This document shows positions 1 to 64,000 of a DNA stretch of 64,000 bases, piece after piece (the first letter of the stretch is position 1; each line of letters opens with the position of its first letter). Below the pieces are notes generated by a model, which was not told where the DNA came from, made no database searches, and saw nothing but the letters and a program-made list of their open reading frames with translations. The position numbers and the translations under genes are program-made. The DNA comes from Sulfuricurvum sp. (lineage in GTDB: Bacteria; Campylobacterota; Campylobacteria; Campylobacterales; Sulfurimonadaceae). Where the stretch lies: contig JAUYAU010000001.1 in assembly GCA_030693335.1 (NCBI GenBank), positions 139,796 through 203,795 of the forward strand. Reading direction: 5' to 3'.

Positions 1-188
1 CCATCCAATCGAGGCATCATAATGTCCATTAGGATAATGTCGGGACGTATTTTCTCACATTGATCAACCGCATCCTGGCCATCTATGGCTTCATGTATCT
101 GAAATATTTCCAAGTCATGACACATTGCTTTGAGTAAATAACGATTCATTTCACAATCATCAACGATTAGCAGTTTTATTTTACTCAT
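1..188 (-). CDS. Response regulator receiver protein (partial, C-terminus outside window)
   Basis: Only the first 62 codons lie inside the window. They start MSKIKLLIVDDCEMN and reach the phosphoacceptor region DIILMDIMMPRLDG. The acidic pair of a CheY-like receiver (VDD) and the Asp in LMDIMMP are both visible. The ATG overlaps the stop of the upstream diguanylate cyclase gene as ATGA, so the two are probably co-transcribed and translationally coupled. What follows the receiver, if anything, cannot be seen, so the output function is unknown. A link with the adjacent cyclase is an inference from the overlap. Confidence 0.85.
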   Translation of the reverse strand, partial: MSKIKLLIVDDCEMNRYLLKAMCHDLEIFQIHEAIDGQDAVDQCEKIRPDIILMDIMMPRLD

Positions 189-1051
189 AGACTTGCCTGC
201 ACATCGATAGAGGAACTGCCATACACACAAACCCGATTACGTCCTTCATCTTTTGCCTGATACATCGCTTCATCTGCGCGTTTGACTAAGTCTGTGACAC
301 AAAAAATATCAGAGGCAAATTCGGCTACGCCGATACTGACGGTAACGAGTACTTCTCTTCCCTCTTTTTCCATATCCGATGAAACCATAACGCATTTTTC
401 AATTTCGCATCGAAGACGTTCTGCCAGCCAAGCCGCATGATGCCCATCGGTCAAAGGGCATAGTAGCATGATTTCCTCACCTCCATAGCGCGCCACCGTA
501 TCGGTTTCACGAATTAATTCATTGATGAGTATTGCGAGCTTTTTTAAGACGATGTCACCCGTATCATGTCCATAGGTATCATTGATATTTTTGAAGTGGT
601 CAATATCAATCATCAGAATGGAGAATGCAAGATCGTAACGTGCCGCTTTTGAAAATTCTTCTTCGAGTTTTTGATCGAGATAACGGCGGTTGCTTATGCT
701 CATCAGCGGATCGGTAATGTTTTCGATTTCAAGAGTGTAAATGCGTTTGATGTCACGAGCCGTCTGAAGGGAAAGCGTACATACTAAAAAAACAAATAAG
801 GAGCCTAGAAAAAGGACGATGCAAATAATTTCTCTGCTTGAAAAATCATTTTGTGCTCGAAACTGCAGTGCAATCACGATGTATGTGGCAATAAAAAATA
901 AAATCATACCGGAAAGAATTTGCCACAGTTTGCGTATAGAGCCATGGGGAAGTTCGTGCATCAGTTTTTTAAGAGGGATAAGTGTGGCCATTAGTAATAC
1001 AATGCCAACAATGTCAAGATAATTGATAATAGTATAAAATAATTGATTCAT
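185..1051 (-). CDS. Membrane-anchored diguanylate cyclase (GGDEF)
   Basis: This protein of 288 residues should make cyclic di-GMP from two GTP at the inner membrane. Three hydrophobic segments near residues 10-28, 45-63 and 74-95 form a short membrane anchor without a recognisable periplasmic sensor. The catalytic loop is GGEEI at 190-194. An RETD inhibitory I-site sits at 181-184, exactly five residues before it, so product inhibition is expected. Further cyclase motifs are SNRRYLDQKL and MIDIDHFKNINDTYGH. It precedes the partial receiver gene with a 4-base overlap. A tandem 11-bp box at 1126-1147, 74 bases ahead of the ATG, suggests control by an OmpR-type regulator. The input signal is unknown. 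Confidence 0.92.
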   Translation of the reverse strand: MNQLFYTIINYLDIVGIVLLMATLIPLKKLMHELPHGSIRKLWQILSGMILFFIATYIVIALQFRAQNDFSSREIICIVLFLGSLFVFLVCTLSLQTARDIKRIYTLEIENITDPLMSISNRRYLDQKLEEEFSKAARYDLAFSILMIDIDHFKNINDTYGHDTGDIVLKKLAILINELIRETDTVARYGGEEIMLLCPLTDGHHAAWLAERLRCEIEKCVMVSSDMEKEGREVLVTVSIGVAEFASDIFCVTDLVKRADEAMYQAKDEGRNRVCVYGSSSIDVQASL

Positions 1052-1125
1052 GCTAGCTTCTTTCTTTTTTCGGATTCATAGTGCTCTTTTATGAGCGGTG
1101 AAAATCATTGCTGGAACTATGACTG

Positions 1126-1147
1126 AAAAAAGTCTTACAAAAGTTTC
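1126..1147 (-). promoter_or_regulatory. Tandem 11-bp OmpR-type box upstream of the diguanylate cyclase
   Basis: On the minus strand the two 11-mers read GAAACTTTTGT and AAGACTTTTTT, directly abutting. The same arrangement occurs at 4237-4258 and 5027-5048. A -10-like hexamer CATAGT lies at offset 5-10 after the box. The identical hexamer sits at the identical offset at the 5027-5048 site. Tandem direct repeats of 10-11 bp next to the -35 region are typical targets of PhoB/OmpR winged-helix regulators. Assignment to the regulator at 4329-5015 is inference. Confidence 0.6.
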
Positions 1148-1173
1148 AAACCAGAATTCTTTTGAAGATAAAG

Positions 1174-3099
1174 TTATCCTTGCATGACCTTGTTGCGACC
1201 TGACTCTTTTGCTTTGTACAAAGCGCCGTCTGCACGTCGGATTAATCCAAGTTCATCGTCATCGGATTCAACTGCGGCAACGCCGAAACTCGCTGTTTTT
1301 CTTCCGATCTCTGGGAAAGTGTGCTCCTGGACAGCCAGCCGTAATTTTTCTGCCAGCTGAACTGTTTCGTTGAGATTGTTTTGTGAGCAGATAATCATGA
1401 ATTCTTCACCTCCCCATCGCCCCAGTGTGTCTGTTGGGCGTATATTGGATTTTAAAATACGCGCCAGTTCTATAAGAACCATATCTCCCGACAGATGACC
1501 ATGCAGATCATTCACTTCTTTAAAATAATCAATATCTATCATAATGACGCTCATGGGTGTTTGGTAGCGCTTAAAACGGGTCATCTCTTTGGTTAAGGTC
1601 ATGTCTAGGTAGCTGCGGTTGTACAGTTGCGTCAACTGGTCAGTGATCGAAAGTTTTTCGGCGTATTTTTTATCGGTAATGTTTTGCTGGATACCTTGAT
1701 AGCCTGTAAGAACCCCGTTTTCGTTGATGATTGGTTCAATGTGTGTCTGTGCCCAGTAATACTTCCCCTCTTTGTCAATATTTCTAATCTCACCGGACCA
1801 GCTTTTACCTGCATGAAGGTGTTTCCAAAGATCTTCATATATACTTGAGGGGGAATCAGGATCGTGGATCTTGTTGTGTTTTTTTCCAATGAGCTCCTCT
1901 TTGGTATACCCTGAAATTTTACAAAATGCTTCACTGACATAGGTGATAACCCCGTTTAAATCAGTAATGGAAACAATGACGTATCTATCGGTCACCATCT
2001 GCTGTTCTTCCAATGCACGCGTACGTTTGATTACCATCTTTTGGAGTTTGCGACTGATGTATATGAGAATGATCGTAACTGCCCCAATAAAGACGAGCAA
2101 AGCCAGCGTTATGTATAAATATCGTACATCGATTTTATGTTTCTCGTAGGGATTCCAGATCAAGCCATCAAGGGCACGTTCGATATCGGCTTTGTTGACC
2201 TTATTGAGAGAGCGATAGATCTCACCGATGCGGTGAAAACGTTCGGGATTGGTATAGCCGATATCTATCATGGTAGGGAGGATCATTTTTTCCATGATCT
2301 GGGCTTCACTTTTTAAATGTTCAACTGATCTTTGGGTATTATATTTGCCACGCAGCGCAGCTATCGTCTCATCACGATTGGCTAACGCATACTGCCAGCC
2401 CCGCAGCGATGCTTTTAAAAATCGTTTGGCACGTTCAGGATTTTCTGAGAGCTCTTTTTCGGTTGAAAACAGGTTGTCGCCATAAAAATCGATCCCGTAA
2501 TTGAGCGGATTGATAATGGTGATCGGAATGTTTTTTTCTTTCATGAGAAAAGGTTGATCGCTAAGGTAGGCGCTCATAACATCGACTTTGCGGTCTATAA
2601 ATGCCTGAGATGTAAAATCGAGCGGTACGTAGGTATAATCGGAGGATTTTAGTTTGCCATCTTCAAGCATGGCCAGCAACGGCGCATCGTCAATCCCTTT
2701 TTGGTAAGAGATTTTTTTTCCTTTCATCTCATAGGGGCTTACGATGCCGGAATCTTTGTGCGCGATAAATATTAGAGGACTGTGCTGAAAAATAGAGGCC
2801 ATGATTTGAACAGGTTTTCCCTCGGCACGGTAGAGAAGCAGGGCAGAATCAGCTACCCCGTACTGGGACTCTCCATTGATCACTTGATCGATATTATTTT
2901 TCTTTGGATTACGCTCTACTATGGTTACATCGAGTCCAGCCTCTTTATAGAACCCCTTTTCCAGTGCCATGTAGTAACCTGCGAATTGGAAAGAGCTGAA
3001 CCATTTGAGTTGAAGTCTTATTTTTTCAGTATTGGATACTGCGAAAACCAATGGAGAGGCTAACACAAAGATAATAATTAATCGCAGTGAGATATTCAA
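1174..3099 (-). CDS. NMT1/THI5-like substrate-binding protein fused to PAS and GGDEF domains
   Basis: This 641-residue membrane sensor has a signal peptide or anchor (residues 1-20) and a periplasmic NMT1/THI5-type solute-binding domain (about 25-300; IRLQLKWFSSFQFAGYY is typical of the family). A transmembrane helix lies near 325-348, then a PAS domain (about 370-475) and a cytoplasmic GGDEF domain. The catalytic GGEEF is at 563-567 with an RPTD I-site five residues earlier. Binding of a small molecule, of pyrimidine-precursor or sulfonate type by family, could therefore control cyclic-di-GMP synthesis; the ligand is unknown. The start is TTG at 3099 behind an AAAGGT ribosome-binding site. 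It lies 12 bases after the HD-GYP gene, so synthesis and breakdown of the messenger look co-transcribed. Confidence 0.88.
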   Translation of the reverse strand: MNISLRLIIIFVLASPLVFAVSNTEKIRLQLKWFSSFQFAGYYMALEKGFYKEAGLDVTIVERNPKKNNIDQVINGESQYGVADSALLLYRAEGKPVQIMASIFQHSPLIFIAHKDSGIVSPYEMKGKKISYQKGIDDAPLLAMLEDGKLKSSDYTYVPLDFTSQAFIDRKVDVMSAYLSDQPFLMKEKNIPITIINPLNYGIDFYGDNLFSTEKELSENPERAKRFLKASLRGWQYALANRDETIAALRGKYNTQRSVEHLKSEAQIMEKMILPTMIDIGYTNPERFHRIGEIYRSLNKVNKADIERALDGLIWNPYEKHKIDVRYLYITLALLVFIGAVTIILIYISRKLQKMVIKRTRALEEQQMVTDRYVIVSITDLNGVITYVSEAFCKISGYTKEELIGKKHNKIHDPDSPSSIYEDLWKHLHAGKSWSGEIRNIDKEGKYYWAQTHIEPIINENGVLTGYQGIQQNITDKKYAEKLSITDQLTQLYNRSYLDMTLTKEMTRFKRYQTPMSVIMIDIDYFKEVNDLHGHLSGDMVLIELARILKSNIRPTDTLGRWGGEEFMIICSQNNLNETVQLAEKLRLAVQEHTFPEIGRKTASFGVAAVESDDDELGLIRRADGALYKAKESGRNKVMQG

Positions 3100-3111
3100 A
3101 TTTTACCTTTT

Positions 3112-4164
3112 TTAATCGACTCGTAATAATTTAATAAACGTATTTATATAGGTGTTGTCGAATTGTGCAGCCATTTCCTGCTTCATAGCCAACAACGCTT
3201 GAAAGCTTGTGTAGTTATCACGAAAGGTACGTTTTGTGGTTAGGGCATCAAAAGCATCACACATGCCAACGATTTGTGCGTATTTAGGGACCAATTTCGC
3301 ACGTAGACCCTTTGGATAGCCGCTACCATCCAATCTTTCGTGATGGAAGTGGACTCCGTTCAATATTTTTGGATTGCTTATTCCATTGTCGGTAAGAATT
3401 GCGTGTCCGTAATCAGAATGATTTTTGACGGTTTCATACTCTGTATCCTTCAATTTACTTGGTTTTAACAAGATATTTGAATCAATACGAATTTTTCCAA
3501 TATCGTGTAATAACCCTGCAAATCCTACATCTATTATCTCTTCTTGGGAGAGATGGATAGCGTTGGCTAATACCACTGAAAAAAATGCAACATTTGTACT
3601 GTGATGATGAGTCGTATATTTATCCGGAATAATTTTTAACAGCATAGGCAATGTGTTTGTCTCAGGATTAATACAAGCAGCCAATTGATTCACACATGTA
3701 TAGAGTCCATCCAGCGGCAATTTTTCATCACCTTTGTCGAATATCATCTGCATTAAATTTGAGGTTGTGCCATAAAGGAGACAAAGCCTCTCTTCGAGCG
3801 TTCCAAAAAGATTGAACATCGTCTGCGGTAAATCCAAAGCAGCCTTGATCGGTTCGTTGGCTGGTACTGTGTTTTCTTGCGATAAATCAATGGTTTTATA
3901 TTCGGTTTGATAGAGTCTTATTTTCTCTGAATCTTCTTTGAGAAAGTAAATTTCTTTGTTGTGATGCATTTTTTGTAAAAGTTCTTCAGTGATATAGGTA
4001 CCGGCTTGTATGATGATGACATAATCACTGTAGCGTTTGATGTAACAATCAAACGGAAGTACGGTCCCCTTTATCAGAAAGTCCAGTGTATGCGATGTAT
4101 ATTTATGATTAATTACTCTCTTGGTAATTCTTGGAGGGTATTTTAAATGAGTGGTATCAGACAT
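3112..4164 (-). CDS. HD-GYP cyclic-di-GMP phosphodiesterase
   Basis: The 350-residue protein should hydrolyse cyclic di-GMP. The C-terminal half is an HD-GYP domain. It has the metal-binding HD pair at 220-221 (LLHDIGKI), further His residues in HHERLDG, and the signature GSGYPKGL around residue 283. The first ~110 residues resemble the DUF3391-type N-terminal domain often found in such proteins. No membrane segment is evident, so it is probably cytosolic. It is the first gene of a unit with the NMT1-GGDEF sensor. A perfect tandem 11-bp box at 4237-4258 lies 72 bases ahead of its ATG and points toward it. The ribosome-binding site is weak. Confidence 0.9.
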   Translation of the reverse strand: MSDTTHLKYPPRITKRVINHKYTSHTLDFLIKGTVLPFDCYIKRYSDYVIIIQAGTYITEELLQKMHHNKEIYFLKEDSEKIRLYQTEYKTIDLSQENTVPANEPIKAALDLPQTMFNLFGTLEERLCLLYGTTSNLMQMIFDKGDEKLPLDGLYTCVNQLAACINPETNTLPMLLKIIPDKYTTHHHSTNVAFFSVVLANAIHLSQEEIIDVGFAGLLHDIGKIRIDSNILLKPSKLKDTEYETVKNHSDYGHAILTDNGISNPKILNGVHFHHERLDGSGYPKGLRAKLVPKYAQIVGMCDAFDALTTKRTFRDNYTSFQALLAMKQEMAAQFDNTYINTFIKLLRVD

Positions 4165-4236
4165 GTTCTAATTTCTATTTTCATTTTAATCTCAAGCTTA
4201 TATTTTAAATAGCTACTTTAGCCACCATTTTCTTAT

Positions 4237-4258
4237 AAAAAAGTCTCAAAAAAGTCTC
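4237..4258 (-). promoter_or_regulatory. Perfect tandem 11-bp box in the HD-GYP/response-regulator divergent region
   Basis: The 11-mer AAAAAAGTCTC is present twice in direct abutment (4237-4247 and 4248-4258). Read toward the HD-GYP gene it is GAGACTTTTTT, the same motif and orientation as at 1126-1147 and 5027-5048. A weak -10-like GAAAAT follows at offset 5-10. The box lies between the divergent HD-GYP gene and the OmpR-type regulator gene, so the regulator could also control itself. Confidence 0.65.
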
Positions 4259-4294
4259 TTCGTTCAGTGAAGTTCGTTTTTAATGAAGAAGACT

Positions 4295-4300
4295 TATAAT
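4295..4300 (+). promoter_or_regulatory. -10 promoter element (TATAAT) for the response regulator
   Basis: A perfect TATAAT lies 28 bases ahead of the chosen ATG at 4329. No convincing -35 hexamer is visible, which is usual for Campylobacterota sigma-70 promoters. It sits just downstream of the 4237-4258 box. Confidence 0.55.
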
Positions 4301-4328
4301 AATTAAATTAAAAAGTTTGGATTTTTGG

Positions 4329-5015
4329 ATGAATATAAAAATTTTAAAAAATTTAAATGTCCTTTACGTAGAGGATGATCCGGTTATTTCATCTCATACC
4401 ATCACTTTGCTTGAGACCTATTTTGATACGGTTTACTGGTGCGAAAGTGCTGAGGATGCTTTAGAACTGTTTGCGCATGAGCGTGTGCATCTTATCATCA
4501 GTGATATCGAGCTTCCCGGGATGAATGGTTTGCAACTATGTGAAAAGATACGAAAGTTAAACCCTCACATACCTATTTTTATCACCACAGCGCATCAAGA
4601 CAAAGAGATGTTAATGCAAGCTGTCAAACTGAAACTGGTGGATTATCTGATAAAACCTATCACTGTAAATGCTCTTGCGCAAGCATTGAGTGAAAGTCTC
4701 GAGCAGCTCAATGCCAATGGTGATTTAATGGTTCAAATTGACCATGAGCGATACTACTATCCCCTGGTTGGTGAGATTCATGCACATGGAGAGATCATAC
4801 TGCTCAATAAATTTGAGATTGAGTTACTGGATTTACTGCTCATGAATAAAAATAAAATAGTGAATAAAACGACGATTGAACATATTTTAAATCCCGATGA
4901 GCCGATGTCGGAAGCGGCCTATAAGAATCTCATCTACAGACTGCGTAAAAAGATCGGCAAGGAAAACATTGTTTCGGTATCGGGAGTAGGTATCAAGTTG
5001 CCAATTACCCGATAA
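4329..5015 (+). CDS. OmpR/PhoB-type response regulator
   Basis: This protein of 228 residues is a two-domain transcription factor. The receiver domain (1-120) has the acidic pocket VEDD and the phosphoacceptor Asp59 in LIISDIELPGMNG. It is followed by a winged-helix DNA-binding domain (about 140-228; AAYKNLIYRLRKKIG is the recognition-helix region). The frame opens earlier at a TTG (4317), but the ATG at 4329 is preferred because it gives the usual N-terminus NLNVLYVEDD just after the TATAAT promoter. It is the only complete OmpR-type response regulator in this block and the best candidate for the three tandem boxes. The CBS/hybrid kinase 92 bases downstream is the likely partner. Confidence 0.9.
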   Translation: MNIKILKNLNVLYVEDDPVISSHTITLLETYFDTVYWCESAEDALELFAHERVHLIISDIELPGMNGLQLCEKIRKLNPHIPIFITTAHQDKEMLMQAVKLKLVDYLIKPITVNALAQALSESLEQLNANGDLMVQIDHERYYYPLVGEIHAHGEIILLNKFEIELLDLLLMNKNKIVNKTTIEHILNPDEPMSEAAYKNLIYRLRKKIGKENIVSVSGVGIKLPITR

Positions 5016-5026
5016 TAGAGTGTCGA

Positions 5027-5048
5027 GAGACTATTGTGAGACTATTTT
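5027..5048 (+). promoter_or_regulatory. Tandem 11-bp OmpR-type box upstream of the CBS/hybrid kinase
   Basis: GAGACTATTGT and GAGACTATTTT abut directly. A CATAGT hexamer follows at offset 5-10, exactly as at 1126-1147. The box ends 59 bases ahead of the kinase ATG and is oriented toward it. This suggests that the kinase is controlled by the regulator encoded just before it. Confidence 0.65.
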
Positions 5049-5107
5049 TTACCATAGTATCAAACATAGATGCAGGATTTTTGAATTGGGCAAATGGGTT
5101 ATAAAAA

Positions 5108-7549
5108 ATGAAAACAGTTAAAGTAAAAGAGATACAAACATCTCCCGTCATCCAACTTCGTGAAAACGAGATGCTCAGTACGGCGGTAAAAACGATTTTA
5201 TCAAAACGTATTCACAATATTGTGATTCTCAATGATGATAAAAGTTTCTCGGTCCTTTCCGTTTCCGATATTCTAAACTCTGTTTCTCGAAAACAGTGGG
5301 CTCAGACCTCAATCTCCATGGTTCCAAAAAAAGCGCTAAAATTGATAGACGGAGAAAAAAGCACCATTGTAGCTTCCATGGCCATGGAAGAAAGTGATGA
5401 GATTTTTGGGGTTATCGATGTCAATGCACAGCTTACCGGAGTGGTAAGTTATCAAGATATTACCGATACAACGGAGCTATCAACGGAAGAGCTGTTTGAA
5501 ATTTCGTTGAATTCCATCGTTTTTCGAAACAGTGCCTCTACGGCCGATTGTGCTGAGAAACTTATTGACATTCTAAGCGATTTGAATGCATCACCTACGG
5601 CTTGTCTTATTGTTCTCAAAGAGGGGAAGCCCTGCGGTATAATCACCCAAAGAGACATTGTACGATTGCTCGATGCCGGAAAAAGTCTCGATGAGCCTCT
5701 GGAGAAGTGCATGACATCCCCGCTTTTTGCAGTGGCTGGAGACATCAGCGTTACCATGGCATTGCAGCTTATGCAAAAACATCACTATCGAAGAATCATT
5801 GTTTTGGATGACAAAGGATTTTTGGCAGGGGTAGTACCCCAAAAAGCGATTGTGAGGATTTTGTACAACTACGCGGCAAAGCAAAAGTGGGATTCCTACG
5901 CAGGCCTCAACGAAATATTGATGAAAGAAGTCGAAAACAGGACAAAAGAGCTACAAAAGCACCAAGAAGAGCTTGAACAGCAAGTAGAGCAGCGTACGAG
6001 AGAATTGTTAGAAGCAAATCTCCTGCTTGTCGAAGCAAAACAAGCGGCAGAGGATGCAAGCAGTGCCAAAAGTATCTTTTTAGCGAATATGAGTCATGAG
6101 ATCCGTACTCCGATGAATTCTATTTTGGGATTTATAGAACTATTGTCCCACACATCGATGGATCAAGAACAAACCCGTTATGTCAGCAAGGCTGAATACG
6201 CATCCAGCAGGCTTCTCTCACTGCTCAATGACATTCTCGATTTTTCCAAAATCGAAGCGGGAAAACTTACGCTGGCTTCTGCACCGTTTAATCCCCGAGA
6301 ACTCATCATTCATTGTGTTGATATGTTTGAGATTGAAGCCCGTAGCAAGAATATTATCCTGCAGCATGAAATTGATGACAATATTCCAAAATATATGATC
6401 GGAGATGCTCAGCGTATACGGCAAATCATCATCAATCTGGTAAACAATGCCCTCAAATTTACGGAACACGGTTCGGTCTATGCGGCGCTTTTTTTGCATT
6501 ATTGCAATGCTGATAAATGCAACGTAGAATTTGTCGTAAGTGACACGGGCATAGGGATACCCAAAGACAAGCAGGGCAATTTATTTGATCTGTTTACTCA
6601 AGTGGATAATTCTGCAACACGCGAACAAGTCGGAACCGGTTTGGGATTGGCTATTTGTCATCAGCTTGTCGAAGCCATGGGGGGATCGATCGAAGTTGAA
6701 AGCGATAGGGGGGAGGGGAGTACGTTTTCATTTACCCTGAGTCTCGACATACCAAGAGCATCCTCCTTTTCGGTGCAATCCCAAGATTGTGAGGTTGATT
6801 TTAATGATCTTCATATCCTACTCGCTGAAGACAATGATGACAACCGTGAAGTCGCTCTCAAATTGCTGAAAAAGATGGGTGCGACTGTCGATGAAGCGAG
6901 CAACGGCAAAATTGCCGTGGAAATGGTTCGAGCCAAAGTATATGACCTCGTCCTAATGGACATACAAATGCCCATTATGGATGGGCTAAGTGCTGCAAGA
7001 GCTTTGCGTGAAGATGGTTTTGAGACGCTTGTCATCATTGCACTCACGGCACAAACTACAGTAGAAGAACATCAACGCATTCTAGCTTCAGGTATGAATT
7101 CATATTTAAAGAAACCATTTAGGTTGGATGAACTTGAAAATATGTTAATACAATATTGTCCCCAAAAGGCCATTACAAAAACGGCTGTTACTGTTTCGCC
7201 CACGGGGTGCTGGGCCAATGAGCTGACATCTCTGCCAGGACTTATTTTGAATGATGAAATATGCGATTATTGGTTGAAAAAAGAGGACTTTCTTGAAAAA
7301 TACGAGCAATTCATTCATAATCTTCTGGGCGAATCAGAACATTTACATAAAATGGTAGAAGAACGCAATATTTCCATGGCACTGCAGCTGCTTCATAAGC
7401 TCAAAGCAAATGTGAAATTATATGGAGCCAAAAAACTTTTTGACTGTATTGAGCAGTTGAGAAGTTTATTTTCAGAAGAAGGAAACTACCTGCCATCAGA
7501 ACCGCTTAAGGATTTTGATGCCGCTGTAGCCGAGATTACCGGAAGCTGA
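5108..7549 (+). CDS. Four-CBS-domain hybrid histidine kinase with receiver and Hpt
   Basis: This 813-residue protein has no membrane segment and is probably a cytosolic sensor kinase. Four CBS domains occupy about 1-260, in two Bateman pairs that usually bind adenine nucleotides. A coiled coil runs through about 270-315. Then come HisKA with phosphoacceptor His330 ([12 protein letters not shown]), HATPase with N-box [15 protein letters not shown] and GTGLGLAI, a receiver with Asp618 (LMDIQMP), and a C-terminal Hpt domain with His763 (LLHKLKAN). A complete internal His-Asp-His relay is thus present. It likely passes phosphate to the OmpR-type regulator just upstream. CBS domains in place of a membrane sensor suggest that energy charge or a nucleotide is the input; that is inference. 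Confidence 0.92.
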
Positions 7550-7552
7550 TTT

Positions 7553-7588
7553 TGAGTGCGCGTGTTATCTAATGAAACAACGCACTCA
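7553..7588. terminator. Inverted repeat between convergent genes, possible bidirectional terminator
   Basis: TGAGTGCG (7553-7560) pairs perfectly with CGCACTCA (7581-7588). An inner TGTT/AACA pairing extends the stem. It lies where the kinase and Memo genes converge and includes the Memo stop codon. There is no strong T-tract, so the call is tentative. Confidence 0.4.
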
Positions 7589-8369
7589 TGTAGCCGACAA
7601 CACGTGAGGTATCTCCGCTGGCATCGGCACTGGTTCGATAATCGAGAATGGTACTCGTCAGTCCTTTTTTTCTGGCTGCAGTCAGCATGGCTTTTACCCC
7701 TACCATTCCACAGGCTTCACACCCTTTGTTGAGCATATCCGTATCTTCGTGCTCAATGGCATCCAAACATATCGCATCGAGGTTTTGCGCTTCATGGAGG
7801 GTATAATAATGGCTCAAATCAGTACTGATGACGATGGCTGTATTTTGCAAAGAGAGTGCGTAGGCAATGATCGGTTCTATAAGCTCAGGCTGGGCATACG
7901 CATAGACGAGTTCGATCACTTGCGTATGGGGAAGATAGTATTTGATAAAGGGCATCTGGACTTCGGTGCTGTGTTCGTGATGGGCTTGGGGAAAATAGGG
8001 GAGTGAGAAACGGTGTTTTAGCTCCATTACCAAAGGGGAGTTTATTGTCAGGTCACCCAAAGGGGTTTGGTAATATTGGTTATCCGCTATGCTTACTCCC
8101 TCAAAACCGACACGGTGGGAGGGGCCGATCACCACCACCGTTTTTGGGTTGGTTTTTGCAAGTGTGCGAAATGCGATGTTTGCCGTAAAACCCGAATAGA
8201 TCCATCCTGCGTGAGGGACAATCACGGCATTTCCGTACAGAGTATCAAAACGTTTTACAGTATCGGGATGGGATTGCAAAACGGTGTTAAAATGGTCGAT
8301 CATGCTGTTGATCTCATTCGCACTGTTAGGGTAAAAACTCCCTGCAACGCTCATGGTCCGAGTATTCAT
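7569..8369 (-). CDS. MEMO1/AmmeMemoRadiSam system protein B family
   Basis: This protein of 266 residues is a full-length MEMO1-family member. Recognisable are AGSFYP at the N-terminus, VPHAGWIYSG, VVIGPSHRVG, the HHEHSTEVQMPF segment, STDLSHYY and the conserved GCEACGM region. The family shares the fold of class III extradiol dioxygenases. Its bacterial members usually sit beside an AMMECR1 protein and a radical-SAM protein, with an unsettled role. Here neither partner is visible. The gene instead ends the pyruvate dehydrogenase operon, with a GGAGGAGACA ribosome-binding site 18 bases after the acyl carrier gene. Its biochemical role in this setting is unknown. Confidence 0.85.
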   Translation of the reverse strand: MNTRTMSVAGSFYPNSANEINSMIDHFNTVLQSHPDTVKRFDTLYGNAVIVPHAGWIYSGFTANIAFRTLAKTNPKTVVVIGPSHRVGFEGVSIADNQYYQTPLGDLTINSPLVMELKHRFSLPYFPQAHHEHSTEVQMPFIKYYLPHTQVIELVYAYAQPELIEPIIAYALSLQNTAIVISTDLSHYYTLHEAQNLDAICLDAIEHEDTDMLNKGCEACGMVGVKAMLTAARKKGLTSTILDYRTSADASGDTSRVVGYMSALFH

Positions 8370-8387
8370 TGTCTCCTCCTAATGCAG

Positions 8388-8636
8388 TTATTGTGGTAAA
8401 TTTTTGACAAAATATTGGGTCATATGCTCCAATGTATCGACTTTTGCATAGTCTTTTTCGGGAACTTCTACGCCAAGTATAGCATTCAAAGCGGTCAATA
8501 TTTTGAGAAAATCAAATGAGTCGATCTCCAACGAGCGCTGCAGGTTTTTATCCGCAACAATATCATGTTCTTCTATGTCCGGGGCAATTTCGAGTATTTG
8601 GCCGATGATCGCCTTTTTGATCTCTTCTTGTGTCAT
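8388..8636 (-). CDS. Acyl carrier protein embedded in the pyruvate dehydrogenase operon
   Basis: This acidic 82-residue protein has the four-helix carrier-protein pattern. The phosphopantetheine site is Ser40 in LEIDSFDFL (canonical DSL, here DSF). It is preceded by AGGAG and overlaps the end of the E2 gene as ATGA, so it is made together with the dehydrogenase. Fatty-acid-synthesis ACPs normally sit with fab genes, so this looks like a dedicated second carrier. One attractive role is to hold octanoate for lipoylation of the E2 subunit, since a LipM-like transferase is encoded nearby. The function is inference; the family call is firm. Confidence 0.85.
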   Translation of the reverse strand: MTQEEIKKAIIGQILEIAPDIEEHDIVADKNLQRSLEIDSFDFLKILTALNAILGVEVPEKDYAKVDTLEHMTQYFVKNLPQ

Positions 8637-9706
8637 AACAGCTCCTGCGGGTTTTGTAAGATGTGGTTGAGTTTTTCCAAAAACAGTCCTCCTGTGCGTC
8701 CATCGGTTGCCCGATGGTCACCGGCGAGGGTTGCCTGCATCACCTTGCGTACACACAGGGTGTCTTCTTGCGCCCATGGAGCGTCCATAATACGTCCAAG
8801 GCCTACGAGGGCTACTTGAGGAGGGTAGATAACCCCAAGCACACTCTCTACACCCAAATCACCGAGATTGGTGATGGTGATGGTTTGCTGTGTCATTTCG
8901 CTATTGCGCAGTTTTGTGCTACGGGTACGGGTGATCAGATCACCCAGTGCGTGCATGGTCTCGTCCAAACCCATTTCGTGGGCATTCATCAAAGCAGGAG
9001 TAATCAATCCTCCTTTGCGCAGGGCAATGGCAATGCCTGGATGGATCGATTCGCTGATACGGTGCTCATTATCTTCCCAAAAACCGTTTAACTGCGGAAC
9101 CTCTTTGAGCGCTTTAACCACGGCACGTATCAATAAGGCGGCAGGGAGAATGCGTTGCGTAATGGTACGATTTGCATTAAAGTTTTCGAGCCATGCAAGG
9201 GCTGGCGTCATGTTGATCGAGGTTGAGAGATAGTAGTGAGGAATTTGTGCGTTTGAACGGCTCATCGCTTTGGCAATGGCTTGGCGCATACCGTCTGAGG
9301 TTGCCAATTTCGGTGTTTGAACGGCTAGTTTTTCGACATTGGCCAGATTAATTTCTCCTGTTGCTGCAAGAGATGCGATGTCTACTCCCATCTCTTTTGC
9401 CTTTCGACGAGCCGCAGGAGAAGCTTTAATACGCTGTGGTTCTTCAGTTGTCTCTTGGGGAGGTTTTTCATCGGCAGTACGTATGTAGGCCAACGGTGTT
9501 CCGACGGTACATTCTGTCTCTTCTTTAATCAATATTTTTTCGATAATTCCCTCTTCAAAGACTTCGATTTCTATAACCCCTTTGCTCGTTTCAACTTCTG
9601 CGACAACTTGCCCTTTGGTGACGTGGTCACCCTCTTTGACCAGCCACTCCATGAGTACAGCTGATTCCATATCCGCACCCAGACTGGGCATTACAAAATT
9701 ACTCAT
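8633..9706 (-). CDS. pdhC: Pyruvate dehydrogenase E2, dihydrolipoamide acetyltransferase
   Basis: This E2 core of 357 residues transfers the acetyl group from lipoamide to CoA. A single lipoyl domain (1-75) carries the attachment Lys42 in [10 protein letters not shown]. The E1/E3-binding domain is at about 93-125 ([14 protein letters not shown]). The catalytic domain ends with the active-site motif GDHRATDGR. The protein is shorter than typical E2s because it has one lipoyl domain and short linkers. It overlaps E1beta upstream and the ACP downstream by 4 bases each, so the subunits are produced in a fixed order. The motif DHRATDG deviates slightly from the usual DHRVIDG but keeps the His and Asp. 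Confidence 0.92.
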
Positions 9707-10686
9707 TGTTTCTCCATTATTTTTTTAGCCATGGCTATTATTTTCTCTGCTTGCGGCAAAGCGGCTTGTTCGAGATGGGCGGCGTAGGGAATGGGGACTT
9801 CTACTGTGCAAACTCGTTGCATAGGCGCATCCAGCTCGTAAAATGCTTGCTCGTTGATACGAGCCATGATCTCAGCAGAGATACTTCCGGATTTCCACCC
9901 CTCATCGACGATAAGGACACGGTGTGTTTTGGCAACCGATTTCATGATCGTCTCATCGTCCAGCGGGCGCAGTGAACGCAAATCGATGACTTCAACGTCG
10001 ATTCCTTCTTTCATCAGGGCACTGGCCGCTTCAAGTGATTTAAAAAGAGAGATTCCATAGGTGAGTATCGTGAGGTCCTTGCCTGCTCTTTGTACCCGTG
10101 CCTTACCAATCATCAAAGGCTGAATTTGCGGGTCAAGCACCCCCTTGGTATTGTAAAGCATGGAGTTTTCAAAGATTAGCACCGGATCGGGATCACGCAG
10201 TGCCAGTCCCAGCATATTATAGGCATCTTGTATGGTAGCGGGGGTGAGCACTTTGAGACCCGGTATGTGAGCATACCACCCCTCCAGCGAGTGAGAATGT
10301 TGAGCGGCGAGCTGTTTTCCTCCTCCCGTGGCCATGCGAATCACCAGCGGAACATTAAACTGCCCTCCGGACATGTGCAGAAGCGTTGCCGCATTGTTCA
10401 TGATCTGATCGAGTGCCAGCAGGCTGAAATTCACCGTCATGATCTCCACGATAGGACGCATACCTCCCAATGCAGCACCGATACCCGCTCCTGTAAAGGC
10501 GGATTCGGATAAAGGGGTGTCAATGATACGCTGCGGACCAAATAACGCTAAAAATCCCATACTGACGGCATAACTTCCGCCATAGTGACCGACATCTTCC
10601 CCCATTAAAAAGACCCGTTCATCCTGTTCCATCGCCTCACGCAGAGCTTGTCGGACCGCTTCTCGATAGGTTATGATTGAGTTCAT
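9703..10686 (-). CDS. pdhB: Pyruvate dehydrogenase E1 beta subunit
   Basis: This 327-residue protein is the beta half of the thiamin-diphosphate-dependent E1 heterotetramer. Family landmarks are [33 protein letters not shown], the [16 protein letters not shown] segment and the [16 protein letters not shown] stretch. The length matches the family. It overlaps E1alpha and E2 by four bases on each side. PdhB fits better than acetoin or branched-chain E1beta given the alpha partner, but the substrate cannot be proved by reading. Confidence 0.92.
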
Positions 10687-11639
10687 TGGACACCTTCTGC
10701 AGAATAGACATATTTTTCAAGATCATCGATGGATTCCAACGTGCCGTTTTCGGCAAAAGCCACCGCTTCATCGATAATAAGGGCTATCTCATTTTCATAT
10801 TTATCAATGTTGATCCCAGTCCATTGTTGGTGCAGTATAACAAGAGGATCTTTTTCTTTCCACACAGCTACTTCTGTTTTATCCCGATACAGTTCGGCAT
10901 CAAACATTGAGTGGGCACGAAAACGGTAGGTCAGGCATTCGATAAAAACGGGACCATTCCCATTTTTGATCTTTGCAACGGCTTCTTGTGCTGCTTGGGC
11001 CACGGTAATTATATCCATCCCGTCTACTTGACTTGAATCAATGCGATAGGATGCTGCTTTGAGAGAAATATTGGTTTCGGATTCGGTAAACTTCAATGCC
11101 GTTCCCATTGCGTAGAGGTTATTTTCGCAGATAAAAAGAATGGGCAGTTTCCACAAAGAAGCCAAATTGAGCGATTCATGAAACTCACCTTCGGCAACCG
11201 CTCCATCACCGAAGAAACAGACGGTAACACGATCGCGCTTCATCATCTGATCCGAGAGTGCCATCCCCACGGCCAGCGGTAAGCCGCCTGAGACAATGGC
11301 ACTTCCTCCGTAAAATCGTGTTTTGGCATCAAACAGATGCATCGAACCGCCGCGCCCTCGTGAACACCCTTGGACTTTTCCAAACATTTCAGCCATGATT
11401 TTATTTGGAGGGACACCTCGTGCGAGGGCTTGACCATGCTCACGATAGGTGGCAAAAATAGCATCATCAGAAGTCAAAGCATTCATGACACCTACGGCAA
11501 CCGCTTCTTCTCCGATATACAGATGCAAAAAGCCCCGTATTTTTTCTTTGCTGTACATCTCCACGCATTTTTCTTCAAATCGGCGTATCAACAGCATCTG
11601 TCTGTAAAATTTATTTGCTAAGTCCAGATTCATATCCAT
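10683..11639 (-). CDS. pdhA: Pyruvate dehydrogenase E1 alpha subunit
   Basis: This 318-residue subunit binds thiamin diphosphate. The cofactor motif begins [10 protein letters not shown] and ends with CENN about 28 residues on. The mobile loop [21 protein letters not shown] resembles the phosphorylation-loop region of pyruvate dehydrogenases rather than acetoin or branched-chain enzymes. It makes the hydroxyethyl intermediate from pyruvate and reductively acetylates E2. Its ATG lies 12 bases after the acetyl-CoA synthetase stop. Many autotrophic Campylobacterota use pyruvate:ferredoxin oxidoreductase, so a lipoate-dependent complex is a notable addition. Confidence 0.92.
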
Positions 11640-11651
11640 ATCGACCTCCTG

Positions 11652-13403
11652 CTAATCTTCCAAGGTGGAAATGTCGCCCTCAGGCAATCCCATCTCTCGT
11701 GCTTTGAGCAAACGACGCATGATCTTCCCGCTTCTCGTTTTTGGCAGATTTTGGGTAAATTCTATCTCTTTGGGCGCTACTGCGGCTCCCAGTCTTTTAC
11801 GCCCAAAACCGATCAGCTCACGCCGCAGCTCTTCGGTGGGTTCGTATCCCATTTTTAGTGAAACAAAGGCTTTGACCAGCTGGCCTATCAACTCATCGGG
11901 TTTCCCAATAACACCTGCTTCTGCTACGGATGGATGTTCCATCAGTGCACTCTCCACTTCGAATGGTCCTACCATATGACCCGAGGTCTTGATGATGTCA
12001 TCTGAGCGTCCAACGAACCAATAGTAGCCATCCTCATCTTTGTAGGCCAAATCACCTGACAGGTACCAACCCCCGACAAAACTTTTGGCATATTTTTCAT
12101 CATTATGCAAATAGGCACGAAACATCGATGGCCAGCCTGGTTTTAGGGCGAGTTCTCCTTCTTTTCCTGCCTCAGTGATCTCTGTTGCGGTACCATCTTC
12201 ACTGATATGAACGATTCCCGCTTCGATTCCCGGAAGAGGGCGCCCCATAGAACCTGGTCGTATGGTTTGGGAGAGATAATTGGCAATCATCATTGCCCCG
12301 GTTTCCGTTTGCCACCAGTTGTCGTGAATCGGCATATTTAGTTTTTCGACTCCCCAAACGACGGCTTCAGGATTGAGTGGCTCGCCGACGCTTTGGATCA
12401 GGCGCAAATGGGATAAATCGTATTCTTTTGTCGGTTCGCAATCGATTCGCATGAGTCGACGTATAGCAGTAGGAGCGGTATACCACACACTGACTTTTTC
12501 ATTTTGAAGGATACGGTACCAGCGAAGGGCATCAAACTCTGATTCGTCGACCACATTGGTCACGCCATGAAGCCATGGAGTGATGATCCCATATGATGTT
12601 CCCGTCACCCATCCGGGATCGGCGGTGCACCAATAGATATCCTCAGGATGCAAATCCAGGACATAGCGACCGCTTGACCAATGGTTATACATCGCTTTGT
12701 GAACGTGCACAACCCCTTTTGGCATTCCGGTTGTACCGCTGGTAAAATGCAATATCGACATATCTTCCAAATCGGTTGGCAAAATCTCATAGATGTCGGA
12801 AGCATTGTCCATAAGGCGTTTGAGAGAACGGATTTGATGATTCTCATCGTCTATGGCATCGATCAAAAAGACGGTTTGAAGTTGCGGTAATTGTTCTAAT
12901 ATTGGGCGCACTTTTTTATCAAAAAGAGCTTGTGTTGTGATGAGTGCTTTGGCATCACCGCGTACTAATCGCTGTAAAATCGGTTCAGGTCCAAATTGAG
13001 AAAAGAGGGGGCATAAAACGCTGCGATTTTTTAAAATACCCAAGGCGCTAATGTACAGCTCTGGGAGGCGTGTAGAGAGGGTGAAAATACGATCACCTTT
13101 GCCAAATCCCAGAGATGCGAGTACATTGGCAAACTTAGCGGTCTGCTTTTTCATATCGATAAAGGTAAAGCTTTTCCTCTCTCCATTTTCGCCCAACCAT
13201 AGTAAAGCGGTTTTAGCGCCAAGGGAGCCATTGGCGTGTCGATCTATCGCTTCGTGGGCAATGTTGAAACCGCCGCAAGGCAATCCATCAAATTGCTCAG
13301 CCACCTTTTCCCACTCAAAGGTTGTCTGCTCTTTGGAATAATCAATCAAATTCGGCTGTATCCCAAATGCAGTTAGGTTTTTTTCTATCCAATTTTTTTT
13401 CAT
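11652..13403 (-). CDS. acsA: AMP-forming acetyl-CoA synthetase (acetate-CoA ligase)
   Basis: This adenylate-forming enzyme of 583 residues should activate acetate, or a similar short acid, to its CoA ester. Visible motifs are [16 protein letters not shown] (P-loop), the [14 protein letters not shown] segment, [28 protein letters not shown], and the C-terminal catalytic [13 protein letters not shown] with its Lys. The length and N-terminus fit the Bacillus AcsA type rather than the longer ~650-residue enterobacterial Acs. As first gene of the dehydrogenase operon it gives a second route to acetyl-CoA. Acyl specificity is inferred. Confidence 0.88.
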
Positions 13404-13518
13404 ATTACGTAATCCTTATATAAAACTTCGTTCTTTAAGGTACAATCAAACATAATTTATCACATAAAGAGTATATTCTAAATTACTTATAAAAAAATGA
13501 GATACGAGAGATGAGGTT

Positions 13519-14298
13519 ATGATTATCACCAATACGTGGCGTTTGATTGATAGCGGTAGCGAAACTGCCCAGAGCAACATGGCAATCGATGAAGCGCTTT
13601 TGAACTGCTATAAAGAAGGCGACATGCCAATTATGAGACTTTATGGTTGGGAAGATTCGCTGAGTTTTGGCCGTTTTTCGACTCTCTCAAAGAGTCTTAA
13701 TACGCATAAAGTTCAATCCGAGAATATTCCATGCGTACGAAGAATGAGCGGCGGAGGGATTTTGCTCCACGGCGGTGATCTCTCCTATACCCTGATCATT
13801 CCTCGTGATTGGCTGAAGGGGACAGGAGTCAAGGAGAGTTATCATTATTTGTGCGGATTTCTCATCTCATTGTATAAAAAAATGGGTTATGAAGCGCATT
13901 TTGCACGTGATCTCAAACTGGATGAAATACCCTCTGAGATCTGTCTTGCAGGACTCGAAGCATACGATATTGTGATTAAGGGAAAAAAAATAGGTGGAAA
14001 TGCTCAACGCTATACCCGTCATACGTTATTTCAGCACGGAAGTATCCCTATGCGTATCAATGAAGTGTTTTTTAATGAGCTTTTTTCAGGGGATGCTGGA
14101 TTAGACAAAATGGCAACACTACAGCAGCTTGGAACGCCAATATTGTACGAGGATCTTTCACTGTTAGTGCAAGAAGCATTTCGTGAAACATTTGAGGTAA
14201 AGCTCGTGCCTGATACGTTAAGCGAATCTGAACAGCGACATGCCAAGCAACTGCAAGCAGAGAAATATTCTCAGGAAAGGTGGAATCTGCATGGATAA
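13519..14298 (+). CDS. LipM-like octanoyltransferase / lipoate-protein ligase family
   Basis: This 259-residue protein belongs to the BPL/LplA/LipB superfamily. It has VRRMSGGGILLHGGDLSY (acyl-pocket motif), KGKKIGGNAQ with the conserved Lys, and FQHGSI. A Cys at residue 142, just before AYDIVIKGKKIGG, aligns by eye with the catalytic Cys of Bacillus LipM. That suggests octanoyl transfer from ACP rather than ATP-dependent lipoate salvage; LplA-type ligation remains possible. It starts a three-gene unit with lipoyl synthase and E3, divergent from the dehydrogenase operon. A TTG or ATG farther upstream is not needed because GAGG precedes this ATG. Confidence 0.82.
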   Translation: MIITNTWRLIDSGSETAQSNMAIDEALLNCYKEGDMPIMRLYGWEDSLSFGRFSTLSKSLNTHKVQSENIPCVRRMSGGGILLHGGDLSYTLIIPRDWLKGTGVKESYHYLCGFLISLYKKMGYEAHFARDLKLDEIPSEICLAGLEAYDIVIKGKKIGGNAQRYTRHTLFQHGSIPMRINEVFFNELFSGDAGLDKMATLQQLGTPILYEDLSLLVQEAFRETFEVKLVPDTLSESEQRHAKQLQAEKYSQERWNLHG

Positions 14299-15160
14299 GA
14301 TTCAAATTCCCAAACCGCAATGGCTTCGTAAAAAGATCCTTCTAAGCCAGCAGCAACCAATGGAAGTTTTATTGGCCCAAAACCGTGTCCATACGATCTG
14401 CGAAGAGGCGATGTGTCCCAATAGAGGTGAGTGTTTCTCTCAAAACGTAGCAACCTTTATGATTTTAGGAACGATATGTACGAGAGGATGTACTTTTTGT
14501 GCCGTCAGCAGAGGTGTACCTCTGAGCGTAAATCCTCATGAGGCTATTAATATCGCCAATACCGTTAAACATCTCGGATTGCGTCATGTGGTCATCACAA
14601 GCTCTACTCGTGATGACCTGGATGATGGCGGGGCAGAACACTTTTGCAATATCGTTGATGCGATCAAAACAATGGACAGCTCGATAACGGTAGAGCTGCT
14701 GATACCGGATATGCAGGAAAATCTTTTGGCACTTGAGGCAGTAGCGCATAGCGGTGCAGAAATCATAGGGCACAATCTCGAAACGGTGCCGAGGCTGTAT
14801 CATGTACGCAACGGTTCCCACTATGAACGATCACTGCGAGTATTGGATAAGCTCAATACATTTAATCCGGATATTAAAACCAAAAGCGGCATCATGTTGG
14901 GGTTTGGCGAGTATGATGATGAAGTACTCAGTCTCATGCAGGATTTATTGGACGTGAACTGTAAATATCTGAGTATCGGGCAGTATCTTGCCCCTTCACC
15001 AAAATACGAAAGAGTGGTAGAATATGTGGAACCAAAGCGGTTTGAGTATCTCCGTAACTACGGGGTGCAAATGGGATTTAAGTACATAAAAAGCTCGCCC
15101 TATACCCGCAGCAGTTATATGGCGCATGAATATTTGGAGGCAAACAATGAAACAGTATGA
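14291..15160 (+). CDS. lipA: Lipoyl synthase
   Basis: This radical-SAM enzyme of 289 residues inserts two sulfurs into protein-bound octanoate. Both iron-sulfur cluster motifs are intact. CX4CX5C is in ICEEAMCPNRGECF (auxiliary cluster) and the radical-SAM CX3CX2C is in ICTRGCTFC. The C-terminal conserved Ser motif RSSYMA is present. The ATG at 14291 lies inside the end of the upstream transferase gene (8-base overlap); an upstream in-frame codon is not preferred because family members begin close to KPQWLRKK. Together with its neighbours it supplies lipoate to the E2 encoded on the other strand. Confidence 0.95.
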   Translation: MDKIQIPKPQWLRKKILLSQQQPMEVLLAQNRVHTICEEAMCPNRGECFSQNVATFMILGTICTRGCTFCAVSRGVPLSVNPHEAINIANTVKHLGLRHVVITSSTRDDLDDGGAEHFCNIVDAIKTMDSSITVELLIPDMQENLLALEAVAHSGAEIIGHNLETVPRLYHVRNGSHYERSLRVLDKLNTFNPDIKTKSGIMLGFGEYDDEVLSLMQDLLDVNCKYLSIGQYLAPSPKYERVVEYVEPKRFEYLRNYGVQMGFKYIKSSPYTRSSYMAHEYLEANNETV

Positions 15161-16493
15161 TGCAGTGGTCATAGGAGCAGGTCCTGGGGGATATGAATCA
15201 GCAATCGAACTTGGGCGTGCAGGACTAAAAACACTTTTGATTGACAAGAACAAAGAACGCATCGGAGGGACCTGTCTCAATGAAGGTTGTATTTCAACAA
15301 AAAACTACCTGCAAAGTGCCGGATACGTTTCAAAATCCGACTATTTTAGAGCATGCGGAGTGGAAGTAGAAATAAACGGTTTGAACTTGGAGCGCTTGAG
15401 AGAAAAAACCGTCTCATTAAAAAATGAACTTCGATCAGGTGTTGTATGGCTGCTGGAAAATGCCAAGGTGGAGACATTGTATGGGACAGCGTCCTTCATC
15501 GATGGACATACCGTTGACGTCTCAGGGGAGAAAATTAGTTTTGAAAAATGCATCATCGCAACGGGGGCGAAGAGCAGAGAAGTTCCGATACTGCCATTGG
15601 ACGCAAATCGGATTCTGTCCAGCCGCGAGATCTTTGAGCTGAAAACTCTGCCAAAATCGATGGCCATCATAGGAGGAGGTCCCATCGGGTGCGAGTTCGC
15701 GACGTTTTTTGGGACTTTGGGAGTGGAGGTAACGATCATAGCACGAGGGACACAACTGCTCTCTAGTGAAGATGAAGAGGTTTCCAAGGCATTGTTAAGG
15801 GCATTTAAAAAATCCAACATTCGCGTATTGACTTCGGCAACGGTTGAGAATGCAGAGGTGCAAAAAGAGGGGGTAAGTCTGCAGGTGCAGGGAGAGAGCG
15901 AAGAGCGTATCGTCTGCGAAATTGTACTGTGCGCCATCGGGAGAGATCCATACACCCAGGGGTTGAATCTAAAAAATGCAGGGGTAGAACAAACTACCAA
16001 AGGTTTTATCGAGGTTGATGGTTCATTTCAGACCTCGCAAAAACACATTTACGCACTGGGAGATTGCATCAACACCCCTGCATTTGCCCATACCGCTTAT
16101 GTCGAAGCCCGTATCGCCGCGCATAATCTAATCAATGGCACATCGCATACCAATACCCACATTAACCCCTCTACCATCTTTACCGATCCGCAAATAGCCA
16201 GCTGCGGATTGAGTGAAAAAGAGGCCAAAGCGCAGGGCATTGCCATCGAGGTTAAAAAAGCCTTTTTCAAAGCCAACGCAAAAGCCAAAATCAACGGAGA
16301 TGATGCGGGATTTGTGAAAATGATCGTTTCATCACAGAGTGATATAATATTGGGAGCATCGATCATCGGGACTGAAGCCACAGAGGTCATCCATGAATTG
16401 GTCATCGCGGTTGAGAAAAAAATGACAGCCCGTGAGCTAACCTCTATGATTCACGTTCATCCCAGCGTATCTGAGATTATACGCTATTTATAA
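15147..16493 (+). CDS. lpdA: Dihydrolipoamide dehydrogenase (E3)
   Basis: This FAD disulfide oxidoreductase of 448 residues reoxidises dihydrolipoamide with NAD. It shows the N-terminal FAD fold (VVIGAGPGGYES), the redox-active pair GGTCLNEGCIS, a second dinucleotide fold (AIIGGGPIGCEF), the ALGD FAD motif and the C-terminal HVHPSVSE with the catalytic His-Glu. The ATG at 15147 follows a strong TTGGAGG and lies within the last codons of lipA (14-base overlap). It has no fused lipoyl domain. It completes the E1-E2-E3 set split between two divergent operons. Confidence 0.94.
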   Translation: MKQYDAVVIGAGPGGYESAIELGRAGLKTLLIDKNKERIGGTCLNEGCISTKNYLQSAGYVSKSDYFRACGVEVEINGLNLERLREKTVSLKNELRSGVVWLLENAKVETLYGTASFIDGHTVDVSGEKISFEKCIIATGAKSREVPILPLDANRILSSREIFELKTLPKSMAIIGGGPIGCEFATFFGTLGVEVTIIARGTQLLSSEDEEVSKALLRAFKKSNIRVLTSATVENAEVQKEGVSLQVQGESEERIVCEIVLCAIGRDPYTQGLNLKNAGVEQTTKGFIEVDGSFQTSQKHIYALGDCINTPAFAHTAYVEARIAAHNLINGTSHTNTHINPSTIFTDPQIASCGLSEKEAKAQGIAIEVKKAFFKANAKAKINGDDAGFVKMIVSSQSDIILGASIIGTEATEVIHELVIAVEKKMTARELTSMIHVHPSVSEIIRYL

Positions 16494-16554
16494 AATACGG
16501 CTTCGTAAGAGTGGAGAATCAATTTAAAAATTTCAATACATTTTAATGCCGAAC

Positions 16555-17766
16555 TTATAGCCTATTTTTATCAATTTGAATATGGCTCAATTCTAACGCC
16601 TTGCTTATAAGGGTGATATCAATTTTATCAAAGTTATTGATCATAAGCTGTTTTAAATATTCACGTTCAGAATGCACTGCCTTTTGAAAACTTTCTAAGA
16701 ATTTCCCTTTTTTCTCGATAACAAGGTCGGTGATATCTTTGTCCATTTTAACCCCTTTCATCACCATCTTCATATCTGTTTCGAACAGAGAATCGAGCAT
16801 CGAAAACATCCCCGCAATATAGGCCTTATCTTTTTCTGCGGGTTTTGCATCCGCTTCCATTCTTTCAGCCCTTTTTATTGCGATATCCATTATGGCTTCT
16901 GAACTTGGATTGTTGGAAAGCTCAGAGTGCAGGAAGAGAAGAAGCCATCGTAACAGTTTATCTCTTCCAAGAAGGGTAATAATCTGAGTGATTGATTCGA
17001 TTCTAGTATCAAATTTCACTTCGTTATTGATAAATTTAACGAGTTTGTAGGAAAGGTCTGCCTTTTGTTTGATAAAAGATTCTATCTCAACGGTGTGTCC
17101 ATCATCTTTGATAAGTTTGATTAAATTTAAAAGCACAAGCTTTGTAGCATCTTTATATCGATCAATTTCTACGACCTCAGGTTTATGAAGATAGTATCCT
17201 TGAAAAAGATCAAATCCCATTCTGACATAGAGTTTGTATTCTTCTTCCGTTTCAATCTTTTCAGCGAGTACTTTGATCCCAAGTTGTTTGATTTTGCGCA
17301 TCACATTTTTTAGATTTTCTTCCTCTGCAACCATTACATCCATTTTTATATAGTGGACATATTTCAGTATCGGAGTAAATTTTTGGATCATTTCTGTACT
17401 GCAATCAAAGTCATCGATGGCGATTTGGAATCCTCTTTTGTAGTATTGTTTGATTTTTCCAATCACTTTATCATTGAGATCCGTTGTTTCTAAAATTTCC
17501 AAAACAAATCTGTTTTTATCCAATAAATCGACAATCCCGGAAGTAAGTGCATGACAATCCAGATTGATAAAAGCAATAGCTTTTTCTCCTAGAAGTTCAT
17601 TGGTACTGATATTGGTAAGGGTGTTTAAAATAACGTGGGAAGTTGCTTGTAAGTTGCTAGGAAATTCTTTTATCCCAAGTTTATGGTCTCTAAAAAGAAG
17701 TTCATAGGCGATTACTTCCCCTTTTTGGTTAAATATTTTTTGTTTTGCTAAATAAACATTATTCAT
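16555..17766 (-). CDS. EAL-HDOD (YuxH-type) signalling protein
   Basis: This 403-residue cytosolic protein couples an N-terminal EAL-like domain (about 1-200) to a HDOD domain (about 205-400). Traces of the EAL fold are YELLFRDHK, FVLEILETTD, IAIDDFDCST and QGYYLHKPE. The EAL tripeptide itself is replaced by ELL and only one Asp pair remains, so catalysis is doubtful and cyclic-di-GMP binding is more likely. HDOD domains resemble HD phosphohydrolases but often act as protein-interaction modules. It stands alone, convergent with lpdA. The product family is clear; the role is not. Confidence 0.85.
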   Translation of the reverse strand: MNNVYLAKQKIFNQKGEVIAYELLFRDHKLGIKEFPSNLQATSHVILNTLTNISTNELLGEKAIAFINLDCHALTSGIVDLLDKNRFVLEILETTDLNDKVIGKIKQYYKRGFQIAIDDFDCSTEMIQKFTPILKYVHYIKMDVMVAEEENLKNVMRKIKQLGIKVLAEKIETEEEYKLYVRMGFDLFQGYYLHKPEVVEIDRYKDATKLVLLNLIKLIKDDGHTVEIESFIKQKADLSYKLVKFINNEVKFDTRIESITQIITLLGRDKLLRWLLLFLHSELSNNPSSEAIMDIAIKRAERMEADAKPAEKDKAYIAGMFSMLDSLFETDMKMVMKGVKMDKDITDLVIEKKGKFLESFQKAVHSEREYLKQLMINNFDKIDITLISKALELSHIQIDKNRL

Positions 17767-17864
17767 TTATAACCAACTCGTTTATTACTTGTTATTTTAT
17801 TTTATTTTATTATTATAGCAATAATTGTTAGTCATTTTGCTAAACAACATGAAAGGCACGGTAT

Positions 17865-19097
17865 TTAAGATTTTGCCGCCTGTTCTCTCAGTTTATCTTT
17901 CTTGCTTTTACCTTTTCCTTTTACAGGCTCGGGCCCTTTGACTTTTAGGGGAGCACTGCCTGTCAGTTCAAATCCCTCTATCTGTTCTCTGAGCAATTTT
18001 ATCTGTGAACGTTTTTCGATGAGTTTAAAATGGTCAAAATCTTCGTGATCGATAAAAGAGATGGCAACGCCTGATTTCCCCGCTCTTCCCGTACGACCTA
18101 TGCGATGGATATAATCCGCAGGGGATCGTGGCAGATCAAAGTTTATGACGCAGGTGATGTTGTCGATGTCCAAACCGCGTGCGGCGATATCGGTAGCGAA
18201 AAGGATACGGATTTTTTTGGCTTTGAAGGCATCGAGGGTATAGTTGCGATCCTCTTGAACCAAATCCCCGTGAAATGATTCGGCTGAAAAACCGTATTTT
18301 TTGAACTTTGCGGCGATGTTATCGGTGGCACGTTTGTTGGCCATAAAGACGAGCACTTGCTCCCATTTCTCAGACTCGAGTAAATGACGCAGCAGGGGTC
18401 CTCGATTGGCGTGATTGACCTCTATGACGCGCTGATGGATAGTCTGAACGGTTGGCTCATCCGATTCGATTGTCACTTGGGTAGGGTTTTGGGTGATACG
18501 TGAGGCAATCATCTGCATCTTTGGCGGGTAGGTTGCGGAGAACAAGAGATTTTGACGTTTGGCAGGAATCTCTTTTAAAATCAGTTCGAGTTCTTCGGCA
18601 AATCCCAGATCGAGCATCTTGTCCGCTTCATCCAAAACAAAAAACTCCAGATGCGACAAATTCATCTGTTTTTTATTCAACACATCGATAAGTCTTCCTG
18701 AAGTGGCTATGACAACATCGCACCCTTTTTGGATTGCAAAGAGCTGATCGCCGATGCTCTCTCCACCGATGATGCTCACGACTTTTGGCTTTTTCGGTAA
18801 AAATGCCCCCATCGTTTCAAACGTTTGGGCGACTTGGAGGGTTAACTCACGAGTAGGGGTGAGGACGAGCGTCTTTATTTTAGCCTTTCCCTCACCCACA
18901 TTTTTCGACCAAAGTTCTAAAATCGGCAATACGAAACTCGCACTTTTACCGCTTCCCGTCTGTGCCCTTGCTAGTACATCATGATGGGCGAGTACGAGGG
19001 GGATTACCTCATGTTGTATAGGAGTAGGCTCTTTGTAGCCGCTTTTATCAAGTGCGTTGATTATGGGTGTTGAGAGACCGAGTGCTGTAAATGACAT
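17865..19097 (-). CDS. rhlE: DEAD-box RNA helicase, RhlE-like
   Basis: This 410-residue ATP-dependent RNA helicase has all core motifs: the Q-motif (PTPIQHEVIP), Walker A AQTGSGKS, PTRELT, GG, DEAD (VLDEADKMLDLGF), SAT, ATDIAARGLDI and HRIGRTGRAG. A basic, lysine-rich tail follows (KGKGKSKKDK), typical of RhlE proteins acting in ribosome assembly or mRNA turnover. The length is within the family range. It lies 9 bases after the HepT gene, so it may be co-transcribed with the HepT/MntA pair, which is unusual but could be chance. Confidence 0.93.
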   Translation of the reverse strand: MSFTALGLSTPIINALDKSGYKEPTPIQHEVIPLVLAHHDVLARAQTGSGKSASFVLPILELWSKNVGEGKAKIKTLVLTPTRELTLQVAQTFETMGAFLPKKPKVVSIIGGESIGDQLFAIQKGCDVVIATSGRLIDVLNKKQMNLSHLEFFVLDEADKMLDLGFAEELELILKEIPAKRQNLLFSATYPPKMQMIASRITQNPTQVTIESDEPTVQTIHQRVIEVNHANRGPLLRHLLESEKWEQVLVFMANKRATDNIAAKFKKYGFSAESFHGDLVQEDRNYTLDAFKAKKIRILFATDIAARGLDIDNITCVINFDLPRSPADYIHRIGRTGRAGKSGVAISFIDHEDFDHFKLIEKRSQIKLLREQIEGFELTGSAPLKVKGPEPVKGKGKSKKDKLREQAAKS

Positions 19098-19106
19098 TAT
19101 GATGGG

Positions 19107-19466
19107 CTACTTTTTATCCAGTATTTTTTTGACCGCTTGAGCTATGATAGGTAATCGTTCTTCGATGACATTTTCAACAATGCAAAGATCAATTCCTTCA
19201 TAGTCATGTGCGATGAAATTACGCAGTTCATAGCTTCCCTTGATGTCTTGTTTCTCAAAATTTGTGAGTATTTCAAGTTCACCTGCGTGTAAAAGTTTAT
19301 CAAACTGCTCGGCAATGGAGGTCAGGTGCATCATAATAGAGGCGCGTGAGTTTTCCTCGTCTTCGAGTGCATTGATGATAGAACCACGAGTGCGGATAAT
19401 ATTTTCAATAAAACCAATTTTTTTGGCAATCACTTGAACACGTTCTAACGCTCTTTGGCTATACAT
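19107..19466 (-). CDS. hepT: HepT-like ribonuclease toxin (DUF86)
   Basis: This protein of 119 residues carries the HEPN-type motif RNFIAHDY (R-X4-H-X-Y), the catalytic signature of HepT RNases. The all-helical composition fits. Its ATG overlaps the 3' end of the nucleotidyltransferase gene by 8 bases, the normal HepT/MntA arrangement. In studied pairs the MntA enzyme AMPylates the HepT Tyr next to the active site and so silences it. That Tyr is present here. Confidence 0.85.
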   Translation of the reverse strand: MYSQRALERVQVIAKKIGFIENIIRTRGSIINALEDEENSRASIMMHLTSIAEQFDKLLHAGELEILTNFEKQDIKGSYELRNFIAHDYEGIDLCIVENVIEERLPIIAQAVKKILDKK

Positions 19467-19800
19467 AAATGATATCCCTAATAATGGAGTCTTTCATACT
19501 GGAACTGCTGTCCAAATCAAATACATCACTGCTGCGACGAAACTTTTGAAATAATAGATGTTTGATTTTTGCTACGTCTTCGAAATAGGTATAGGCATTG
19601 CGATGCTGTAGGTAGTTTTCTTCTTTTTTGATGGCTATGTCTATGTCGCTGTAGAGGGTTTGATCACCGCGTGCGTAGCTTCCAAATAATCCTAACTGAG
19701 TAATACCCGCTTCTCTCAGCTCAGATTTTAGTTCACAAAGGTACTTTAAGATATGTTCTTTTGTCGGTTTCATACCAATGATTATACAATGATTCATCAA
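19459..19800 (-). CDS. mntA: MntA-like nucleotidyltransferase antitoxin
   Basis: This minimal nucleotidyltransferase has up to 113 residues and the signature GLFGSYARGD followed by SDIDIAI, which supplies the metal-binding Asp pair. It is the expected antitoxin of the overlapping HepT gene and should modify HepT with AMP. The start could be the double Met at 19800 or the Met nine residues later (MKPTKEHILKYL), which better matches family length. Neither has a strong ribosome-binding site. Confidence 0.85.
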   Translation of the reverse strand: MMNHCIIIGMKPTKEHILKYLCELKSELREAGITQLGLFGSYARGDQTLYSDIDIAIKKEENYLQHRNAYTYFEDVAKIKHLLFQKFRRSSDVFDLDSSSSMKDSIIRDIIYV

Positions 19801-19938
19801 TAATATGGGCTATATTTTGTTATTTCATTGTTTAGGAATAACGTAAAGGAGTAGCTAGGGTAAGTTTACTCTCTCAAGATTAATCACAATATATGCTATG
19901 ATACACAGCAATGTCTATAACTCATTTTGGAGACTAGG

Positions 19939-20808
19939 ATGAAAAAAATTATACAGATTTATAAAAAAGATCAACAACATATCGTAGGTCACATAAGAGG
20001 AATGGTAAGTTCTCTGCCTAAAGACTTTCTAAAAGAGGCTCGAAGCATTTTCAAAAAACATAGATACATCGATATGATTTACAGTGTAGACAGTGACTAT
20101 AAACAAAACAGTTCCTCGATTTATAGACATAAAGTGAGTCAAGAGAGTCTTGGAAGCGACAAAAGCCAATACTTTAGCAATATAAACCTCAAACACAATG
20201 ATGTCTTCATCTCAAGCCCATACATCCACCAAACCTCTGGAAAACCAAGCATATCGGTTGTTTACAGAGTTGAGGATACCTACTATGTGATGGACATCAA
20301 CATGATATATCTTCTCGAAGATCTCAGACTCATTGAGTACAATAGTGTGCATGAAAGAGTGATCAAGTTTGTTTATATTTTTGGTGCGAGTATACTGGGA
20401 TTGATCTCATTCTTTCTTATTGGGTATGGAGCCTATATTTTGATTGCACTTATGTTGTCTTTGTCTGTAAACGATTTCTTGCATGATGTATTTAAGTCTA
20501 TTGTCGCGGTTACTATCGGTCTGGCTATGTTTGATCTCTCTAGGCAGATTATGGAGAATGAAGTGCTTTTTAAATCGTTTCACAAAGAAGAAGACCGTGA
20601 GTTTAAAATGCTGGGGAAATTCTTGATCTCCATCATCATAGCACTTTCCATTGAGACGCTTATGGTTGTTTTTAAAATCGTTTTAGATGATTACAAAAAT
20701 ATGATCTCTGCGTTTTATCTTCTTTTGGGAACAACCATTATGTTTGTTGGTTTGGCCTATTTTAAAAAAAGCATAGCCTATACTGAGGAAGTGGAAGAAG
20801 AAGAGTAA
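19939..20808 (+). CDS. Membrane protein with N-terminal PDC/Cache-like sensor region
   Basis: This 289-residue protein is of unknown function. Residues 1-135 look like a Cache/PDC ligand-binding fold (FISSPYIHQTSGKP followed by VVYRVEDTYYVMDIN), but no signal peptide precedes it, so the sensor may face the cytoplasm. Four hydrophobic helices follow near 140-165, 167-200, 220-243 and 250-275. The tail is very acidic (EEVEEEE). The frame opens at TTG 19927, but ATG 19939 directly follows GGAGACTAGG and is preferred. Relatives in this phylum are uncharacterised, and no output domain is visible. Confidence 0.7.
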   Translation: MKKIIQIYKKDQQHIVGHIRGMVSSLPKDFLKEARSIFKKHRYIDMIYSVDSDYKQNSSSIYRHKVSQESLGSDKSQYFSNINLKHNDVFISSPYIHQTSGKPSISVVYRVEDTYYVMDINMIYLLEDLRLIEYNSVHERVIKFVYIFGASILGLISFFLIGYGAYILIALMLSLSVNDFLHDVFKSIVAVTIGLAMFDLSRQIMENEVLFKSFHKEEDREFKMLGKFLISIIIALSIETLMVVFKIVLDDYKNMISAFYLLLGTTIMFVGLAYFKKSIAYTEEVEEEE

Positions 20809-20833
20809 ATGGACAATTTAAAAAACGTCATGT

Positions 20834-20977
20834 TTAGTATCCGATCATTTCACCCTCAATATAATTGAGGGCTTCTTTTAATGCCTCTATGGCTGTTGTA
20901 TTTTTCTCTTTTAGATTTTCAAAAGAGAGAGCTTTTAATTTTTCAAGATAGATGGTTAGTTTTTCTTCTTCGCTCAT
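20834..20977 (-). CDS. Small acidic helical protein, 47 residues
   Basis: A short frame starts MSEEEKLTIYLEKLKAL and ends YIEGEMIGY, with a perfect AGGAG seven bases before the ATG. The product is strongly predicted to be helical and charged. It fills most of the gap between the PDC membrane protein and the FmdE-like gene and runs opposite to both. The strong ribosome-binding site, heptad-like Leu spacing and lack of rare codons support a real gene. Function is unknown; exonuclease VII small subunits have a similar size and helicity, but no XseA is nearby and the resemblance is only general. Confidence 0.65.
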   Translation of the reverse strand: MSEEEKLTIYLEKLKALSFENLKEKNTTAIEALKEALNYIEGEMIGY

Positions 20978-21070
20978 CAGGACTCCTTTTTTATTTATTG
21001 TACTTATTTTTTGTTAATTTAAAAGCAGTTCAAAAGACTATAATTCTTCTTTTTGATGGAGACACTAGCG

Positions 21071-21682
21071 ATGACAACCCCCAGTTTTTTTAATGATATC
21101 ACCCCAATTATTATGCATGATCCTTTGGCTAAAATATTGGGAGCTGCAGAAAATGGAATAATAGAATATACCTATACCGATGTAGTAAAACTCGCAGGTC
21201 ATGCATGTCCTACCGTAGCGGGTGCGTATTTGATGGTGGAAAAAGGGTTGAATGCTCTTTATTTGCAAGAGACTCCTGTACGCGGAGGTATCAAAGTTTT
21301 TATCAAAGGAAAACTGGGTGAAGGGGTTGTGGGTGTTATTTCCAATGTGGCTTCGATGATTACGGGTGCCACAACCATAGGTGGTTTTCACGGACTAGCG
21401 GGACATTTTGATCGACGCGATTTGCTTTTTTTCGTAGAGGATATGCAAGCAGATATGGTACTTGAACGTACCGATACGGGAATGCGCGTAGAGCTGAGTT
21501 ACGATCCCTCTTTTGTCCAGACGGATGAGCGTATGGGCGAATTATTGGTGAGGATTACTTCGGGAAGTGCAGATGCTGAGGATAGAGGGTTATTTGGAAC
21601 TTTATGGCAAGATCGAGTGAAACGTATATTAATAGAGTATAAAAATGATCCGCGATTAGTAAAATGTGAGGTAGTACAATGA
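21071..21682 (+). CDS. FmdE-family (formylmethanofuran dehydrogenase subunit E-like) protein
   Basis: This protein of 203 residues has the family's hallmark Gly-His-X-Cys-Pro segment (LAGHACPTVAGAYLM) near residue 33. A Gly-rich region follows (GGIKVFIKGKLGEG, GATTIGGFHGLAG). FmdE-like proteins outside methanogens are widespread, bind metal, and have no agreed reaction. The frame opens at 21053, but the ATG at 21071 has GGAG ten bases before it. It overlaps the aldo/keto reductase gene by 4 bases, so the two form a transcription unit and may share a carbonyl substrate; that is inference. Confidence 0.75.
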   Translation: MTTPSFFNDITPIIMHDPLAKILGAAENGIIEYTYTDVVKLAGHACPTVAGAYLMVEKGLNALYLQETPVRGGIKVFIKGKLGEGVVGVISNVASMITGATTIGGFHGLAGHFDRRDLLFFVEDMQADMVLERTDTGMRVELSYDPSFVQTDERMGELLVRITSGSADAEDRGLFGTLWQDRVKRILIEYKNDPRLVKCEVVQ

Positions 21683-22491
21683 AAATGCCTTCTTTAATGT
21701 ATGGTACGGCATGGAAAAAAGAGCATACCGCTGATTTGGTTGTTCGGGCTGTTTTGAGCGGATTTCGAGGTATTGATACCGCCTGTCAGCCAAAACACTA
21801 CAATGAACCGATGGTGGGTGAAGCGCTAAAACGGCTTAAAGAACATGGGATTACGAGAGAGGAACTTTTTGTACAAACCAAGTTTACACCGCTCTCAGGA
21901 CAAGACCCGCAACGTGTTCCCTACAATCCCAATGAACCGTTGGATGTCCAAGTGGCGCAATCTTTTGAAGCATCAAAGCGTAACCTAGGTACCCCCTATC
22001 TAGATGCATTGATACTGCATTCTCCTTTATTTCCTTATGCAAATCTTTGGATGGTATGGAAAGCGATGGAAAAGATTTATCAACAAGGCGGTGCTCGTGC
22101 GCTTGGAATTAGTAACTGCTATGATTTGGAGCTTTTAAAACGGCTTTATCATGATGCTGAGGTTAAACCCTCTGTGGTTCAAAATCGCTTTTACAAAGAG
22201 AGCGGCTATGACACACATTTACGACAGTGGTGTCAAGATATGGGGATTGTTTATCAGAGTTTTTGGAGTTTGACGGCCAATCCTCATATTTTGGGAAGTG
22301 AGATCGTCAGTAATATGTCACTTCAATACGGTAAAACACCCGCTCAAATATTGTATCGTTATTTGAACCATGCAGGAATTGTCCCATTGATTGGATCAAC
22401 CTCTCAGGAACATATGACACAGGATTTGAAAATTTTTGAATTTGAACTTTTGGTGCCAGAGATACAAAGTATTACCCAGTTATTGGGGTAA
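21679..22491 (+). CDS. Aldo/keto reductase
   Basis: This NAD(P)H-dependent carbonyl reductase has 270 residues and the (alpha/beta)8 family signatures. The catalytic tetrad is visible in order: Asp in FRGIDTA, Tyr in KHYNEPMVG, Lys in VQTKFTPL and His in LILHSPL. NRFYKESGYD and IPLIGSTS mark the cofactor side. The start overlaps the FmdE-like gene as ATGA. The substrate cannot be told. A small inverted repeat at its 3' end may terminate transcription. Confidence 0.88.
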   Translation: MKMPSLMYGTAWKKEHTADLVVRAVLSGFRGIDTACQPKHYNEPMVGEALKRLKEHGITREELFVQTKFTPLSGQDPQRVPYNPNEPLDVQVAQSFEASKRNLGTPYLDALILHSPLFPYANLWMVWKAMEKIYQQGGARALGISNCYDLELLKRLYHDAEVKPSVVQNRFYKESGYDTHLRQWCQDMGIVYQSFWSLTANPHILGSEIVSNMSLQYGKTPAQILYRYLNHAGIVPLIGSTSQEHMTQDLKIFEFELLVPEIQSITQLLG

Positions 22492-22492
22492 T
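22471..22492. terminator. Short inverted repeat at the convergent end of the reductase gene
   Basis: ATTACCC and GGGTAAT form a 7-bp stem with an 8-base loop straddling the stop codon, just before the opposing signalling gene ends. There is no T-tract, so the termination role is tentative. Confidence 0.35.
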
Positions 22493-22496
22493 ACCT

Positions 22497-23378
22497 CTAG
22501 AGCAGGGTGACTTGCAAGTTGTTGGATTGTTCTAGAGCCATTTGCGCACGTTTGATAATGACTGTGATATCTTCTTTGTCGTTTTGAATGGTTGCCCCCA
22601 TACGCATACTGATGGTATTTAGGCGCTCAAAGGGTTCTTGTCGCATGACGAGCAGCAGTTTTTGACTGAATGCTATGACATCTCCTGCCGTATTTGCAAG
22701 GTATGCGAGCAAGAAGACTTTTTTATCCCACCGTACGAGCATATCACTTTGACGGATACTGCTTTTGATACTTGCCGTAAAATCACGTAAAAATTGTTCA
22801 GCTTCATCATTGGTAGACATCAATTCGATCATAGTGATCCCGATGGCTTTTTTGTTAAAGTCTGCCGCATCATGAAAACTTTTTGACGTATGAACAAAAT
22901 ATTCTTTATCATAAGCGCCGCTTTCTTTGTCAATACTGACATCGTTTTCGATCATGATACGTTTGATAAAATCTTGCGAAATATCGGTAAAAGTGATGAT
23001 TTCATAGTCACTTACGCAGTTGTCAACTCCTACGGAAAATGCAAACGGTTCTGTTTTTGAGTTGAACATACTGACAATTCTATCATGTTCAGGCAGTTCC
23101 ATCAGCGCAATAGTCCATTCATCGGGATTGTCTGTTTTACCACTGTGAAAATAAGAACTATGAGGAACAAAACGATCATGTAAAGGGCCGAATTCACGTA
23201 AAAATTCTTTGACAGAGGAAACACCGGCAAATTTTTGAAATGCTTTGTTAAAAAGAATGGGAGCATGTTTATGCATCAAGACAACGAGGTCTTTTTGGGT
23301 ATCGATTGCAGAGGCAAAGAGCCGACTCCACTCATTATTTTCTATTTCAGAAATCATAGTATCTGATGAAATGCTCAT
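22497..23378 (-). CDS. PAS-like protein with a degenerate GGDEF domain
   Basis: This cytosolic protein of 293 residues has a PAS-like N-terminal half (about 20-140) and a C-terminal GGDEF-like fold (about 150-290). The spacing around SIRQSDMLVRWDKKVFLLAYL corresponds to the cyclase active loop, but the GG(D/E)EF motif is replaced by WDKKVF. It should therefore not make cyclic di-GMP and may act as a receptor or scaffold. The ATG follows GGGAGAG. It is the last of four minus-strand genes (YcgN-like, Hpt, GIY-YIG, this one). Confidence 0.7.
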   Translation of the reverse strand: MSISSDTMISEIENNEWSRLFASAIDTQKDLVVLMHKHAPILFNKAFQKFAGVSSVKEFLREFGPLHDRFVPHSSYFHSGKTDNPDEWTIALMELPEHDRIVSMFNSKTEPFAFSVGVDNCVSDYEIITFTDISQDFIKRIMIENDVSIDKESGAYDKEYFVHTSKSFHDAADFNKKAIGITMIELMSTNDEAEQFLRDFTASIKSSIRQSDMLVRWDKKVFLLAYLANTAGDVIAFSQKLLLVMRQEPFERLNTISMRMGATIQNDKEDITVIIKRAQMALEQSNNLQVTLL

Positions 23379-23407
23379 TCAACTCTCCCTGTATATATAT
23401 CCCATAA

Positions 23408-23686
23408 TCATAACATATTGCATGTAGAATTTAACAATAACGCTTCTTTTCTGGCTTTTGTCATTTTTTTGATGGCTATTTCTCGTTTTAATGCGGTACT
23501 TTTATTCTTTAACTGCTCATGGTAGACGCTTATACAGGGGCGTCTGCTTCGCGTATACTTTGCCCCTTTGTCAGAAGTATTGTGTTCCTGAATTCTTCGG
23601 TTTAGATCAGCGGTGATACCGGTATAGAGAGTTCCATCACTGCATCGCAGGAGATACAGGGTATAGGGAATTTCTACCGTATCCAT
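23408..23686 (-). CDS. GIY-YIG nuclease-superfamily protein (UPF0213-like)
   Basis: This protein of 92 residues is a stand-alone GIY-YIG domain. It shows YTLYLLRCSDGTLYTGIT, the Arg in LNRRIQEH, and a Glu in ALKREIAIKK that could complete the site. Small proteins of this kind are common in bacteria, and a role in DNA repair or recombination has been proposed but not settled. It sits between the degenerate GGDEF protein and the Hpt protein with short gaps, probably in one operon without clear functional ties. Confidence 0.87.
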   Translation of the reverse strand: MDTVEIPYTLYLLRCSDGTLYTGITADLNRRIQEHNTSDKGAKYTRSRRPCISVYHEQLKNKSTALKREIAIKKMTKARKEALLLNSTCNML

Positions 23687-23695
23687 GAGAATGAT

Positions 23696-24070
23696 TTAGG
23701 AAAGAGTGGATTGATGATGCGGTTTCCAATTCATGTATTGACTTCTCAGCAGGGCAAGACTTTCTGAAAGTTTATAAATGGCTGTCGCATAATCAAATGG
23801 TTCATTTCTTTTTGCATAATACTCAATTTCAGCAGATGCGCTACTGATGGTTAAATGACGTAAGGATGCGGCACTTCCCTTTATCGTGTGAGATTGTAAA
23901 ACTATTTGTTCCATATTTTTTTGCAATAAAGCGGTTCTAAGGAGTTCAATTTGCCTGGATGCAATGTCGAAAAACGCGTCATTGAGCTCAAAAAAAACTT
24001 CATCGGGCAGATTAAACATCTCTCTCATTTCTATAAAACATTGATCGTAATAGGAGAGCTCTTTATTCAT
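23696..24070 (-). CDS. Stand-alone histidine phosphotransfer (Hpt) protein
   Basis: This protein of 124 residues is a single helical-bundle Hpt domain. The phosphoacceptor His is in SHTIKGSAASLRHL, which matches the HxxKG(S/A) consensus. It should carry phosphate between hybrid kinases and receivers in the cytosol. The partner is not evident. It lies 6 bases after the YcgN-like gene and 9 bases before the GIY-YIG gene. Confidence 0.88.
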   Translation of the reverse strand: MNKELSYYDQCFIEMREMFNLPDEVFFELNDAFFDIASRQIELLRTALLQKNMEQIVLQSHTIKGSAASLRHLTISSASAEIEYYAKRNEPFDYATAIYKLSESLALLRSQYMNWKPHHQSTLS

Positions 24071-24076
24071 GGAATG

Positions 24077-24538
24077 TTAATCTATTGCTAAATTAGGTTT
24101 CGTTTCGATTAGATAATCTTCTAAATCGATGTCTTTGGTTTCCATTACAGGATTTAGGGCATGCAGGCTATAGGGTTTTACAGTTTCTTTTGATCCGGTT
24201 ATGAGCGGATGCCATGAGGGCAATGGAAGATTATGATGACGCAAACGATACGCACAGGTAATGGGAAGCCAGTCAAATTCGCCGGCTCTTTTTGCGGTTA
24301 ATGCGGTGCATCCAAGTACTTTGATATGACGATTTTCATAATCGCTGCATTGGCTTGCATTGATGTCATAGCAGTGACAGACAACACGGGTCATCAAAAC
24401 GGGAGCATTATCGTCGTCTTCATCTTGAAGTTTATGTAAACAGCACAATCCGCATCCATCGCACAGAGCTTCCCACTCATCATGAGAGAGTTCACTCAGT
24501 TGCTTCGTTTCCCAAAATTGAGTATCATTCTTTTTCAT
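24077..24538 (-). CDS. YcgN/UPF0260-family cysteine-rich protein
   Basis: This 153-residue protein has the family's cysteine cluster: CDGCGLCC near residue 29, VVCHCYD, and further Cys in LGCTAL and ITCAYRLR. The conserved segments FWETKQLSELSHDEWEALCDG and LPSWHPL fit UPF0260 at full length. The cysteine pattern suggests an iron or zinc centre, but no function is established. It is first of the four-gene minus-strand unit and diverges from the small anchored protein at 24634. Confidence 0.85.
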   Translation of the reverse strand: MKKNDTQFWETKQLSELSHDEWEALCDGCGLCCLHKLQDEDDDNAPVLMTRVVCHCYDINASQCSDYENRHIKVLGCTALTAKRAGEFDWLPITCAYRLRHHNLPLPSWHPLITGSKETVKPYSLHALNPVMETKDIDLEDYLIETKPNLAID

Positions 24539-24633
24539 AATGAAAGTATAGCATTGAATCTCTTTGTATGGTAAACGAATACTACAATTTTATGACATAT
24601 TCAAATTAAATTTTAAACTACTAAGGAAACAAT

Positions 24634-24921
24634 GTGAAACTTGCTGTTTATCTCCTGATTATTGCAGTTTTGGCGATGCTGTACAAAACATTTTATTACG
24701 ATTATCAAAAAAAAGAGATTTCTGCTGAAGTAAATGCTAGTGTTGAAAACCCTCAGCTCAATCAACCCGAGCCCCAGCCTGTCCAAGCAGCAGAGCCGAT
24801 AAAAAACAATACCGCTGACGAAGTAAATAGAACCGGGTGGCAAAGTAGAAAAGGGATGCCTATTGATAGATTAGGGGACAGTATCGGTGACTCTTTAAAA
24901 AATAAAATCAAAGTCGAATAA
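24634..24921 (+). CDS. Small membrane-anchored or exported protein of unknown function
   Basis: This 95-residue protein starts at GTG 24634, seven bases after AAGGA; the overlapping ATG is out of frame. Residues 4-20 form one hydrophobic helix (anchor or uncleaved signal). The rest is hydrophilic, rich in Gln, Pro and Glu at 42-60 (linker-like), and ends in SIGDSLKNKIKVE. No family was recognised. It converges with the DMT exporter gene with only 2 bases between. Confidence 0.6.
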   Translation: MKLAVYLLIIAVLAMLYKTFYYDYQKKEISAEVNASVENPQLNQPEPQPVQAAEPIKNNTADEVNRTGWQSRKGMPIDRLGDSIGDSLKNKIKVE

Positions 24922-24923
24922 CA

Positions 24924-25802
24924 TTATTTTTCTCGAGAGAGAAGAATTCCGCTTAGTACTATGAAAACAGCCCCAGCGAGGATCATCGCAGTTGGCATCA
25001 CATCCCCCAAAAGTATTCCAAATAACGATGCGAATAAAACTACTGAATAACTCACCGTACTCACCAATCCCGCTTTGGCGTAAAAATAAGCACGCGTCAT
25101 GAATAGCTGTCCGTATGCTGCTGCAAGTCCCATGAGAATAATCCAAAGCCAATCGTATCCATTTGGCATTACAAATGGACTGAGGGCAAAGGCAAAGTAT
25201 TGTGAGGTGTAAAACTGGGCAGCGATCATAAGGATTCCTGGGATGAGGACTCCAAAAAACATAAACGATAAAACAACCGTACGTGCATCGTAATGAGCTT
25301 TGAGACTTCGGACGCTGGTATAGGCCAACGCGGAGAGAAAACCGGTCAAAATACCCATGACATGCAGATAATCAAAATCCAATCCGCTCAGCACCGCAAC
25401 ACCAGAAAATCCAATGAAGATCGCCAATACGGATTTAGCTTTTAATTTCTCTCCCAGTAAAAAGAAGGCGAGAATGGCGGTAAAAATAGGTTCGGTTTTT
25501 GCATACACAATGGCATTGGAAAGCGAGGTGGCACCGATTGTGTAGAAAAAAGTGAGTAAAGCAATCGTCCCGATGATTCCACGAAACATGAGCGTAAACG
25601 GTCGTCCTCCACGGTTTTGTATCGGTTTTCGCAAAACAACCAACAAAAGAACGATTAAGCCGATGGCATTACGCCAAAAGGTGACTTCAACCGAGCCCAT
25701 CGAGTGTGAAAGAAGTTTGGCAAACACCATGGTCGCAGCAAATAAAAACGACGCCGCAAGCATGAGCAGTACACCGCGCTTTGTATCAGTAGCGTATTGC
25801 AT
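24924..25802 (-). CDS. DMT-superfamily (EamA) transporter
   Basis: This 292-residue integral membrane protein has ten predicted helices in two EamA repeats. Typical motifs are AKLLSHSMGSVEVTFWRN near the N-terminus and the conserved Glu/Pro in VYAKTEPIFTAILAF. Family members export amino acids, nucleobases or drugs; the substrate here is unknown. It overlaps the TetR regulator gene by one base, so the two are expressed together and the regulator probably controls the exporter. Confidence 0.88.
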   Translation of the reverse strand: MQYATDTKRGVLLMLAASFLFAATMVFAKLLSHSMGSVEVTFWRNAIGLIVLLLVVLRKPIQNRGGRPFTLMFRGIIGTIALLTFFYTIGATSLSNAIVYAKTEPIFTAILAFFLLGEKLKAKSVLAIFIGFSGVAVLSGLDFDYLHVMGILTGFLSALAYTSVRSLKAHYDARTVVLSFMFFGVLIPGILMIAAQFYTSQYFAFALSPFVMPNGYDWLWIILMGLAAAYGQLFMTRAYFYAKAGLVSTVSYSVVLFASLFGILLGDVMPTAMILAGAVFIVLSGILLSREK

Positions 25803-26455
25803 TATTCGAAGAGAGATTGATGCACAGGCTGCTTTTTGGGTGCCGTTGTTTTTTTGACGATTTTCAGAATGTTCAAGTAGGTAATTAAAATAGCAATATT
25901 GGAATGGTAGGTTTCTTCGTCCCGATATCCTTTTGCGATAGAGAGTGATCCTTGTATTGAAGCAATGATAAACTGGGAAAGTTGCAGTACATTGACGTCA
26001 CTGCGAATGATATTGGCATTGATACCACGTTGTAAAGCCTCCGCGATCGCATCGTGCCAGGTATCCATTATGGAGGCTAAAAGGGCTGAAAAATCGTCGT
26101 CACTTGCACTAAGTTCGTGGATGAGATTGTTTATCGGACATCCATATCGGATTTCAAAAGGGATGTTTTGCAGGAGCATCGTATGGGGCAGATCTTTTAA
26201 CAAGGATTCAAGGGCGACAATGGGGTCGTTATGCATTTGCAGGCCCTGTACCCAAAAACGTTCGACAAATGCTTCTAGGACACTTTTAATCGATTCGAGT
26301 GCGAGTTCTTTTTTGGAACCAAAGTAGTGGTAGAGTCCACCCTTGGAAGAGCCCGCCCGTTTTAGAAGGTCAATAAGATTACAGGCATGGTATCCTTCAT
26401 GATAAAGGGAAGTGAACATGGTATGGATGAGTTGCTCTCGGACATTGGTATTCAT
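25802..26455 (-). CDS. TetR/AcrR-family transcriptional regulator
   Basis: This protein of 217 residues has the N-terminal TetR helix-turn-helix (LIDLLKRAGSSKGGLYHYFGSKKEL, the recognition helix being the GGLYHYF part) and a variable C-terminal ligand domain. It is the first gene of a unit with the EamA exporter and diverges from rubredoxin. A dyad and an AT palindrome at 26473-26502, just ahead of its ATG, are a likely autoregulatory operator. Confidence 0.9.
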   Translation of the reverse strand: MNTNVREQLIHTMFTSLYHEGYHACNLIDLLKRAGSSKGGLYHYFGSKKELALESIKSVLEAFVERFWVQGLQMHNDPIVALESLLKDLPHTMLLQNIPFEIRYGCPINNLIHELSASDDDFSALLASIMDTWHDAIAEALQRGINANIIRSDVNVLQLSQFIIASIQGSLSIAKGYRDEETYHSNIAILITYLNILKIVKKTTAPKKQPVHQSLFE

Positions 26456-26472
26456 ATAAGTATTCTACATCA

Positions 26473-26502
26473 GACTAAATAGTTTGTCAATAAATATTTA
26501 TT
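26473..26502. promoter_or_regulatory. Candidate TetR operator in the TetR/rubredoxin divergent region
   Basis: GACTAAAT/AGTTTGTC (26473-26488) is an imperfect dyad with 6 of 8 positions symmetric. It is directly followed by a perfect 14-bp palindrome AATAAATATTTATT (26489-26502). The position, 18 bases before the TetR ATG, fits an autoregulatory operator. AT-rich palindromes arise easily by chance, so confidence is modest. Confidence 0.4.
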
Positions 26503-26571
26503 AATATTGTTTTTAATAGTATTTTGATTTCTATGTTGGCATTATATGGCACTATTCACAAAAGGATACTC

Positions 26572-26739
26572 ATGACAAAGTACGAATGCAATCGATGCGG
26601 ATACATTTATGATCCATTGACAGGAGACCCTGAAAACGGCATAGCACCGGGAACGGCGTTTGAAGATTTACCTGAAGATTGGGAATGCCCCGATTGTGGA
26701 GCGCCCAAAGAGGAGTTCTCGCAGCTCGAAGAAGGATAA
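26572..26739 (+). CDS. Rubredoxin
   Basis: This 55-residue one-iron electron carrier has the two Cys pairs [10 protein letters not shown] and [10 protein letters not shown], and the conserved [11 protein letters not shown]. It is a standard short rubredoxin without a hinge. The ATG at 26572 follows AAAGGAT; the longer upstream frame is not needed. Rubredoxin often feeds oxygen or superoxide reductases in microaerophiles. One base separates it from the pirin gene, so they are co-transcribed. Confidence 0.95.
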
Positions 26740-26740
26740 G

Positions 26741-27454
26741 ATGAATTATGCAATTCATAGAGCCAATGAGCGGGGAGTAGCTGAACACGGCTGGCTGCAC
26801 AGCCGATTTAGTTTTAGTTTTGCTGATTATCATAACCGAGAACGGATGGGTTTTGGCGTATTGCGTGTTATCAATGATGATGTTGTCGAACCGCAAAGCG
26901 GATTTGGGATGCATCCTCATCGCGATATGGAAATCGTTACTATCGTACTCAAAGGTTCCATTGAACACACGGATTCATTAGGACATCATGGATTTACCAA
27001 CGCGGGTGAGATACAAGTGATGTCTGCGGGTACGGGGATTGAACATTCGGAGCGCAACCCCTCTACGGATGAGCCGTTGGAGTTGTTTCAAATCTGGATT
27101 TTCCCCAATGCGCATAACCTTCCCCCTCATTATGAACAGAGAGATTTTCGCAATGTTTTGATGGCAGGCGTATGGGGAGTGCTCGTCAGCGGTGATGGAC
27201 ATATGGGATCGATGAAAATTGCTCAGAATGCCAATATCAAAATGACGCGCTTAAACGCAGGTAGTGAGATAGTATGCGATGAAGTTCCTACTGGATACGG
27301 AAGATTGTTACTGGTGATCGAGGGAGAGGTACAAATAGAAGGAGAGACGTTGTATCGGCGTGATGAACTGCAAACAGTAGATACACAACTTTTTACGATT
27401 CATGCTTTGAGCCAGACACATCTGCTCCTTTTTGAAGTTCCGATGACGCGATAG
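26741..27454 (+). CDS. Pirin-family protein (YhhW-like quercetin dioxygenase type)
   Basis: This bicupin protein of 237 residues has the metal ligands of the family: GMHPHRDMEIV (two His) and GTGIEHSE (His and Glu). Conserved SFADYHNRERMGFG and FQIWIFPN are also present. Characterised bacterial members have quercetinase activity, though the natural role is uncertain. The start is the ATG at 26741; its upstream extension overlaps rubredoxin. The last 29 bases of the coding region are repeated exactly beyond the DinJ/YafQ module (28061-28089), suggesting that module was inserted at the 3' end of this gene. Confidence 0.9.
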   Translation: MNYAIHRANERGVAEHGWLHSRFSFSFADYHNRERMGFGVLRVINDDVVEPQSGFGMHPHRDMEIVTIVLKGSIEHTDSLGHHGFTNAGEIQVMSAGTGIEHSERNPSTDEPLELFQIWIFPNAHNLPPHYEQRDFRNVLMAGVWGVLVSGDGHMGSMKIAQNANIKMTRLNAGSEIVCDEVPTGYGRLLLVIEGEVQIEGETLYRRDELQTVDTQLFTIHALSQTHLLLFEVPMTR

Positions 27455-27486
27455 GCAGAACTATAAAAGCGTTTGCACCCCATTTG
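27425..27486 (+). repeat. Direct repeat, left copy: pirin gene 3' end and adjacent bases
   Basis: Bases 27425-27453 (starting ctcctttttgaagttccgat and running almost to the pirin stop codon) recur exactly at 28061-28089. After an 11-base diverged patch, 27465-27477 matches 28101-28113 in 12 of 13 bases at identical spacing. The homology thus extends over about 60 bp on either side of the DinJ/YafQ pair. Confidence 0.85.
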
Positions 27487-27514
27487 TGGTACAATTATAA
27501 AAAAGGAATTTGCC

Positions 27515-27766
27515 ATGCGTACGAGTACCAGCATCCGAATCGACAACGATGCCAAAGAGATCACTACAGCTGTTTTAAAGCAATACGGTATGAGCCTCAG
27601 TGACGGAATCAATCTCTTTTGTAAACAAGTTGCGCTTACTCACTCTATCCCTTTTGAACTCAAAGTTCCAAGCGAGCGGATGAAAATAGCTCTTGAAGAA
27701 CTCGAAGAGCGTAAAGGTGAGAAATTCACCTCGATGGAAGCGTTAAAACGAGATTTGCTCTCTTGA
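27515..27766 (+). CDS. dinJ: DinJ/RelB-family antitoxin
   Basis: This 83-residue protein has the ribbon-helix-helix N-terminus TSTSIRIDNDAKEITTAVLKQYGMSLSDGINLF, typical of DinJ. It should bind DNA as a dimer and neutralise the YafQ toxin with its C-terminal half. AAAGGAA precedes the ATG at 27515, so the longer upstream frame is not used. It overlaps the toxin start by 4 bases. The module is flanked by copies of the pirin 3' end, a sign of acquisition. Confidence 0.92.
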   Translation: MRTSTSIRIDNDAKEITTAVLKQYGMSLSDGINLFCKQVALTHSIPFELKVPSERMKIALEELEERKGEKFTSMEALKRDLLS

Positions 27767-28035
27767 AATACGATATTTTTCGGACGGCATCGTTCAAAAA
27801 AGGGTTTAAGAAACTCATCGCCAAACACCAAGAAGAGGTCTTTGTCGTCATCGAAATATTAGCCAACGGCGATGTGCTCCCTCAAAAATATAAAGACCAT
27901 TCTCTGAGCGGAAATTATAAAGGGTGCAAAGAGTGCCATGTACGACCCGATTTGTTGCTAATCTACCGAATAAGCGAAGGGGTACTCGAACTCACTTTGG
28001 TTGAAATCGGTAGTCACTCCGATCTATTCGGATAA
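27763..28035 (+). CDS. yafQ: YafQ-family mRNA interferase toxin
   Basis: This 90-residue RelE-superfamily toxin should cut mRNA on the ribosome. Candidate catalytic residues of the YafQ type are present: DHSLSG, CKECHVRPDLLLIY and GSHSDLFG, with several His and Asp. It begins at TTG 27763, overlapping the antitoxin stop as TTGA. Full length suggests an intact toxin. Confidence 0.92.
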   Translation: MKYDIFRTASFKKGFKKLIAKHQEEVFVVIEILANGDVLPQKYKDHSLSGNYKGCKECHVRPDLLLIYRISEGVLELTLVEIGSHSDLFG

Positions 28036-28060
28036 AGCTTTAGCTTCTTCACTTCTTTTA

Positions 28061-28122
28061 CTCCTTTTTGAAGTTCCGATGACGCGATAAGGCCTTTTAC
28101 AAAAGTGTTTGCATCGCATAGG
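28061..28122 (+). repeat. Direct repeat, right copy: remnant of the pirin gene 3' end
   Basis: 28061-28089 equals 27425-27453 base for base. In frame it still encodes LLFEVPMTR and a stop codon (TAA instead of TAG). The in-frame codons before it (ALASSLLL) resemble pirin's ALSQTHLL, so a diverged piece of a pirin gene about 17 codons long seems to lie between yafQ and the transporter gene. The repeat runs on into the transporter's last codons. Confidence 0.85.
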
Positions 28123-28984
28123 AAATCAGCGGAAGCGTTATCAAACACAGAATAATCCCGTATCCAACCATCGCCGCACTCAATGCAGGGGCAAATCCCG
28201 CAGCGATCGCCAATGCTCCCGCCGTAATCATCGAGGGCATCCCTGACTCCAAAACAGACACTTGCATCGCGATGGGATCAACGCCCAGTTTGAATAAAAC
28301 TCCAAACGCGATGAGAGGCATTACGATGAGTTTGAGTACCAGTGCCTTTGAGAGGAGGGGATAATCGATCTCCCCGCTAAAGCGCAATGAATAGCCTACA
28401 GAGACCAAGGCAAGGGGAACGAGTGTAGAAGAGAGTGTTTCCAGATAGGGAGACAGGGACAAAGGCATTTTTCCAAAAAACATGGCAAACAGCAGGAAGA
28501 AAAAAGGGGGGAACAAGAACAGTTTTTTAAGAATAAGACGTTTGTGTATTTTACCGATTTCATAATAGGAGATGACCGCGCTTCCGTACAAAGCCAGCAT
28601 TAAAAAGGACCCAAACTGATCGTACATCAACACATACCCTATTGCATCAGGGCCAAGGAGGGTTTTAATGATCGGTATTGCGACAAACGATGTGTTGCCC
28701 AGGGGAATGACAAGCAACAAAGCCGCTCTCACGTCAAGGGGATAATTTTTGGTCATGAGAATGACAAGGTAAAACATAATCGGCAGTAAAAGCCAGGGGA
28801 TCATGATGGTACTGAGTGCGGAAACGTTTAAGGCGATTTTGGGCACTTGAATCAAAACTGTTGCGGGAAGAGAGATGTAGATGACAAAAAAATTGAGGCT
28901 TTTGGAAAAATCAGCGGGAGCATCCGTTTTTTGAAGCACTACCCCAACCAGCAGCAGCGTGATGATAAAAAGAAATTGCTCCAT
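28097..28984 (-). CDS. AEC-family (auxin efflux carrier-like) transporter
   Basis: This membrane protein of 295 residues has about ten helices in the AEC/bile-acid-sodium-symporter fold. FVIYISLPATVLIQVPKI, PLGNTSFVAIPIIKTLLG and SVLESGMPSMITAGALA are family-typical, with the helix-breaking Pro/Asn motifs. Bacterial members move organic acids such as malate; the substrate is not known here. Its last codons form part of the repeat that flanks the DinJ/YafQ module. Confidence 0.87.
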   Translation of the reverse strand: MEQFLFIITLLLVGVVLQKTDAPADFSKSLNFFVIYISLPATVLIQVPKIALNVSALSTIMIPWLLLPIMFYLVILMTKNYPLDVRAALLLVIPLGNTSFVAIPIIKTLLGPDAIGYVLMYDQFGSFLMLALYGSAVISYYEIGKIHKRLILKKLFLFPPFFFLLFAMFFGKMPLSLSPYLETLSSTLVPLALVSVGYSLRFSGEIDYPLLSKALVLKLIVMPLIAFGVLFKLGVDPIAMQVSVLESGMPSMITAGALAIAAGFAPALSAAMVGYGIILCLITLPLISYAMQTLL

Positions 28985-28999
28985 ACGATATTCCTGATA

Positions 29000-30295
29000 C
29001 TAATTTTGAGTTGAATAGCCTTGCAAGGCTGTTTTAGAACCAAGTGGCAAGGCAATCAAGTCACCGTTACGACGAACTGAAATAATCGCCAGCTCATTGT
29101 CTTTGAGTTTGGAGAGCTGGGTATTGAATTCTTTGATTGTTTTGACACGTGTTGCGTTAATCTGTACGATTGTGTCACCTGTTGTGAGACCGGATACTTT
29201 TGCAGATCCATAACTCAATACGATCTTCACACTCTCATTATCACTGCCATCTTGGAGAACAAGGCCCAATTTTTCAGCTTGGTCTGCTGTTGCGATATTG
29301 GTTGTGGGTGTATTGGTACTGGGAGTAATGCCTAAAGAGAGGATTGCTTTGGAATATTTTTTATCCCTCAGGTATGTCAGTTTTAGACTGTCATTTGGTT
29401 TTGAATACTGCAGATAGCGGTGAAGGGTTCCATTATTCGTAAATTTTTCATCATTTAGCTCAATAAGAATATCTCCGGCTTTGAGCCCCGCCAAATCAGC
29501 AGGGCTTTTAGGATCGATATGGGTAATAAGCACTGAGGATGGAAACCCTAACTTTCGGGAGACTTTGTCTGAGATAAGCAAATCAGCTCCCAAATATCCT
29601 CTATCAATTTTTTTCTGAGAAATCAGAAGATTAGCGATGCGGAATGCTTCATTGACAGGGATGGCAAATCCGATATTGGTGTAGCTTCCGGAACGTAAGA
29701 ACGTCATGCTGGCAACAGCTATTAATTCCCCATTTTGATTGAAAAGCGGGCCTCCGGAATTGCCTGGATTGATGGCAGCATCGGTTTGTATAAAATACTG
29801 ATAGGGGTAATTAGGCAAAAATTGCGCAATCGCACTGATAACTCCTACTGTAACTCCAAGTCCCAGTGAATAAGGAGCTCCGAGTACAAATACGTTGTCT
29901 CCCAATGCTAATTGCGTGCTATTTCCAAGTAGAAGAGGCGGTGCATTGAATGTAGGAACATCCAAAATGGCAAGATCGGTTTTCTCATCTTTGGCAAGCA
30001 ATGTCGCTGGATATTCGGTATTGTTGAAATCAACAACAACAATTTTTTTGGCATCCTTAATCACGTGGGCATTGGTGAGGATATGATGGTTGCTGTCGAA
30101 AACAAATCCGGACCCACCGGAATCACTTTGGATCAGTTCATTCTCTTGGGCAATGGCTTCACTGCGTTGGATTTTAATCTTAACGACACTTGGCAAGAGT
30201 TTTGCGGCTGATGAAGCGATGCCTATCGAAGATTGGGCGAAAAGTGAGTAAGAAAGTACAACCAATAGGAGAAAGGGAGTTTGGTGCAATTTCAT
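29000..30295 (-). CDS. HtrA/DegP-type periplasmic serine protease with two PDZ domains
   Basis: This 431-residue protein has a Sec signal (1-20, ending LFAQ). The trypsin-like domain carries the catalytic triad His77 (LTNAHV), Asp107 (KTDLAILD) and Ser180 (INPGNSGGPL). Two PDZ domains follow at about 235-325 and 340-425. It should degrade or refold damaged periplasmic proteins. A TATACT -10 element at 30324-30329 lies 29 bases ahead of the ATG, divergent from the phosphoesterase gene. Confidence 0.93.
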   Translation of the reverse strand: MKLHQTPFLLLVVLSYSLFAQSSIGIASSAAKLLPSVVKIKIQRSEAIAQENELIQSDSGGSGFVFDSNHHILTNAHVIKDAKKIVVVDFNNTEYPATLLAKDEKTDLAILDVPTFNAPPLLLGNSTQLALGDNVFVLGAPYSLGLGVTVGVISAIAQFLPNYPYQYFIQTDAAINPGNSGGPLFNQNGELIAVASMTFLRSGSYTNIGFAIPVNEAFRIANLLISQKKIDRGYLGADLLISDKVSRKLGFPSSVLITHIDPKSPADLAGLKAGDILIELNDEKFTNNGTLHRYLQYSKPNDSLKLTYLRDKKYSKAILSLGITPSTNTPTTNIATADQAEKLGLVLQDGSDNESVKIVLSYGSAKVSGLTTGDTIVQINATRVKTIKEFNTQLSKLKDNELAIISVRRNGDLIALPLGSKTALQGYSTQN

Positions 30296-30323
30296 AACGA
30301 TCGTTCCTTGTTTTTATAACTTT

Positions 30324-30366
30324 AGTATAGCTAAATAGAGGTTCAATTTTAACAATACAGTATACT
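30324..30366. promoter_or_regulatory. Divergent -10 elements of the HtrA and phosphoesterase genes
   Basis: A minus-strand TATACT (30324-30329) faces the HtrA gene and a plus-strand TATACT (30361-30366) faces the phosphoesterase ATG at 30393. Both are at normal distances. No clear -35 hexamers are visible. Confidence 0.5.
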
Positions 30367-30392
30367 ATGAACACTTTTTTATGGAGAAATAA

Positions 30393-31709
30393 ATGCAAAA
30401 ATTGCTGCTCTTAATCGCTTTTTTTACTTCATTGGCTCATGCGGATGAATTGAAATCTAAAATTGATCATATTATTGTCATCTATTTGGAAAACCGCAGT
30501 TTTGATAACCTTTTTCGGGGTTTTGAGGGGGCTGATACTTCGGATCATCCAAGTAAACCGTATGCATTGCAACGCGATCGAAATGGGATCGTCTATAACC
30601 AGCTTCCTATGGGAGAAGAAGCGCTAAAACTTGGTTTTGCTCAAAGTGTAGCGAATGAACCGTTTTTGATAGACCAAACAGTCTCTCAAGAGGAAATCAT
30701 CCCTGATATGGTACACCGTTTTTATCAAAATCAGCTACAGATTAATGGGGGCAAGAACGATCGATTTGTTGACATTAGTGATGAAAAAGGACTCACGATG
30801 GGCTACCACGATATGCGCAACAGTGCGTTGTGGAAGTATGCAAAAGAATACACGCTGTGCGATCAGTTTTTTGCGGCGGCGTTTGGAGGCTCTTTCCTGA
30901 ACCACCAATGGCTCATAGCGGCACGCACGCCGTATGTGGGAAATGAATCTAATATTTCTAAATATGAACTTGATTCAAGGGGTGAAATCATTCGGGATGG
31001 GATACTCACACCTGATGGGTATGCGGTCAATACGATTCAGCCTTTTCATCCGCCCTTCAAAGCCAAATACGCCGATGAGAAGATGCGATTACAGCCTTTG
31101 ACCTACGATACGATCGGTGATCGCCTCAGTGCGAAGAAAATCTCGTGGAGCTGGTACAGCGGCGGATACGATGAGGCGCAGGAGGGCAAAGGTGATATTA
31201 TAAAATATCAATATCACCATAACCCGTTTTTGTATTTTGCCAACTATGCTCCAAATACCCAAGGCAGAGGACATCTCAAAGATGAAAAGTTTTTTTTCAG
31301 CGAGTTGCGTGAGGGAAAACTGCCAAGTGTTGTTTTCTTCAAACCCGCGGCTTCTGACAATCAGCATCCCGGATACGCGAGCGTGAAGGCCGCCGATGAA
31401 AAACTGCGCCACATCGTAGAATCAATTCAGGCAAACCAAAAGGTTTGGGGCAAGTCGGTGATTATTATCACGTACGATGAGAACGGTGGATTATGGGATC
31501 ATGTGGCACCGCCAAAAATAGATCGTTGGGGTCCAGGAACACGTATACCCGCCATCATCATCTCGCCCTATGCCAAACGGGGGTACGTCGATCATACGGT
31601 TTACGATACTACTTCTATTTTAAAAATGATTGAGCAGCGTTATGATCTCAAGCCGCTTACTGACCGAGATAAAAATTCGAATGCACTCAAGGTAATGGAA
31701 AAAAAATAG
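30393..31709 (+). CDS. Secreted phosphoesterase (phospholipase C / acid phosphatase AcpA family)
   Basis: This exported protein of 438 residues has a clear signal peptide (cleavage near AHA, residue 17). Family motifs are HIIVIYLENRSFDNLF (metal ligands Glu-Asn), FGGSFLNHQW with the His region, and TYDENGGLWDHVAPP (Asp-Glu and Asp-His). Members hydrolyse phosphate mono- or diesters including phospholipids. The protein is shorter than Pseudomonas PlcH types and lacks their C-terminal repeats. It is probably periplasmic and used for phosphate scavenging; the substrate is open. Confidence 0.88.
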   Translation: MQKLLLLIAFFTSLAHADELKSKIDHIIVIYLENRSFDNLFRGFEGADTSDHPSKPYALQRDRNGIVYNQLPMGEEALKLGFAQSVANEPFLIDQTVSQEEIIPDMVHRFYQNQLQINGGKNDRFVDISDEKGLTMGYHDMRNSALWKYAKEYTLCDQFFAAAFGGSFLNHQWLIAARTPYVGNESNISKYELDSRGEIIRDGILTPDGYAVNTIQPFHPPFKAKYADEKMRLQPLTYDTIGDRLSAKKISWSWYSGGYDEAQEGKGDIIKYQYHHNPFLYFANYAPNTQGRGHLKDEKFFFSELREGKLPSVVFFKPAASDNQHPGYASVKAADEKLRHIVESIQANQKVWGKSVIIITYDENGGLWDHVAPPKIDRWGPGTRIPAIIISPYAKRGYVDHTVYDTTSILKMIEQRYDLKPLTDRDKNSNALKVMEKK

Positions 31710-31714
31710 TCCAA

Positions 31715-31966
31715 TCACTCTTTACGCGTAATGTTGTACAAAAAGCGAAATACTTCCGCAACGGCAATGTAAAGTTTTTCAGGGATTTCTTTATCGAGTT
31801 CTACTTTGCTTAAAAGTTCAACGAGGTCTTCGTCTTGTTGGATAGGAAGATTGTGCAGTTGCGCAATCTTGATGATATTTTCGGCCGTTGCTCCTTTGCC
31901 CGTTGCAATGACACGGGGAGAGTCTTCTTTTGATGGGTCGTATCTTAAAGCTACCGCTTTTTTCAT
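31715..31966 (-). CDS. FlhB C-terminal-domain homologue (FlhX type)
   Basis: This 83-residue protein resembles the cytoplasmic tail of the flagellar export switch FlhB/EscU: AVALRYD, PRVIATGKGATAENIIKIA, LHNLPIQQDEDLVELL, and IPEKLYIAVAEVFRFLY. The membrane part and the autocleavage NPTH are absent. Such paralogues in Campylobacterota can partly stand in for the processed FlhB tail. It overlaps the FliK-like gene by 4 bases, which supports a joint role in export specificity switching. Confidence 0.88.
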   Translation of the reverse strand: MKKAVALRYDPSKEDSPRVIATGKGATAENIIKIAQLHNLPIQQDEDLVELLSKVELDKEIPEKLYIAVAEVFRFLYNITRKE

Positions 31967-33231
31967 GCCATTACCTCAAATCCTGATTCAAAATCAGTAT
32001 CCTCTGGCGTATAAGCAGTCGTAGAGGGTGCTTGGGACTCTGTGGCGTCATATACTCGTATAGCTCTAGGATTTATACCAGCTTGTGTCAAAAGGGTTCT
32101 GAGGGTGCTTAGATGCTCTTTTATGAGATCTTTGAACTGGGAATTTTCAGTGTGCGCTTGTATCTCGAGCTGATTTCCTTCATACAGCGCCATCATGAGA
32201 TCAATCTTTCCGTATTCTTTGAGCTGAAGATGCACTTCGCAATAAAACTTTTTTTCTTCACGTTTTTTGAATGCAAGAGATCCTTCTTCGAGTATATCCC
32301 ATGAAAAGGGGAAATACAGCGTGTTAGAAGCATCAAGATGGGAAAGCAGCTGATGATAATCAATATGGGTAATGAGTTTATCGATTTGAGTCTGTACGTC
32401 ATTGGAAGGGGGCGTTGCGAGTGTTTTAATCTCTTCTCCCAGCTTCAGAAGTTGAGATTTGACATCGTTTGATAAATGTTCTTCCAATTGGGTTTGAATC
32501 AAAAGCTTTTCGGGGTTTGTAAATGGCGTTAATTGTTTGATGGTTGTACGAACTTCTTCTACTGCTTTGGCTTCAGAAGGTGTCTGTGGATCGATTTTTG
32601 GGAGGATACGTTCAATCGCATCGGTAAGCGTTTGGACACTTTTGATGAGAACGCGTGCGGATCCCATATCTTCACCGGCTTTTGTCAAAACAGGATGTTC
32701 TAAAAATTCTGCGAGACTTTGAGCAATATTTTTGGTTTCACTGTGAGGGGTTTGAGCCAATGCGTGCTGAAGATTTTGAAGTGTTTCACGAATCAGGGGC
32801 ATCGTTTGTATGGCTGATGCGATTTTTGATTCCATAAAAATTCCGGAATTGGCAACTTTTTCTTTTAAAACAGGGGCATTGAGGGTTGTGATGGATTGCA
32901 GGGAACTTTCGAGTTTAGAGAGCTTTACTGCAAGGTTTGGTGGTAAATTTGGTTCTGCTTTTAGGGTTGTTACGACATTTTTGAGTTCTTGCGTAAAGTT
33001 TCCAAACTGTTTAAAGGCACTGCTGTTTTTGAGAATATCCAGAAGGACTTGATCGGATTTCGTGTTTGAAATTTTGGATTGAAAAAGGGAACTAACGATG
33101 GATTTGAGATCTTTGCCCTCTTTTAACAGTTCCAATTGCCCAGGAGTGGCTTGTTGAAGCGCGAGGCTGAGTGCTTTGTTTTGATGGGGCATCAAAATAG
33201 ACATTTTTGCATCGGGCTTTAGAGTTATCAT
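31963..33231 (-). CDS. FliK-like flagellar hook-length control protein
   Basis: This 422-residue protein has a long, helical, low-complexity N-terminal part (about 1-290). The C-terminal domain of FliK type has the pattern VHLQLKEYGKIDLMMALYEGNQLEIQAHTEN followed by a helical end. No membrane segment is present. In flagellar assembly FliK measures hook length and triggers the FlhB switch. The partner encoded 4 bases overlapping downstream is the FlhB tail homologue, which makes this assignment convincing despite weak sequence conservation. Confidence 0.75.
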   Translation of the reverse strand: MITLKPDAKMSILMPHQNKALSLALQQATPGQLELLKEGKDLKSIVSSLFQSKISNTKSDQVLLDILKNSSAFKQFGNFTQELKNVVTTLKAEPNLPPNLAVKLSKLESSLQSITTLNAPVLKEKVANSGIFMESKIASAIQTMPLIRETLQNLQHALAQTPHSETKNIAQSLAEFLEHPVLTKAGEDMGSARVLIKSVQTLTDAIERILPKIDPQTPSEAKAVEEVRTTIKQLTPFTNPEKLLIQTQLEEHLSNDVKSQLLKLGEEIKTLATPPSNDVQTQIDKLITHIDYHQLLSHLDASNTLYFPFSWDILEEGSLAFKKREEKKFYCEVHLQLKEYGKIDLMMALYEGNQLEIQAHTENSQFKDLIKEHLSTLRTLLTQAGINPRAIRVYDATESQAPSTTAYTPEDTDFESGFEVMA

Positions 33232-33259
33232 GGTTGTAGTTTAGCACAGAGAAGTGAAT

Positions 33260-34021
33260 TTATATCCCTCTGTTCTTCTTGATCATCTCATACGCGCCAT
33301 TGATCTCTTGCACCTTGGCCGTTGCCGCTTGGATGTAATCCTCACTGGAGCCTTGTGCTTTGACAATATCAGGATGGTACTGTTTTACGAGGGCGCGATA
33401 GGCTTTTTTGAGCTCATCATTGCTAGCTTCTTTGGTGATTCCCAAAAGGGCGTAGGCTTGATCGATGGAGCTTTCCTTGACGCTTTTGTGGTGAAACGAT
33501 CCAAATTGCTCCAACATTGCGGCCAGTTCGTTGGCATTGAAATGTAAAAATGCGGCGATTTTTGCAAGCATCGCTTCTTCACTGTGGCTGAGGGTTCCGT
33601 CGATGTAAGCGAGATTGACGAGAAACTGCATCATCTGGATACGCTTGTGCGAATCGTTTTGGATGATGGCATACAAGGCATGTGCTACGGTATCGAGATT
33701 ATGAGGTACTTGTTTTTCAATATCAAAAATTTCTTTGAGAAGTTGTTTGGCGGTTTGCGGATCGGGAAAAAGTGAGCTGATATCGTTAAACATATTGCCA
33801 ACCAGTTCAGCTTCGAGCTCATCGACTCTTCCGTCAGCTTTGGCAACTTTTGCCGTAAGTGCGACAAAAAGCCCCAGTTCGCTTTTAGCAAGGGATTCTC
33901 GTGTGAGGACAAAACCTCTAAACTGTTTTTGAGAATATTCGCTTCCTTCATATTTCGAATACCCTTTGGATATCCAATAAAAAACGACTGCGAGAAGGAT
34001 AAAAAGTAAAATCTGTGTCAT
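33260..34021 (-). CDS. DjlA-like co-chaperone (TerB and J domains)
   Basis: This 253-residue membrane-anchored protein has a transmembrane helix at 4-19. A TerB/DjlA-type central helical domain follows (about 45-160; [29 protein letters not shown]). The C-terminal J domain has the invariant HPD ([12 protein letters not shown]). It should recruit DnaK at the inner membrane. The order matches DjlA. It precedes photolyase with an 81-base gap and probably is a separate unit. Confidence 0.9.
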
Positions 34022-34102
34022 GGTGTCTCCAAAAAAAATGAAAATAGAAATGGCATAATAGCAATAAATGGATAATGAATGCGATGATTCTCACACACCG
34101 AA

Positions 34103-35419
34103 CTAAAGGGAGCTTTTAAAATACTCCAACGCTTTTTTAGAACTCTCTTTATGATCAACGATGGGCATGGGGTATTGGTCCTTGTTGCCATCGAGGTGTT
34201 TGTGGATGTAACGTCCCTCTTTATCAAACTTTTCACTTTGGGTATAGGGATTGAAGATACGAAAATAAGGTTGTGGATCAACTCCTGTTCCGGCACTCCA
34301 TTGCCAAGAGAGGATGTTGCTTGCCGCATCATAATCGTTGAGATGCTGAGCAAAAAATTGTTCTCCCCATTGCCATGGCAACAGCAGGTTTTTGGTGAAA
34401 AACGAGGCGCAAATCATCCGTACGCGGTTGTGCATCTCTCCTGTTTCCAAGAGTTCTTGAACACCTGCATCGACAATGGGGACACCTGTACGTGCGGTGC
34501 AAAAGGCTTTGAAATAGTCGTCGTTGGGTATCCCCTCAAAGCGGTAGCGAAAATTTTGAGTAGCCAGATGAGGGAAGTGGTACAGCAGCATCGCGTAAAA
34601 ATCACGAAAAATGAGTTGTCGAAAAAAGGGTTCGGTATCCGTTCCTGACTTTTTTTGTTGTGTCAGCCAACGCAGTACGGCACGGATGGAAAGGGTTCCA
34701 AACCGCAGATCGGTACTGAGATATGAGGTGGCTTCTTTAATCATGTAATCACGATCATGTGCATAGGCCGCGAGTTTTGAGGCAAATTCTGTGAGCTTTT
34801 GCTGGGGGGTCATGGTGTGATGAGGTGTCAGTGTCTGTGGTTCGAAGCCGATGGATTCTAGGCAAACAGGGTAGGTGGTATGGGTATTTTTATCAATACG
34901 ATGCATAAGCGTATAATCAAAGTCGATTAGGCTCTGTCTGCAAGGAATGCATTCGTCCATGTGTTCAGGGGTAAAGAGGGTTTTGGCACAGTTGTAAAAG
35001 GGGGTAAACACTTGATAGGGCGTTTTGTCTTTTTTGAGCACTTCATCGGGTTTAAAGATATAGGTGTCGTGCAGATACGTAAACTCAATGAGATGAGAAA
35101 TCTCACAGTCACGCTCCAGAGCATAGGCATCATAATCACCCGAGGCACATACGTCATGATAGGAACTGTTTTGTAACAGCCAACCAAAGACATCGGCAGG
35201 TTTACCGTAAAAAATGGCCAGATCAAGACCTCGCGTACGCAAGGCGGATTTGAGATGCACAAGTGCATTAAAGATAAAACTGACACGCCGATCATTTTTA
35301 CTCAAGGGCTCTAAGATGGTAGGATCAAAAATAAATATCGGGAGAACCTCACCCTCTTGGCACAGCAGAGGGTTGTCCTCCACTCTTAAATCCCTGCGAA
35401 ACCAAAGAATGCGCCGCAA
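34103..35419 (-). CDS. phrB: Deoxyribodipyrimidine photolyase
   Basis: This 438-residue class I photolyase repairs cyclobutane pyrimidine dimers with blue light. The N-terminal antenna domain (LWFRRDLRVEDNPL) is followed by the FAD domain with LRFGTLSIRAVLRW, FRYRFEGIPND, ARTGVPIVDAGVQELL, MHNRVRM, and WQWSAGTGVDPQPYFRIFNP. Tryptophans for electron transfer are present. It begins 2 bases after the DUF523/DUF1722 gene, its usual partner. It is part of a light-linked island that also holds LOV and BLUF receptors. Confidence 0.95.
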   Translation of the reverse strand: MRRILWFRRDLRVEDNPLLCQEGEVLPIFIFDPTILEPLSKNDRRVSFIFNALVHLKSALRTRGLDLAIFYGKPADVFGWLLQNSSYHDVCASGDYDAYALERDCEISHLIEFTYLHDTYIFKPDEVLKKDKTPYQVFTPFYNCAKTLFTPEHMDECIPCRQSLIDFDYTLMHRIDKNTHTTYPVCLESIGFEPQTLTPHHTMTPQQKLTEFASKLAAYAHDRDYMIKEATSYLSTDLRFGTLSIRAVLRWLTQQKKSGTDTEPFFRQLIFRDFYAMLLYHFPHLATQNFRYRFEGIPNDDYFKAFCTARTGVPIVDAGVQELLETGEMHNRVRMICASFFTKNLLLPWQWGEQFFAQHLNDYDAASNILSWQWSAGTGVDPQPYFRIFNPYTQSEKFDKEGRYIHKHLDGNKDQYPMPIVDHKESSKKALEYFKSSL

Positions 35420-35421
35420 GA

Positions 35422-36369
35422 TTATTTTCCGCTTTTGATATTAGAACGCAATGCAAGTGTTTTAGGATAAGGCTCTAAAAAAGTTTGTTCCAGTAAATAT
35501 TTTGTATCGTATTTTCGGGCATAAAGTTGTATGGTTGACAGAGGAACGATGAGAGGGATGATCTTATCAGCATAATCGCTAATTTGATCGTGGAGAGACT
35601 TTTTTTCACTTTTTGTAAGCTCTTTTTTGAAAAATCCTGCTAAATGATCGAGGACATTTCGGGTATGTTTGATGGAACTTTTACGGCTGATAGCGGTTTT
35701 AAATCCCAGTTCGTATTGCCCTAGCAATGCCTCAAACGACAGACCGCTTCGATTGGCAACGATGTTGCCTAATTCCCGATAAAGCTGTTCGTCTTTGGCT
35801 TGGAGCAAAAACTTATGTGCCGTATGAAACATAACGAGATCGTTTAGGGCAGGGGAGGCTGCTTTGAGTTTCTCAAACCGATCATACGCAAACACCTGCA
35901 TCACAAAATTTTCTCGCAGCCATGGGTCTTCGAGCCGCCCCTCTTCTTCCATCGGCAACAGGGGATAACGTTCGCGACACAGATGCATAAACACTCCATC
36001 CTCGCTGCCATTACTCATTCCATTTTCTAGGTAGAGTTTCGCGCTTTTCATTCCGCAGCTTGGAGATTTGGATTTAAAAATAATTCCACACAGAGCTTCA
36101 TGTTCGAGCTTTTCGAGTTCGTCATGGCTTGTTTGCATCAGTGCATCGGTCAGATCCTGCGTGGTTTTATTGGAATGTACTCTAATGGAATGATTAACCT
36201 TGACGAGACGAACGGTTGGTCGCGGTGTTCCAAAAGCCAGATGCTCAGGGCAAAAAGAGACAAATTGTGCAAATGCACCTAGCTCATCGGTGATAAAGCG
36301 ATTGTGCTTATGTCCCGCATCAAAGCGGATTTTTTCACCTAAGAGACATCCGGATACGGCGATTTTCAT
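35422..36369 (-). CDS. DUF523 and DUF1722 (YbgA-type) fusion protein
   Basis: This protein of 315 residues joins an N-terminal DUF523 domain (1-150: VSGCLLGEKIRFDAGHK, SPSCGMKSAKLY with its Cys residues) to a C-terminal DUF1722/YbgA domain (about 185-305: FHTAHKFLLQAKD, RNVLDHLAGFFK). YbgA lies next to phr in Escherichia coli and many other bacteria. The function is not established; the cysteines suggest a metal or thiol site. The ATG follows AAGGAAG. It is directly upstream of photolyase in one operon. Confidence 0.9.
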   Translation of the reverse strand: MKIAVSGCLLGEKIRFDAGHKHNRFITDELGAFAQFVSFCPEHLAFGTPRPTVRLVKVNHSIRVHSNKTTQDLTDALMQTSHDELEKLEHEALCGIIFKSKSPSCGMKSAKLYLENGMSNGSEDGVFMHLCRERYPLLPMEEEGRLEDPWLRENFVMQVFAYDRFEKLKAASPALNDLVMFHTAHKFLLQAKDEQLYRELGNIVANRSGLSFEALLGQYELGFKTAISRKSSIKHTRNVLDHLAGFFKKELTKSEKKSLHDQISDYADKIIPLIVPLSTIQLYARKYDTKYLLEQTFLEPYPKTLALRSNIKSGK

Positions 36370-36422
36370 GATACTTCCTTAAATAAACAGTATTGACTGC
36401 GTGATGGTATGTTTTTTATGAA

Positions 36423-37478
36423 CTATATTTTTCTAATAGGCTCCGCTGAGGGCTTTCCATAATAATACCCTTGCGCCAAATCCGCACCTTCCTGCGCGCA
36501 AAAATTTGCTTCTTCTGCTCGTTCAATACCTTCGGCTAAAACGATAATGTTATTTTCTTTTGCGATTTGTACAATTGCACGAAAAATGGATTGATTCACA
36601 ATGTTGATATCAATGTGATCGATAATGTCTCGATCAATTTTGACAATGTCAGGGAGAAGTTTAGCGATCATATTTAGCGATGAATAGCCGCTTCCCACAT
36701 CGTCAAGGGCTACCATGAATCCTTGTGATTTATAAAAATCAAGAATCTTTTTCAGATGATCCAAATCGGAGACATAATCACTTTCGATCACTTCAAAAAT
36801 TATGTTTTTTGGGTCAAAATCGAGTTGTTTTGCCCATTTTACCGTTGATTGGAGGCAGTGCTGGGGATCATAAATAGCTGTGGGGATAAAATTTATAAAT
36901 ACTTTGGAGGAAATGTTTTTTACGGCGGCTGTTTTGAGTGACGTTTCCCGGCATGCACGATCGAGATAAAAGAGCATATTGCCTTCGCGACCCCATCTAA
37001 AAAGGGTATCCGGATAAATTAAATTTCCATCATCACTTACTCCGCGAGCAAGAGACTCATATCCATAAATAGTATTGTTTTTCATGTTAACGATGGGTTG
37101 AAAGTGAGCGGTAAGCGCCCCTTTTTCAATGAGGGTAGAAAGTTCTGTTGCTCCCATCAAATCTCTGTATTGTTGCAGTGTCTTCATTAATTTAAGCGTT
37201 GAAGGAGAAAGTGACACTCCTTTTTCTAAGAACAGCAAACTAATCCCTTCTCGTTCTACTCGTGTAAAGTTATGAAAGGTACACAGTGCTTCTAAAAAAG
37301 AAAAAAACTCTTCTATATTAACCGATAAGGTTTCGGAATCTTCGATTTGATAATGAAATTCTTTGAGGGATAAGTAATCTTTAATCTTATCTGCAAGTTC
37401 GCTAACGGCACAGCTGATGATCACATTTCCTTCTGATTTAGGAATAGAAGGTAAGGTTTGGCATTTTAGACAGCTCAT
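36423..37478 (-). CDS. EAL-domain cyclic-di-GMP phosphodiesterase, divergent from the BLUF gene
   Basis: This 351-residue cytosolic protein has an N-terminal ~105-residue region with CLKC at 3-6 and no clear fold, followed by an EAL domain. The signature reads ESL in YGYESLARG. Most catalytic or metal residues are kept: the Asn in FINFIP, IFEVIESD, LDDVGSGYSS, VKID, LAEGIE and QGYYYGKP, so activity is plausible. It is transcribed away from a stand-alone BLUF photoreceptor gene 134 bases off. In BlrP1 and E. coli BluF the two domains are fused, suggesting this pair is a split light-regulated phosphodiesterase. That link is inference. Confidence 0.88.
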   Translation of the reverse strand: MSCLKCQTLPSIPKSEGNVIISCAVSELADKIKDYLSLKEFHYQIEDSETLSVNIEEFFSFLEALCTFHNFTRVEREGISLLFLEKGVSLSPSTLKLMKTLQQYRDLMGATELSTLIEKGALTAHFQPIVNMKNNTIYGYESLARGVSDDGNLIYPDTLFRWGREGNMLFYLDRACRETSLKTAAVKNISSKVFINFIPTAIYDPQHCLQSTVKWAKQLDFDPKNIIFEVIESDYVSDLDHLKKILDFYKSQGFMVALDDVGSGYSSLNMIAKLLPDIVKIDRDIIDHIDINIVNQSIFRAIVQIAKENNIIVLAEGIERAEEANFCAQEGADLAQGYYYGKPSAEPIRKI

Positions 37479-37612
37479 GAGAAACCTTTTTTGTTTGTAT
37501 TATAGAAGAGTTCTTCGTTTATTGGTAGGTTTAAAATGTCAATTGCAATAGATTGTACGCCTATTGTGTCCACTAATAGTGTAAAATTAAAAAAAAATTT
37601 AAAAGGAAATGA
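37479..37612. promoter_or_regulatory. Divergent EAL/BLUF promoter region
   Basis: A perfect minus-strand TATAAT (37499-37504) lies 20 bases ahead of the EAL start. On the plus strand a weaker TGTAAAAT sits about 30 bases before the BLUF start, which has AAAAGGAAA as ribosome-binding site. No dyad or tandem repeat stands out. Confidence 0.5.
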
Positions 37613-38017
37613 TTGAAACGTTTAATTTACAGTAGTATCGCTTCGGATGATGTAGATTTTGATACTGTCGGGGAGATTCTAACGCATGCAGTGAAGAGAA
37701 ACAAAGAGAAATCCATTACAGGTATGATGATATACGATGGTCACTCTTTTCTTCAATGCATTGAAGGAGATGATCTGGTAATCAATAAGTTGTGGGAAAA
37801 ACTGAACACAGACCAAAGACACCATTTTCTTCATATCAATGGAGAGGAACATGATGAAAAACGGTTGTTCTCAAACTGGAATATGGGGTACATGAACAAT
37901 AGCCATGAGATACAAGAGATGATACGCAAAGTGACAGGACGTGAAAGCGCATCTTTTGAAACTTTGAGTTATCCCCATGCAAAGGTCCTATTGCTACAAC
38001 TTTCTTTTCTCCTCTAG
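37613..38017 (+). CDS. Stand-alone BLUF-domain blue-light receptor
   Basis: The 134 residues are almost wholly one BLUF domain, which binds FAD non-covalently. The key photocycle residues are all in place: Tyr6 (RLIYSS), Asn30 (KRNKEKSITGMM), Gln48 (FLQCIEG), Trp89 and Met91 (WNMG). A short helical tail (100-134) may contact a partner. The start is TTG at 37613, seven bases downstream of AAAAGGAAA; the nearby ATG is out of frame. There is no fused output domain, so it must act on another protein, with the divergent EAL protein as first candidate. It converges with the GGDEF-EAL gene. Confidence 0.93.
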   Translation: MKRLIYSSIASDDVDFDTVGEILTHAVKRNKEKSITGMMIYDGHSFLQCIEGDDLVINKLWEKLNTDQRHHFLHINGEEHDEKRLFSNWNMGYMNNSHEIQEMIRKVTGRESASFETLSYPHAKVLLLQLSFLL

Positions 38018-38038
38018 TGTTAGCAAAAATGGAAAAAT

Positions 38039-40129
38039 TTATTGCAATTTGTTTTTTAGCAAATTGATTAGATTTTCTTTGTTAATGGGTCTGGAATGAA
38101 TATAGCCTTGGATAAAACTCACTCCATTTTCGGCTAAAAATTGTTGTTGCTGGTCAGTTTCTACCCCTTCTGCAACTGTTTTAAGCCCCAATGCTTTGGA
38201 TAAAGCAACAATACTTTTGATGACAGTAGCCCCTTTTTCATCAATGCCGATTTTACGTATAAACGATTGGTCTATTTTTAAAATATCAACATCAAAATCC
38301 AGTAAATAGCTTAGAGATGAATACCCGGTTCCAAAATCATCGAGTGCTACTTTGATACCGATTTTGTGCAACTCGTGTATGATTTCTTTGGCTAAAAGAA
38401 TATCTTGCATGAGTTGGTTCTCAACAATTTCTAGAACTAAATGTTTTGGCTTAATACCGGATGATTGTATCATCGTTCGCAGTGTTGTTATAAAGTTTGG
38501 CATAAACAAAGTTTCGGTTGTAATATTGGCGGAAACACTCTGCGGTGCAATGTTAAGTGTTTCAAGCTCTCTGAATGTATCGAGTACCGTCTGTATGACC
38601 CAAAGATCAATATCGATCATGAGACCTGCTTTTTGGGCAATAGGTAAGAAATCATTGGGAGAGATCAACCCTTTTTTGGGATGATCCCATCGGATTAACG
38701 CCTCCATGCCAGTATAAGTTTGCGTATTGATTTCGTATAAAGGCTGATAAAATACAATGAGGTTATTGTTCTCAATGGCTGATTTTAACTCACTTCCTAT
38801 ACGAATATAGTCATTCGCCTTGTCCGTCATATGAGAGGAATAAAATCCAAATTGATGACGTCCTGCTTCTTTGGATGCGTACATTGCCGCATCAGCACTG
38901 CTGAGCAGTATTTCTGCTGTTTGGCCGTCTTGCGGATAAATACTAATACCGATACTGCAGGTACTAAATATTTTTTGTTCGTTGATGAGAAATGGTTCTT
39001 TGAATTGTTTTTGTATTTTTTCAGCTACCGAGGCGAAGTGTGTATCCGAGGCACCATTATCGATGATGAGTACAAATTCATCGCCACCTGTGCGGGCAAT
39101 AGTGTCCCCTTTTCGAATGACATTTTGTAGTCGTTTTGCCACTTGAACAAGAAGCAGATCGCCAGTGAGATGTCCTAGAGAATCGTTTACTTCTTTGAAA
39201 TGATCCAAGTCGACAAAAAAGATGGCGAACAGCTCACCGGAGCGGCTTTTATTTTCCACCATGTGATTAATACGGTCATCGAGCAATCGACGGTTAGGCA
39301 GATGCGTAAGTGCATCGTGCATTGAAAGATGTTGAAGTTTTTTAGTTTCGGTATCCAGTTGATTTTGAATAGAGACGTATTCCGTCATATCGTGTGTCGT
39401 CTCTAAATAGGCGATAATTTTTCCATCTTGATCAAAAATAGGTTTTGTGTGGACATCAACATCATGTTTTATACCGTGAGCATCGGTATGAATTTTTCGA
39501 AGTATTACCGATTTTTTTGTCGTATGGATGAGCCCCATGGCACACTGATTGTGCTGCCCACTGCAAGGAACAGAATTTTGATGAGAAATTTCGTAGCATT
39601 TTGGAAGATCTTTATTAGAAATATCACCTGAAAACTCTTTGGCTGCTTTGTTCATCATGCTTACGGTATGGTCGGGCAATATATAGAGGATAGGATCAGG
39701 CATTTCATCCATAATGGTTTGCATCATTTTACGAGAATCATCCAGTGATTTTTCAAGCGTCAGGATACGTGCTATTTTTTCCAAGGCAGTGAGTAAGAGG
39801 TGAGGATTGGTGGGTTTTAAAATATAGCTATCGACATGCAGTGCAATAGCTTTGATAAGCAAATGGGTGTCACTGAAAGCAGAATTGACAATAATGGGAA
39901 GATTGGGAGCTGATTCACGCATACGGGCAATCATCTCTAAACCACCAATTTTAGGTATTTGAATATCGGTTAGAACAATATCGGGAGACATTTTTTTAAA
40001 AAGGTCCAAGCCTTCTTCTCCATCGTTGGCGATGTAAATAATTTTAAAATATTCAGCAAAGGCACTGTGAAAAGCACGAACGGTTTCATCGTTATCTTCA
40101 ACGTATAAGAGTGAATAATTTTTAAGCAT
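38039..40129 (-). CDS. Response regulator with PAS, GGDEF and EAL domains
   Basis: This 696-residue cytosolic protein has a receiver (phosphoacceptor Asp55 in IVLTDIQIP), a PAS domain (about 135-255), a GGDEF cyclase domain with intact GGDEF at 348-352 and an RKGD I-site before it, and an EAL domain with intact EAL at 476-478, DDFGTGYSSLSYL, AEGVET and QGYIHSRP. Both catalytic halves look functional, so it could make or break cyclic di-GMP depending on phosphorylation. Its ATG overlaps the end of the CheB-CheR-kinase gene by 8 bases, so that kinase is its likely phosphodonor. It is the last gene of the LOV operon. Confidence 0.93.
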   Translation of the reverse strand: MLKNYSLLYVEDNDETVRAFHSAFAEYFKIIYIANDGEEGLDLFKKMSPDIVLTDIQIPKIGGLEMIARMRESAPNLPIIVNSAFSDTHLLIKAIALHVDSYILKPTNPHLLLTALEKIARILTLEKSLDDSRKMMQTIMDEMPDPILYILPDHTVSMMNKAAKEFSGDISNKDLPKCYEISHQNSVPCSGQHNQCAMGLIHTTKKSVILRKIHTDAHGIKHDVDVHTKPIFDQDGKIIAYLETTHDMTEYVSIQNQLDTETKKLQHLSMHDALTHLPNRRLLDDRINHMVENKSRSGELFAIFFVDLDHFKEVNDSLGHLTGDLLLVQVAKRLQNVIRKGDTIARTGGDEFVLIIDNGASDTHFASVAEKIQKQFKEPFLINEQKIFSTCSIGISIYPQDGQTAEILLSSADAAMYASKEAGRHQFGFYSSHMTDKANDYIRIGSELKSAIENNNLIVFYQPLYEINTQTYTGMEALIRWDHPKKGLISPNDFLPIAQKAGLMIDIDLWVIQTVLDTFRELETLNIAPQSVSANITTETLFMPNFITTLRTMIQSSGIKPKHLVLEIVENQLMQDILLAKEIIHELHKIGIKVALDDFGTGYSSLSYLLDFDVDILKIDQSFIRKIGIDEKGATVIKSIVALSKALGLKTVAEGVETDQQQQFLAENGVSFIQGYIHSRPINKENLINLLKNKLQ

Positions 40130-43100
40130 TAGGGGATACTTTCAGAGAAATAGTTGTTTTCATTCCGTCGTTTAGTGATTCCATTGCAATGGAGCCATTC
40201 ATACTGTTTTCAATAATCATTTTACTCATATATAGTCCAATTCCCGTTCCCTCTTTTTTTTCTTTGGTTGTAAAGTAGGGCTCAAATAAACGACCAATTA
40301 ATTCTTGGGGTACACCTCCACCGTTATCTACAATAATCATGCAAACGGTGTCATCGTCACACTCTACATTGATGCGTATGGTTCCATTTTGGTTTAATGT
40401 TTTGTTTATGGCATCTTTTGAATTATTGAAAACATTGAGTAATACCTGAGCAAATTCATTTTCAAACCCATAAATCTGTGCATCATTTTGATCGTCATAT
40501 TGGATAACAATACCCTGATTATCAAAGGTATCTTTGACAAAAGAGATGGTTCTTGTGGTGATTTCATAGAGTGAGAAAAGCTTTTTTGATTTATTAGGAT
40601 TGAAAAAATCTCTAAAATCATCAATGGTTGAAGACATGTGCTGTATGTTGTTTTGAGAATCTTCGACAAAGGCGGAAAACGAAGTATCATTAATGGTTTT
40701 ATTCTCGAATTTTTTTTGTATCCCAAAAAGATTTAAGGCTAAGGTGTTGAGAGGCTGTCGCCATTGATGGGCGATATTGCCGATCATCTCCCCCATACTA
40801 GCAAGTTTGGATTGCTGGAACATCAGTTCTTGGTTTCGGATAATGTCGGTTTTATCCGTGAAGCTTATGATAACACCGTAATCGTTTGTAGAGAGATTGA
40901 TTCGTTTGATTTGAAGCCAATAGATTCGCTGATCAATGGTCAAATCGTATTGAATCTCATTGGTGTTTTGTACCACTTTTTTAATGTCGTCAAAAAGATT
41001 TGGTATAGGGAAGTGCTCATTGATTATGATTTCACTGAGATTGATTCGGCTGGCGTTGGCAATTTCAAAAAATTTCTCAACCCCTTTGGTATGAAGAAAT
41101 AAATCAAGATTTTTATCCAAAATCAAGACATCGGTATTGATCACTTCGACAACTTTATTCAATGCTTCATTTACAAATGCCAGCTCACTGTTTTTATGTT
41201 CAAATTCATCGTTGACGGTACGCAGTTCCTCATTGGTGCTTTGCAGCTCTTCATTGGAGGTTTCAAGCTCTTCATTGGTACTTTGGAGCTCTTCGTTTGT
41301 ACTTTGGAGTTCTTCATTCGTGGATTGAAGCTCTTCGTTAGAGGTTTCGAGCTCTTCGATGGTGATTTGGAGACGTTCTTTGAGCGCCGAAAGTTCATTT
41401 TCGAGAATATTGAAATCATATCCATCGACGGTTTGTGGTTGATAAGAAGAAAGTTGGTGGGAAGTGTCTTTTTCATTAATATCATCAAAGGTGATAAAAA
41501 AACTGTTTTCAGACAGCTTGTTACGCCCCAGAGGAAATGCAGTTATAACGACGTAGTTACGCTCATCGCCCAAAGGTAATATGCGGATTTTTTTTGAGAC
41601 TACCGTTTGTTCGTTACGGATCACTTCACTGAGGGTTGCCCGCATGTCAAGACGTAAAAAATCAGATACTTGTTTATAAATATCGTTGGTAACAAGCCCT
41701 TGCGGATTAGAGATGTATTTGTTTTCACCTTTGAAAAACAAAATGGTTCCACTGCTGTCCACAACAACGCCATTGACTGCGAAAAAAGAGGTAACGGCAC
41801 TGTTGATGGAGGCATTTACGTCTAAGCTATTAACTTCGTCGCGTAATTTTTTAGAACCACGTTTGAACTCTTTTTTCTGAAAATACGCTAAACCTTCGAT
41901 GTCTACAACACCTGTGTCATTGGATTTGCGATAGATTTTGTATTTGTTGTCAACAATCGAAAAAAGATTAGTCAGCGTACCGATAGTTTCAGAAGATCCT
42001 AAAAACATGAGCCCTTGATAGCGCAGTGCATAGTAAAAAATACTCTGAACCCTCTGTTGCAAATCGGGATTAAAATAGATTAATAGATTTCGGCAGCTGA
42101 CAAAATCAAGACTCAAAAAGGGTGGATCTTTGATGACGTCATGTTTGGAAAAGACGATCATGTCACGGATACTTTTGATAGGGGTGTAACGTTGATTTTT
42201 TTCCACAAAATAGAGCTTAATAAGTTCTGGATGGACATGACTCACCTCCTCGACGCTAAAGCTTCGGCTTCGTGCTTCATCGATAGCTTCTTCGCTGACA
42301 TCGGTTGCGAAAATAGTTACTTTTTTGGTCATCCCCATTTTTTTGAGAAGTTCGCTTGTAACGATAGCGATGGAATACGCTTCATCTCCAAAAGCACATC
42401 CTGCTACCCACATACGAACGAGATTATCAAGTTTATCGGTGAGCATTTTCTCTAAGTGGGACTCAAGTGCGGCAAAAGCTTCTTTGTCTCTAAACAAAGA
42501 AGTGACGATAATCAGAAGCTCTTTTTTGAGATTCATAATTTCTGCTGGGGAGCGCTGGAGAAGTGTGATGTATTCATCGACACTTTCGGATTTAGTCTCC
42601 GTAATTCTTCGCTCCAGTCGGCGATGAATAGTCGCCTCTTTGTAATCGCTAAAATCAACATCGCCTTTGTGATTTAACAGACTAAAGACTTTATCGATGT
42701 TGTCCAATACATCGAAATGGCGATCAAAATAACTGGGGTCATCGATAGCGGATATGATCCCTTGCGCTAGAAGTTCAGGGGGAAGAACTGCATCGACGGC
42801 TTGTGTGTCGATCGCTGCTTTTGGCATTGAAAAATATTTAGCATTTTCATTTTGTGCTAGAGCGATTCCCCCGTTTTGTTTGATGGCCACAATCCCCTCT
42901 GCACCATCACTACCCGTACCGCTTAGGATGATTCCGATTGCTTTTTCTTTTTTTTCCAGAGCCAGTGATTTCAAAAAACGGTTAACAGAGGGTTTTGGAT
43001 ATGGTTTAAGTGGGGGAACCATCAAAAGAAATTGCCCATTTTCGATGACAAGGTCAAAATTAGGGGGACAAAAATAGATCGTATTCCCTTTTGGTTCCAT

Positions 43101-43328
43101 TGTATTTGTGATTTGAATAATGGGAATTTTGGAATATTTTTGCAGTAATGTGCCTAAAAGGGTAGGTTGTTTTGGATCAAGATGTTGCGTGATTATGTAA
43201 GTAATAGCATCGGAGGGTTCGATGTTTTGTATAAATTTTAAAAGAGCTTCAAATCCTCCCGCACTTGCCCCTAATCCAACGAGGGTTAAACTCTTGTATT
43301 CATTGGTGAGAATTGTTTTTTTTGCCAT
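40122..43328 (-). CDS. CheB-CheR-PAS-histidine kinase fusion
   Basis: This 1068-residue protein starts with a CheB methylesterase domain (1-190; Ser22 in GASAGGFEA, His49 in ITQHLDP, Asp in GTGSDGAEG). A CheR methyltransferase follows (about 210-480; HRRLERRI, VAGCAFGDEAYS with the SAM site). Next are a PAS region, a coiled coil of repeated STNEEL units (about 660-710) and another PAS. HisKA has His854 in IAHQWRQPLNTL, and HATPase has DNGGGVP and GTGIGLYM. There is no CheB receiver domain, so the esterase is not controlled in the classical way. It starts 4 bases after the LOV gene and overlaps the response regulator downstream. Such fusions are known, but inputs are mostly undefined. Confidence 0.92.
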   Translation of the reverse strand: MAKKTILTNEYKSLTLVGLGASAGGFEALLKFIQNIEPSDAITYIITQHLDPKQPTLLGTLLQKYSKIPIIQITNTMEPKGNTIYFCPPNFDLVIENGQFLLMVPPLKPYPKPSVNRFLKSLALEKKEKAIGIILSGTGSDGAEGIVAIKQNGGIALAQNENAKYFSMPKAAIDTQAVDAVLPPELLAQGIISAIDDPSYFDRHFDVLDNIDKVFSLLNHKGDVDFSDYKEATIHRRLERRITETKSESVDEYITLLQRSPAEIMNLKKELLIIVTSLFRDKEAFAALESHLEKMLTDKLDNLVRMWVAGCAFGDEAYSIAIVTSELLKKMGMTKKVTIFATDVSEEAIDEARSRSFSVEEVSHVHPELIKLYFVEKNQRYTPIKSIRDMIVFSKHDVIKDPPFLSLDFVSCRNLLIYFNPDLQQRVQSIFYYALRYQGLMFLGSSETIGTLTNLFSIVDNKYKIYRKSNDTGVVDIEGLAYFQKKEFKRGSKKLRDEVNSLDVNASINSAVTSFFAVNGVVVDSSGTILFFKGENKYISNPQGLVTNDIYKQVSDFLRLDMRATLSEVIRNEQTVVSKKIRILPLGDERNYVVITAFPLGRNKLSENSFFITFDDINEKDTSHQLSSYQPQTVDGYDFNILENELSALKERLQITIEELETSNEELQSTNEELQSTNEELQSTNEELETSNEELQSTNEELRTVNDEFEHKNSELAFVNEALNKVVEVINTDVLILDKNLDLFLHTKGVEKFFEIANASRINLSEIIINEHFPIPNLFDDIKKVVQNTNEIQYDLTIDQRIYWLQIKRINLSTNDYGVIISFTDKTDIIRNQELMFQQSKLASMGEMIGNIAHQWRQPLNTLALNLFGIQKKFENKTINDTSFSAFVEDSQNNIQHMSSTIDDFRDFFNPNKSKKLFSLYEITTRTISFVKDTFDNQGIVIQYDDQNDAQIYGFENEFAQVLLNVFNNSKDAINKTLNQNGTIRINVECDDDTVCMIIVDNGGGVPQELIGRLFEPYFTTKEKKEGTGIGLYMSKMIIENSMNGSIAMESLNDGMKTTISLKVSPNA
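41220..41352 (-). repeat. Tandem 21-bp units encoding the STNEEL coiled coil
   Basis: About six imperfect 21-base units within the kinase gene encode repeats such as ELQSTNE and ELETSNE, a heptad pattern. They form the signalling coiled coil between the CheR/PAS part and the kinase core. The repeat is coding, in frame, and typical of CheB-CheR fusion proteins. Confidence 0.8.
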
Positions 43329-43332
43329 ACGT

Positions 43333-44052
43333 TTATACTATTCCTTTGATTTGTTGCAATATTTTTTGCAGAGAGGTAACATCTTTTTGAACTCCAAGAA
43401 AATATTTTAATTTGTGTGTTTTTTTATCGAAAATAGGGCTTATAGTCACTTCATTGTAAATGAGTTGTCCCTCTTTGTGATAATTGCGTAGTATGACGGT
43501 GACATCGGTTTTTACTTTAATGGCGTATCGGATCTCATCCAGAGCCAATTGATCTCGGTCATCTCGCTGCAAAAAACGACAGTTTTTATCCAGTGCTTCT
43601 TCCGATGTATATCCAAACAATGAGGTAAAAGCATGATTGACATAAATAATCGGATTATCAAATTTGTTGGGATCGCTAATGGTGATCCCATTTTTGGCCT
43701 GATCCAATATCTCTATAAGATAATCTTTGAAATCGGGGATACTTTCCTCATTTTTCATCAATGCATAACGTCCGCCATAATAGTTAACGATAGTTAAGCA
43801 TGGAAGCTTTATACGAAGATTGCTAATTAAATTACGTATATGTTTGGGATTATAGTCATTATTGTCATCATCCCATATAGAGTAAAAAAAATCGGCAGGT
43901 GCAATAGGTTTACCATGATGATCAATAAAGATTTTAAGCAATTTTCTCATTTTAGAAGAGAGCATAACAGAATGATTGTTTAAGCTAACGGTTTGAGAAG
44001 TTTGATCCCAATAGCATTCGTGTGTTAATTTTATCATGAGCTGTTTATCCAT
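43333..44052 (-). CDS. Winged-helix/LOV blue-light-responsive candidate transcription factor
   Basis: This 239-residue protein has an OmpR-type winged-helix domain at about 10-98 (RNLISNLRIKL recognition helix, YYGGRYAL wing) and a LOV domain at about 118-228. The LOV core NCRFLQ (157-162) keeps the photoreactive Cys158. FMN-contact residues Arg159, Gln162, Asn190 (RNYHKEG), Asn200 and Gln222 (GVQKDVT) are all present. Blue light should form a Cys-FMN adduct and change DNA binding. No receiver domain is present. The order DNA-binding then LOV differs from EL222 (LOV then LuxR-type HTH). The ATG has a poor ribosome-binding site. It heads the operon with the CheB-CheR kinase and the GGDEF-EAL regulator and borders the lipid/redox operon, its probable target. 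Confidence 0.9.
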   Translation of the reverse strand: MDKQLMIKLTHECYWDQTSQTVSLNNHSVMLSSKMRKLLKIFIDHHGKPIAPADFFYSIWDDDNNDYNPKHIRNLISNLRIKLPCLTIVNYYGGRYALMKNEESIPDFKDYLIEILDQAKNGITISDPNKFDNPIIYVNHAFTSLFGYTSEEALDKNCRFLQRDDRDQLALDEIRYAIKVKTDVTVILRNYHKEGQLIYNEVTISPIFDKKTHKLKYFLGVQKDVTSLQKILQQIKGIV

Positions 44053-44065
44053 TAGATTGGATTTT

Positions 44066-44097
44066 AGCCAAAGAGTGTCGTTGAAGTGCCTTTGGCT
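44066..44097. promoter_or_regulatory. Inverted repeat in the leader of the LOV gene, candidate autoregulatory site
   Basis: AGCCAAAG (44066-44073) and CTTTGGCT (44090-44097) are perfect inverted 8-mers with 16 bases between, 13 bases ahead of the LOV start codon. It could be an operator or an mRNA hairpin near the start. A possible -10 TATACT (minus strand, 44155-44160) lies upstream. The rest of the 237-base gap (44053-44289) shows no frame or other signal. Confidence 0.45.
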
Positions 44098-44289
44098 TTG
44101 ATCGTTTTGTATTTAGAGTTGTGAGTTCTGTAGGTAGAGGGGTTAAGTGAAAGAAGTATAGGCAATGTGGAATGTTTTTAGTATGCTTTTAATGTTGTTT
44201 GGTGCCCTTAATCAATAAAAAGAGCAGCTATAGAGACATATTTAAAGCTCAGCGAATGACATTCTAAATCAGTCGTCTAAGCAATATGA

Positions 44290-44799
44290 TTATGCATCTA
44301 CTTGAGAAACTTCCGATAAGGTAGCATAGCGACCACGACCTAAAAAGAGGGTGGGGTGTTCGTTAACACTATCGTTTAGATGAAGCGCTGTAACATCAGA
44401 AATAAAGATAGTGTGATCACCGTTTTTATACGTATCGATGATGGTGCATTCATAGACATAATCGGCTTGATCGATAATATGATTTCCGTGAACATCACTC
44501 GTTTTTGAACTTAATCCAGAGGTTGACAGTTTATCGACATCATTTCCATGTACTCTGCCGCATTGATCGATTGCATCATAGTGATCAAATGAGAGGAAAT
44601 TGAGGGTGAAACTACCATGTTCTTTGAGAAGAGTGTGGGTGAAGTTTTCTTCTCGTATTGCAATTGCGTAGCGAAACGGTTCACGACTGATCGGCATGTG
44701 CCATGAAAGGGCCATTAGATTGTTCTGGCATGATAAAATCGCCGCCACTCTGGGCTGTGAGGGCAATTTTTGAGGCAGCGGTTGGTAGCGTGTAAACAC
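44290..44799 (-). CDS. Flavin reductase-like FMN-binding protein
   Basis: This 169-residue protein has the split-barrel flavin-reductase fold: ILSCQNNLMALSWHMPISREPFRYAIAI near the N-terminus, FTLNFLSFDH, and the ending FLGRGRYAT. It should bind FMN and reduce it with NAD(P)H or donate it to a partner oxygenase. The start is GTG 44799 behind a strong AAGGAGAC. It is the last gene of the lipid/redox operon, 20 bases after DUF3833. A flavin-handling enzyme next to FMN- and FAD-based photoreceptors is suggestive, but a role with the operon's oxidoreductases is equally likely. Confidence 0.83.
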   Translation of the reverse strand: MFTRYQPLPQKLPSQPRVAAILSCQNNLMALSWHMPISREPFRYAIAIREENFTHTLLKEHGSFTLNFLSFDHYDAIDQCGRVHGNDVDKLSTSGLSSKTSDVHGNHIIDQADYVYECTIIDTYKNGDHTIFISDVTALHLNDSVNEHPTLFLGRGRYATLSEVSQVDA

Positions 44800-44819
44800 A
44801 GGTGTCTCCTTGATTAAAT

Positions 44820-45356
44820 TTATGGGTTTGTTTTCATGATCGTAATGACCAATTCACCCACTTCAAATCCAAATTTCTTCATTTTTGAGTGGTTGAGTAT
44901 CACACCGTCATCTTGGAGATGGAGCCAGTCACGTACATCGATATTCAGTGTTCCATCTCCATATGGTATGCGCATTGTGTAATCGATCATCACAGTATTG
45001 CCACGTGCTTGCATCGAAGCATTACCTACGATATCGCCCGCTGTAGCGATGAACTTTTTATCACCGTTTGGTTTCATAGTCCAGGTGCGGTGAAGTTTTT
45101 CACCATCGTTATAAATAAAATGTTCATCGAGTGTTCCGACTCCGTTTGCATCCCAGCTTCCCATCAAATCCCCTTTAAACGTGCGGAGGATTTTTCCGTT
45201 ACGGTCTTTCACCATTCCGTAGGCTTTGAGTGGCCCGTTAAAATAGTTTTGGGGAATAAACTCGGGAGCGGTATTGTTAAAATCTTCCAGCTCCATGGAT
45301 GAACATCCGGTGAGCAACGTACATAGACCTAAGGTCAGTAAAGTTTTTATGTTCAT
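44820..45356 (-). CDS. DUF3833-family lipoprotein
   Basis: This protein of 178 residues has a lipoprotein signal (LLTGCSS, lipobox Cys near residue 18) and the DUF3833 pattern: LEDFNNTAPEFIPQNYFNGPLKAYGMVKDRNG and TWTMKPNGDKKFIATAGDIVGNA. It is probably anchored in the outer or inner membrane, facing the periplasm. The family is uncharacterised but recurs next to the cfa/DUF1365/FAD-oxidoreductase/photolyase genes. It overlaps the cfa-like gene by 4 bases. Confidence 0.88.
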   Translation of the reverse strand: MNIKTLLTLGLCTLLTGCSSMELEDFNNTAPEFIPQNYFNGPLKAYGMVKDRNGKILRTFKGDLMGSWDANGVGTLDEHFIYNDGEKLHRTWTMKPNGDKKFIATAGDIVGNASMQARGNTVMIDYTMRIPYGDGTLNIDVRDWLHLQDDGVILNHSKMKKFGFEVGELVITIMKTNP

Positions 45357-46579
45357 GATACGAGTCCTTGATTGAGGTGGGTGTTTGCATCGCGGGTGAA
45401 GACGACTTGGACGAGATTGATGTTGCGTGTTAAAAATCCTGCTTCACAATAGGTGAGATAAAGACGCCACATACGGATAAAATATTCATCAAATCCCAAT
45501 GCTTTGATGGAGTCGAGTTTGGCATGAAAATTGTCGTTCCACAAACGAAGTGTTTTGGCATAGTCTTCGGTAAACTCTTCCATGTGGAGAAGATTGAGTC
45601 TTGTATGGCGTGACGTTGTTTCCAACAGCTTTGAGACGCTTGGAAGATGTCCTCCGGGAAAGATGTATTTTTGGATGAAATCGGTACCTCGGCAGTAGGC
45701 ATCGTAACGCTGATCGGGAATAGTGATGATTTGCATCGCGATGACACCGTGAGGAGCGAGGAGCGATTCGCATTTTTTGAAAAAGACGTCAAAATATTCC
45801 CGTCCGACCGCCTCGAACATTTCTACCGCGATAATGGCGTCAAATTGCCCCTCCATATCTCGATAATCTTTGAGCATAATATCGATCATCTCATCGACGC
45901 CATGTTCGCTAAAGCGTTCCTTTGCATGTTTTAGCTGTTCGATGGAGAGGGTGAGTGTAGTGACATTTGAGCCGTAGTTTTTAGCAAGATGCGTTGCCAT
46001 TGACCCCCATCCTGAACCGATTTCGAGAACTTTTGCCCCCGGTTTTAAACGTAGTTTTTGGGCTAAATGATCGATTTTGCGTTTTTGAGCTTCGTGCAGC
46101 GAATCATCGGGAGAGGAAAAAATAGCCGAAGAATACATCATTGTTTCATCCAGCATGAGGGCGAAAAAATCGTTGGAGAGATCATAATGCTGTGAGATGT
46201 TTTTACGAGAACGGGTTTTGGAATTTTTACGCATCCAGTGACGGACACGGTTGAATTGCGGGAGAAGATTGTAAAGCGAAAAACGTTTCTCATGTTCACT
46301 TAGGGTTTCGAGATGTTGAGAGTTTTGCATCGCAAGGCTCATAAGCATCGTGAGATCGTCACACTCGAAATCTCCATCCATATAGCTCTCGGCAAATCCG
46401 ATGTCGCCATATAAAGCCAGACGTTTGAAAAAATCACTGGAGTTGATGGTGATATGAACGCTTTTTTCATGTAGATTACCGTAATTTTTTTGGGTTCCAT
46501 CGGGGTAAATCACATGTAACGATCCCTTTTGAAGTTTAGAGAGATAGCGATGTCCGATGCGATTCCAAAACCCTTTCAT
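45353..46579 (-). CDS. Cyclopropane-fatty-acid synthase-family lipid methyltransferase
   Basis: This SAM-dependent enzyme of 408 residues methylates unsaturated acyl chains in membrane lipids. Motifs are ISQHYDLSNDFFALMLDETMMYSSAIF, the SAM loop VLEIGSGWGSMA, AVEMFEAVG and FIQKYIFPGGHLPS. A longer frame opens 42 codons earlier, but the ATG at 46579 follows AAGGAG and overlaps the DUF1365 stop as ATGA, so it is preferred. In this gene setting, relatives in alphaproteobacteria have been linked to furan or methylated fatty acids made under singlet-oxygen stress; that role is carried over by analogy. Confidence 0.9.
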   Translation of the reverse strand: MKGFWNRIGHRYLSKLQKGSLHVIYPDGTQKNYGNLHEKSVHITINSSDFFKRLALYGDIGFAESYMDGDFECDDLTMLMSLAMQNSQHLETLSEHEKRFSLYNLLPQFNRVRHWMRKNSKTRSRKNISQHYDLSNDFFALMLDETMMYSSAIFSSPDDSLHEAQKRKIDHLAQKLRLKPGAKVLEIGSGWGSMATHLAKNYGSNVTTLTLSIEQLKHAKERFSEHGVDEMIDIMLKDYRDMEGQFDAIIAVEMFEAVGREYFDVFFKKCESLLAPHGVIAMQIITIPDQRYDAYCRGTDFIQKYIFPGGHLPSVSKLLETTSRHTRLNLLHMEEFTEDYAKTLRLWNDNFHAKLDSIKALGFDEYFIRMWRLYLTYCEAGFLTRNINLVQVVFTRDANTHLNQGLVS

Positions 46580-47325
46580 TGGAGCTCCTTTTTGAGTTGG
46601 TCTTGAGGTTGAGGCGAGGTCCATGTCAGTCCTTTTAATTTGAGGCGAAAGGTTTGCCATAACGTACGTGTTACGACAAAGAGACTTAAAAAAGTGTGAT
46701 TGCACAGCAGTGAACGGATGGTGGCGGTGCTAAATGCTCTTGCTTCTCCTTGAAAATCAGCCAGAAGCATTTTTTGGGTGTCATTAGAGAGATACACTTT
46801 GAGTCCAAAATGTTCTGCCGTATAGTTGAGAGAAAACGTATACGTTCCCTCATATCCCATAAACGGTGAAACGTACATGCTTTTAGGCACGGATGCTCTA
46901 AAATCTCCATGTTCGTCTTGCTGCAGGGTCATAGGATACAAGACACGTCCTCCGTTGTAGTTGTGCACTTCAGCGATACCATGGGTCGCTTTGCCGTTTT
47001 CATCCAACAGCAGTAGGATACTGATGGGATTAAAGACAAAATTAAAAATGCGGGGAAGGGTTAAGAAGCGTAATTGATACGGTTTTTCCCATCCAAGCGA
47101 GGTAATAAGGGTATGGGTGTTTTCTAAAAAATCATCGTTTTGACCAAAATGGTCACGTGCTAAAAAACTCATGACACCAAGACCTTTTTGGGAAAAAAAT
47201 CGGGTGTTGAGGCTTTTGAGATCATTGACATCAATATCGATAAAGAAATAATCATAGGTAAACGAGTGCTCTTTTGGAAAGAACCGTTTGTGATAAATTT
47301 CCCCCTCAAAAAAACGGTGATTCAT
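46576..47325 (-). CDS. DUF1365-family protein
   Basis: This protein of 249 residues is a full DUF1365 member: FEGEIYHKRFFPKEHSFTYDYFFIDIDV at the N-terminus, FLTLPRIFNFVFNPIS, VLYPMTLQ and VSPFMGYEGTYTF. It is a soluble or peripheral protein of unresolved activity. It nearly always sits between an FAD oxidoreductase and a cfa-type gene, as here, with 4-base overlaps on both sides. Involvement in modified fatty-acid formation is the usual proposal. Confidence 0.92.
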   Translation of the reverse strand: MNHRFFEGEIYHKRFFPKEHSFTYDYFFIDIDVNDLKSLNTRFFSQKGLGVMSFLARDHFGQNDDFLENTHTLITSLGWEKPYQLRFLTLPRIFNFVFNPISILLLLDENGKATHGIAEVHNYNGGRVLYPMTLQQDEHGDFRASVPKSMYVSPFMGYEGTYTFSLNYTAEHFGLKVYLSNDTQKMLLADFQGEARAFSTATIRSLLCNHTFLSLFVVTRTLWQTFRLKLKGLTWTSPQPQDQLKKELQ

Positions 47326-48557
47326 AGAGGTTCCCCCAGTTCTTTGGCGATGCGATTGGCACTCCAGAGTCCATCTTCATGAAATCCGTTTCTCCAATAC
47401 GCTCCAGCGTAGTAGGTATGATTGTGCCCACTGATCTCGCTGTAGCGTTTTTGTGCTTCAATCGCTTTTGCGTCAAATTGGGGATGTTCATAGGAGATGG
47501 TTTCGATGACATGATTCAGAGAAGCGGTTTCGTTGAGTGAGACAAAATAGTCTTTGGAACTTTTAATGTTTTGGAGACGATTTAGCCAGTATGAGAGGGT
47601 GACAGCGTCCGATTTTCCTCCGTTTTTATAATTCCACGCGGCGTAGATTTTTTTATTGGGATACAAAGCACCATTATCGTTATGCAAAACGGCATCATTG
47701 GCTTTGTATCCAAACGCGCCTAATATCTCTTGCTCTTGTGGTGTGGGCTCTTCAAGGAGTTTTAGCGCATCAGGTGCATGTACAGCGAGAACCACTGCAT
47801 CATACCTGATAACTGTATCGTTGGCAAAAATCAGCTCTATCCCATTTTGGGTTCGGTGAATACGGGCAATATCCGAAGAGGTAAGGATGTTTCCCGAGAT
47901 ATGGGGAATGATTTTTTCGACGTAGTTTTTTGAGCCTCCGCTGACGGTAAGCCATTGGTGTTGCGTGCTTACGCCAAGCAGTCCATGATTTTTAAAAAAC
48001 TGCAAAAATGTCCGCGCTGGAAACGCATGCATCTCTTCGCTGGGGGTGGACCAGATCGCTGCACCCATCGGGATGAGATAACGCTCTTTGAACACGGTGC
48101 TGTAAGATCCTAGATATTCCCCTAGTGTTTTATCGAGATTGGAAGAATCGGTATCAACATCACGATTGGCATTGGCATTAAACCTAAAAATATCGATGAT
48201 CATCCGATAGTGGGAGAAAGAGAAGATGTTTTTCTTTTGAAAAAAGAGTCCTCCCAGAGTCTGTGCATTGTAAGCTATATTGGAAAATGTATCCCAAAAT
48301 CCAAAACTCATGTCGCTGTGTTCAATTTTTACTTTGAGTTTCTCGAACAGTTTTGTTAACAGCGGATAGGTAGGATGATTAAAGACCAAAAAGCCGGTAT
48401 CGACCGCAAAACTTTTTCCCTCTTCATTCACCATTGTCGTGCGGGCATGACCGCCTAGACGGTTCTCTTTTTCATACAGATCAACGTTATGCAATGAACT
48501 CAAGAGATAGGCGCTTCCCAGACCGCTGATACCTGCTCCGATAACCGCTATTTTCAT
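47322..48557 (-). CDS. FAD-dependent amine-oxidase-like oxidoreductase (COG2907 type)
   Basis: This 411-residue flavoprotein has an N-terminal FAD fold (VIGAGISGLGSAYLLS, LYEKENRLGGHA) and a C-terminal end typical of the amine-oxidase/desaturase superfamily (YYAGAYWRNGFHEDGLWSA). VDTGFLVFNHPTYP is characteristic of the group found beside DUF1365 and cfa. It probably oxidises or desaturates an acyl chain, as proposed for alphaproteobacterial counterparts; the substrate is inferred. It overlaps both neighbours by 4 bases. Confidence 0.9.
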   Translation of the reverse strand: MKIAVIGAGISGLGSAYLLSSLHNVDLYEKENRLGGHARTTMVNEEGKSFAVDTGFLVFNHPTYPLLTKLFEKLKVKIEHSDMSFGFWDTFSNIAYNAQTLGGLFFQKKNIFSFSHYRMIIDIFRFNANANRDVDTDSSNLDKTLGEYLGSYSTVFKERYLIPMGAAIWSTPSEEMHAFPARTFLQFFKNHGLLGVSTQHQWLTVSGGSKNYVEKIIPHISGNILTSSDIARIHRTQNGIELIFANDTVIRYDAVVLAVHAPDALKLLEEPTPQEQEILGAFGYKANDAVLHNDNGALYPNKKIYAAWNYKNGGKSDAVTLSYWLNRLQNIKSSKDYFVSLNETASLNHVIETISYEHPQFDAKAIEAQKRYSEISGHNHTYYAGAYWRNGFHEDGLWSANRIAKELGEPL

Positions 48558-49072
48558 TTGTACCGTCCTTTTGGATCTTGAGGGGTGAAGATGAGGCGTT
48601 TGATGTTCATTGCAGAAGAGAGTTTATCCAAGATGGCTTGGAGCTTTGCTGGAGGCATTTGAGGGGTACGGCTCATGATCCATAGATTTTGCATATCCGG
48701 ACTTGCCATCACAGCGTATGCCTTGTTCTCATCCATATGGACGATGTGATATTCACGGGTAAATACCCAAAAATAGGTGAGTTTCAGTTTTGATGCGGAT
48801 TCATTTTCGAGGGTTTTCGCACTCCCTTCGTACACGATTAAATCGCCGCCGATAACACGATCAAAACAGCGATTGGTTACATCAAATCGGTTACGGTCGA
48901 TCAGATCGTATTGTACGGTTGCGGCAACGCAGTTTTTTTCATAATCGTTGTAGGTTCGTGCAATTTCGTACCACAATCCACTGAATTCTTTGGGTGATAG
49001 AGATGAGATTGCCTGAGGCTTACTGGCCAAAATCGCGGTAGAGAAAAAAAGGATAAAAACCATTGTTTTCAT
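48554..49072 (-). CDS. Bacterial lipocalin (Blc-like)
   Basis: This protein of 172 residues has a signal peptide (1-16). The lipocalin motif FSGLWYEIARTYNDYEKNC and a barrel-forming C-terminal half (YFWVFTREYHIVHMD, MSRTPQMPP) are present. There is no lipobox Cys, so it is likely a soluble periplasmic lipid carrier, unlike E. coli Blc. It starts a sub-unit after a 77-base gap with its own possible promoter, then overlaps the FAD oxidoreductase gene. Lipid carriage fits the surrounding lipid-modifying genes. Confidence 0.9.
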   Translation of the reverse strand: MKTMVFILFFSTAILASKPQAISSLSPKEFSGLWYEIARTYNDYEKNCVAATVQYDLIDRNRFDVTNRCFDRVIGGDLIVYEGSAKTLENESASKLKLTYFWVFTREYHIVHMDENKAYAVMASPDMQNLWIMSRTPQMPPAKLQAILDKLSSAMNIKRLIFTPQDPKGRYK

Positions 49073-49101
49073 GACAGGTACTCTTTATTATTAACATTAT
49101 G

Positions 49102-49143
49102 ACAATTCTATCTTTTTATACAATTCGTTCATATTCTTTTTAT
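49102..49143 (-). repeat. Imperfect tandem repeat in the lipocalin promoter region
   Basis: On the minus strand two adjoining units share ATAAAAAGA followed by TA and GAATTGT (49120-49143 then 49102-49119; the first has a 6-base insertion). A CATAAT -10 with TTGTAT 16 bases before it overlaps the second unit. Direct repeats here could be a regulator site, for example for the winged-helix LOV protein, but AT-rich DNA makes chance similarity possible. Confidence 0.4.
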
Positions 49144-49149
49144 GTCAGT

Positions 49150-50418
49150 TCAGGAGTCTCTTTGTTGTTTATGTATCAATAAGACAGCGCATAATTTAAG
49201 TATGACAGGCAAAGTTCCATAAAGCAAGCTAAGGGTTAATAAGGAATTTTGAGAGGGAGCAGCAGGGTCAAATCCGACAATACCCAAAATAACGAATCCG
49301 ATTCCTACGGCAAACGCCAATGAGAGTTTGGTCAACATGGCCCAAATGCCAAACAACACCCCTCCAAAGTTTTCATCCGGTTTTTGCAGCTTTTGGACGA
49401 TATCGGCTTGCATCGAGGAGGGAAGCGCCATATCAGCTCCCAATGAGAGTCCCGAAATGATTGTAATGAGTAAAAACGCATTGGCATCTCCGGCATTTAA
49501 AAAAGGGACAAAAGCAAAAGCGATCGAGGCTAAGATCATCGATAAACTCCAGCTTTTGGATTTTCCGATTTTGTTGGAAAGCCACGACCAAAATGGAAGT
49601 GCCACAATCCCTGCTGCAAAATAGACAAGTAAAAAAGTTCCTGTTTTTTGGGGAATTTTCAGTACAAGCTCGACATAAAATAAAAACAGCGTTGCGGGCA
49701 GGGCATTACCCAGCGAATTTAGAACAAATGCCCCTTGAAGTCGGTAAAGCTCAGGTGATTTTTTCCATAGATGGACAAGAGCCCAAAATGCAATTGCTGA
49801 TTGGCTTTTTAAAGCAGGATGATTAAGCCCAAAAAGATTTAGCGGGAGCATCATGAGCAATGTGATTAAAAAAGCACCGTACAAAAGCTGCAGACTCTGA
49901 TCAGGAGAGTGGGAAACATCATACAAATAGGGGATCAGAAGAGCCAGAATAAGCCCAAACATCGCAAAAAGCTCTCTGGCAGAACTAAGACGTGTTTTCT
50001 CATACGAATCGGTACTGATCTCTGCACTCCAAGCCAGATAGGGGATAGAAACAAGACTCCATCCAAAATAGACCAACGTGGAAAAAATAAACAGCCAAAG
50101 TACTTGATACGATGAGGGGGGATGGATAAGGGCATAAAAACTGATGATAAGTACGACTACCCCTACTGCGATAAACGGTTTGCGTTTTCCAAATCGGCTG
50201 TTGAATTGATCACTGGTATAGCCCAAAAAAGGGTCAATAAAAACATCACTAAGCCGCGCAAAAAAAAGAACCATTCCCACGACGGCTACGTTTAGATGAA
50301 GAGTTTGCGAATAATACGTAGGGAGGTAAATATACAGGGGAAGTCCCAGCATTGCCAAAGGGGTTGCGAGTGAGCCGTAGAAAAGTAAATCTTTTTTAGA
50401 GAGTGCTTGGGGTTGCAT
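49150..50418 (-). CDS. MFS transporter, GPH/MelB-like
   Basis: This 422-residue membrane protein has twelve predicted helices and GPH-cation-symporter features: YYSQTLHLNVAVVGMVLFFARLSDVFIDPFLGYTSD and RFGKRKPFI after helix 2. Relatives in photolyase/cfa clusters are often annotated as sugar transporters, but the position between SnoaL, SDR and lipocalin genes hints at a lipid-linked substrate. It begins 1 base after the SnoaL-like gene stop. Confidence 0.87.
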   Translation of the reverse strand: MQPQALSKKDLLFYGSLATPLAMLGLPLYIYLPTYYSQTLHLNVAVVGMVLFFARLSDVFIDPFLGYTSDQFNSRFGKRKPFIAVGVVVLIISFYALIHPPSSYQVLWLFIFSTLVYFGWSLVSIPYLAWSAEISTDSYEKTRLSSARELFAMFGLILALLIPYLYDVSHSPDQSLQLLYGAFLITLLMMLPLNLFGLNHPALKSQSAIAFWALVHLWKKSPELYRLQGAFVLNSLGNALPATLFLFYVELVLKIPQKTGTFLLVYFAAGIVALPFWSWLSNKIGKSKSWSLSMILASIAFAFVPFLNAGDANAFLLITIISGLSLGADMALPSSMQADIVQKLQKPDENFGGVLFGIWAMLTKLSLAFAVGIGFVILGIVGFDPAAPSQNSLLTLSLLYGTLPVILKLCAVLLIHKQQRDS

Positions 50419-50419
50419 G

Positions 50420-50824
50420 TTAACCCTTCAGATGTTTTTTAATTCGATTAAGTATAAACCCTAAGATCGGAATTTTTTCATAAACATTGGAAGCCGCATC
50501 CCAATAGTCGATATGGGAAACAACACGACCCTTATCATCGAAACGCACATGGCTGACCCCTTCAAAACGCTCTTGGCCATAAACAAAACTCCAGCGGATA
50601 AAGCCCTTTTTTTCATCTCCAATAGACTCGAGAATTTCAAATTTCGGGTTATCAAGTGTACGGTACATGTGACGGAAAATTTTTATGATGGCGTCTGCGG
50701 TATGGACTTCTTGAAACGGATCACGAAAATAGGCGTCGGGGGCAAAAACCGTGTGAAACACTTCATCGTCAAAATCAGCGTTAAGGTGTGCAAAAAAATC
50801 TCCGTAATTCTCGATGGGACTCAT
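50420..50824 (-). CDS. SnoaL-like / NTF2-fold protein
   Basis: This protein of 134 residues has the NTF2-like cone pattern: YGDFFAHLNADFDDEVFHTVFAPDAYFRDPFQEVHTADAIIKIF and RWSFVYGQERFEGVSHVRFDDKGRVVSHIDYWD. Small proteins of this fold act as isomerases, hydrolases or binding proteins. It is wedged between SDR and MFS genes (1-base overlap or gap), and homologues recur in the same cluster elsewhere. The exact reaction is unknown. Confidence 0.85.
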   Translation of the reverse strand: MSPIENYGDFFAHLNADFDDEVFHTVFAPDAYFRDPFQEVHTADAIIKIFRHMYRTLDNPKFEILESIGDEKKGFIRWSFVYGQERFEGVSHVRFDDKGRVVSHIDYWDAASNVYEKIPILGFILNRIKKHLKG

Positions 50825-51573
50825 TACAGCGCCTTGCCTGTCAGTTTAAGCGACCACCCATAGGGGAGAAATCGTACAAACGATAAAAACAAAGAGAGTG
50901 CTTTTGGAAACCGTATTTCAAAACCGCTTTCGTGCTCGAGTGCATCCGCAATGGCGCGTGCGGCATCTGCGGGTTCCATAAGTTGGGGCATAGTAAAGGT
51001 ATTTTTGCTTGTAAGCCGTGTTTTTACAAAACCGTGATTGATGATTTTGAGGTTTATCCCTTTGGCTTTGAGTTCTGGCTGTATCGATTCGGCGAGATTG
51101 ACCAGAGCTGCTTTGGGTGCGCTGTAAGCTCCTCCGTAGGGGAGACCAAAATAGGATGAAAGACTTGAATTCCAAACCCATTCCCCGTATCCTTGTTGGA
51201 TGAATTTTTGGGAAAGAGGGATCATCAGACGTACCGCACCCATATAGTTGGTTTGCATCATCTTCATAAACGAGTCACTTTTCCACGCGTCCATATGCAT
51301 CACTTCATAGGCTCCCGCATTGTAAAACCATGTGTCCAAACCGCCATAGGTTTCCCATGCGCTTTGGATGCAGTCGTTGATCCCCTCATCATGGCTTGCG
51401 TCCAGATCCAGTAATGCCAGCGTATTGGGATATTGTGCAAGGAGTTCTTGAAGGCTTGGTGATGAGGTCGCGTTTCGAGAACTGGCAATAAGACGGTGCC
51501 CGTCACTTAGCCATCGTTTGACGAGTTCCAATCCGATACCGCTGCTTGCACCAACGATCCAAATTCGTTTCAC
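50824..51573 (-). CDS. Short-chain dehydrogenase/reductase
   Basis: This classical SDR has 249 residues. The cofactor motif is GASSGIG (residues 8-14), followed by FYNAGA and the catalytic Ser and YSAPK (Tyr-X3-Lys). The basic residue after the glycine motif region (SSRN) favours NADP. The C-terminal hydrophobic end (FLSFVRFLPYGWSLKL) may touch the membrane. It overlaps glutathione peroxidase by 4 bases. The substrate is unknown. Confidence 0.9.
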   Translation of the reverse strand: MKRIWIVGASSGIGLELVKRWLSDGHRLIASSRNATSSPSLQELLAQYPNTLALLDLDASHDEGINDCIQSAWETYGGLDTWFYNAGAYEVMHMDAWKSDSFMKMMQTNYMGAVRLMIPLSQKFIQQGYGEWVWNSSLSSYFGLPYGGAYSAPKAALVNLAESIQPELKAKGINLKIINHGFVKTRLTSKNTFTMPQLMEPADAARAIADALEHESGFEIRFPKALSLFLSFVRFLPYGWSLKLTGKAL

Positions 51574-52109
51574 AACAGACCCTTTATGTCACTTTCGATT
51601 GTTTGAGGTGTTGTGGCAGGAGCATAACGGCGGATGACGTTGCCATTGCGATCGATGAGAAACTTCGTAAAATTCCATTTGATGGCTTCGCTTCCCAAGA
51701 TTCCCGGTGCTTGTTGCTTGAGATACGCATACAGAGGATGCGTGTGGGCCCCATTGACATCGATTTTAGAAAACATAGGAAACGTTATCCCATAGTTGAT
51801 ACGGCAAAAGTTTTCAATCCCTGCTTCATTTAGAGGCTCTTGTCCTGCGAACTGGTTGCAAGGAAATCCCAACACAACAAACCCTTTAGTCTGATAGGTT
51901 TTGTAAAGTTTTTCCAATCCTTCAAACTGGGGAGTAAATCCGCATCCGCTAGCAGTATTGACGATGAGAATCACTTTGCCTTTATACGGTGCCAGCGTTG
52001 TTTTTTCTTTTTTGATGGTGAGGATTTCAATATTATAAAGGGATTGCGGTTGTGCTGCCATGAGAGTACTCCATAAAGTTATGAGTAAAAGAAAAGTGAA
52101 TTTCATCAT
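51570..52109 (-). CDS. Exported glutathione-peroxidase-family thiol peroxidase
   Basis: This 179-residue protein has a signal peptide (1-19) and the GPx core. The peroxidatic Cys56 (not selenocysteine) is in NTASGCGFTP, the GFPCNQFAGQEP loop carries a possible resolving Cys, and KWNFTKFLID has the Trp-Asn pair. It should reduce lipid or organic hydroperoxides in the periplasm, probably with thioredoxin-like donors. Such defence fits an operon responding to photo-oxidative damage. Either of two adjacent ATGs could be the start. Confidence 0.92.
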   Translation of the reverse strand: MMKFTFLLLITLWSTLMAAQPQSLYNIEILTIKKEKTTLAPYKGKVILIVNTASGCGFTPQFEGLEKLYKTYQTKGFVVLGFPCNQFAGQEPLNEAGIENFCRINYGITFPMFSKIDVNGAHTHPLYAYLKQQAPGILGSEAIKWNFTKFLIDRNGNVIRRYAPATTPQTIESDIKGLL

Positions 52110-52116
52110 TAATACT

Positions 52117-52311
52117 TTAGTGTTTGGGGGGAGGGTTATATTTTCCCTCTTTTATACCTTTGGATATTTTTTCCAAAGTATGCTTGGCTTGAAGCGTTTT
52201 ATTGACAGAATGATCCTGAAGCGGTAAAACAAAGGCAAGTAAAATAAAGATCAGACTAAAAACCAATCCTCCCAAAACTGCAAGAATAAGTTTTAGCTTA
52301 TTGTCATCCAT
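52117..52311 (-). CDS. Small single-pass membrane protein, first gene of the lipid/redox operon
   Basis: This 64-residue protein has one strong hydrophobic helix (residues 7-30) and a basic C-terminal tail ending PPPKH. No family was recognised. It lies 7 bases before the peroxidase gene, behind TATAAT (52340-52345). Its AGGAAGG ribosome-binding site is inside a perfect 7-bp hairpin, so translation may be regulated. Confidence 0.65.
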   Translation of the reverse strand: MDDNKLKLILAVLGGLVFSLIFILLAFVLPLQDHSVNKTLQAKHTLEKISKGIKEGKYNPPPKH

Positions 52312-52319
52312 AGATAGCC

Positions 52320-52345
52320 TTCCTAATCGTGTTAGGAATATTATA
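52320..52345 (-). promoter_or_regulatory. Operon promoter and hairpin covering the ribosome-binding site
   Basis: On the minus strand TATAAT (52345-52340) is followed at once by TTCCTAA, five bases, and TTAGGAA. The right arm contains most of the AGGAAGG Shine-Dalgarno of the 52117-52311 gene. The inverted repeat can be an operator at the transcription start or a hairpin hiding the ribosome-binding site. Confidence 0.5.
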
Positions 52346-52369
52346 GCTTATTTTACAGATAGTTAAAAA

Positions 52370-52909
52370 TTAGGATAATTTACCCGAAGAGACGAGGCGA
52401 TCAACAACAGCCATATTTTTCATAACTCGATTATAGTAGGGATGGTTGTTCATCCCTCCATTGTATCCGCTGACGGCATGAAAGGAGTTACTGCGTTGTT
52501 CATGCAAGAGGACAAGATAATGAGTAGCTATTTTAGCTGAAAGGCGTGTGTCGCCTAATAAACGAGCGGCAATTTGAATATCACTGAGTTTGTTGATCCA
52601 ATGAAGTTTTTTGACATATTGAGATACGTGGCGTGCTGTATTGACACGAATTTGCATTGCACCAAGAGATGCTTTGGTAATTGATTTTTTATGGTGATAA
52701 TCACCAACTAAAGCTTCGCCTGCATCACTTTCTGTGATACAAATGGCACTTAACGTATTTTCATAAGTTGTCCCATGTTTATCGGGTATACTTTTGGCTA
52801 CGTCGCGTATTGTCTGCAATACATGCAGTTGTTTTGCTGTCATTTTCGTATGCGTATCTTTTGCAAACGATGACAGAGTTAAAAGTATTATCAACGAAAT
52901 GAATTTCAA
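52370..52909 (-). CDS. Exported lytic-transglycosylase-like protein
   Basis: This protein of 179 residues has a signal peptide (1-15). It shows an SLT-like pattern: candidate catalytic Glu in AICITESDAGE, SLGAMQIRVNTARHV (matching the G-x-MQ(I/V) segment), IAARLL and SGYNGGMNN. It probably cleaves peptidoglycan in the periplasm. It is shorter than MltC or Slt70 and lacks accessory domains. It has its own promoter region and is not obviously part of the light island. Confidence 0.72.
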   Translation of the reverse strand: MKFISLIILLTLSSFAKDTHTKMTAKQLHVLQTIRDVAKSIPDKHGTTYENTLSAICITESDAGEALVGDYHHKKSITKASLGAMQIRVNTARHVSQYVKKLHWINKLSDIQIAARLLGDTRLSAKIATHYLVLLHEQRSNSFHAVSGYNGGMNNHPYYNRVMKNMAVVDRLVSSGKLS

Positions 52910-53135
52910 AATTAATACCTCCTTATTTTGGTAGTGAAATTTTAAACCATTGAAGAACCTCCAAGCGGTGTGTGCAGTTGCTAACTGTTTGAGTTAAGAT
53001 AAAGTTATCAATATCATCATTTTCTCCCTACCCATTGGGAAAAGTAACGTTAAGTTTGGGTCATTATATGGGTATTTACTGTTTTTGGATGTTACTAATA
53101 TGCAGTGTAGTTTAAGTTTAGAACACAATCCAAGC

Positions 53136-53141
53136 TATAAT
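53136..53141 (+). promoter_or_regulatory. -10 element (TATAAT) for the exported protein gene at 53171
   Basis: TATAAT lies 29 bases before the ATG at 53171. It is in a 261-base divergent gap (52910-53170) that otherwise shows no frame and no strong repeat. AAGGAA serves as ribosome-binding site. Confidence 0.5.
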
Positions 53142-53170
53142 TAAGCTAAAAATGAAGGAAAATAATAACA

Positions 53171-53686
53171 ATGTGTAAAAAAGAAACACGATTTACGTTT
53201 TGCATCGTGATTGTATGCTTTTCAATATCGCTAAATGCAGAAATTATGCTAGGTCAGATGAAGTCTATTGAAAATAATAGTGTTATGACGCTATTGGACA
53301 ATAATAATCCGGTAAAATGTGAGCCTCATGGCATCAAAACATTGGAGTGGTTAATACGTGATGCCGCATCCCCCAGCGAATGCCAAAAAAGTGTCGATGA
53401 TTTTTACTATGCACACCCGCATCAACGACTGTATGCTAAGGAACATTTACACCTCTATCAGAGGTATCATTATGAAAAAAATAATCAAGGGTGCATCTTA
53501 TATGCGAATGGACCGGAGAGCTACAGCGAGATGCTGTTGAATGAAGGGTTGGCAATCGTAGATGAGAAATACAATAATCGTGAATGGAATGAAAAATTAA
53601 AAAGGGCACTTATACGAGGGCAGAAGAAAAAAGAAAGGATTCACGATACGGATATCTTAAAAAAATGCATCGAAAAGAAGCGCTAA
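53171..53686 (+). CDS. Exported protein with a degenerate staphylococcal-nuclease-like C-terminus
   Basis: This protein of 171 residues has a signal peptide (about 1-24). The last 60 residues (YSEMLLNEGLAIVDEKYNNREW, then a basic helix) resemble the end of SNase domains. The central Arg/Glu catalytic core is not obvious, so nuclease activity is doubtful. Three Cys residues (in CEPHG, SECQK and GCILY) might form disulfides in the periplasm. No functional context is visible. Confidence 0.6.
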   Translation: MCKKETRFTFCIVIVCFSISLNAEIMLGQMKSIENNSVMTLLDNNNPVKCEPHGIKTLEWLIRDAASPSECQKSVDDFYYAHPHQRLYAKEHLHLYQRYHYEKNNQGCILYANGPESYSEMLLNEGLAIVDEKYNNREWNEKLKRALIRGQKKKERIHDTDILKKCIEKKR

Positions 53687-53697
53687 GGAGTTTTGCT

Positions 53698-53985
53698 CTA
53701 CTTGCTGGTGAGGTAAATCCAAAAGTCTTTGTGCGTCTTTCCTTCATTGAGGAAATAAAACTGCAAAATTGCAACACGATAAAGAGTGATAAGCATTTTG
53801 GCAAATGGGATGATAAGTGTCAAAAACATCCACCAAGGTTGATCTTGATCCCCTTTTGAGAGGACCATTTCTTCAATTCCGATATTCTTGCTTAGATAGA
53901 CTCCAAGAGCCATTGAAAAAACAAAATTGAGTATCACGCCGAAAATAGTATAGGAATAAAACTCCGGTGTCGTAAAATCGATCAT
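53698..53985 (-). CDS. Small two-helix membrane protein of unknown function
   Basis: This 95-residue protein has hydrophobic segments near 11-33 and 50-77 separated by a polar, acidic loop (LSKGDQDQPW). No family was recognised. It lies 8 bases after the pyrophosphatase gene and is probably co-transcribed with it. It converges with the exported-protein gene. Confidence 0.6.
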   Translation of the reverse strand: MIDFTTPEFYSYTIFGVILNFVFSMALGVYLSKNIGIEEMVLSKGDQDQPWWMFLTLIIPFAKMLITLYRVAILQFYFLNEGKTHKDFWIYLTSK

Positions 53986-53993
53986 ATTGTTAT

Positions 53994-54515
53994 TTACTCT
54001 TTATAATTATTAATGGCATCTTGCAAAATTTTTGTTGCGGATGCTTTATCTTCAAAACCTTTTACCTTTACCCATTTATTAGGCTCAAGCATTTTGTAGG
54101 TTTCAAAGAAATTTTTGATTTTTGCCAAAGTATGCTTTGGAATATCGCCAAGATCTTGAATTTCTTCGAAAGTAGGATCAATTTTTGATGTCGGAACTGC
54201 AAGCAGTTTTTCATCGATACCGCTCTCGTCTTCCATAATTAAAACACCTACTAAGCGACAGTTGGTAACACATCCCTCAACCATAGGATATTCAGTTAGA
54301 ATCAATATGTCAGCCGGATCACCGTCTTGTGAAAGAGTTTTATTAACAAAACCGTAGTTTGCCGGATAATACATTGCTGAGTGCATCACACGATCAAGTA
54401 CTAGAGCACCGCTCTCTTTTTCAACTTCATATTTGATATTTGAACCGCACGCGATTTCAATAATCGCTTTTACTTTATCCGGGTTTTCACCGTATCCGAT
54501 TTTATTAAGATCCAT
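53994..54515 (-). CDS. ppa: Inorganic pyrophosphatase
   Basis: This 173-residue family I enzyme has the metal-binding DGDPADILIL signature, YPANYGFVNKT, and the conserved Glu and Lys residues of KYEVEKESGAL. It hydrolyses pyrophosphate to drive biosynthesis in the cytosol. The length matches the bacterial hexameric type. It is divergent from the OadG-tail-like/PycB pair. Confidence 0.96.
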   Translation of the reverse strand: MDLNKIGYGENPDKVKAIIEIACGSNIKYEVEKESGALVLDRVMHSAMYYPANYGFVNKTLSQDGDPADILILTEYPMVEGCVTNCRLVGVLIMEDESGIDEKLLAVPTSKIDPTFEEIQDLGDIPKHTLAKIKNFFETYKMLEPNKWVKVKGFEDKASATKILQDAINNYKE

Positions 54516-54615
54516 AAGGCACCTTTTCTATTTATGTAATAATTGTCGCGGATTGTAACGCATTATTCTTATAGGTTAATTGAAACCTGTAGAGTAAAAC
54601 TTTTTTAATGAACTT

Positions 54616-54621
54616 TATACT
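54616..54621 (+). promoter_or_regulatory. -10 element (TATACT) for the PycB unit
   Basis: TATACT lies in the divergent gap between ppa and the PycB unit, 51 bases before the chosen GTG start at 54673. No clear -35 is seen. Confidence 0.45.
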
Positions 54622-54672
54622 AAAATCACGTCAACGTATTAACACGTGGAAATTATACAAGGGCAGTGGGAC

Positions 54673-54996
54673 GTGGAGTTACTAACCAAAGTAATGAAGT
54701 ATTTAAACGTATTTCAAGATAAAAATCTCTCAGAGTTACAAGTGTGTACAGGTAAAAACCAAAACACTGAATGTGATTCACTCCCTGATGATCGTTCTAA
54801 CGGTGCAAAAGTTGCGGCAATCGCTGCAGCATTGCACCATCATGAGACTGTTGAAAATGATGTAAGAGCGAAAGTGGCTGCTATTGCAGTAGCACTGCAT
54901 CATCATGAATTGCGAACAGCGTCACAGAAAAATGGTTCATGGGGGCTTGCTGCTCTCGTTGCCGCGATTCATCACCACAAAAATACAAAGAAGTAG
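54673..54996 (+). CDS. OadG-tail-like protein with three Ala-Ile/His-His-His repeats
   Basis: Three copies of the pattern VAAIAAALHHH occur in this protein of about 107 residues (KVAAIAAALHHHE, KVAAIAVALHHHE, LAALVAAIHHHK). This resembles the C-terminal tail of decarboxylase gamma subunits (OadG), but the membrane helix of OadG is absent. The His triplets could bind zinc. GTG 54673 is preferred because AAGGG lies nine bases before it; GTG 54646 and ATG 54694 are alternatives. It ends 12 bases before PycB, so it is likely a subunit or assembly factor of that biotin enzyme. The function is inferred from position and the tail motif only. Confidence 0.7.
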   Translation: MELLTKVMKYLNVFQDKNLSELQVCTGKNQNTECDSLPDDRSNGAKVAAIAAALHHHETVENDVRAKVAAIAVALHHHELRTASQKNGSWGLAALVAAIHHHKNTKK

Positions 54997-55008
54997 GGAA
55001 GCTGATAA

Positions 55009-56832
55009 ATGGCAAAAAAATACATCGACATAATGGACACTACGTTCCGTGACGGTTTTCAATCCGTATTTGGCGGACGGGTGTTGATGAATGATTTCTT
55101 TCCAGCTGTTGAAGCTGCAAAAGAAGCAGGGATCACCCATTTTGAATTCGGCGGCGGTGCACGTTTTCAAAGTCTTTTTTTCTATCTGAATGAAAATGCA
55201 TTTGAAATGATGGATAAATTTCGTGCCATCGTTGGACCGGATGCGAATCTTCAAACGCTTGCGCGGGGTGTAAATACTGTCATGCTCGATACGGGAAGTC
55301 GTGAGATGGTTGATTTGCATGCTAAAATGTTTAAGAAGCACGGAACAACAACGATTCGAAACTTTGATGCTCTCAATGACATTGAAAATCTCAAATATTC
55401 AGGTGAGCGGATTGTTCACCATGGATTGAAGCATGAAGCGGTTGTTACCTTAATGGATCTCCCTCCAGGGTGTGTAGGTGCTCACGATGTACCTTTTTAT
55501 GAAAAAACATTACGTGCACTTTTGGATTCTGGGATTCCGTATCATTCAATCTGTTTTAAAGATGCGAGCGGAACATCAAGCCCGCAAAAGATATACGATA
55601 CCATCAAGATGGCACGTAAATTAGTCCCGGAGGGGACCCATTTGCGTCTTCACACGCATGAAACGGCAGGTGTGAGTACTTCATGTTATCTTGCGGCTCT
55701 TGATGCAGGTATTGACGGTATTGATATGGCGGCAGCTCCTGTGAGCGGTGGTACATCACAACCGGATATTTTGACCATGCTGCATGCAGTAAAGGGAAAA
55801 AATTTCGATCTTGGCGGATTAGAGTTGGAAAAAATCCTTCAATATGAAGATGTGTTGGGTGATTGTTTGAAAGATTATTTCATCCCGCCTGAGGCAACAC
55901 AGGTATCACCGCTCATTCCATTCTCTCCAATGCCTGGCGGTGCATTGACGGCGAATACTCAGATGATGCGTGACAACAACATGTTGGACCGTTATCCTGA
56001 AGTTATTCGTGCAATGCGTGAAGTGGTTGAGAAGGGGGGATACGGTACATCCGTTACTCCGGTATCTCAATTTTATTTCCAACAAGCGCTTAACAACGCT
56101 TTGATGGGACCATGGAAAAAAATCGCACCGGGTTACGGAAAAATGGTATTGGGCTATTTTGGTAAAACGCCAACGGCTCCTGATGCAGAAGTGATTCGTA
56201 TCGCTTCTGAACAACTGAAGCTGGAACCAACAAGCGAAAATGCAATCGATATCGCAGATCGTGATGAAAAAAAATCGATTGCGTATTGGACAAAAGTACT
56301 CAACGAAGAAGGCATTGAAGCAACCGATGAAAATATTTTCATCGCGGCTTCATGTGATGTAAAAGGAATTGCTTTCCTCAAAGGGGAAGCTGTGGTAAAT
56401 GTACGTAAAAACGGCCCGAAAGTGCCAGAACAACTTCAATCAACACTACAGGAGAATTTTAATATGGCAAATGGTACTTACACAGTAATCGTAGACGGAC
56501 AACAATACAATGTGCAAATCGTAGATGGTAATGCAAATGTTCAATCAGTAGCACCAGTGGCAGCAGTAGCAGCTCCTGTTGCAGCACCTGCGGCAGTAGC
56601 CGCTACTGCAGCTGCTAATGCAAACGCAATTTGCGCGGAACTTCCGGGTTCAGTATTCAAGGTTCTGGCAGCAGTGGGTGACAGTGTTAATGTCGGTGAT
56701 AAAATCATGATTCTTGAAGCAATGAAAATGGAGATTGATGTACTTGCACCACGTGCGGGTAAGGTGACATCTCTTAGTGTTGCGCCAAATGATAAAATCG
56801 TAGCAGGTCAAGTACTCGCTGTAGTAGAGTAA
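55009..56832 (+). CDS. pycB: Pyruvate carboxylase subunit B / oxaloacetate decarboxylase alpha-type, biotinylated
   Basis: This protein of 607 residues has a carboxyltransferase domain (about 1-290; DTTFRDGFQSVFGG, FKDASGTSSP, LRLHTHETAGVS with the metal His pair). A PYC_OADA central domain follows (about 300-460), then an Ala/Pro linker (535-560) and a biotinyl domain with Lys573 in EAMKMEI. In Campylobacterota such proteins work with a separate biotin carboxylase to make oxaloacetate from pyruvate. No PycA or membrane decarboxylase beta subunit is in the window. It follows the His-rich OadG-tail protein and ends at a strong hairpin. Confidence 0.92.
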   Translation: MAKKYIDIMDTTFRDGFQSVFGGRVLMNDFFPAVEAAKEAGITHFEFGGGARFQSLFFYLNENAFEMMDKFRAIVGPDANLQTLARGVNTVMLDTGSREMVDLHAKMFKKHGTTTIRNFDALNDIENLKYSGERIVHHGLKHEAVVTLMDLPPGCVGAHDVPFYEKTLRALLDSGIPYHSICFKDASGTSSPQKIYDTIKMARKLVPEGTHLRLHTHETAGVSTSCYLAALDAGIDGIDMAAAPVSGGTSQPDILTMLHAVKGKNFDLGGLELEKILQYEDVLGDCLKDYFIPPEATQVSPLIPFSPMPGGALTANTQMMRDNNMLDRYPEVIRAMREVVEKGGYGTSVTPVSQFYFQQALNNALMGPWKKIAPGYGKMVLGYFGKTPTAPDAEVIRIASEQLKLEPTSENAIDIADRDEKKSIAYWTKVLNEEGIEATDENIFIAASCDVKGIAFLKGEAVVNVRKNGPKVPEQLQSTLQENFNMANGTYTVIVDGQQYNVQIVDGNANVQSVAPVAAVAAPVAAPAAVAATAAANANAICAELPGSVFKVLAAVGDSVNVGDKIMILEAMKMEIDVLAPRAGKVTSLSVAPNDKIVAGQVLAVVE

Positions 56833-56858
56833 TTTCTTACTCTCTGCTCATACTCTCT

Positions 56859-56883
56859 AAAGTTTCCCGTTTTGGGAAACTTT
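56859..56883. terminator. Bidirectional terminator hairpin between pycB and cheV
   Basis: A perfect 10-bp stem (AAAGTTTCCC / GGGAAACTTT) with a 5-base loop lies between the convergent genes. The A/T ends of the stem give short U-tracts in both directions. This is the clearest terminator in the window. Confidence 0.8.
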
Positions 56884-56895
56884 GATTCTTCTCTT

Positions 56896-57858
56896 CTATC
56901 TAGGCAATAAATTTTGAGCGCACTCTTCCATCTTGCTGATAATAAGCGGGATAATGTCATGACTTTTGGTTTTGTTGATAAATCCGTTGGCTCCAAGTCC
57001 TGCCGCTTCACGTTTGTTATTGTCTCCGGTCATAGAGCTGTTGACGATGATAGGGATGTTTTTGGTTTCAGGATTTGCTTTTAGTTTTTTTACAACCGTG
57101 AATCCTGACATTTCGGGCATCTCAATGTCCGTTATAATTGCGGGGATTGATGAAGGATTGGGATGAGATGAAATATAGTCTATCAACTCTTTTCCATTGT
57201 TGAATATTTGGTAGGAGAGATTGGCATTGGCAAAAATTTGCCGTAAATGCCGTTGCGCTGTTTTTGAGTCTTCCGCTATTAGAACGGTACCGTTTCGGAG
57301 TTTGTCAGGTATGACCAAATTTTGTATATTCTCAGGTGATTCATGGATATTCACCATCGCCTGAGGAACGACATCCGCTAAAAGTTTTTCATAATCAAGC
57401 ACTAAGCATAAACTGCCGTCATCCAAGCGTGTATCATTGATAATAAGTCCATCTTCTCCCAACCGGTAGCTGTCAGGTGCGTGCATCTCACTCCAATTCT
57501 TCTTAATAACACGATGCGCAAACATAATACGAATACCGATAATGATTCCGTTGAAATCGCAAATTAAAAGATTGGAAGCTTTTTTTTGTTCACTATCCAG
57601 TTCAGCATTTAGCCATTTTGGTAAATTAAGAATCGGAATCTGAAGTCCGCGCAAAACAATAGTACCCTCAAGAAGGGGATGTGCAGCGGGAATAAGAGTT
57701 AAGTGGTGGTGCTTTGATTCAACTACTTCACGTGTTTTAAAAACATTGATTGCATAATACGGTGAACTTACGGCAGCATCAACTTTGAATATGAGGAGTT
57801 GTACCTCATTATTTTTCGCCAGGTTAGTGGACGCGTCTACATGTTCTAAAAGAGACAT
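56896..57858 (-). CDS. cheV: Chemotaxis coupling protein CheV
   Basis: This 320-residue protein has a CheW-like domain (about 15-170; FKTREVVESKHHHLTLIPAAHPLLEGTIVLRG) followed by a receiver (about 190-315). The receiver has the acidic residues in AEDSKTAQRH, the phosphoacceptor Asp in AIITDIEMPEMSG, and the conserved Lys in INKTKSHD. It links chemoreceptors to CheA and can be tuned by phosphorylation. Campylobacterota usually carry one to three CheV proteins. Confidence 0.94.
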   Translation of the reverse strand: MSLLEHVDASTNLAKNNEVQLLIFKVDAAVSSPYYAINVFKTREVVESKHHHLTLIPAAHPLLEGTIVLRGLQIPILNLPKWLNAELDSEQKKASNLLICDFNGIIIGIRIMFAHRVIKKNWSEMHAPDSYRLGEDGLIINDTRLDDGSLCLVLDYEKLLADVVPQAMVNIHESPENIQNLVIPDKLRNGTVLIAEDSKTAQRHLRQIFANANLSYQIFNNGKELIDYISSHPNPSSIPAIITDIEMPEMSGFTVVKKLKANPETKNIPIIVNSSMTGDNNKREAAGLGANGFINKTKSHDIIPLIISKMEECAQNLLPR

Positions 57859-57976
57859 TCTGATCCTCTGCTAATTAGTTATATTAATCATATCATAAAT
57901 AAGGGCTTTTTTTTACTAAAAAGTAAAGCCATAGCACTGTAAAATACGAAAAAGCTCTATTTATGAAGGTAGAAAA

Positions 57977-59155
57977 ATGTTAACTCAAAATTTTGATCAA
58001 TTTGTCCTTCCAACCTATGCTCGTCAGCCTCTGAGTTTTGTTGATGGAAAGAATGCACGTCTAACCGACAGTGAGGGCAAAGAGTATATTGACTTTGCTG
58101 CAGGTATCGCCGTGTGCAGTGTTGGACACGCAAACGACCGTTTGACAAAAGTCATTTGCGATCAAGTTTCCAAAGTGATTCATGTGTCCAATCTTTATTA
58201 CATTGAACCGCAAGGAGAATGTGCACGCCGTATTGTTCAACAAAGCGGTTACGATATGAAATGTTTTTTCGGTAACAGCGGAGCAGAAGCAAATGAGGGA
58301 GCAATTAAAATTGCTCGAAAATTTGGGGAAGTCGATGGAGAGCCCAAGCGTTATAAAATCATTACGCTGGAACATTCGTTTCATGGTCGTACCATCACGG
58401 CACTCAAAGCAACAGGTCAAGAGTCGATGCACAACTATTTTGGCCCATTCCCCGATGGGTTTGTCTACGCTAAAAATATCGATGAGATCGAGTCACTGTT
58501 GGATGAACATACCGTTGCGGTAATGATCGAACTCGTACAAGGGGAGGGCGGAGTACAGCCGTTGGATCGTGACAAAGTACAGGTGTTAGCTGCATTGTTA
58601 AAATCGAAAAATATTTTGCTGATGGTAGATGAAGTTCAGACGGGTATCTACCGTACAGGTGAGTTTTTGGCCTCGAATTTGTATGAAATTCAACCCGATG
58701 TCATTACGCTGGCAAAAGGTCTTGGCGGAGGCGTACCGATTGGTGTTGTTATGACCAACCGGCTTGATATTTTTGCCGCAGGAGATCATGGATCGACGTT
58801 TGGCGGTAACTATCTTTCCACGGCAGCTGCCAATGAAGTGCTCGATATTCTCGAAGAACTAAAAAACAGCGGAGAGCTTGATGAGACGCTGATCTATTTT
58901 GAACAGGCATTATCCCGTTTTGCAGCGAAGCACCCTGCTATCTTTATCGAACATGTCGGATTTGGGCTTATGCGCGGATTGCGTGTTGTAAATGCGGACA
59001 CCTTGGGTAAAATCATCAATGCGGCACGTAATGAGGGACTTATCGTGCTCAAAGCAGGTCGTAATACGCTTCGCTTCCTTCCCCCTCTTACGATTACCAA
59101 AGAGGACATCAACGAAGGATTTGCACGCCTTGAAAAAGCGATGGCAAGTTTATAA
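57977..59155 (+). CDS. argD: Acetylornithine aminotransferase
   Basis: This 392-residue PLP enzyme of fold type I forms N-acetylornithine in arginine synthesis. It may also act on succinyldiaminopimelate. It has CFFGNSGAEANEGAIKIAR, HGRTITALKATGQ, VMIELVQGEGGVQPL, LMVDEVQTGIYRTG and the PLP-binding Lys247 in LAKGLGGGVPIG. The length is standard. It is 8 bases before the MidA-like gene. Confidence 0.94.
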   Translation: MLTQNFDQFVLPTYARQPLSFVDGKNARLTDSEGKEYIDFAAGIAVCSVGHANDRLTKVICDQVSKVIHVSNLYYIEPQGECARRIVQQSGYDMKCFFGNSGAEANEGAIKIARKFGEVDGEPKRYKIITLEHSFHGRTITALKATGQESMHNYFGPFPDGFVYAKNIDEIESLLDEHTVAVMIELVQGEGGVQPLDRDKVQVLAALLKSKNILLMVDEVQTGIYRTGEFLASNLYEIQPDVITLAKGLGGGVPIGVVMTNRLDIFAAGDHGSTFGGNYLSTAAANEVLDILEELKNSGELDETLIYFEQALSRFAAKHPAIFIEHVGFGLMRGLRVVNADTLGKIINAARNEGLIVLKAGRNTLRFLPPLTITKEDINEGFARLEKAMASL

Positions 59156-59163
59156 GGCTGCGA

Positions 59164-60153
59164 ATGCTTTTTAGTGAGTACATGCACGAGTGGCTGTATG
59201 GCGAAAACGGCTATTACGGGTCGTATCATCCCATCGGTAAAAAAGGGGATTTTTATACCGCGGTCAGTACCTCCAAATTTTTTGGCGGTTCTATCGCACA
59301 GCACATTATCAAACGCATCGATGAAGGGTTCTTGGCTCACGATTCACTTATTTGTGAGATTGGTGCTCACCACGGCTATTTACTGGCGGATATTATTGAA
59401 TTTCTCTATACGCTTCGGCCTCAATTATTGCAAACCTTGCGATTTGGAATCGTTGAGCGGTTTGATGCTCTTCAATCTCAGCAGAAGAATTATTTTGAAG
59501 AGTCTTTCGGGAATGTCATAAAGCTGGAACACTATCATGCTCTCAGTGAGATAAACGCTTCGTGTGCATTTTTCATCGCCAATGAGATTTTTGATGCATT
59601 TGAGTGCGAGCTTTTTTACAAAGGCAAAATCGGTCGGGTCCAAGAGGGAAAAATTATTTTTGACATAGATTCCCCTGAATGTTGTGAACATGCTCTCAAA
59701 TATAAAAAAGATCGTGGTGAAATCGCGGTAGGATACGAATCGTTTGCTGCTTCAATGAGCAAAAGTGTCCCTAAGTTTGAGTTTATGAGTTTTGATTATG
59801 GTGAGCTGGATGCACGCAGTGATTTTTCGATACGCGTGTACCAAGAGCACAAGGTCTATCCACTGTTTGATGAAGCCATAGAGTTGGAAAAAATATTTGC
59901 AACGGCGGATATTACCTATGACGTTAATTTTGCCCATGTAAAAGAAGCCTTTGAATCGCAGGGGATAAAATGTGTACAGTATGCGACGCAATTAGTCGCA
60001 CTCATAGAGATGGGGATTTTGGATTTACTCGCAACGCTTAAAGAAAAAGCGAGTGATGAGATTTACATCCAAGAGCTTGAAAAAGTAAAAGTACTGATCA
60101 CACCATCTCTCATGGGAGAACGGTTTAAAATGATCCGTTTTGTACAAGAATAA
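59164..60153 (+). CDS. MidA/NDUFAF7-family SAM-dependent methyltransferase
   Basis: This protein of 329 residues has the COG1565 architecture. The N-terminus is MHEWLYGENGYYGSYHPIGKKGDFYTAVSTSKFFGG, with a SAM-binding CEIGAHHGYLLADI, ANEIFDAFECELF and FMSFDYGE. Mitochondrial NDUFAF7 methylates an arginine of complex I; bacterial members are poorly studied. It follows argD closely and precedes thiS. A role in complex I assembly is possible but only by analogy. Confidence 0.85.
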   Translation: MLFSEYMHEWLYGENGYYGSYHPIGKKGDFYTAVSTSKFFGGSIAQHIIKRIDEGFLAHDSLICEIGAHHGYLLADIIEFLYTLRPQLLQTLRFGIVERFDALQSQQKNYFEESFGNVIKLEHYHALSEINASCAFFIANEIFDAFECELFYKGKIGRVQEGKIIFDIDSPECCEHALKYKKDRGEIAVGYESFAASMSKSVPKFEFMSFDYGELDARSDFSIRVYQEHKVYPLFDEAIELEKIFATADITYDVNFAHVKEAFESQGIKCVQYATQLVALIEMGILDLLATLKEKASDEIYIQELEKVKVLITPSLMGERFKMIRFVQE

Positions 60154-60171
60154 AATTAGATAGGGGAAAGC

Positions 60172-60372
60172 ATGAAGATTAAAGTAAACGGAGAAACCAG
60201 AGAGTTTTCGCAAGCAACAACGCTTGAACAGTTGATTCAATCACTTGGGCTAGAATCCAAAGTAATGGCTGCCGCGGTCAATATGGAAATCGTCAAACAA
60301 GATGCATGGAATCAAGCCATATTGAACGATGGAGACACCGTCGAACTGCTTGATTTTGTGGGTGGTGGGTGA
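60172..60372 (+). CDS. thiS: ThiS-like sulfur carrier protein
   Basis: This 66-residue ubiquitin-fold protein ends in Gly-Gly-Gly (LLDFVGGG), the adenylation and thiocarboxylation site. MKIKVNGETREF and DGDTVELLDFVGGG are typical of ThiS, which donates sulfur in thiazole formation. No ThiF, ThiG or ThiH is in the window, and no TPP riboswitch was seen. Thiamin matters here because the E1 encoded at 9.7-11.6 kb needs it. Confidence 0.9.
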   Translation: MKIKVNGETREFSQATTLEQLIQSLGLESKVMAAAVNMEIVKQDAWNQAILNDGDTVELLDFVGGG

Positions 60373-60373
60373 A

Positions 60374-60670
60374 CTACGATTGAGCTGACAACAGTTTCTC
60401 ATACTTCGTTTTGAGGATGAGATACTCTTTATTCAGGTCCTCATACGCCTTTTGGTAATCAATCGTACATTCCTCATCCGATGCTTTTTCAATGATAGGC
60501 GCTTCAATAGCTTTTTTCTCTACTTTTGGGTTGAGGATATAGGTGACTTCTTTACCGTTTTCTTCTTTTACCACGGTTTGCAATTCTCCGTTCATCGTTT
60601 TTTTGATGACGGCATGGGTGCTGAGTCGATTGAGAGATGCGTATTTTTGTATGCTGATTAATTCTTCCAT
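60374..60670 (-). CDS. Small protein with helix-turn-helix-like N-terminus and coiled-coil tail
   Basis: This 98-residue protein starts EELISIQKYASLNRLSTHAVIKK, which resembles the excisionase/MerR-like winged-helix start. It ends in a helical, charged segment (YQKAYEDLNKEYLILKTKYEKL) likely to form a coiled coil. It could be a small DNA-binding dimer. It sits 10 bases after the methyltransferase gene on the same strand. Function is unknown. Confidence 0.6.
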   Translation of the reverse strand: MEELISIQKYASLNRLSTHAVIKKTMNGELQTVVKEENGKEVTYILNPKVEKKAIEAPIIEKASDEECTIDYQKAYEDLNKEYLILKTKYEKLLSAQS

Positions 60671-60680
60671 TATTTTTCTC

Positions 60681-61853
60681 CTATAAAGCTGTTTTACGTA
60701 GCACGATACCGCTTAGATACGCGGAGTTTGGGATATTGAGTATGTAGGGATGATCTTCGTCTGCGCGTAGAAGCTCAATCACTTCGAGAGGGATACGCGC
60801 TTTGGTGGATGCTTCGAGTGAGAGTTCTAGCAGATCATTGAGTGCGATGTGGTGCGAGCATGAGAACACGGCCACGATACCGTTTTCATTCAAAAGTTTT
60901 AACGCCGCGGAGAGTAAAAATTTAAACCCTTTGATCGCTCCCTCAGCCTCTTTTTTAGTTTTGGCAAAAGGAGGGGGATCGAGGACGATGCAGTCGTAGG
61001 TATTTTTGGTCATCTTCTCTAGGGTTAAAAAATCAAAGGCGTCTTGTTTGATAATCTCACAAGTTTCAAAACCGTTGAGAGTGATGTTTTGCGCTACTTG
61101 TGCCAGTGCATGATCGGCCAGATCGACAAAACGGACATGGGCACCTTTTTTGAGTGCATACAGACCAAATCCACCCGCATTACAAAAGATATCGAGCACT
61201 TTATCGTCTTTGTGAATATGGTGGGCAACGGCTTGGCGGTTACGCCGCTGATCGAGATAAAAACCGGTCTTTTGTCCTTCGTACAAATTGACAACGAAGG
61301 AGATACCGTTTTCTGCAATGGTGATCTCTTGAGGTACTTCGCCGTAGATAACCCCGTTTTGGGTTTCGATACCTTCTTTTGCGCGAACTTTGATGTCCGA
61401 TTTATCAAAAATCCCTTTGGGATTGAGCACCTCGATGAGCGATTGCAGAATCTCTTTGCGAAAGCACTCCATTCCCAGAGTATTGATCTGTATCGCGGCA
61501 TAACCGTTGTACCAATCGACGATGAGACCTGGTAAAAAATCGGCTTCAGAATGAACGACACGATAGGCATCAGAAGTACTTGTTGTATTTGTACGTTTTT
61601 TTAGGGCTTGTTGCAGACGTGCGATGAAAAACGCTTGGTCGATCTCTCTTTGTTCAAACGTGAGAATACGGACAGAAATTTTACTTTTTTGGTTGATGTA
61701 CCCACGGCCTAAAAACTCACCGTTGTGGGAGAGGATATCGATGATTTCACCATCTGCAAGGTCCGTAGGAGAGACAAGCTCGTTTTGATAAACCCAGCAA
61801 AAAAAACTTTTGAGTTTATAAGAGGCGCTTTTGGTAATGGTGACGTTTTTCAT
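60681..61853 (-). CDS. RlmI-like 23S rRNA (cytosine) methyltransferase
   Basis: This 390-residue protein has an N-terminal PUA domain (LADGEIIDILSHNGEFLGRGYIN), a central EEHEE-like region and a Rossmann methyltransferase core. The SAM-binding DKVLDIFCNAGGFGLYAL, the DPPPFAK motif (residues IVLDPPPFAKTK) and QKTGFYLDQRRNR are classic for RlmI/YccW. RlmI methylates 23S rRNA m5C1962 in E. coli. The exact target here is inferred. Confidence 0.92.
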   Translation of the reverse strand: MKNVTITKSASYKLKSFFCWVYQNELVSPTDLADGEIIDILSHNGEFLGRGYINQKSKISVRILTFEQREIDQAFFIARLQQALKKRTNTTSTSDAYRVVHSEADFLPGLIVDWYNGYAAIQINTLGMECFRKEILQSLIEVLNPKGIFDKSDIKVRAKEGIETQNGVIYGEVPQEITIAENGISFVVNLYEGQKTGFYLDQRRNRQAVAHHIHKDDKVLDIFCNAGGFGLYALKKGAHVRFVDLADHALAQVAQNITLNGFETCEIIKQDAFDFLTLEKMTKNTYDCIVLDPPPFAKTKKEAEGAIKGFKFLLSAALKLLNENGIVAVFSCSHHIALNDLLELSLEASTKARIPLEVIELLRADEDHPYILNIPNSAYLSGIVLRKTAL

Positions 61854-61965
61854 GTGCTTCCTGATTATGTCCCATTAAAAAGCTATGTGACGGATGGTGC
61901 AATGGTAACATACCCGCGGTTAGGAGGGGATAAAAAAATAATTGTTGAAAAGTATAATTAAAATA

Positions 61966-61980
61966 ATGATATATTATCAT
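61966..61980. promoter_or_regulatory. Palindrome ahead of the SQR-like gene
   Basis: ATGATA and TATCAT form a 6-bp inverted repeat around three bases. It lies between a TATAAT-like element (61953-61958) and the GGAGAG ribosome-binding site at 61995-62000. It could be a repressor operator. The AT-rich setting lowers confidence. Confidence 0.35.
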
Positions 61981-62005
61981 ATTAGAAAAGTGTTGGAGAG
62001 TGTGA

Positions 62006-63175
62006 ATGAAGTCCGTAGTAATCCTTGGTGGCGGTATTGCCGCGATAGAAGCAGCTATTTTTTATCGTAGGGAGGGCTTTAGGGTTGAATTGATCAGTGA
62101 ACGGGACTATTTGTTTATTTATCCAATCTCGATTTGGATTCCTGTTGGGACAACACCGTTTGAATATGCCACAATGTCATTGGAAAAGCTGGCGAAACGC
62201 CATGACTTTATTTTTACGCATGACAGCGTAATCGACATCAGTGGTTCGCAAAAAAGTATAACACTCAAAGATAGCGGTATACGAAAGGCAGAGCATCTCG
62301 TGATCGCATTAGGCTCAGGTAAAATGAAACATATGGGCATAGAGCATACTCTCTCCATTTGTGCAGCACCTGAACAGTCGGTATTGCTGAAAAATCGCAT
62401 TGATGATTTGATAGCAAAAGGGAGCGGAAAAATCGCTTTAGGGTTTGGCGGAAACCCCAAGGATAGTAGTGGAGTCCGTGGCGGTCCGGGATTTGAACTA
62501 TTGTTTAATCTCCATCATACGTTGGTGAAAAAAGGGGTTCGTGATCGATTTGAACTGACATTTTTTGCTCCGATGCCACAGCCCGGTGCACGTATGGGAG
62601 AAAAAGCTCTTGCTATGATGGGGAACATGTTTAAACGTGACCAAATAGCCACAAAGTTCGGCCAAAAAATTAGCGGCTTTACAGCCAATGGCGTTATGTT
62701 TGAGGATGAGAGCTTTTTGCAAGCGGATCTCACAATGTTTATTCCTGCAGGCGATGGTCATCCCGTAATCAAATCAAGTGATTTGCCTCAAAATGAAGCA
62801 GGATTTATACATATCAATGATTATTGCCAAATTGAAGGAATTGATGGATGGTATGCCATCGGTGATGTTACAGCGTTGCAAGGTCCTGACTGGAAGGCCA
62901 AGCAAGGTCACATTGCAGAAGTAATGGCACGCAACAGTGCCCATAACAGTGCAATTTCTTTGGGCTATAAACGTGGTGAGCTAAAGGGGTATCAAGAGCA
63001 TTTGACGATTTTATGTGTTATGGATATGGGCAATGGTGCAGGATTTGTCTATCGAAATGATGTTAAAGCGCTGTTGATTCCAATGCCAATTGTCGGACAT
63101 TGGATGAAAATCGTCTGGGGCTGGTACTATAAATGGTCGAAACTAAAGCTCATCCCTAGAATACTGGGATTATAA
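62006..63175 (+). CDS. Sulfide:quinone oxidoreductase-like FAD protein
   Basis: This flavoprotein of 389 residues is of the disulfide-oxidoreductase/SQR superfamily. It has VVILGGGIAAIEAAIFYRREG (FAD fold), a second dinucleotide fold, GWYAIGDVTALQGPDWKAKQGHIAEVMAR and a C-terminal amphipathic end (WYYKWSKLKLIPRIL) that could touch the membrane, as in SQR. Cysteines are few (ICAAPEQ, DYCQIEG, ILCVMDM) and the usual Cys pair pattern is not clear, so the substrate may be something other than sulfide. NDH-2-like or flavocytochrome-like activity cannot be excluded. Its stop overlaps that of the convergent PhnA gene by 6 bases. Confidence 0.8.
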   Translation: MKSVVILGGGIAAIEAAIFYRREGFRVELISERDYLFIYPISIWIPVGTTPFEYATMSLEKLAKRHDFIFTHDSVIDISGSQKSITLKDSGIRKAEHLVIALGSGKMKHMGIEHTLSICAAPEQSVLLKNRIDDLIAKGSGKIALGFGGNPKDSSGVRGGPGFELLFNLHHTLVKKGVRDRFELTFFAPMPQPGARMGEKALAMMGNMFKRDQIATKFGQKISGFTANGVMFEDESFLQADLTMFIPAGDGHPVIKSSDLPQNEAGFIHINDYCQIEGIDGWYAIGDVTALQGPDWKAKQGHIAEVMARNSAHNSAISLGYKRGELKGYQEHLTILCVMDMGNGAGFVYRNDVKALLIPMPIVGHWMKIVWGWYYKWSKLKLIPRILGL

Positions 63176-63736
63176 AGATTTTTTCATATAAGCGGCGACT
63201 AAGACGATTTGGGTTCCGTTAATTTTCCCCTCGATGAATTTGATATCATCGGTTAGATGGATATTCTTGATAATGGTTCCGCGTTTTGCAGTAAAGCCTG
63301 CACCTTTGACATCCAAGTCTTTAATAAGTGTTACAGTGTCACCTTCTTCTAAAATCGTACCGTTGCTGTCACGGTGAACGATTGCCCCTGTTTCATCCGT
63401 ATCGTTTGCATTTAATTTTTCGCTATCTGCCCATGCTTTGATGTCATCTTCGAGATACATCATGTCCAGCAGCTCTTGATTCCCGAGTGCTTGGAGGAGT
63501 CGGTACGAGATAACTTGTACGGCAGGAGTCTCATTCCACATACTGTCGTTTAGGCAGCGCCAGTGATTGGCATCGAGCTCTTTTGGATTGCGGATCTGTG
63601 TACGGCAGATATCACAAGCATAGACAGATTGTTCTGCACTGCCGTCTCCGATATTTAAAACGTCTAGATTCTCTGTTGAACCGCACAGTTCACACTGATG
63701 GTTACTTCGATTGATTAATATTTGTTGAATACTCAT
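63170..63736 (-). CDS. PhnA/YjdM-family zinc-ribbon protein
   Basis: This 188-residue protein has an N-terminal zinc ribbon (CELCG and CDIC) and the C-terminal PhnA domain (HRDSNGTILEEGDTVTLIKDLDVKGAGFTAKRGTIIKNIHL). Despite its name the family has no proven role in phosphonate use. It overlaps the AcpS gene end as TAATG, so both share a transcript. Confidence 0.9.
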   Translation of the reverse strand: MSIQQILINRSNHQCELCGSTENLDVLNIGDGSAEQSVYACDICRTQIRNPKELDANHWRCLNDSMWNETPAVQVISYRLLQALGNQELLDMMYLEDDIKAWADSEKLNANDTDETGAIVHRDSNGTILEEGDTVTLIKDLDVKGAGFTAKRGTIIKNIHLTDDIKFIEGKINGTQIVLVAAYMKKSL

Positions 63737-64000
63737 TATTTTCCTTTATTATCCGATTCGATGGCAACAACGGCGATTGCATAGTCCCCATCATGGGTTA
63801 TGGATATTGAAATGTCTCTGATTTTAAAATAGTCGGATACTTTTTGATTAAGAGCGATTTGAGGAGCTCCTTTTGGAGTTTTGGATATCACAATATCGTG
63901 AAAGCCGCACTCATCTCCTATGCCGCAGCCCAATGCCTTTGCGCATGCTTCTTTGGCTGCCCAAAAACCAGCAGCATTGCGAGGATTTTTGATGAGTGCA
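63736..64000 (-). CDS. acpS: Holo-[acyl-carrier-protein] synthase (partial, N-terminus outside window)
   Basis: The visible C-terminal 88 codons include the family motif FWAAKEACAKALGCGIG (metal and CoA binding Glu-Lys) and the end ISITHDGDYAIAVVAIES. AcpS attaches phosphopantetheine to ACP, including, presumably, the ACP encoded in the dehydrogenase operon. The start codon lies beyond base 64000. The TTG inside KALG is not a start. Confidence 0.92.
   Translation of the reverse strand, partial: ALIKNPRNAAGFWAAKEACAKALGCGIGDECGFHDIVISKTPKGAPQIALNQKVSDYFKIRDISISITHDGDYAIAVVAIESDNKGK

What the first reader, a model, noticed from the sequence alone, without database searches (positions are those of the whole stretch)
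36423..38017. BLUF receptor and EAL phosphodiesterase as a divergent, split pair
Seen: a complete BLUF domain (Tyr6, Asn30, Gln48, Trp89, Met91) with no output domain, head-to-head with an EAL protein that keeps most catalytic residues. Known: BLUF and EAL are fused in Klebsiella BlrP1 and E. coli BluF. Inference: the two proteins interact to make a light-controlled cyclic-di-GMP phosphodiesterase in trans. The EAL N-terminal ~105 residues with CLKC would be the docking part.
Basis: partly seen in the sequence, partly recalled or inferred. Interest (0 to 1): 0.65.

Follow-up and report, generated by a model that had tools for sequence, protein, structure and literature searches.

The report
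Light sensor beside signal-degrading enzyme
A small blue-light sensor gene sits head to head with a gene for an enzyme that should break down the signal molecule cyclic-di-GMP; comparison of related bacteria suggests the two work together as in one published example, but the enzyme belongs to an older family that usually has no light sensor.

Summary
A 134-aa BLUF protein (37613-38017, +) and a 351-aa EAL protein ("EALx", 36423-37478, -) are divergent, 134 bp apart. BLUF keeps Tyr6, Asn30, Gln48, Trp89 and Met91. EALx keeps all nine usual catalytic residues, not just "most". In the family (228 genomes), EALx is present in 12 of 16 genomes with a stand-alone BLUF, against 10 of 212 others. The excess persists within photolyase-bearing genomes and within two genera. 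None of the 4 genomes with BLUF fused to EAL has EALx. The genes are adjacent, or one gene apart, in 4 genomes. A short BLUF driving an EAL enzyme in trans is already published (PapB-PapA), so the mechanism is not new. Against an obligate pair: none of 44 EALx-bearing genomes from other groups has BLUF, and 10 of 22 within the family lack it. The N-terminal CLKC domain is not BLUF-specific: all 54 relatives scored carry CxxC or CxC there. EALx recurrently sits in a photoprotection gene island. Best reading: BLUF was recruited in a few lineages to an older, photoprotection-linked phosphodiesterase whose N-terminal domain senses something else. Direct contact is untested.

The parts
37613..38017 (+). 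Short BLUF blue-light receptor, 134 aa, TTG start, no output domain
36423..37478 (-). EALx: EAL phosphodiesterase, 351 aa, all nine usual catalytic residues
37155..37478 (-). N-terminal alpha/beta domain of EALx (residues 1-108) with CxxC at residues 3-6 and Cys23; no Pfam family; evolves faster (41-61% identity to orthologues) than the full protein (68-80%)
37479..37612 (.). 134-bp divergent intergenic region
35422..36369 (-). 2-thiouracil-desulfurase-like + DUF1722 protein, 53 bp downstream of EALx on the same strand; operon-like
34103..35419 (-). DNA photolyase, 2 bp downstream of the DUF1722 gene
38039..40129 (-). Response regulator-PAS-GGDEF-EAL protein, convergent with BLUF (21 bp gap); rival partner

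Best explanation
EALx is an active cyclic-di-GMP phosphodiesterase and BLUF is a short flavin photoreceptor that modulates it in trans. Blue light changes the BLUF C-terminal cap, BLUF contacts the EAL domain, and phosphodiesterase activity changes (by analogy with PapB-PapA and BlrP1), lowering c-di-GMP in light together with photolyase-based repair. The pairing is a lineage-specific recruitment. EALx belongs to an older family that mostly works without BLUF, and its N-terminal CxxC domain is a separate input (redox or metal, inferred), not the BLUF dock. Shown: gene anatomy, catalytic residues, co-occurrence, repeated BLUF-EAL linkage, the photoprotection island. Inferred: enzyme activity, contact, direction of the light effect, physiological output.
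For: Intact residues on both sides. Co-occurrence of stand-alone BLUF with EALx: 12 of 16 vs 10 of 212, p=3.2e-11; photolyase-positive genomes 9 of 13 vs 9 of 70, p=6.6e-5; photolyase-negative 3 of 3 vs 1 of 142, p=8.0e-6; genus g1 5 of 6 vs 6 of 35, p=0.003; genus g16 5 of 7 vs 4 of 128, p=7.2e-6. The BLUFs of the 12 genomes come from several BLUF clades. 0 of 4 genomes with BLUF fused to EAL have EALx. Adjacent or one gene apart in G000, G078, G081, G117; 4.3 kb apart in G048. BLUF-EAL linkage at 11 of 30 BLUF loci in the order, in about six separate places of the BLUF tree, including a BLUF-BLUF-EAL operon with overlapping genes in G333. Precedents PapB-PapA and BlrP1 (passages).
Against: 10 of 22 EALx genomes in the family have no BLUF; 0 of 44 EALx-bearing genomes outside it do; in the order sample only 2 of 34 EALx genomes outside the family have BLUF, and there the genes are far apart. 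G061 keeps BLUF beside photolyase and DUF1722 but has no EALx. In 7 of the 12 genomes with both, the genes are on different contigs. P-values are not corrected for relatedness. No complex was modelled and no assay exists. Annotated plasmid loci of short BLUFs in other groups showed no EAL neighbour in 5 of 5 looked at.
Confidence: 0.5

Rival explanations
1. The two genes are co-regulated members of a light/photo-oxidative-stress island and do not touch: BLUF acts on something else, EALx answers to its own N-terminal signal.
For: EALx sits with photolyase, DUF1722, lipocalin, ferrochelatase, UbiB, phasin, SRPBCC, glutathione peroxidase and LytS/LytTR genes also where no BLUF exists, e.g. Arcobacter loci L092-L094. 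EALx is associated with photolyase by itself (14 of 16 vs 69 of 212). G061 keeps BLUF in the island without EALx.
Against: The association persists within photolyase-positive and within photolyase-negative genomes; BLUF is repeatedly fused to or in operon with EAL in the same order.
Confidence: 0.3
2. BLUF regulates the convergent REC-PAS-GGDEF-EAL protein (38039-40129) rather than EALx.
For: It is the other immediate neighbour (21 bp). In G217 BLUF follows a GGDEF-EAL gene on the same strand, and in G054 BLUF is fused behind GGDEF-EAL.
Against: The orthologous block (REC-GGDEF-EAL, CheB/CheR kinase, LOV protein) occurs in G065 without any BLUF in that genome, and the BLUF loci of G078, G081 and G117 lack the block while keeping EALx.
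Confidence: 0.1
3. One reading: the N-terminal ~105 residues of EALx are the BLUF docking domain.
For: The domain evolves faster than the rest, as an interface might.
Against: The domain and its CxxC/CxC motif occur in 54 of 54 scored EALx relatives and 0 of 44 tested genomes outside the family have BLUF; BLUF is coupled to EAL proteins without it.
Confidence: 0.08

Closest known systems
PapB-PapA of Rhodopseudomonas palustris
   Same: Short BLUF protein without output domain and a separate protein with an EAL domain; PapB is reported to form a heterotetramer with PapA and to regulate it by blue light through its C-terminal helices (PMC8846402, passages).
   Different: EALx carries an N-terminal CxxC domain and lies in a photolyase operon-like cluster.
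BlrP1 (Klebsiella pneumoniae), BLUF-EAL in one chain
   Same: BLUF controls an EAL phosphodiesterase through the EAL dimer interface (PMC3989770, passages); EAL catalytic residues intact.
   Different: Two separate genes here. BLUF-EAL fusions of that type exist in the same family (G036, G224, G226) and those genomes lack EALx.
E. coli BluF (YcgF)
   Same: BLUF linked to EAL (architecture recalled).
   Different: BluF's EAL is recalled as degenerate and acting on the repressor BluR; EALx has all catalytic residues.
RimA and the Vibrio cholerae stand-alone EAL (6ifq)
   Same: Closest named EAL relatives by sequence: NF052265 195.3 bits, 6ifq 176.2 bits.
   Different: They match only residues 122-348 or so; neither match reaches the N-terminal domain, and the RimA cut-off (430 bits) is not reached.
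Short LOV photoreceptor with adjacent LitR effector (Pseudomonas mendocina)
   Same: A short photoreceptor acting in trans on an effector encoded next door (PMC9758184, start of abstract in the listing).
   Different: LOV and a LitR/CarH-family regulator instead of BLUF and EAL.

Membership tests
BLUF (PF04940) | Score above the curated cut-off | tested here: met
   84.4 bits vs cut-off 25
BLUF (PF04940) | Photochemical Tyr, Asn, Gln, plus Trp and Met | tested here: met
   Y6, N30, Q48, W89, M91
BLUF (PF04940) | Flavin binding and red-shifted photocycle | not testable with these tools
   needs purified protein
EAL phosphodiesterase (PF00563) | Score above the curated cut-off | tested here: met
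   179.8 bits vs 31.3
EAL phosphodiesterase (PF00563) | Metal- and substrate-binding residues | tested here: met
   E141, N196, E229, E232, D259, D260, K280, E316, Q336 invariant in 16 of 16
EAL phosphodiesterase (PF00563) | Hydrolysis of cyclic-di-GMP | not testable with these tools
   needs enzyme assay
PapB-PapA type (short BLUF plus separate EAL) | Short BLUF without output domain and a separate EAL protein encoded in linkage | tested here: met
PapB-PapA type (short BLUF plus separate EAL) | Co-inheritance of the two genes | tested here: met
   12 of 16 vs 10 of 212 in the family; not outside it
PapB-PapA type (short BLUF plus separate EAL) | Physical complex and light-dependent phosphodiesterase activity | not testable with these tools
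   no complex prediction offered; needs biochemistry
PapB-PapA type (short BLUF plus separate EAL) | Homology of EALx to PapA over its full length | not tested
   no PapA sequence was obtained
BlrP1-type fused BLUF-EAL | Both domains in one chain | tested here: not met
   two genes on opposite strands
RimA (NF052265) | Score above the equivalog cut-off | tested here: not met
   195.3 bits vs 430

The most novel reading that the evidence does not exclude
EALx is a dual-input phosphodiesterase: its N-terminal CxxC domain reads thiol redox state or a metal, and the divergent BLUF adds blue light in trans, so that one enzyme of a photolyase gene cluster integrates light and photo-oxidative stress into cyclic-di-GMP. 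The CxxC-EAL family would be a widespread, uncharacterised redox/metal-sensing phosphodiesterase class onto which BLUF was grafted in a few lineages.
Probability: 0.2. Interest if true: 0.6.

Novelty: new member of a known kind. Interest (0 to 1): 0.4.

Why it matters
If the pair works as inferred, it is a further naturally split blue-light-controlled cyclic-di-GMP phosphodiesterase, in chemolithotrophic Campylobacterota that are not usually thought of as light-responsive. It shows how a short photoreceptor can be recruited to an existing signalling enzyme. It also points to a conserved CxxC-EAL family spread over several phyla, tied in Campylobacterota to photoprotection genes, whose input signal is unknown and testable.

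Tried and rejected
Fold of the N-terminal domain: AlphaFold2 model (mean pLDDT 82, CxxC end poorly placed). Foldseek best E 0.028 and VIA-align best Z 6.8 (80 aligned, rmsd 5.8) hit a mixture of ferredoxin-like and PII-like chains; not diagnostic. No BLUF chain stood in the lists shown, which excludes nothing. The full-length model (mean pLDDT 82.4) matched EAL structures in general. Pfam: no family for the window's N-terminal domain, only scattered weak hits among orthologues.

c14, an unannotated 121-aa protein near BLUF or EALx in some loci, was tested as a third part and rejected as obligatory: 14 of 228 genomes have it, not G000.

A shared promoter motif in the divergent region was not found: consensus promoters in 34000-44300 were fewer than in shuffles (22 vs 29.5), and the four-row alignment showed nothing clear beyond the start regions. 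Rfam: nothing in 31000-44000.

First co-occurrence test used the N-terminal domain only (17 genomes matched, the G062 fragment dropped; 9 of 16 vs 7 of 212 genomes, p=2.7e-8). It missed G022, G023, G191, G131, G140 and G193, found with the full protein at E<=1e-50; the second test is the one reported. Genus sizes (41 and 135) were inferred from handle numbers. Dropped from the BLUF locus count: G455, below the family cut-off. The BLUF of G509 was missed by my ORF caller and placed by the search coordinates.

One search examined genomes of 44 of the 79 loci; the rest were own-family genomes or distant EAL matches. One search examined 57 of those 79 loci; 3 gave no scored row.

Two alphaproteobacterial plasmid relatives of EALx (Niveispirillum, Indioceanicola) had no BLUF in the stretches fetched.

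Literature: searches listed no paper whose title or abstract start is on this pair or on EALx in Campylobacterota; the two papers were not read. Passages only were read of PMC8846402, PMC5899715 and PMC3989770. Whether other split BLUF-EAL systems are in print was not searched beyond.

Full report
Observation. The window lies in a Sulfuricurvum-like genome of 2.17 Mb. A 134-aa BLUF gene on the plus strand (37613-38017) and a 351-aa EAL gene on the minus strand (36423-37478) face away from each other across 134 bp. Pfam scores are 84.4 bits (BLUF) and 179.8 bits (EAL). EALx has E141, N196, E229, E232, D259, D260, K280, E316 and Q336, invariant in 16 of 16 orthologues and in the aligned places of solved EAL domains; which positions are catalytic is recalled. 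Both proteins therefore look functional.

Surroundings. Downstream of EALx on the same strand come a desulfurase-DUF1722 gene (53 bp) and a photolyase (2 bp), an operon-like arrangement. On the other side are a REC-PAS-GGDEF-EAL gene, a CheB-CheR-kinase gene and a 239-aa winged-helix protein with a LOV-like PAS domain. In relatives EALx sits with photolyase, DUF1722, lipocalin, ferrochelatase, UbiB-type kinase, phasin-like protein, SRPBCC protein, glutathione peroxidase, an amine-oxidase-like flavoprotein and a LytS/LytTR pair. This island recurs in Arcobacter (L092-L094), where no BLUF was found in the genome.

Is the pair real? In the family, 20 of 228 genomes have BLUF. In 4 of these BLUF is fused to EAL (G054, G036, G224, G226), leaving 16 with a stand-alone BLUF. 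EALx (E<=1e-50, 45% identity or more) is in 22 of 228. Twelve of the 16 have EALx against 10 of 212 others (p=3.2e-11). Photolyase was used as a marker of light exposure: among photolyase-positive genomes it is 9 of 13 against 9 of 70 (p=6.6e-5), among negative ones 3 of 3 against 1 of 142 (p=8.0e-6). Within the two main genera it is 5 of 6 against 6 of 35 (p=0.003) and 5 of 7 against 4 of 128 (p=7.2e-6). None of the 4 fusion-bearing genomes has EALx. These tests do not correct for relatedness.

In the 12 genomes with both genes, they are adjacent and divergent in G000, G078 and G081, one gene apart on the same strand in G117, 4.3 kb apart in G048, and on different contigs in G051, G107, G109, G110, G022, G023 and G191. 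The BLUF of G117 is in a different clade of the BLUF tree from that of G000, so adjacency probably arose at least twice.

Across the order, 30 BLUF loci were examined: 24 in the family and 6 more from a sample of 398 genomes. Four are fused to EAL. Of the other 26, 7 have an EAL gene within two genes, against 10 of 271 background genes (p about 3e-5; with fusions 11 of 30, p about 5e-9). They lie in about six separate places of the BLUF tree. G333 has a BLUF-BLUF-EAL operon in which a 246-aa EAL gene overlaps a BLUF gene, a layout like that of a split BLUF-EAL system.

Evidence against an obligate pair. Ten of 22 EALx genomes in the family lack BLUF. Of 44 EALx-bearing genomes from other groups (Campylobacterota outside the family, Trichlorobacter, Myxococcus, cyanobacteria, Bacillus and others), none has BLUF. 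In the order sample, 34 genomes outside the family have EALx and 2 of these (G509, G534) have BLUF, some 0.8 Mb or more away. G061 keeps BLUF beside photolyase and DUF1722 but has no EALx. Short BLUFs on 5 annotated plasmids of other groups had no EAL neighbour.

The N-terminal domain. It has no Pfam family and a predicted alpha/beta fold of beta-alpha-beta-beta-alpha-alpha-beta type whose structural matches are generic. C3, C6 and Cys23 are invariant in the 16 close orthologues. CxxC (47) or CxC (7) is present in 54 of 54 scored relatives from several phyla, while Cys23 is not kept in, for example, the Arcobacter and cyanobacterial rows. A module kept without BLUF is unlikely to be mainly a BLUF dock. 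A redox or metal input is the simplest guess, not shown.

Mechanism. PapB, a short BLUF protein, forms a heterotetramer with the EAL protein PapA and passes the light signal through its C-terminal helices; BlrP1 signals through the EAL dimer interface (PMC8846402 and PMC3989770, passages). The window's pair fits this best: BLUF in trans on the EAL domain of EALx. Confidence is 0.5, because linkage and co-inheritance show a functional link, not contact. The main rival is co-regulation inside a photoprotection island; the minor one is control of the neighbouring REC-PAS-GGDEF-EAL protein, whose block is BLUF-free in G065.

Verdict. The wider CxxC-EAL family and its photoprotection context are the less expected part.

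Noticed in passing
window 43333-44052 (-): A 239-aa protein joins an OmpR-type winged-helix domain (Trans_reg_C 28.2 bits) to a LOV-like PAS domain with NCRFLQ (YtvA_fam 143.7 bits over that part): a possible one-component blue-light transcription factor, a third flavin photoprotein type within 10 kb.
   Followed up: partly
L042:635-2290 (-) and L043:4963-6618 (-): A 551-aa PAS/LOV-PAS-GGDEF protein near EALx in G081 and G078, where EALx and BLUF are adjacent; one PAS has a LOV-like NCRYLRG stretch.
   Followed up: no
L163:8663-10323 (-): BLUF-BLUF-EAL operon with a 246-aa EAL gene overlapping the second BLUF gene, in another family of the order (G333): a second split BLUF-EAL layout.
   Followed up: partly
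L164, L166, L167: In 3 of 4 Arcobacteraceae BLUF loci a ferredoxin-thioredoxin-reductase/rhodanese gene lies next to BLUF.
   Followed up: no
L059:9939-10343 and L076:9970-10386: BLUF proteins with the photochemical Gln replaced by His (G019), and in G078's second copy also Asn by Thr: possibly altered or dead photochemistry.
   Followed up: no
L170:9384-10449: In G191 the CxxC N-terminal part of EALx lies in a neighbouring frame just upstream of the EAL part: a frame break or an assembly error.
   Followed up: no
L042:4309-4677 and L049:3856-4212: An unannotated 121-aa protein (c14) recurs near BLUF or EALx; 14 of 228 genomes have it, not the window's.
   Followed up: partly

Follow-up and report, generated by a model that had tools for sequence, protein, structure and literature searches.

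A LOV/winged-helix protein of Sulfuricurvum as a candidate blue-light regulator of a conserved c-di-GMP operon

Sulfur-oxidising Campylobacterota are not usually regarded as light-responsive. A 64,000-nucleotide stretch of a Sulfuricurvum sp. genome (hereafter the window) nevertheless encodes a protein for which a first-pass annotation had proposed that a DNA-binding domain and a light-sensing LOV domain are joined in a single chain, raising the question of whether this protein is a light-switched transcription factor and, if so, which genes it controls. The gene (43333..44052, minus strand) encodes 239 amino acids and was delineated from the open reading frame, Pfam and structure-database matches, an alignment of relatives and a predicted structure; the annotation had named no strand, and the plus strand of the same interval is closed by stop codons. 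It is a genuine conserved gene, and a chance reading frame is excluded.

The protein consists of a winged helix-turn-helix (residues 6-99), a linker helix (108-118), a LOV core (about 120-225) and a C-terminal helix (226-238). In Pfam both domains score above their curated cut-offs, Trans_reg_C over residues 27-83 (28.3 bits, cut-off 26.2) and PAS_9 over residues 120-225 (68.5 bits, cut-off 27). A profile of the N-terminal domain matched effector domains of the OmpR family, namely CssR (4e-8), DrrD (2e-5) and ToxR (4e-4). Structure prediction, which the annotation had suggested as a check together with the domain search, returned a winged-helix topology with high confidence: in the AlphaFold2 model four N-terminal strands (6-10, 13-16, 21-24 and 27-29) precede three helices (33-44, 52-59 and 69-82), of which helix 69-82 occupies the recognition position, and a wing hairpin spans residues 87-99 (strands 87-91 and 95-99). 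The pLDDT is mostly 78-94 in the winged helix, about 56-76 in the LOV part and poor in the linker; helix 108-118 runs into the LOV core and helix 226-238 closes the chain. Pfam, the structure relatives, the N-terminal profile and the predicted structure all bear out the proposed union of an OmpR-type winged helix with a LOV domain.

For the PAS part, every one of the closest solved structures is a LOV protein: a LOV-activated diguanylate cyclase (8c05, E=5e-28), short LOV proteins of Pseudomonas, YtvA, aureochrome and EL222. The LOV motif reads KNCRFLQ and carries Cys158 at the cysteine of GxNCRFLQ, the flavin-contact residues Arg159, Gln162, Asn190, Asn200 and Gln222 are complete, and a strict DNA pattern for NCRFLQ has a single match in the 2.17-Mb genome, which is the regulator gene. 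The six key residues thus lie in the window protein at the numbers first assigned to them; they are not kept across the family. From these residues the window protein is predicted to bind FMN and adduct photochemistry is expected of it, which cannot be assumed family-wide. No Response_reg match was found in the regulator by Pfam, the winged helix beginning at residue 6, and no bZIP match was found either. The helix-turn-helix and LOV domains therefore share one chain with neither a receiver nor a kinase, the arrangement that defines bacterial HTH+LOV one-component regulators.

A search of 228 genomes of the same family identified full-length orthologs in 31 other genomes at 42-65% identity, and three further orthologs came from Sulfurospirillum or Sulfurospirillaceae MAGs. 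Among the named genomes scanned, Campylobacterales alone yielded full-length relatives (Sulfuricurvum, Sulfurimonas, Sulfurospirillum and unclassified MAGs), confirming that the architecture recurs in this group as the annotation had proposed to check; matches outside the order, in cyanobacteria, Listeria, Bacillus and Flavobacteriia, cover the LOV part only. A tree of the comparison set of 35 regulator proteins resolved two fully supported clades, A (n=24) and B (n=11). Recognition helix and wing are kept in both, and Arg73, Arg80 and Tyr92-Gly93-Gly94-Tyr96 are invariant in the alignment.

The gene neighbourhood points to cyclic-di-GMP. Four base pairs past the regulator stop codon begins the gene of a conserved downstream neighbour (40122..43328, minus strand), a CheB-CheR fusion of 1068 amino acids with a C-terminal HisKA-HATPase histidine kinase, and this gene overlaps by 8 bp that of a receiver-PAS-GGDEF-EAL protein of 696 amino acids (38039..40129, minus strand), in which both the GGDEF and the EAL motif look intact. 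Most clade A members share the order regulator, CheB-CheR-kinase, receiver-GGDEF, at spacings of 5-7 bp and about -5 bp. In clade A the regulator gene stands first in the operon or, in four members (L062, L065, L067 and L068), alone; in clade B it stands last, in the order (CheB-CheR-kinase), GGDEF-EAL, regulator. Judged from this arrangement, the genes for the regulator, the CheB-CheR-kinase and the receiver-PAS-GGDEF(-EAL) enzyme make up one tight operon, which the annotation had missed. An EAL-domain protein encoded further downstream (36423..37478, minus strand) is possibly an associated part, since in locus L053 its relative comes immediately after the GGDEF-EAL gene.

A conserved sequence element precedes this operon. 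Upstream of the start codon, clade A shares the consensus GRCACTT-N4-GRYACTNTT-N4-TANRAT, in which GRCACTT-N4-GRCACTT forms a direct repeat with an 11-bp period just ahead of a -10-like box. The window sequence, GGCACTTCAACGACACTCTTTGGCTAAAAT (44061..44090, minus strand), contains GGCACTT-N4-GACACTC, with half-sites at 44090-44084 and 44079-44073, and the -10-like hexamer TAAAAT at 44066-44061. The -10 box and the ATG are separated by 8 nt (44053..44060, minus strand), within the 5-8 nt seen in nearly all of clade A, and a leaderless or near-leaderless mRNA is therefore predicted. The repeat was found in 23 of the 24 clade A relatives, in which the regulator gene is first or alone, including the three Sulfurospirillum-type MAGs, and in clade B it precedes the first gene of the operon, not the regulator, in 10 of 10 cases. 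Among the stand-alone genes, a third repeat is present in L062 and L065, a 1-bp shift occurs in L067, and L068 lacks the element. For winged helices of the OmpR/PhoB type, head-to-tail repeats are usually spaced at 11 bp. Together with the domain architecture, this conserved predicted operator at the gene's own promoter supports the original proposal of a single-chain LOV/winged-helix regulator that binds DNA.

The element was located by scoring the window with a position weight matrix and by matching whole genomes against the pattern. In the 2.17-Mb genome of the window the repeat pattern is matched perfectly once, at the regulator promoter. With the -10 box added to the repeat, the pattern gave perfect matches in 15 of 20 genomes of clade A, in every case at the regulator promoter, and in 0 of 36 genomes without the regulator gene (Fisher 1e-9); since the first set had served to derive the pattern, what is informative in this comparison is that matches are absent from the rest of those genomes and from the second set. 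From this co-occurrence we infer that the regulator binds the GRCACTT repeat. A broad regulon in the window genome was rejected: matches at 2-3 mismatches are about as numerous as those of a reversed-pattern control, and those examined lie mostly within coding genes. The second-best site in the window (15291-15320) is antisense within a dihydrolipoamide-dehydrogenase-like gene, and the half-site GACACAAT, which together with TACAAT precedes the EAL gene (about 37550-37570), scores below zero and is wrongly spaced for the repeat. Genome G117 has one additional perfect match, 30 bp upstream of a gene for a GGDEF protein, and two weaker matches precede genes for a chemotaxis receptor (G117) and an RTX-type adhesin (G066); as regulator sites these extra targets are suggestive only. 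Separately, contig C1 of G087, a genome without the regulator, carries five identical copies of AGCACTTTAACAGCACTTTTTGGCTAAAAT, which probably belong to a repeated element. Two genomes of the same genus in which the regulator was undetected also have near matches, GACACTTTCTTGACACTTTTTAGCTATAGT for example (G069 C126:4375-4404; G072 C5:63110 and C5:67635), where another OmpR-type regulator or an undetected copy is possible.

Taken together, these observations make it probable that the protein is a soluble one-component blue-light switch that regulates its own c-di-GMP operon through tandem half-sites. FMN held in the LOV domain would form an adduct with Cys158 under blue light, and the signal would be relayed by the LOV beta-sheet and by the helices that flank the LOV core (108-118 and 226-238) to change how two winged helices pack together. 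These would bind head-to-tail to the two GRCACTT half-sites 11 bp apart, at about -36 to -19, and binding would switch the operon of regulator, CheB-CheR-histidine kinase and receiver-PAS-GGDEF(-EAL) enzyme, so that light would alter c-di-GMP signalling. Both the light dependence and the c-di-GMP output are predictions. The box of a classical class II activator sits farther from the -10 box than these half-sites do, and repression is therefore as natural a reading as activation: half-sites at about -36 to -19 can occlude polymerase, and the fixed distance to the -10 box could equally reflect activation. Higher expression in light is favoured, whether by activation or by lifted repression, because both EL222 (PMC4428443) and the PmSB-LOV/PmlR2 pair of Pseudomonas mendocina (PMC9758184) raise expression in light.

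Further photoreceptor genes occur around the regulator. In the window, a short BLUF protein (37613-38017, plus strand; 84 bits) is encoded divergently from the EAL gene, and this BLUF/EAL pair is a second candidate light input to c-di-GMP. DUF523/DUF1722 and photolyase genes follow the EAL gene on the same strand, the photolyase gene at 34103-35419 (minus strand). Phytochrome genes are present in 9 of the 228 genomes of the family; the regulator is found in five of these nine as well (Fisher p=0.003), each time with a phytochrome gene inside the regulator locus. Heme oxygenase genes stand beside the phytochrome gene in L061 (12067-15217), L064 (14818-17929), L063 (1171-4408) and L069 (5379-8535), and the L064 phytochrome, of 843 amino acids, has an HD-GYP/GGDEF output. 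In L061 a further gene (about 8000-9595), 34 bp upstream of the regulator, encodes a phytochrome photosensory core that stands alone, with no output domain.

Across the family the sensor is less uniform than the DNA-binding part. Cys158 is changed to Ser in L061, where Gln222 is also changed to Glu, to Pro in L068 and L069 and to Ile in L049, which the tree resolves into three changes; clade B has Tyr or His in place of Gln222 throughout and often Glu or Asp in place of Asn200, and the L063 regulator ends early at its C-terminus. Given the losses of Cys158 and the change of Gln222 in clade B, not every member can function by adduct chemistry, and light sensing by the regulator is, on these residues, not universal in the family. 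Within clade A the LOV domain is compromised in 3 of 4 phytochrome-linked members and in 1 of 20 others (Fisher p=0.008, a value that ignores shared ancestry). One tentative explanation, which we regard as possible and somewhat doubtful, is a hand-over of sensing: an ancestral LOV switch on the c-di-GMP operon would in some lineages have been joined by a phytochrome, and there LOV photochemistry would have decayed while winged helix and operator stayed, leaving an operon that would now answer red light or redox in place of blue light.

The same replacements bear on an alternative in which the LOV domain is a flavin redox or oxygen sensor, working through photoreduction or a semiquinone instead of a cysteinyl adduct, with the DNA-binding part and operator unchanged. 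That operon and operator persist where Cys158 has been replaced, in three independent lineages, and where Gln222 has, throughout clade B, speaks for it; so does the habit of the hosts, which judged at genus level are micro-oxic sulfur bacteria. Against this, Cys158, Asn190, Asn200 and Gln222 are retained in the window protein and in most members of its clade, and light is indicated by the genes for phytochrome, BLUF and photolyase nearby, making a redox sensor unlikely here. More improbable again is a reading in which the winged helix serves for docking to the CheB/CheR-kinase or the GGDEF protein while a different regulator binds the repeat. The tight conserved linkage to signalling genes would fit such a role, as would the wing sequence YGGxY, unusual beside the RGxGY wing motif of OmpR proteins, whereas the operator is retained at stand-alone genes that lack kinase and GGDEF partners, the motif is absent from genomes without the regulator gene, and its 11-bp head-to-tail geometry is that of OmpR/PhoB-type binding.

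Lowest of all we place the idea, raised in milder form by the first-pass annotation, that the regulator chiefly controls the adjacent photolyase and UfaM-type lipid cluster. The lipid/redox cluster (44290-52109, minus strand), recognised by its gene content, does adjoin the regulator in the window; an equivalent cluster in Pseudomonas mendocina is light-induced through MerR-type and LOV proteins (PMC9758184), and in L058 a DUF523-photolyase gene lies 56 bp upstream of the regulator. This is, however, the only one of 31 ortholog loci in which a photolyase adjoins the regulator, and the lipid cluster is present in none of the 31. The predicted operator scores 27.8 at the regulator's own promoter versus -11 upstream of the lipid cluster, including the interval 52312-52369; of the two DNA probes originally proposed for binding assays, 44053-44289 thus contains the predicted operator and 52312-52369 does not. 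The cluster promoter has instead a different, inverted repeat, TTCCTAA-CACGA-TTAGGAA (52320-52338), just after a TATAAT-like box and ahead of a reading frame of 64 amino acids with a membrane-helix-like N-terminus (52117-52311), which may be the operator of another regulator. With no operator and no conserved linkage, the cluster was rejected as main target, and the suggested control of lipid/redox and photolyase genes was not upheld. The cluster itself, comprising a flavin reductase, DUF3833, a CMAS resembling cyclopropane/furan-fatty-acid synthases, DUF1365, an amine oxidase-like protein, a lipocalin, an MFS protein, SnoaL, an SDR and a glutathione peroxidase, is similar to the phrB/ufaM cluster that light induces in Pseudomonas (PMC9758184); the window genes examined included no MerR/LitR-type regulator.

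The preferred reading, a LOV-controlled winged helix acting on its own c-di-GMP operon, has partial parallels among known systems. EL222 of Erythrobacter litoralis is likewise a bacterial chain of about 220-240 amino acids with LOV and DNA-binding domains, and acts as dimers on paired half-sites (PMC4428443). It differs in having an N-terminal LOV domain followed by a LuxR/GerE-type HTH, where the present regulator places an OmpR-type winged helix first, and in recognising two RGNCY half-sites as opposed to the predicted GRCACTT-N4-GRCACTT; with reversed domain order and another DNA-binding family, the regulator was not classed as EL222-like. Aureochromes, the bZIP-LOV proteins of stramenopiles whose DNA binding is tuned by LOV dimerisation (PMC4721966), share the N-terminal effector and C-terminal LOV, but theirs is a bZIP effector in eukaryotic algae; in the absence of a bZIP match and with Trans_reg_C as effector, this assignment was rejected for the bacterial protein. 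From OmpR/PhoB and ToxR/CadC, which share the winged-helix family and tandem repeats with an 11-bp period, and in the case of ToxR/CadC the N-terminal winged helix, it differs in lacking receiver and transmembrane segment and in having a C-terminal LOV domain as sensor; without a receiver it is not a two-component response regulator of the OmpR/PhoB type. PAL (ANTAR-LOV, PDB 6hmj) is a further bacterial LOV protein with a nucleic-acid-binding effector and an unusual domain order, which differs in binding RNA through its ANTAR domain and in having an additional PAS domain; the match to it covered 213 alignment columns at an rmsd of 20 A, which is no real superposition. PmSB-LOV and PmlR2 resemble the regulator in LOV-mediated blue-light control of transcription, and differ in pairing a separate short LOV protein with a MerR-family repressor, functions that the regulator combines in one chain, and in their target, inferred here to be a c-di-GMP operon.

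One-component HTH/LOV regulators are already known as a class: HTH+LOV or LOV+HTH proteins make up 8 of 1390 bacterial LOV proteins (PMC4844311), and the regulator is therefore a variant within it. What is new is the N-terminal OmpR-type winged helix, the predicted operator and the conserved c-di-GMP operon; in the literature searched on winged-helix/OmpR LOV regulators and on LOV proteins in Sulfurimonas or Sulfuricurvum, this architecture was not found described. Few of the bacterial LOV proteins described so far are single-chain transcription factors. Since both its operator and its start site are predicted, and natural variants either keep or lack the reactive cysteine, light-dependent DNA binding is directly testable in a protein of 239 amino acids, which could also serve as a compact optogenetic switch. 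For sulfur-oxidising Campylobacterota themselves, the findings suggest that a c-di-GMP operon is under the control of light.
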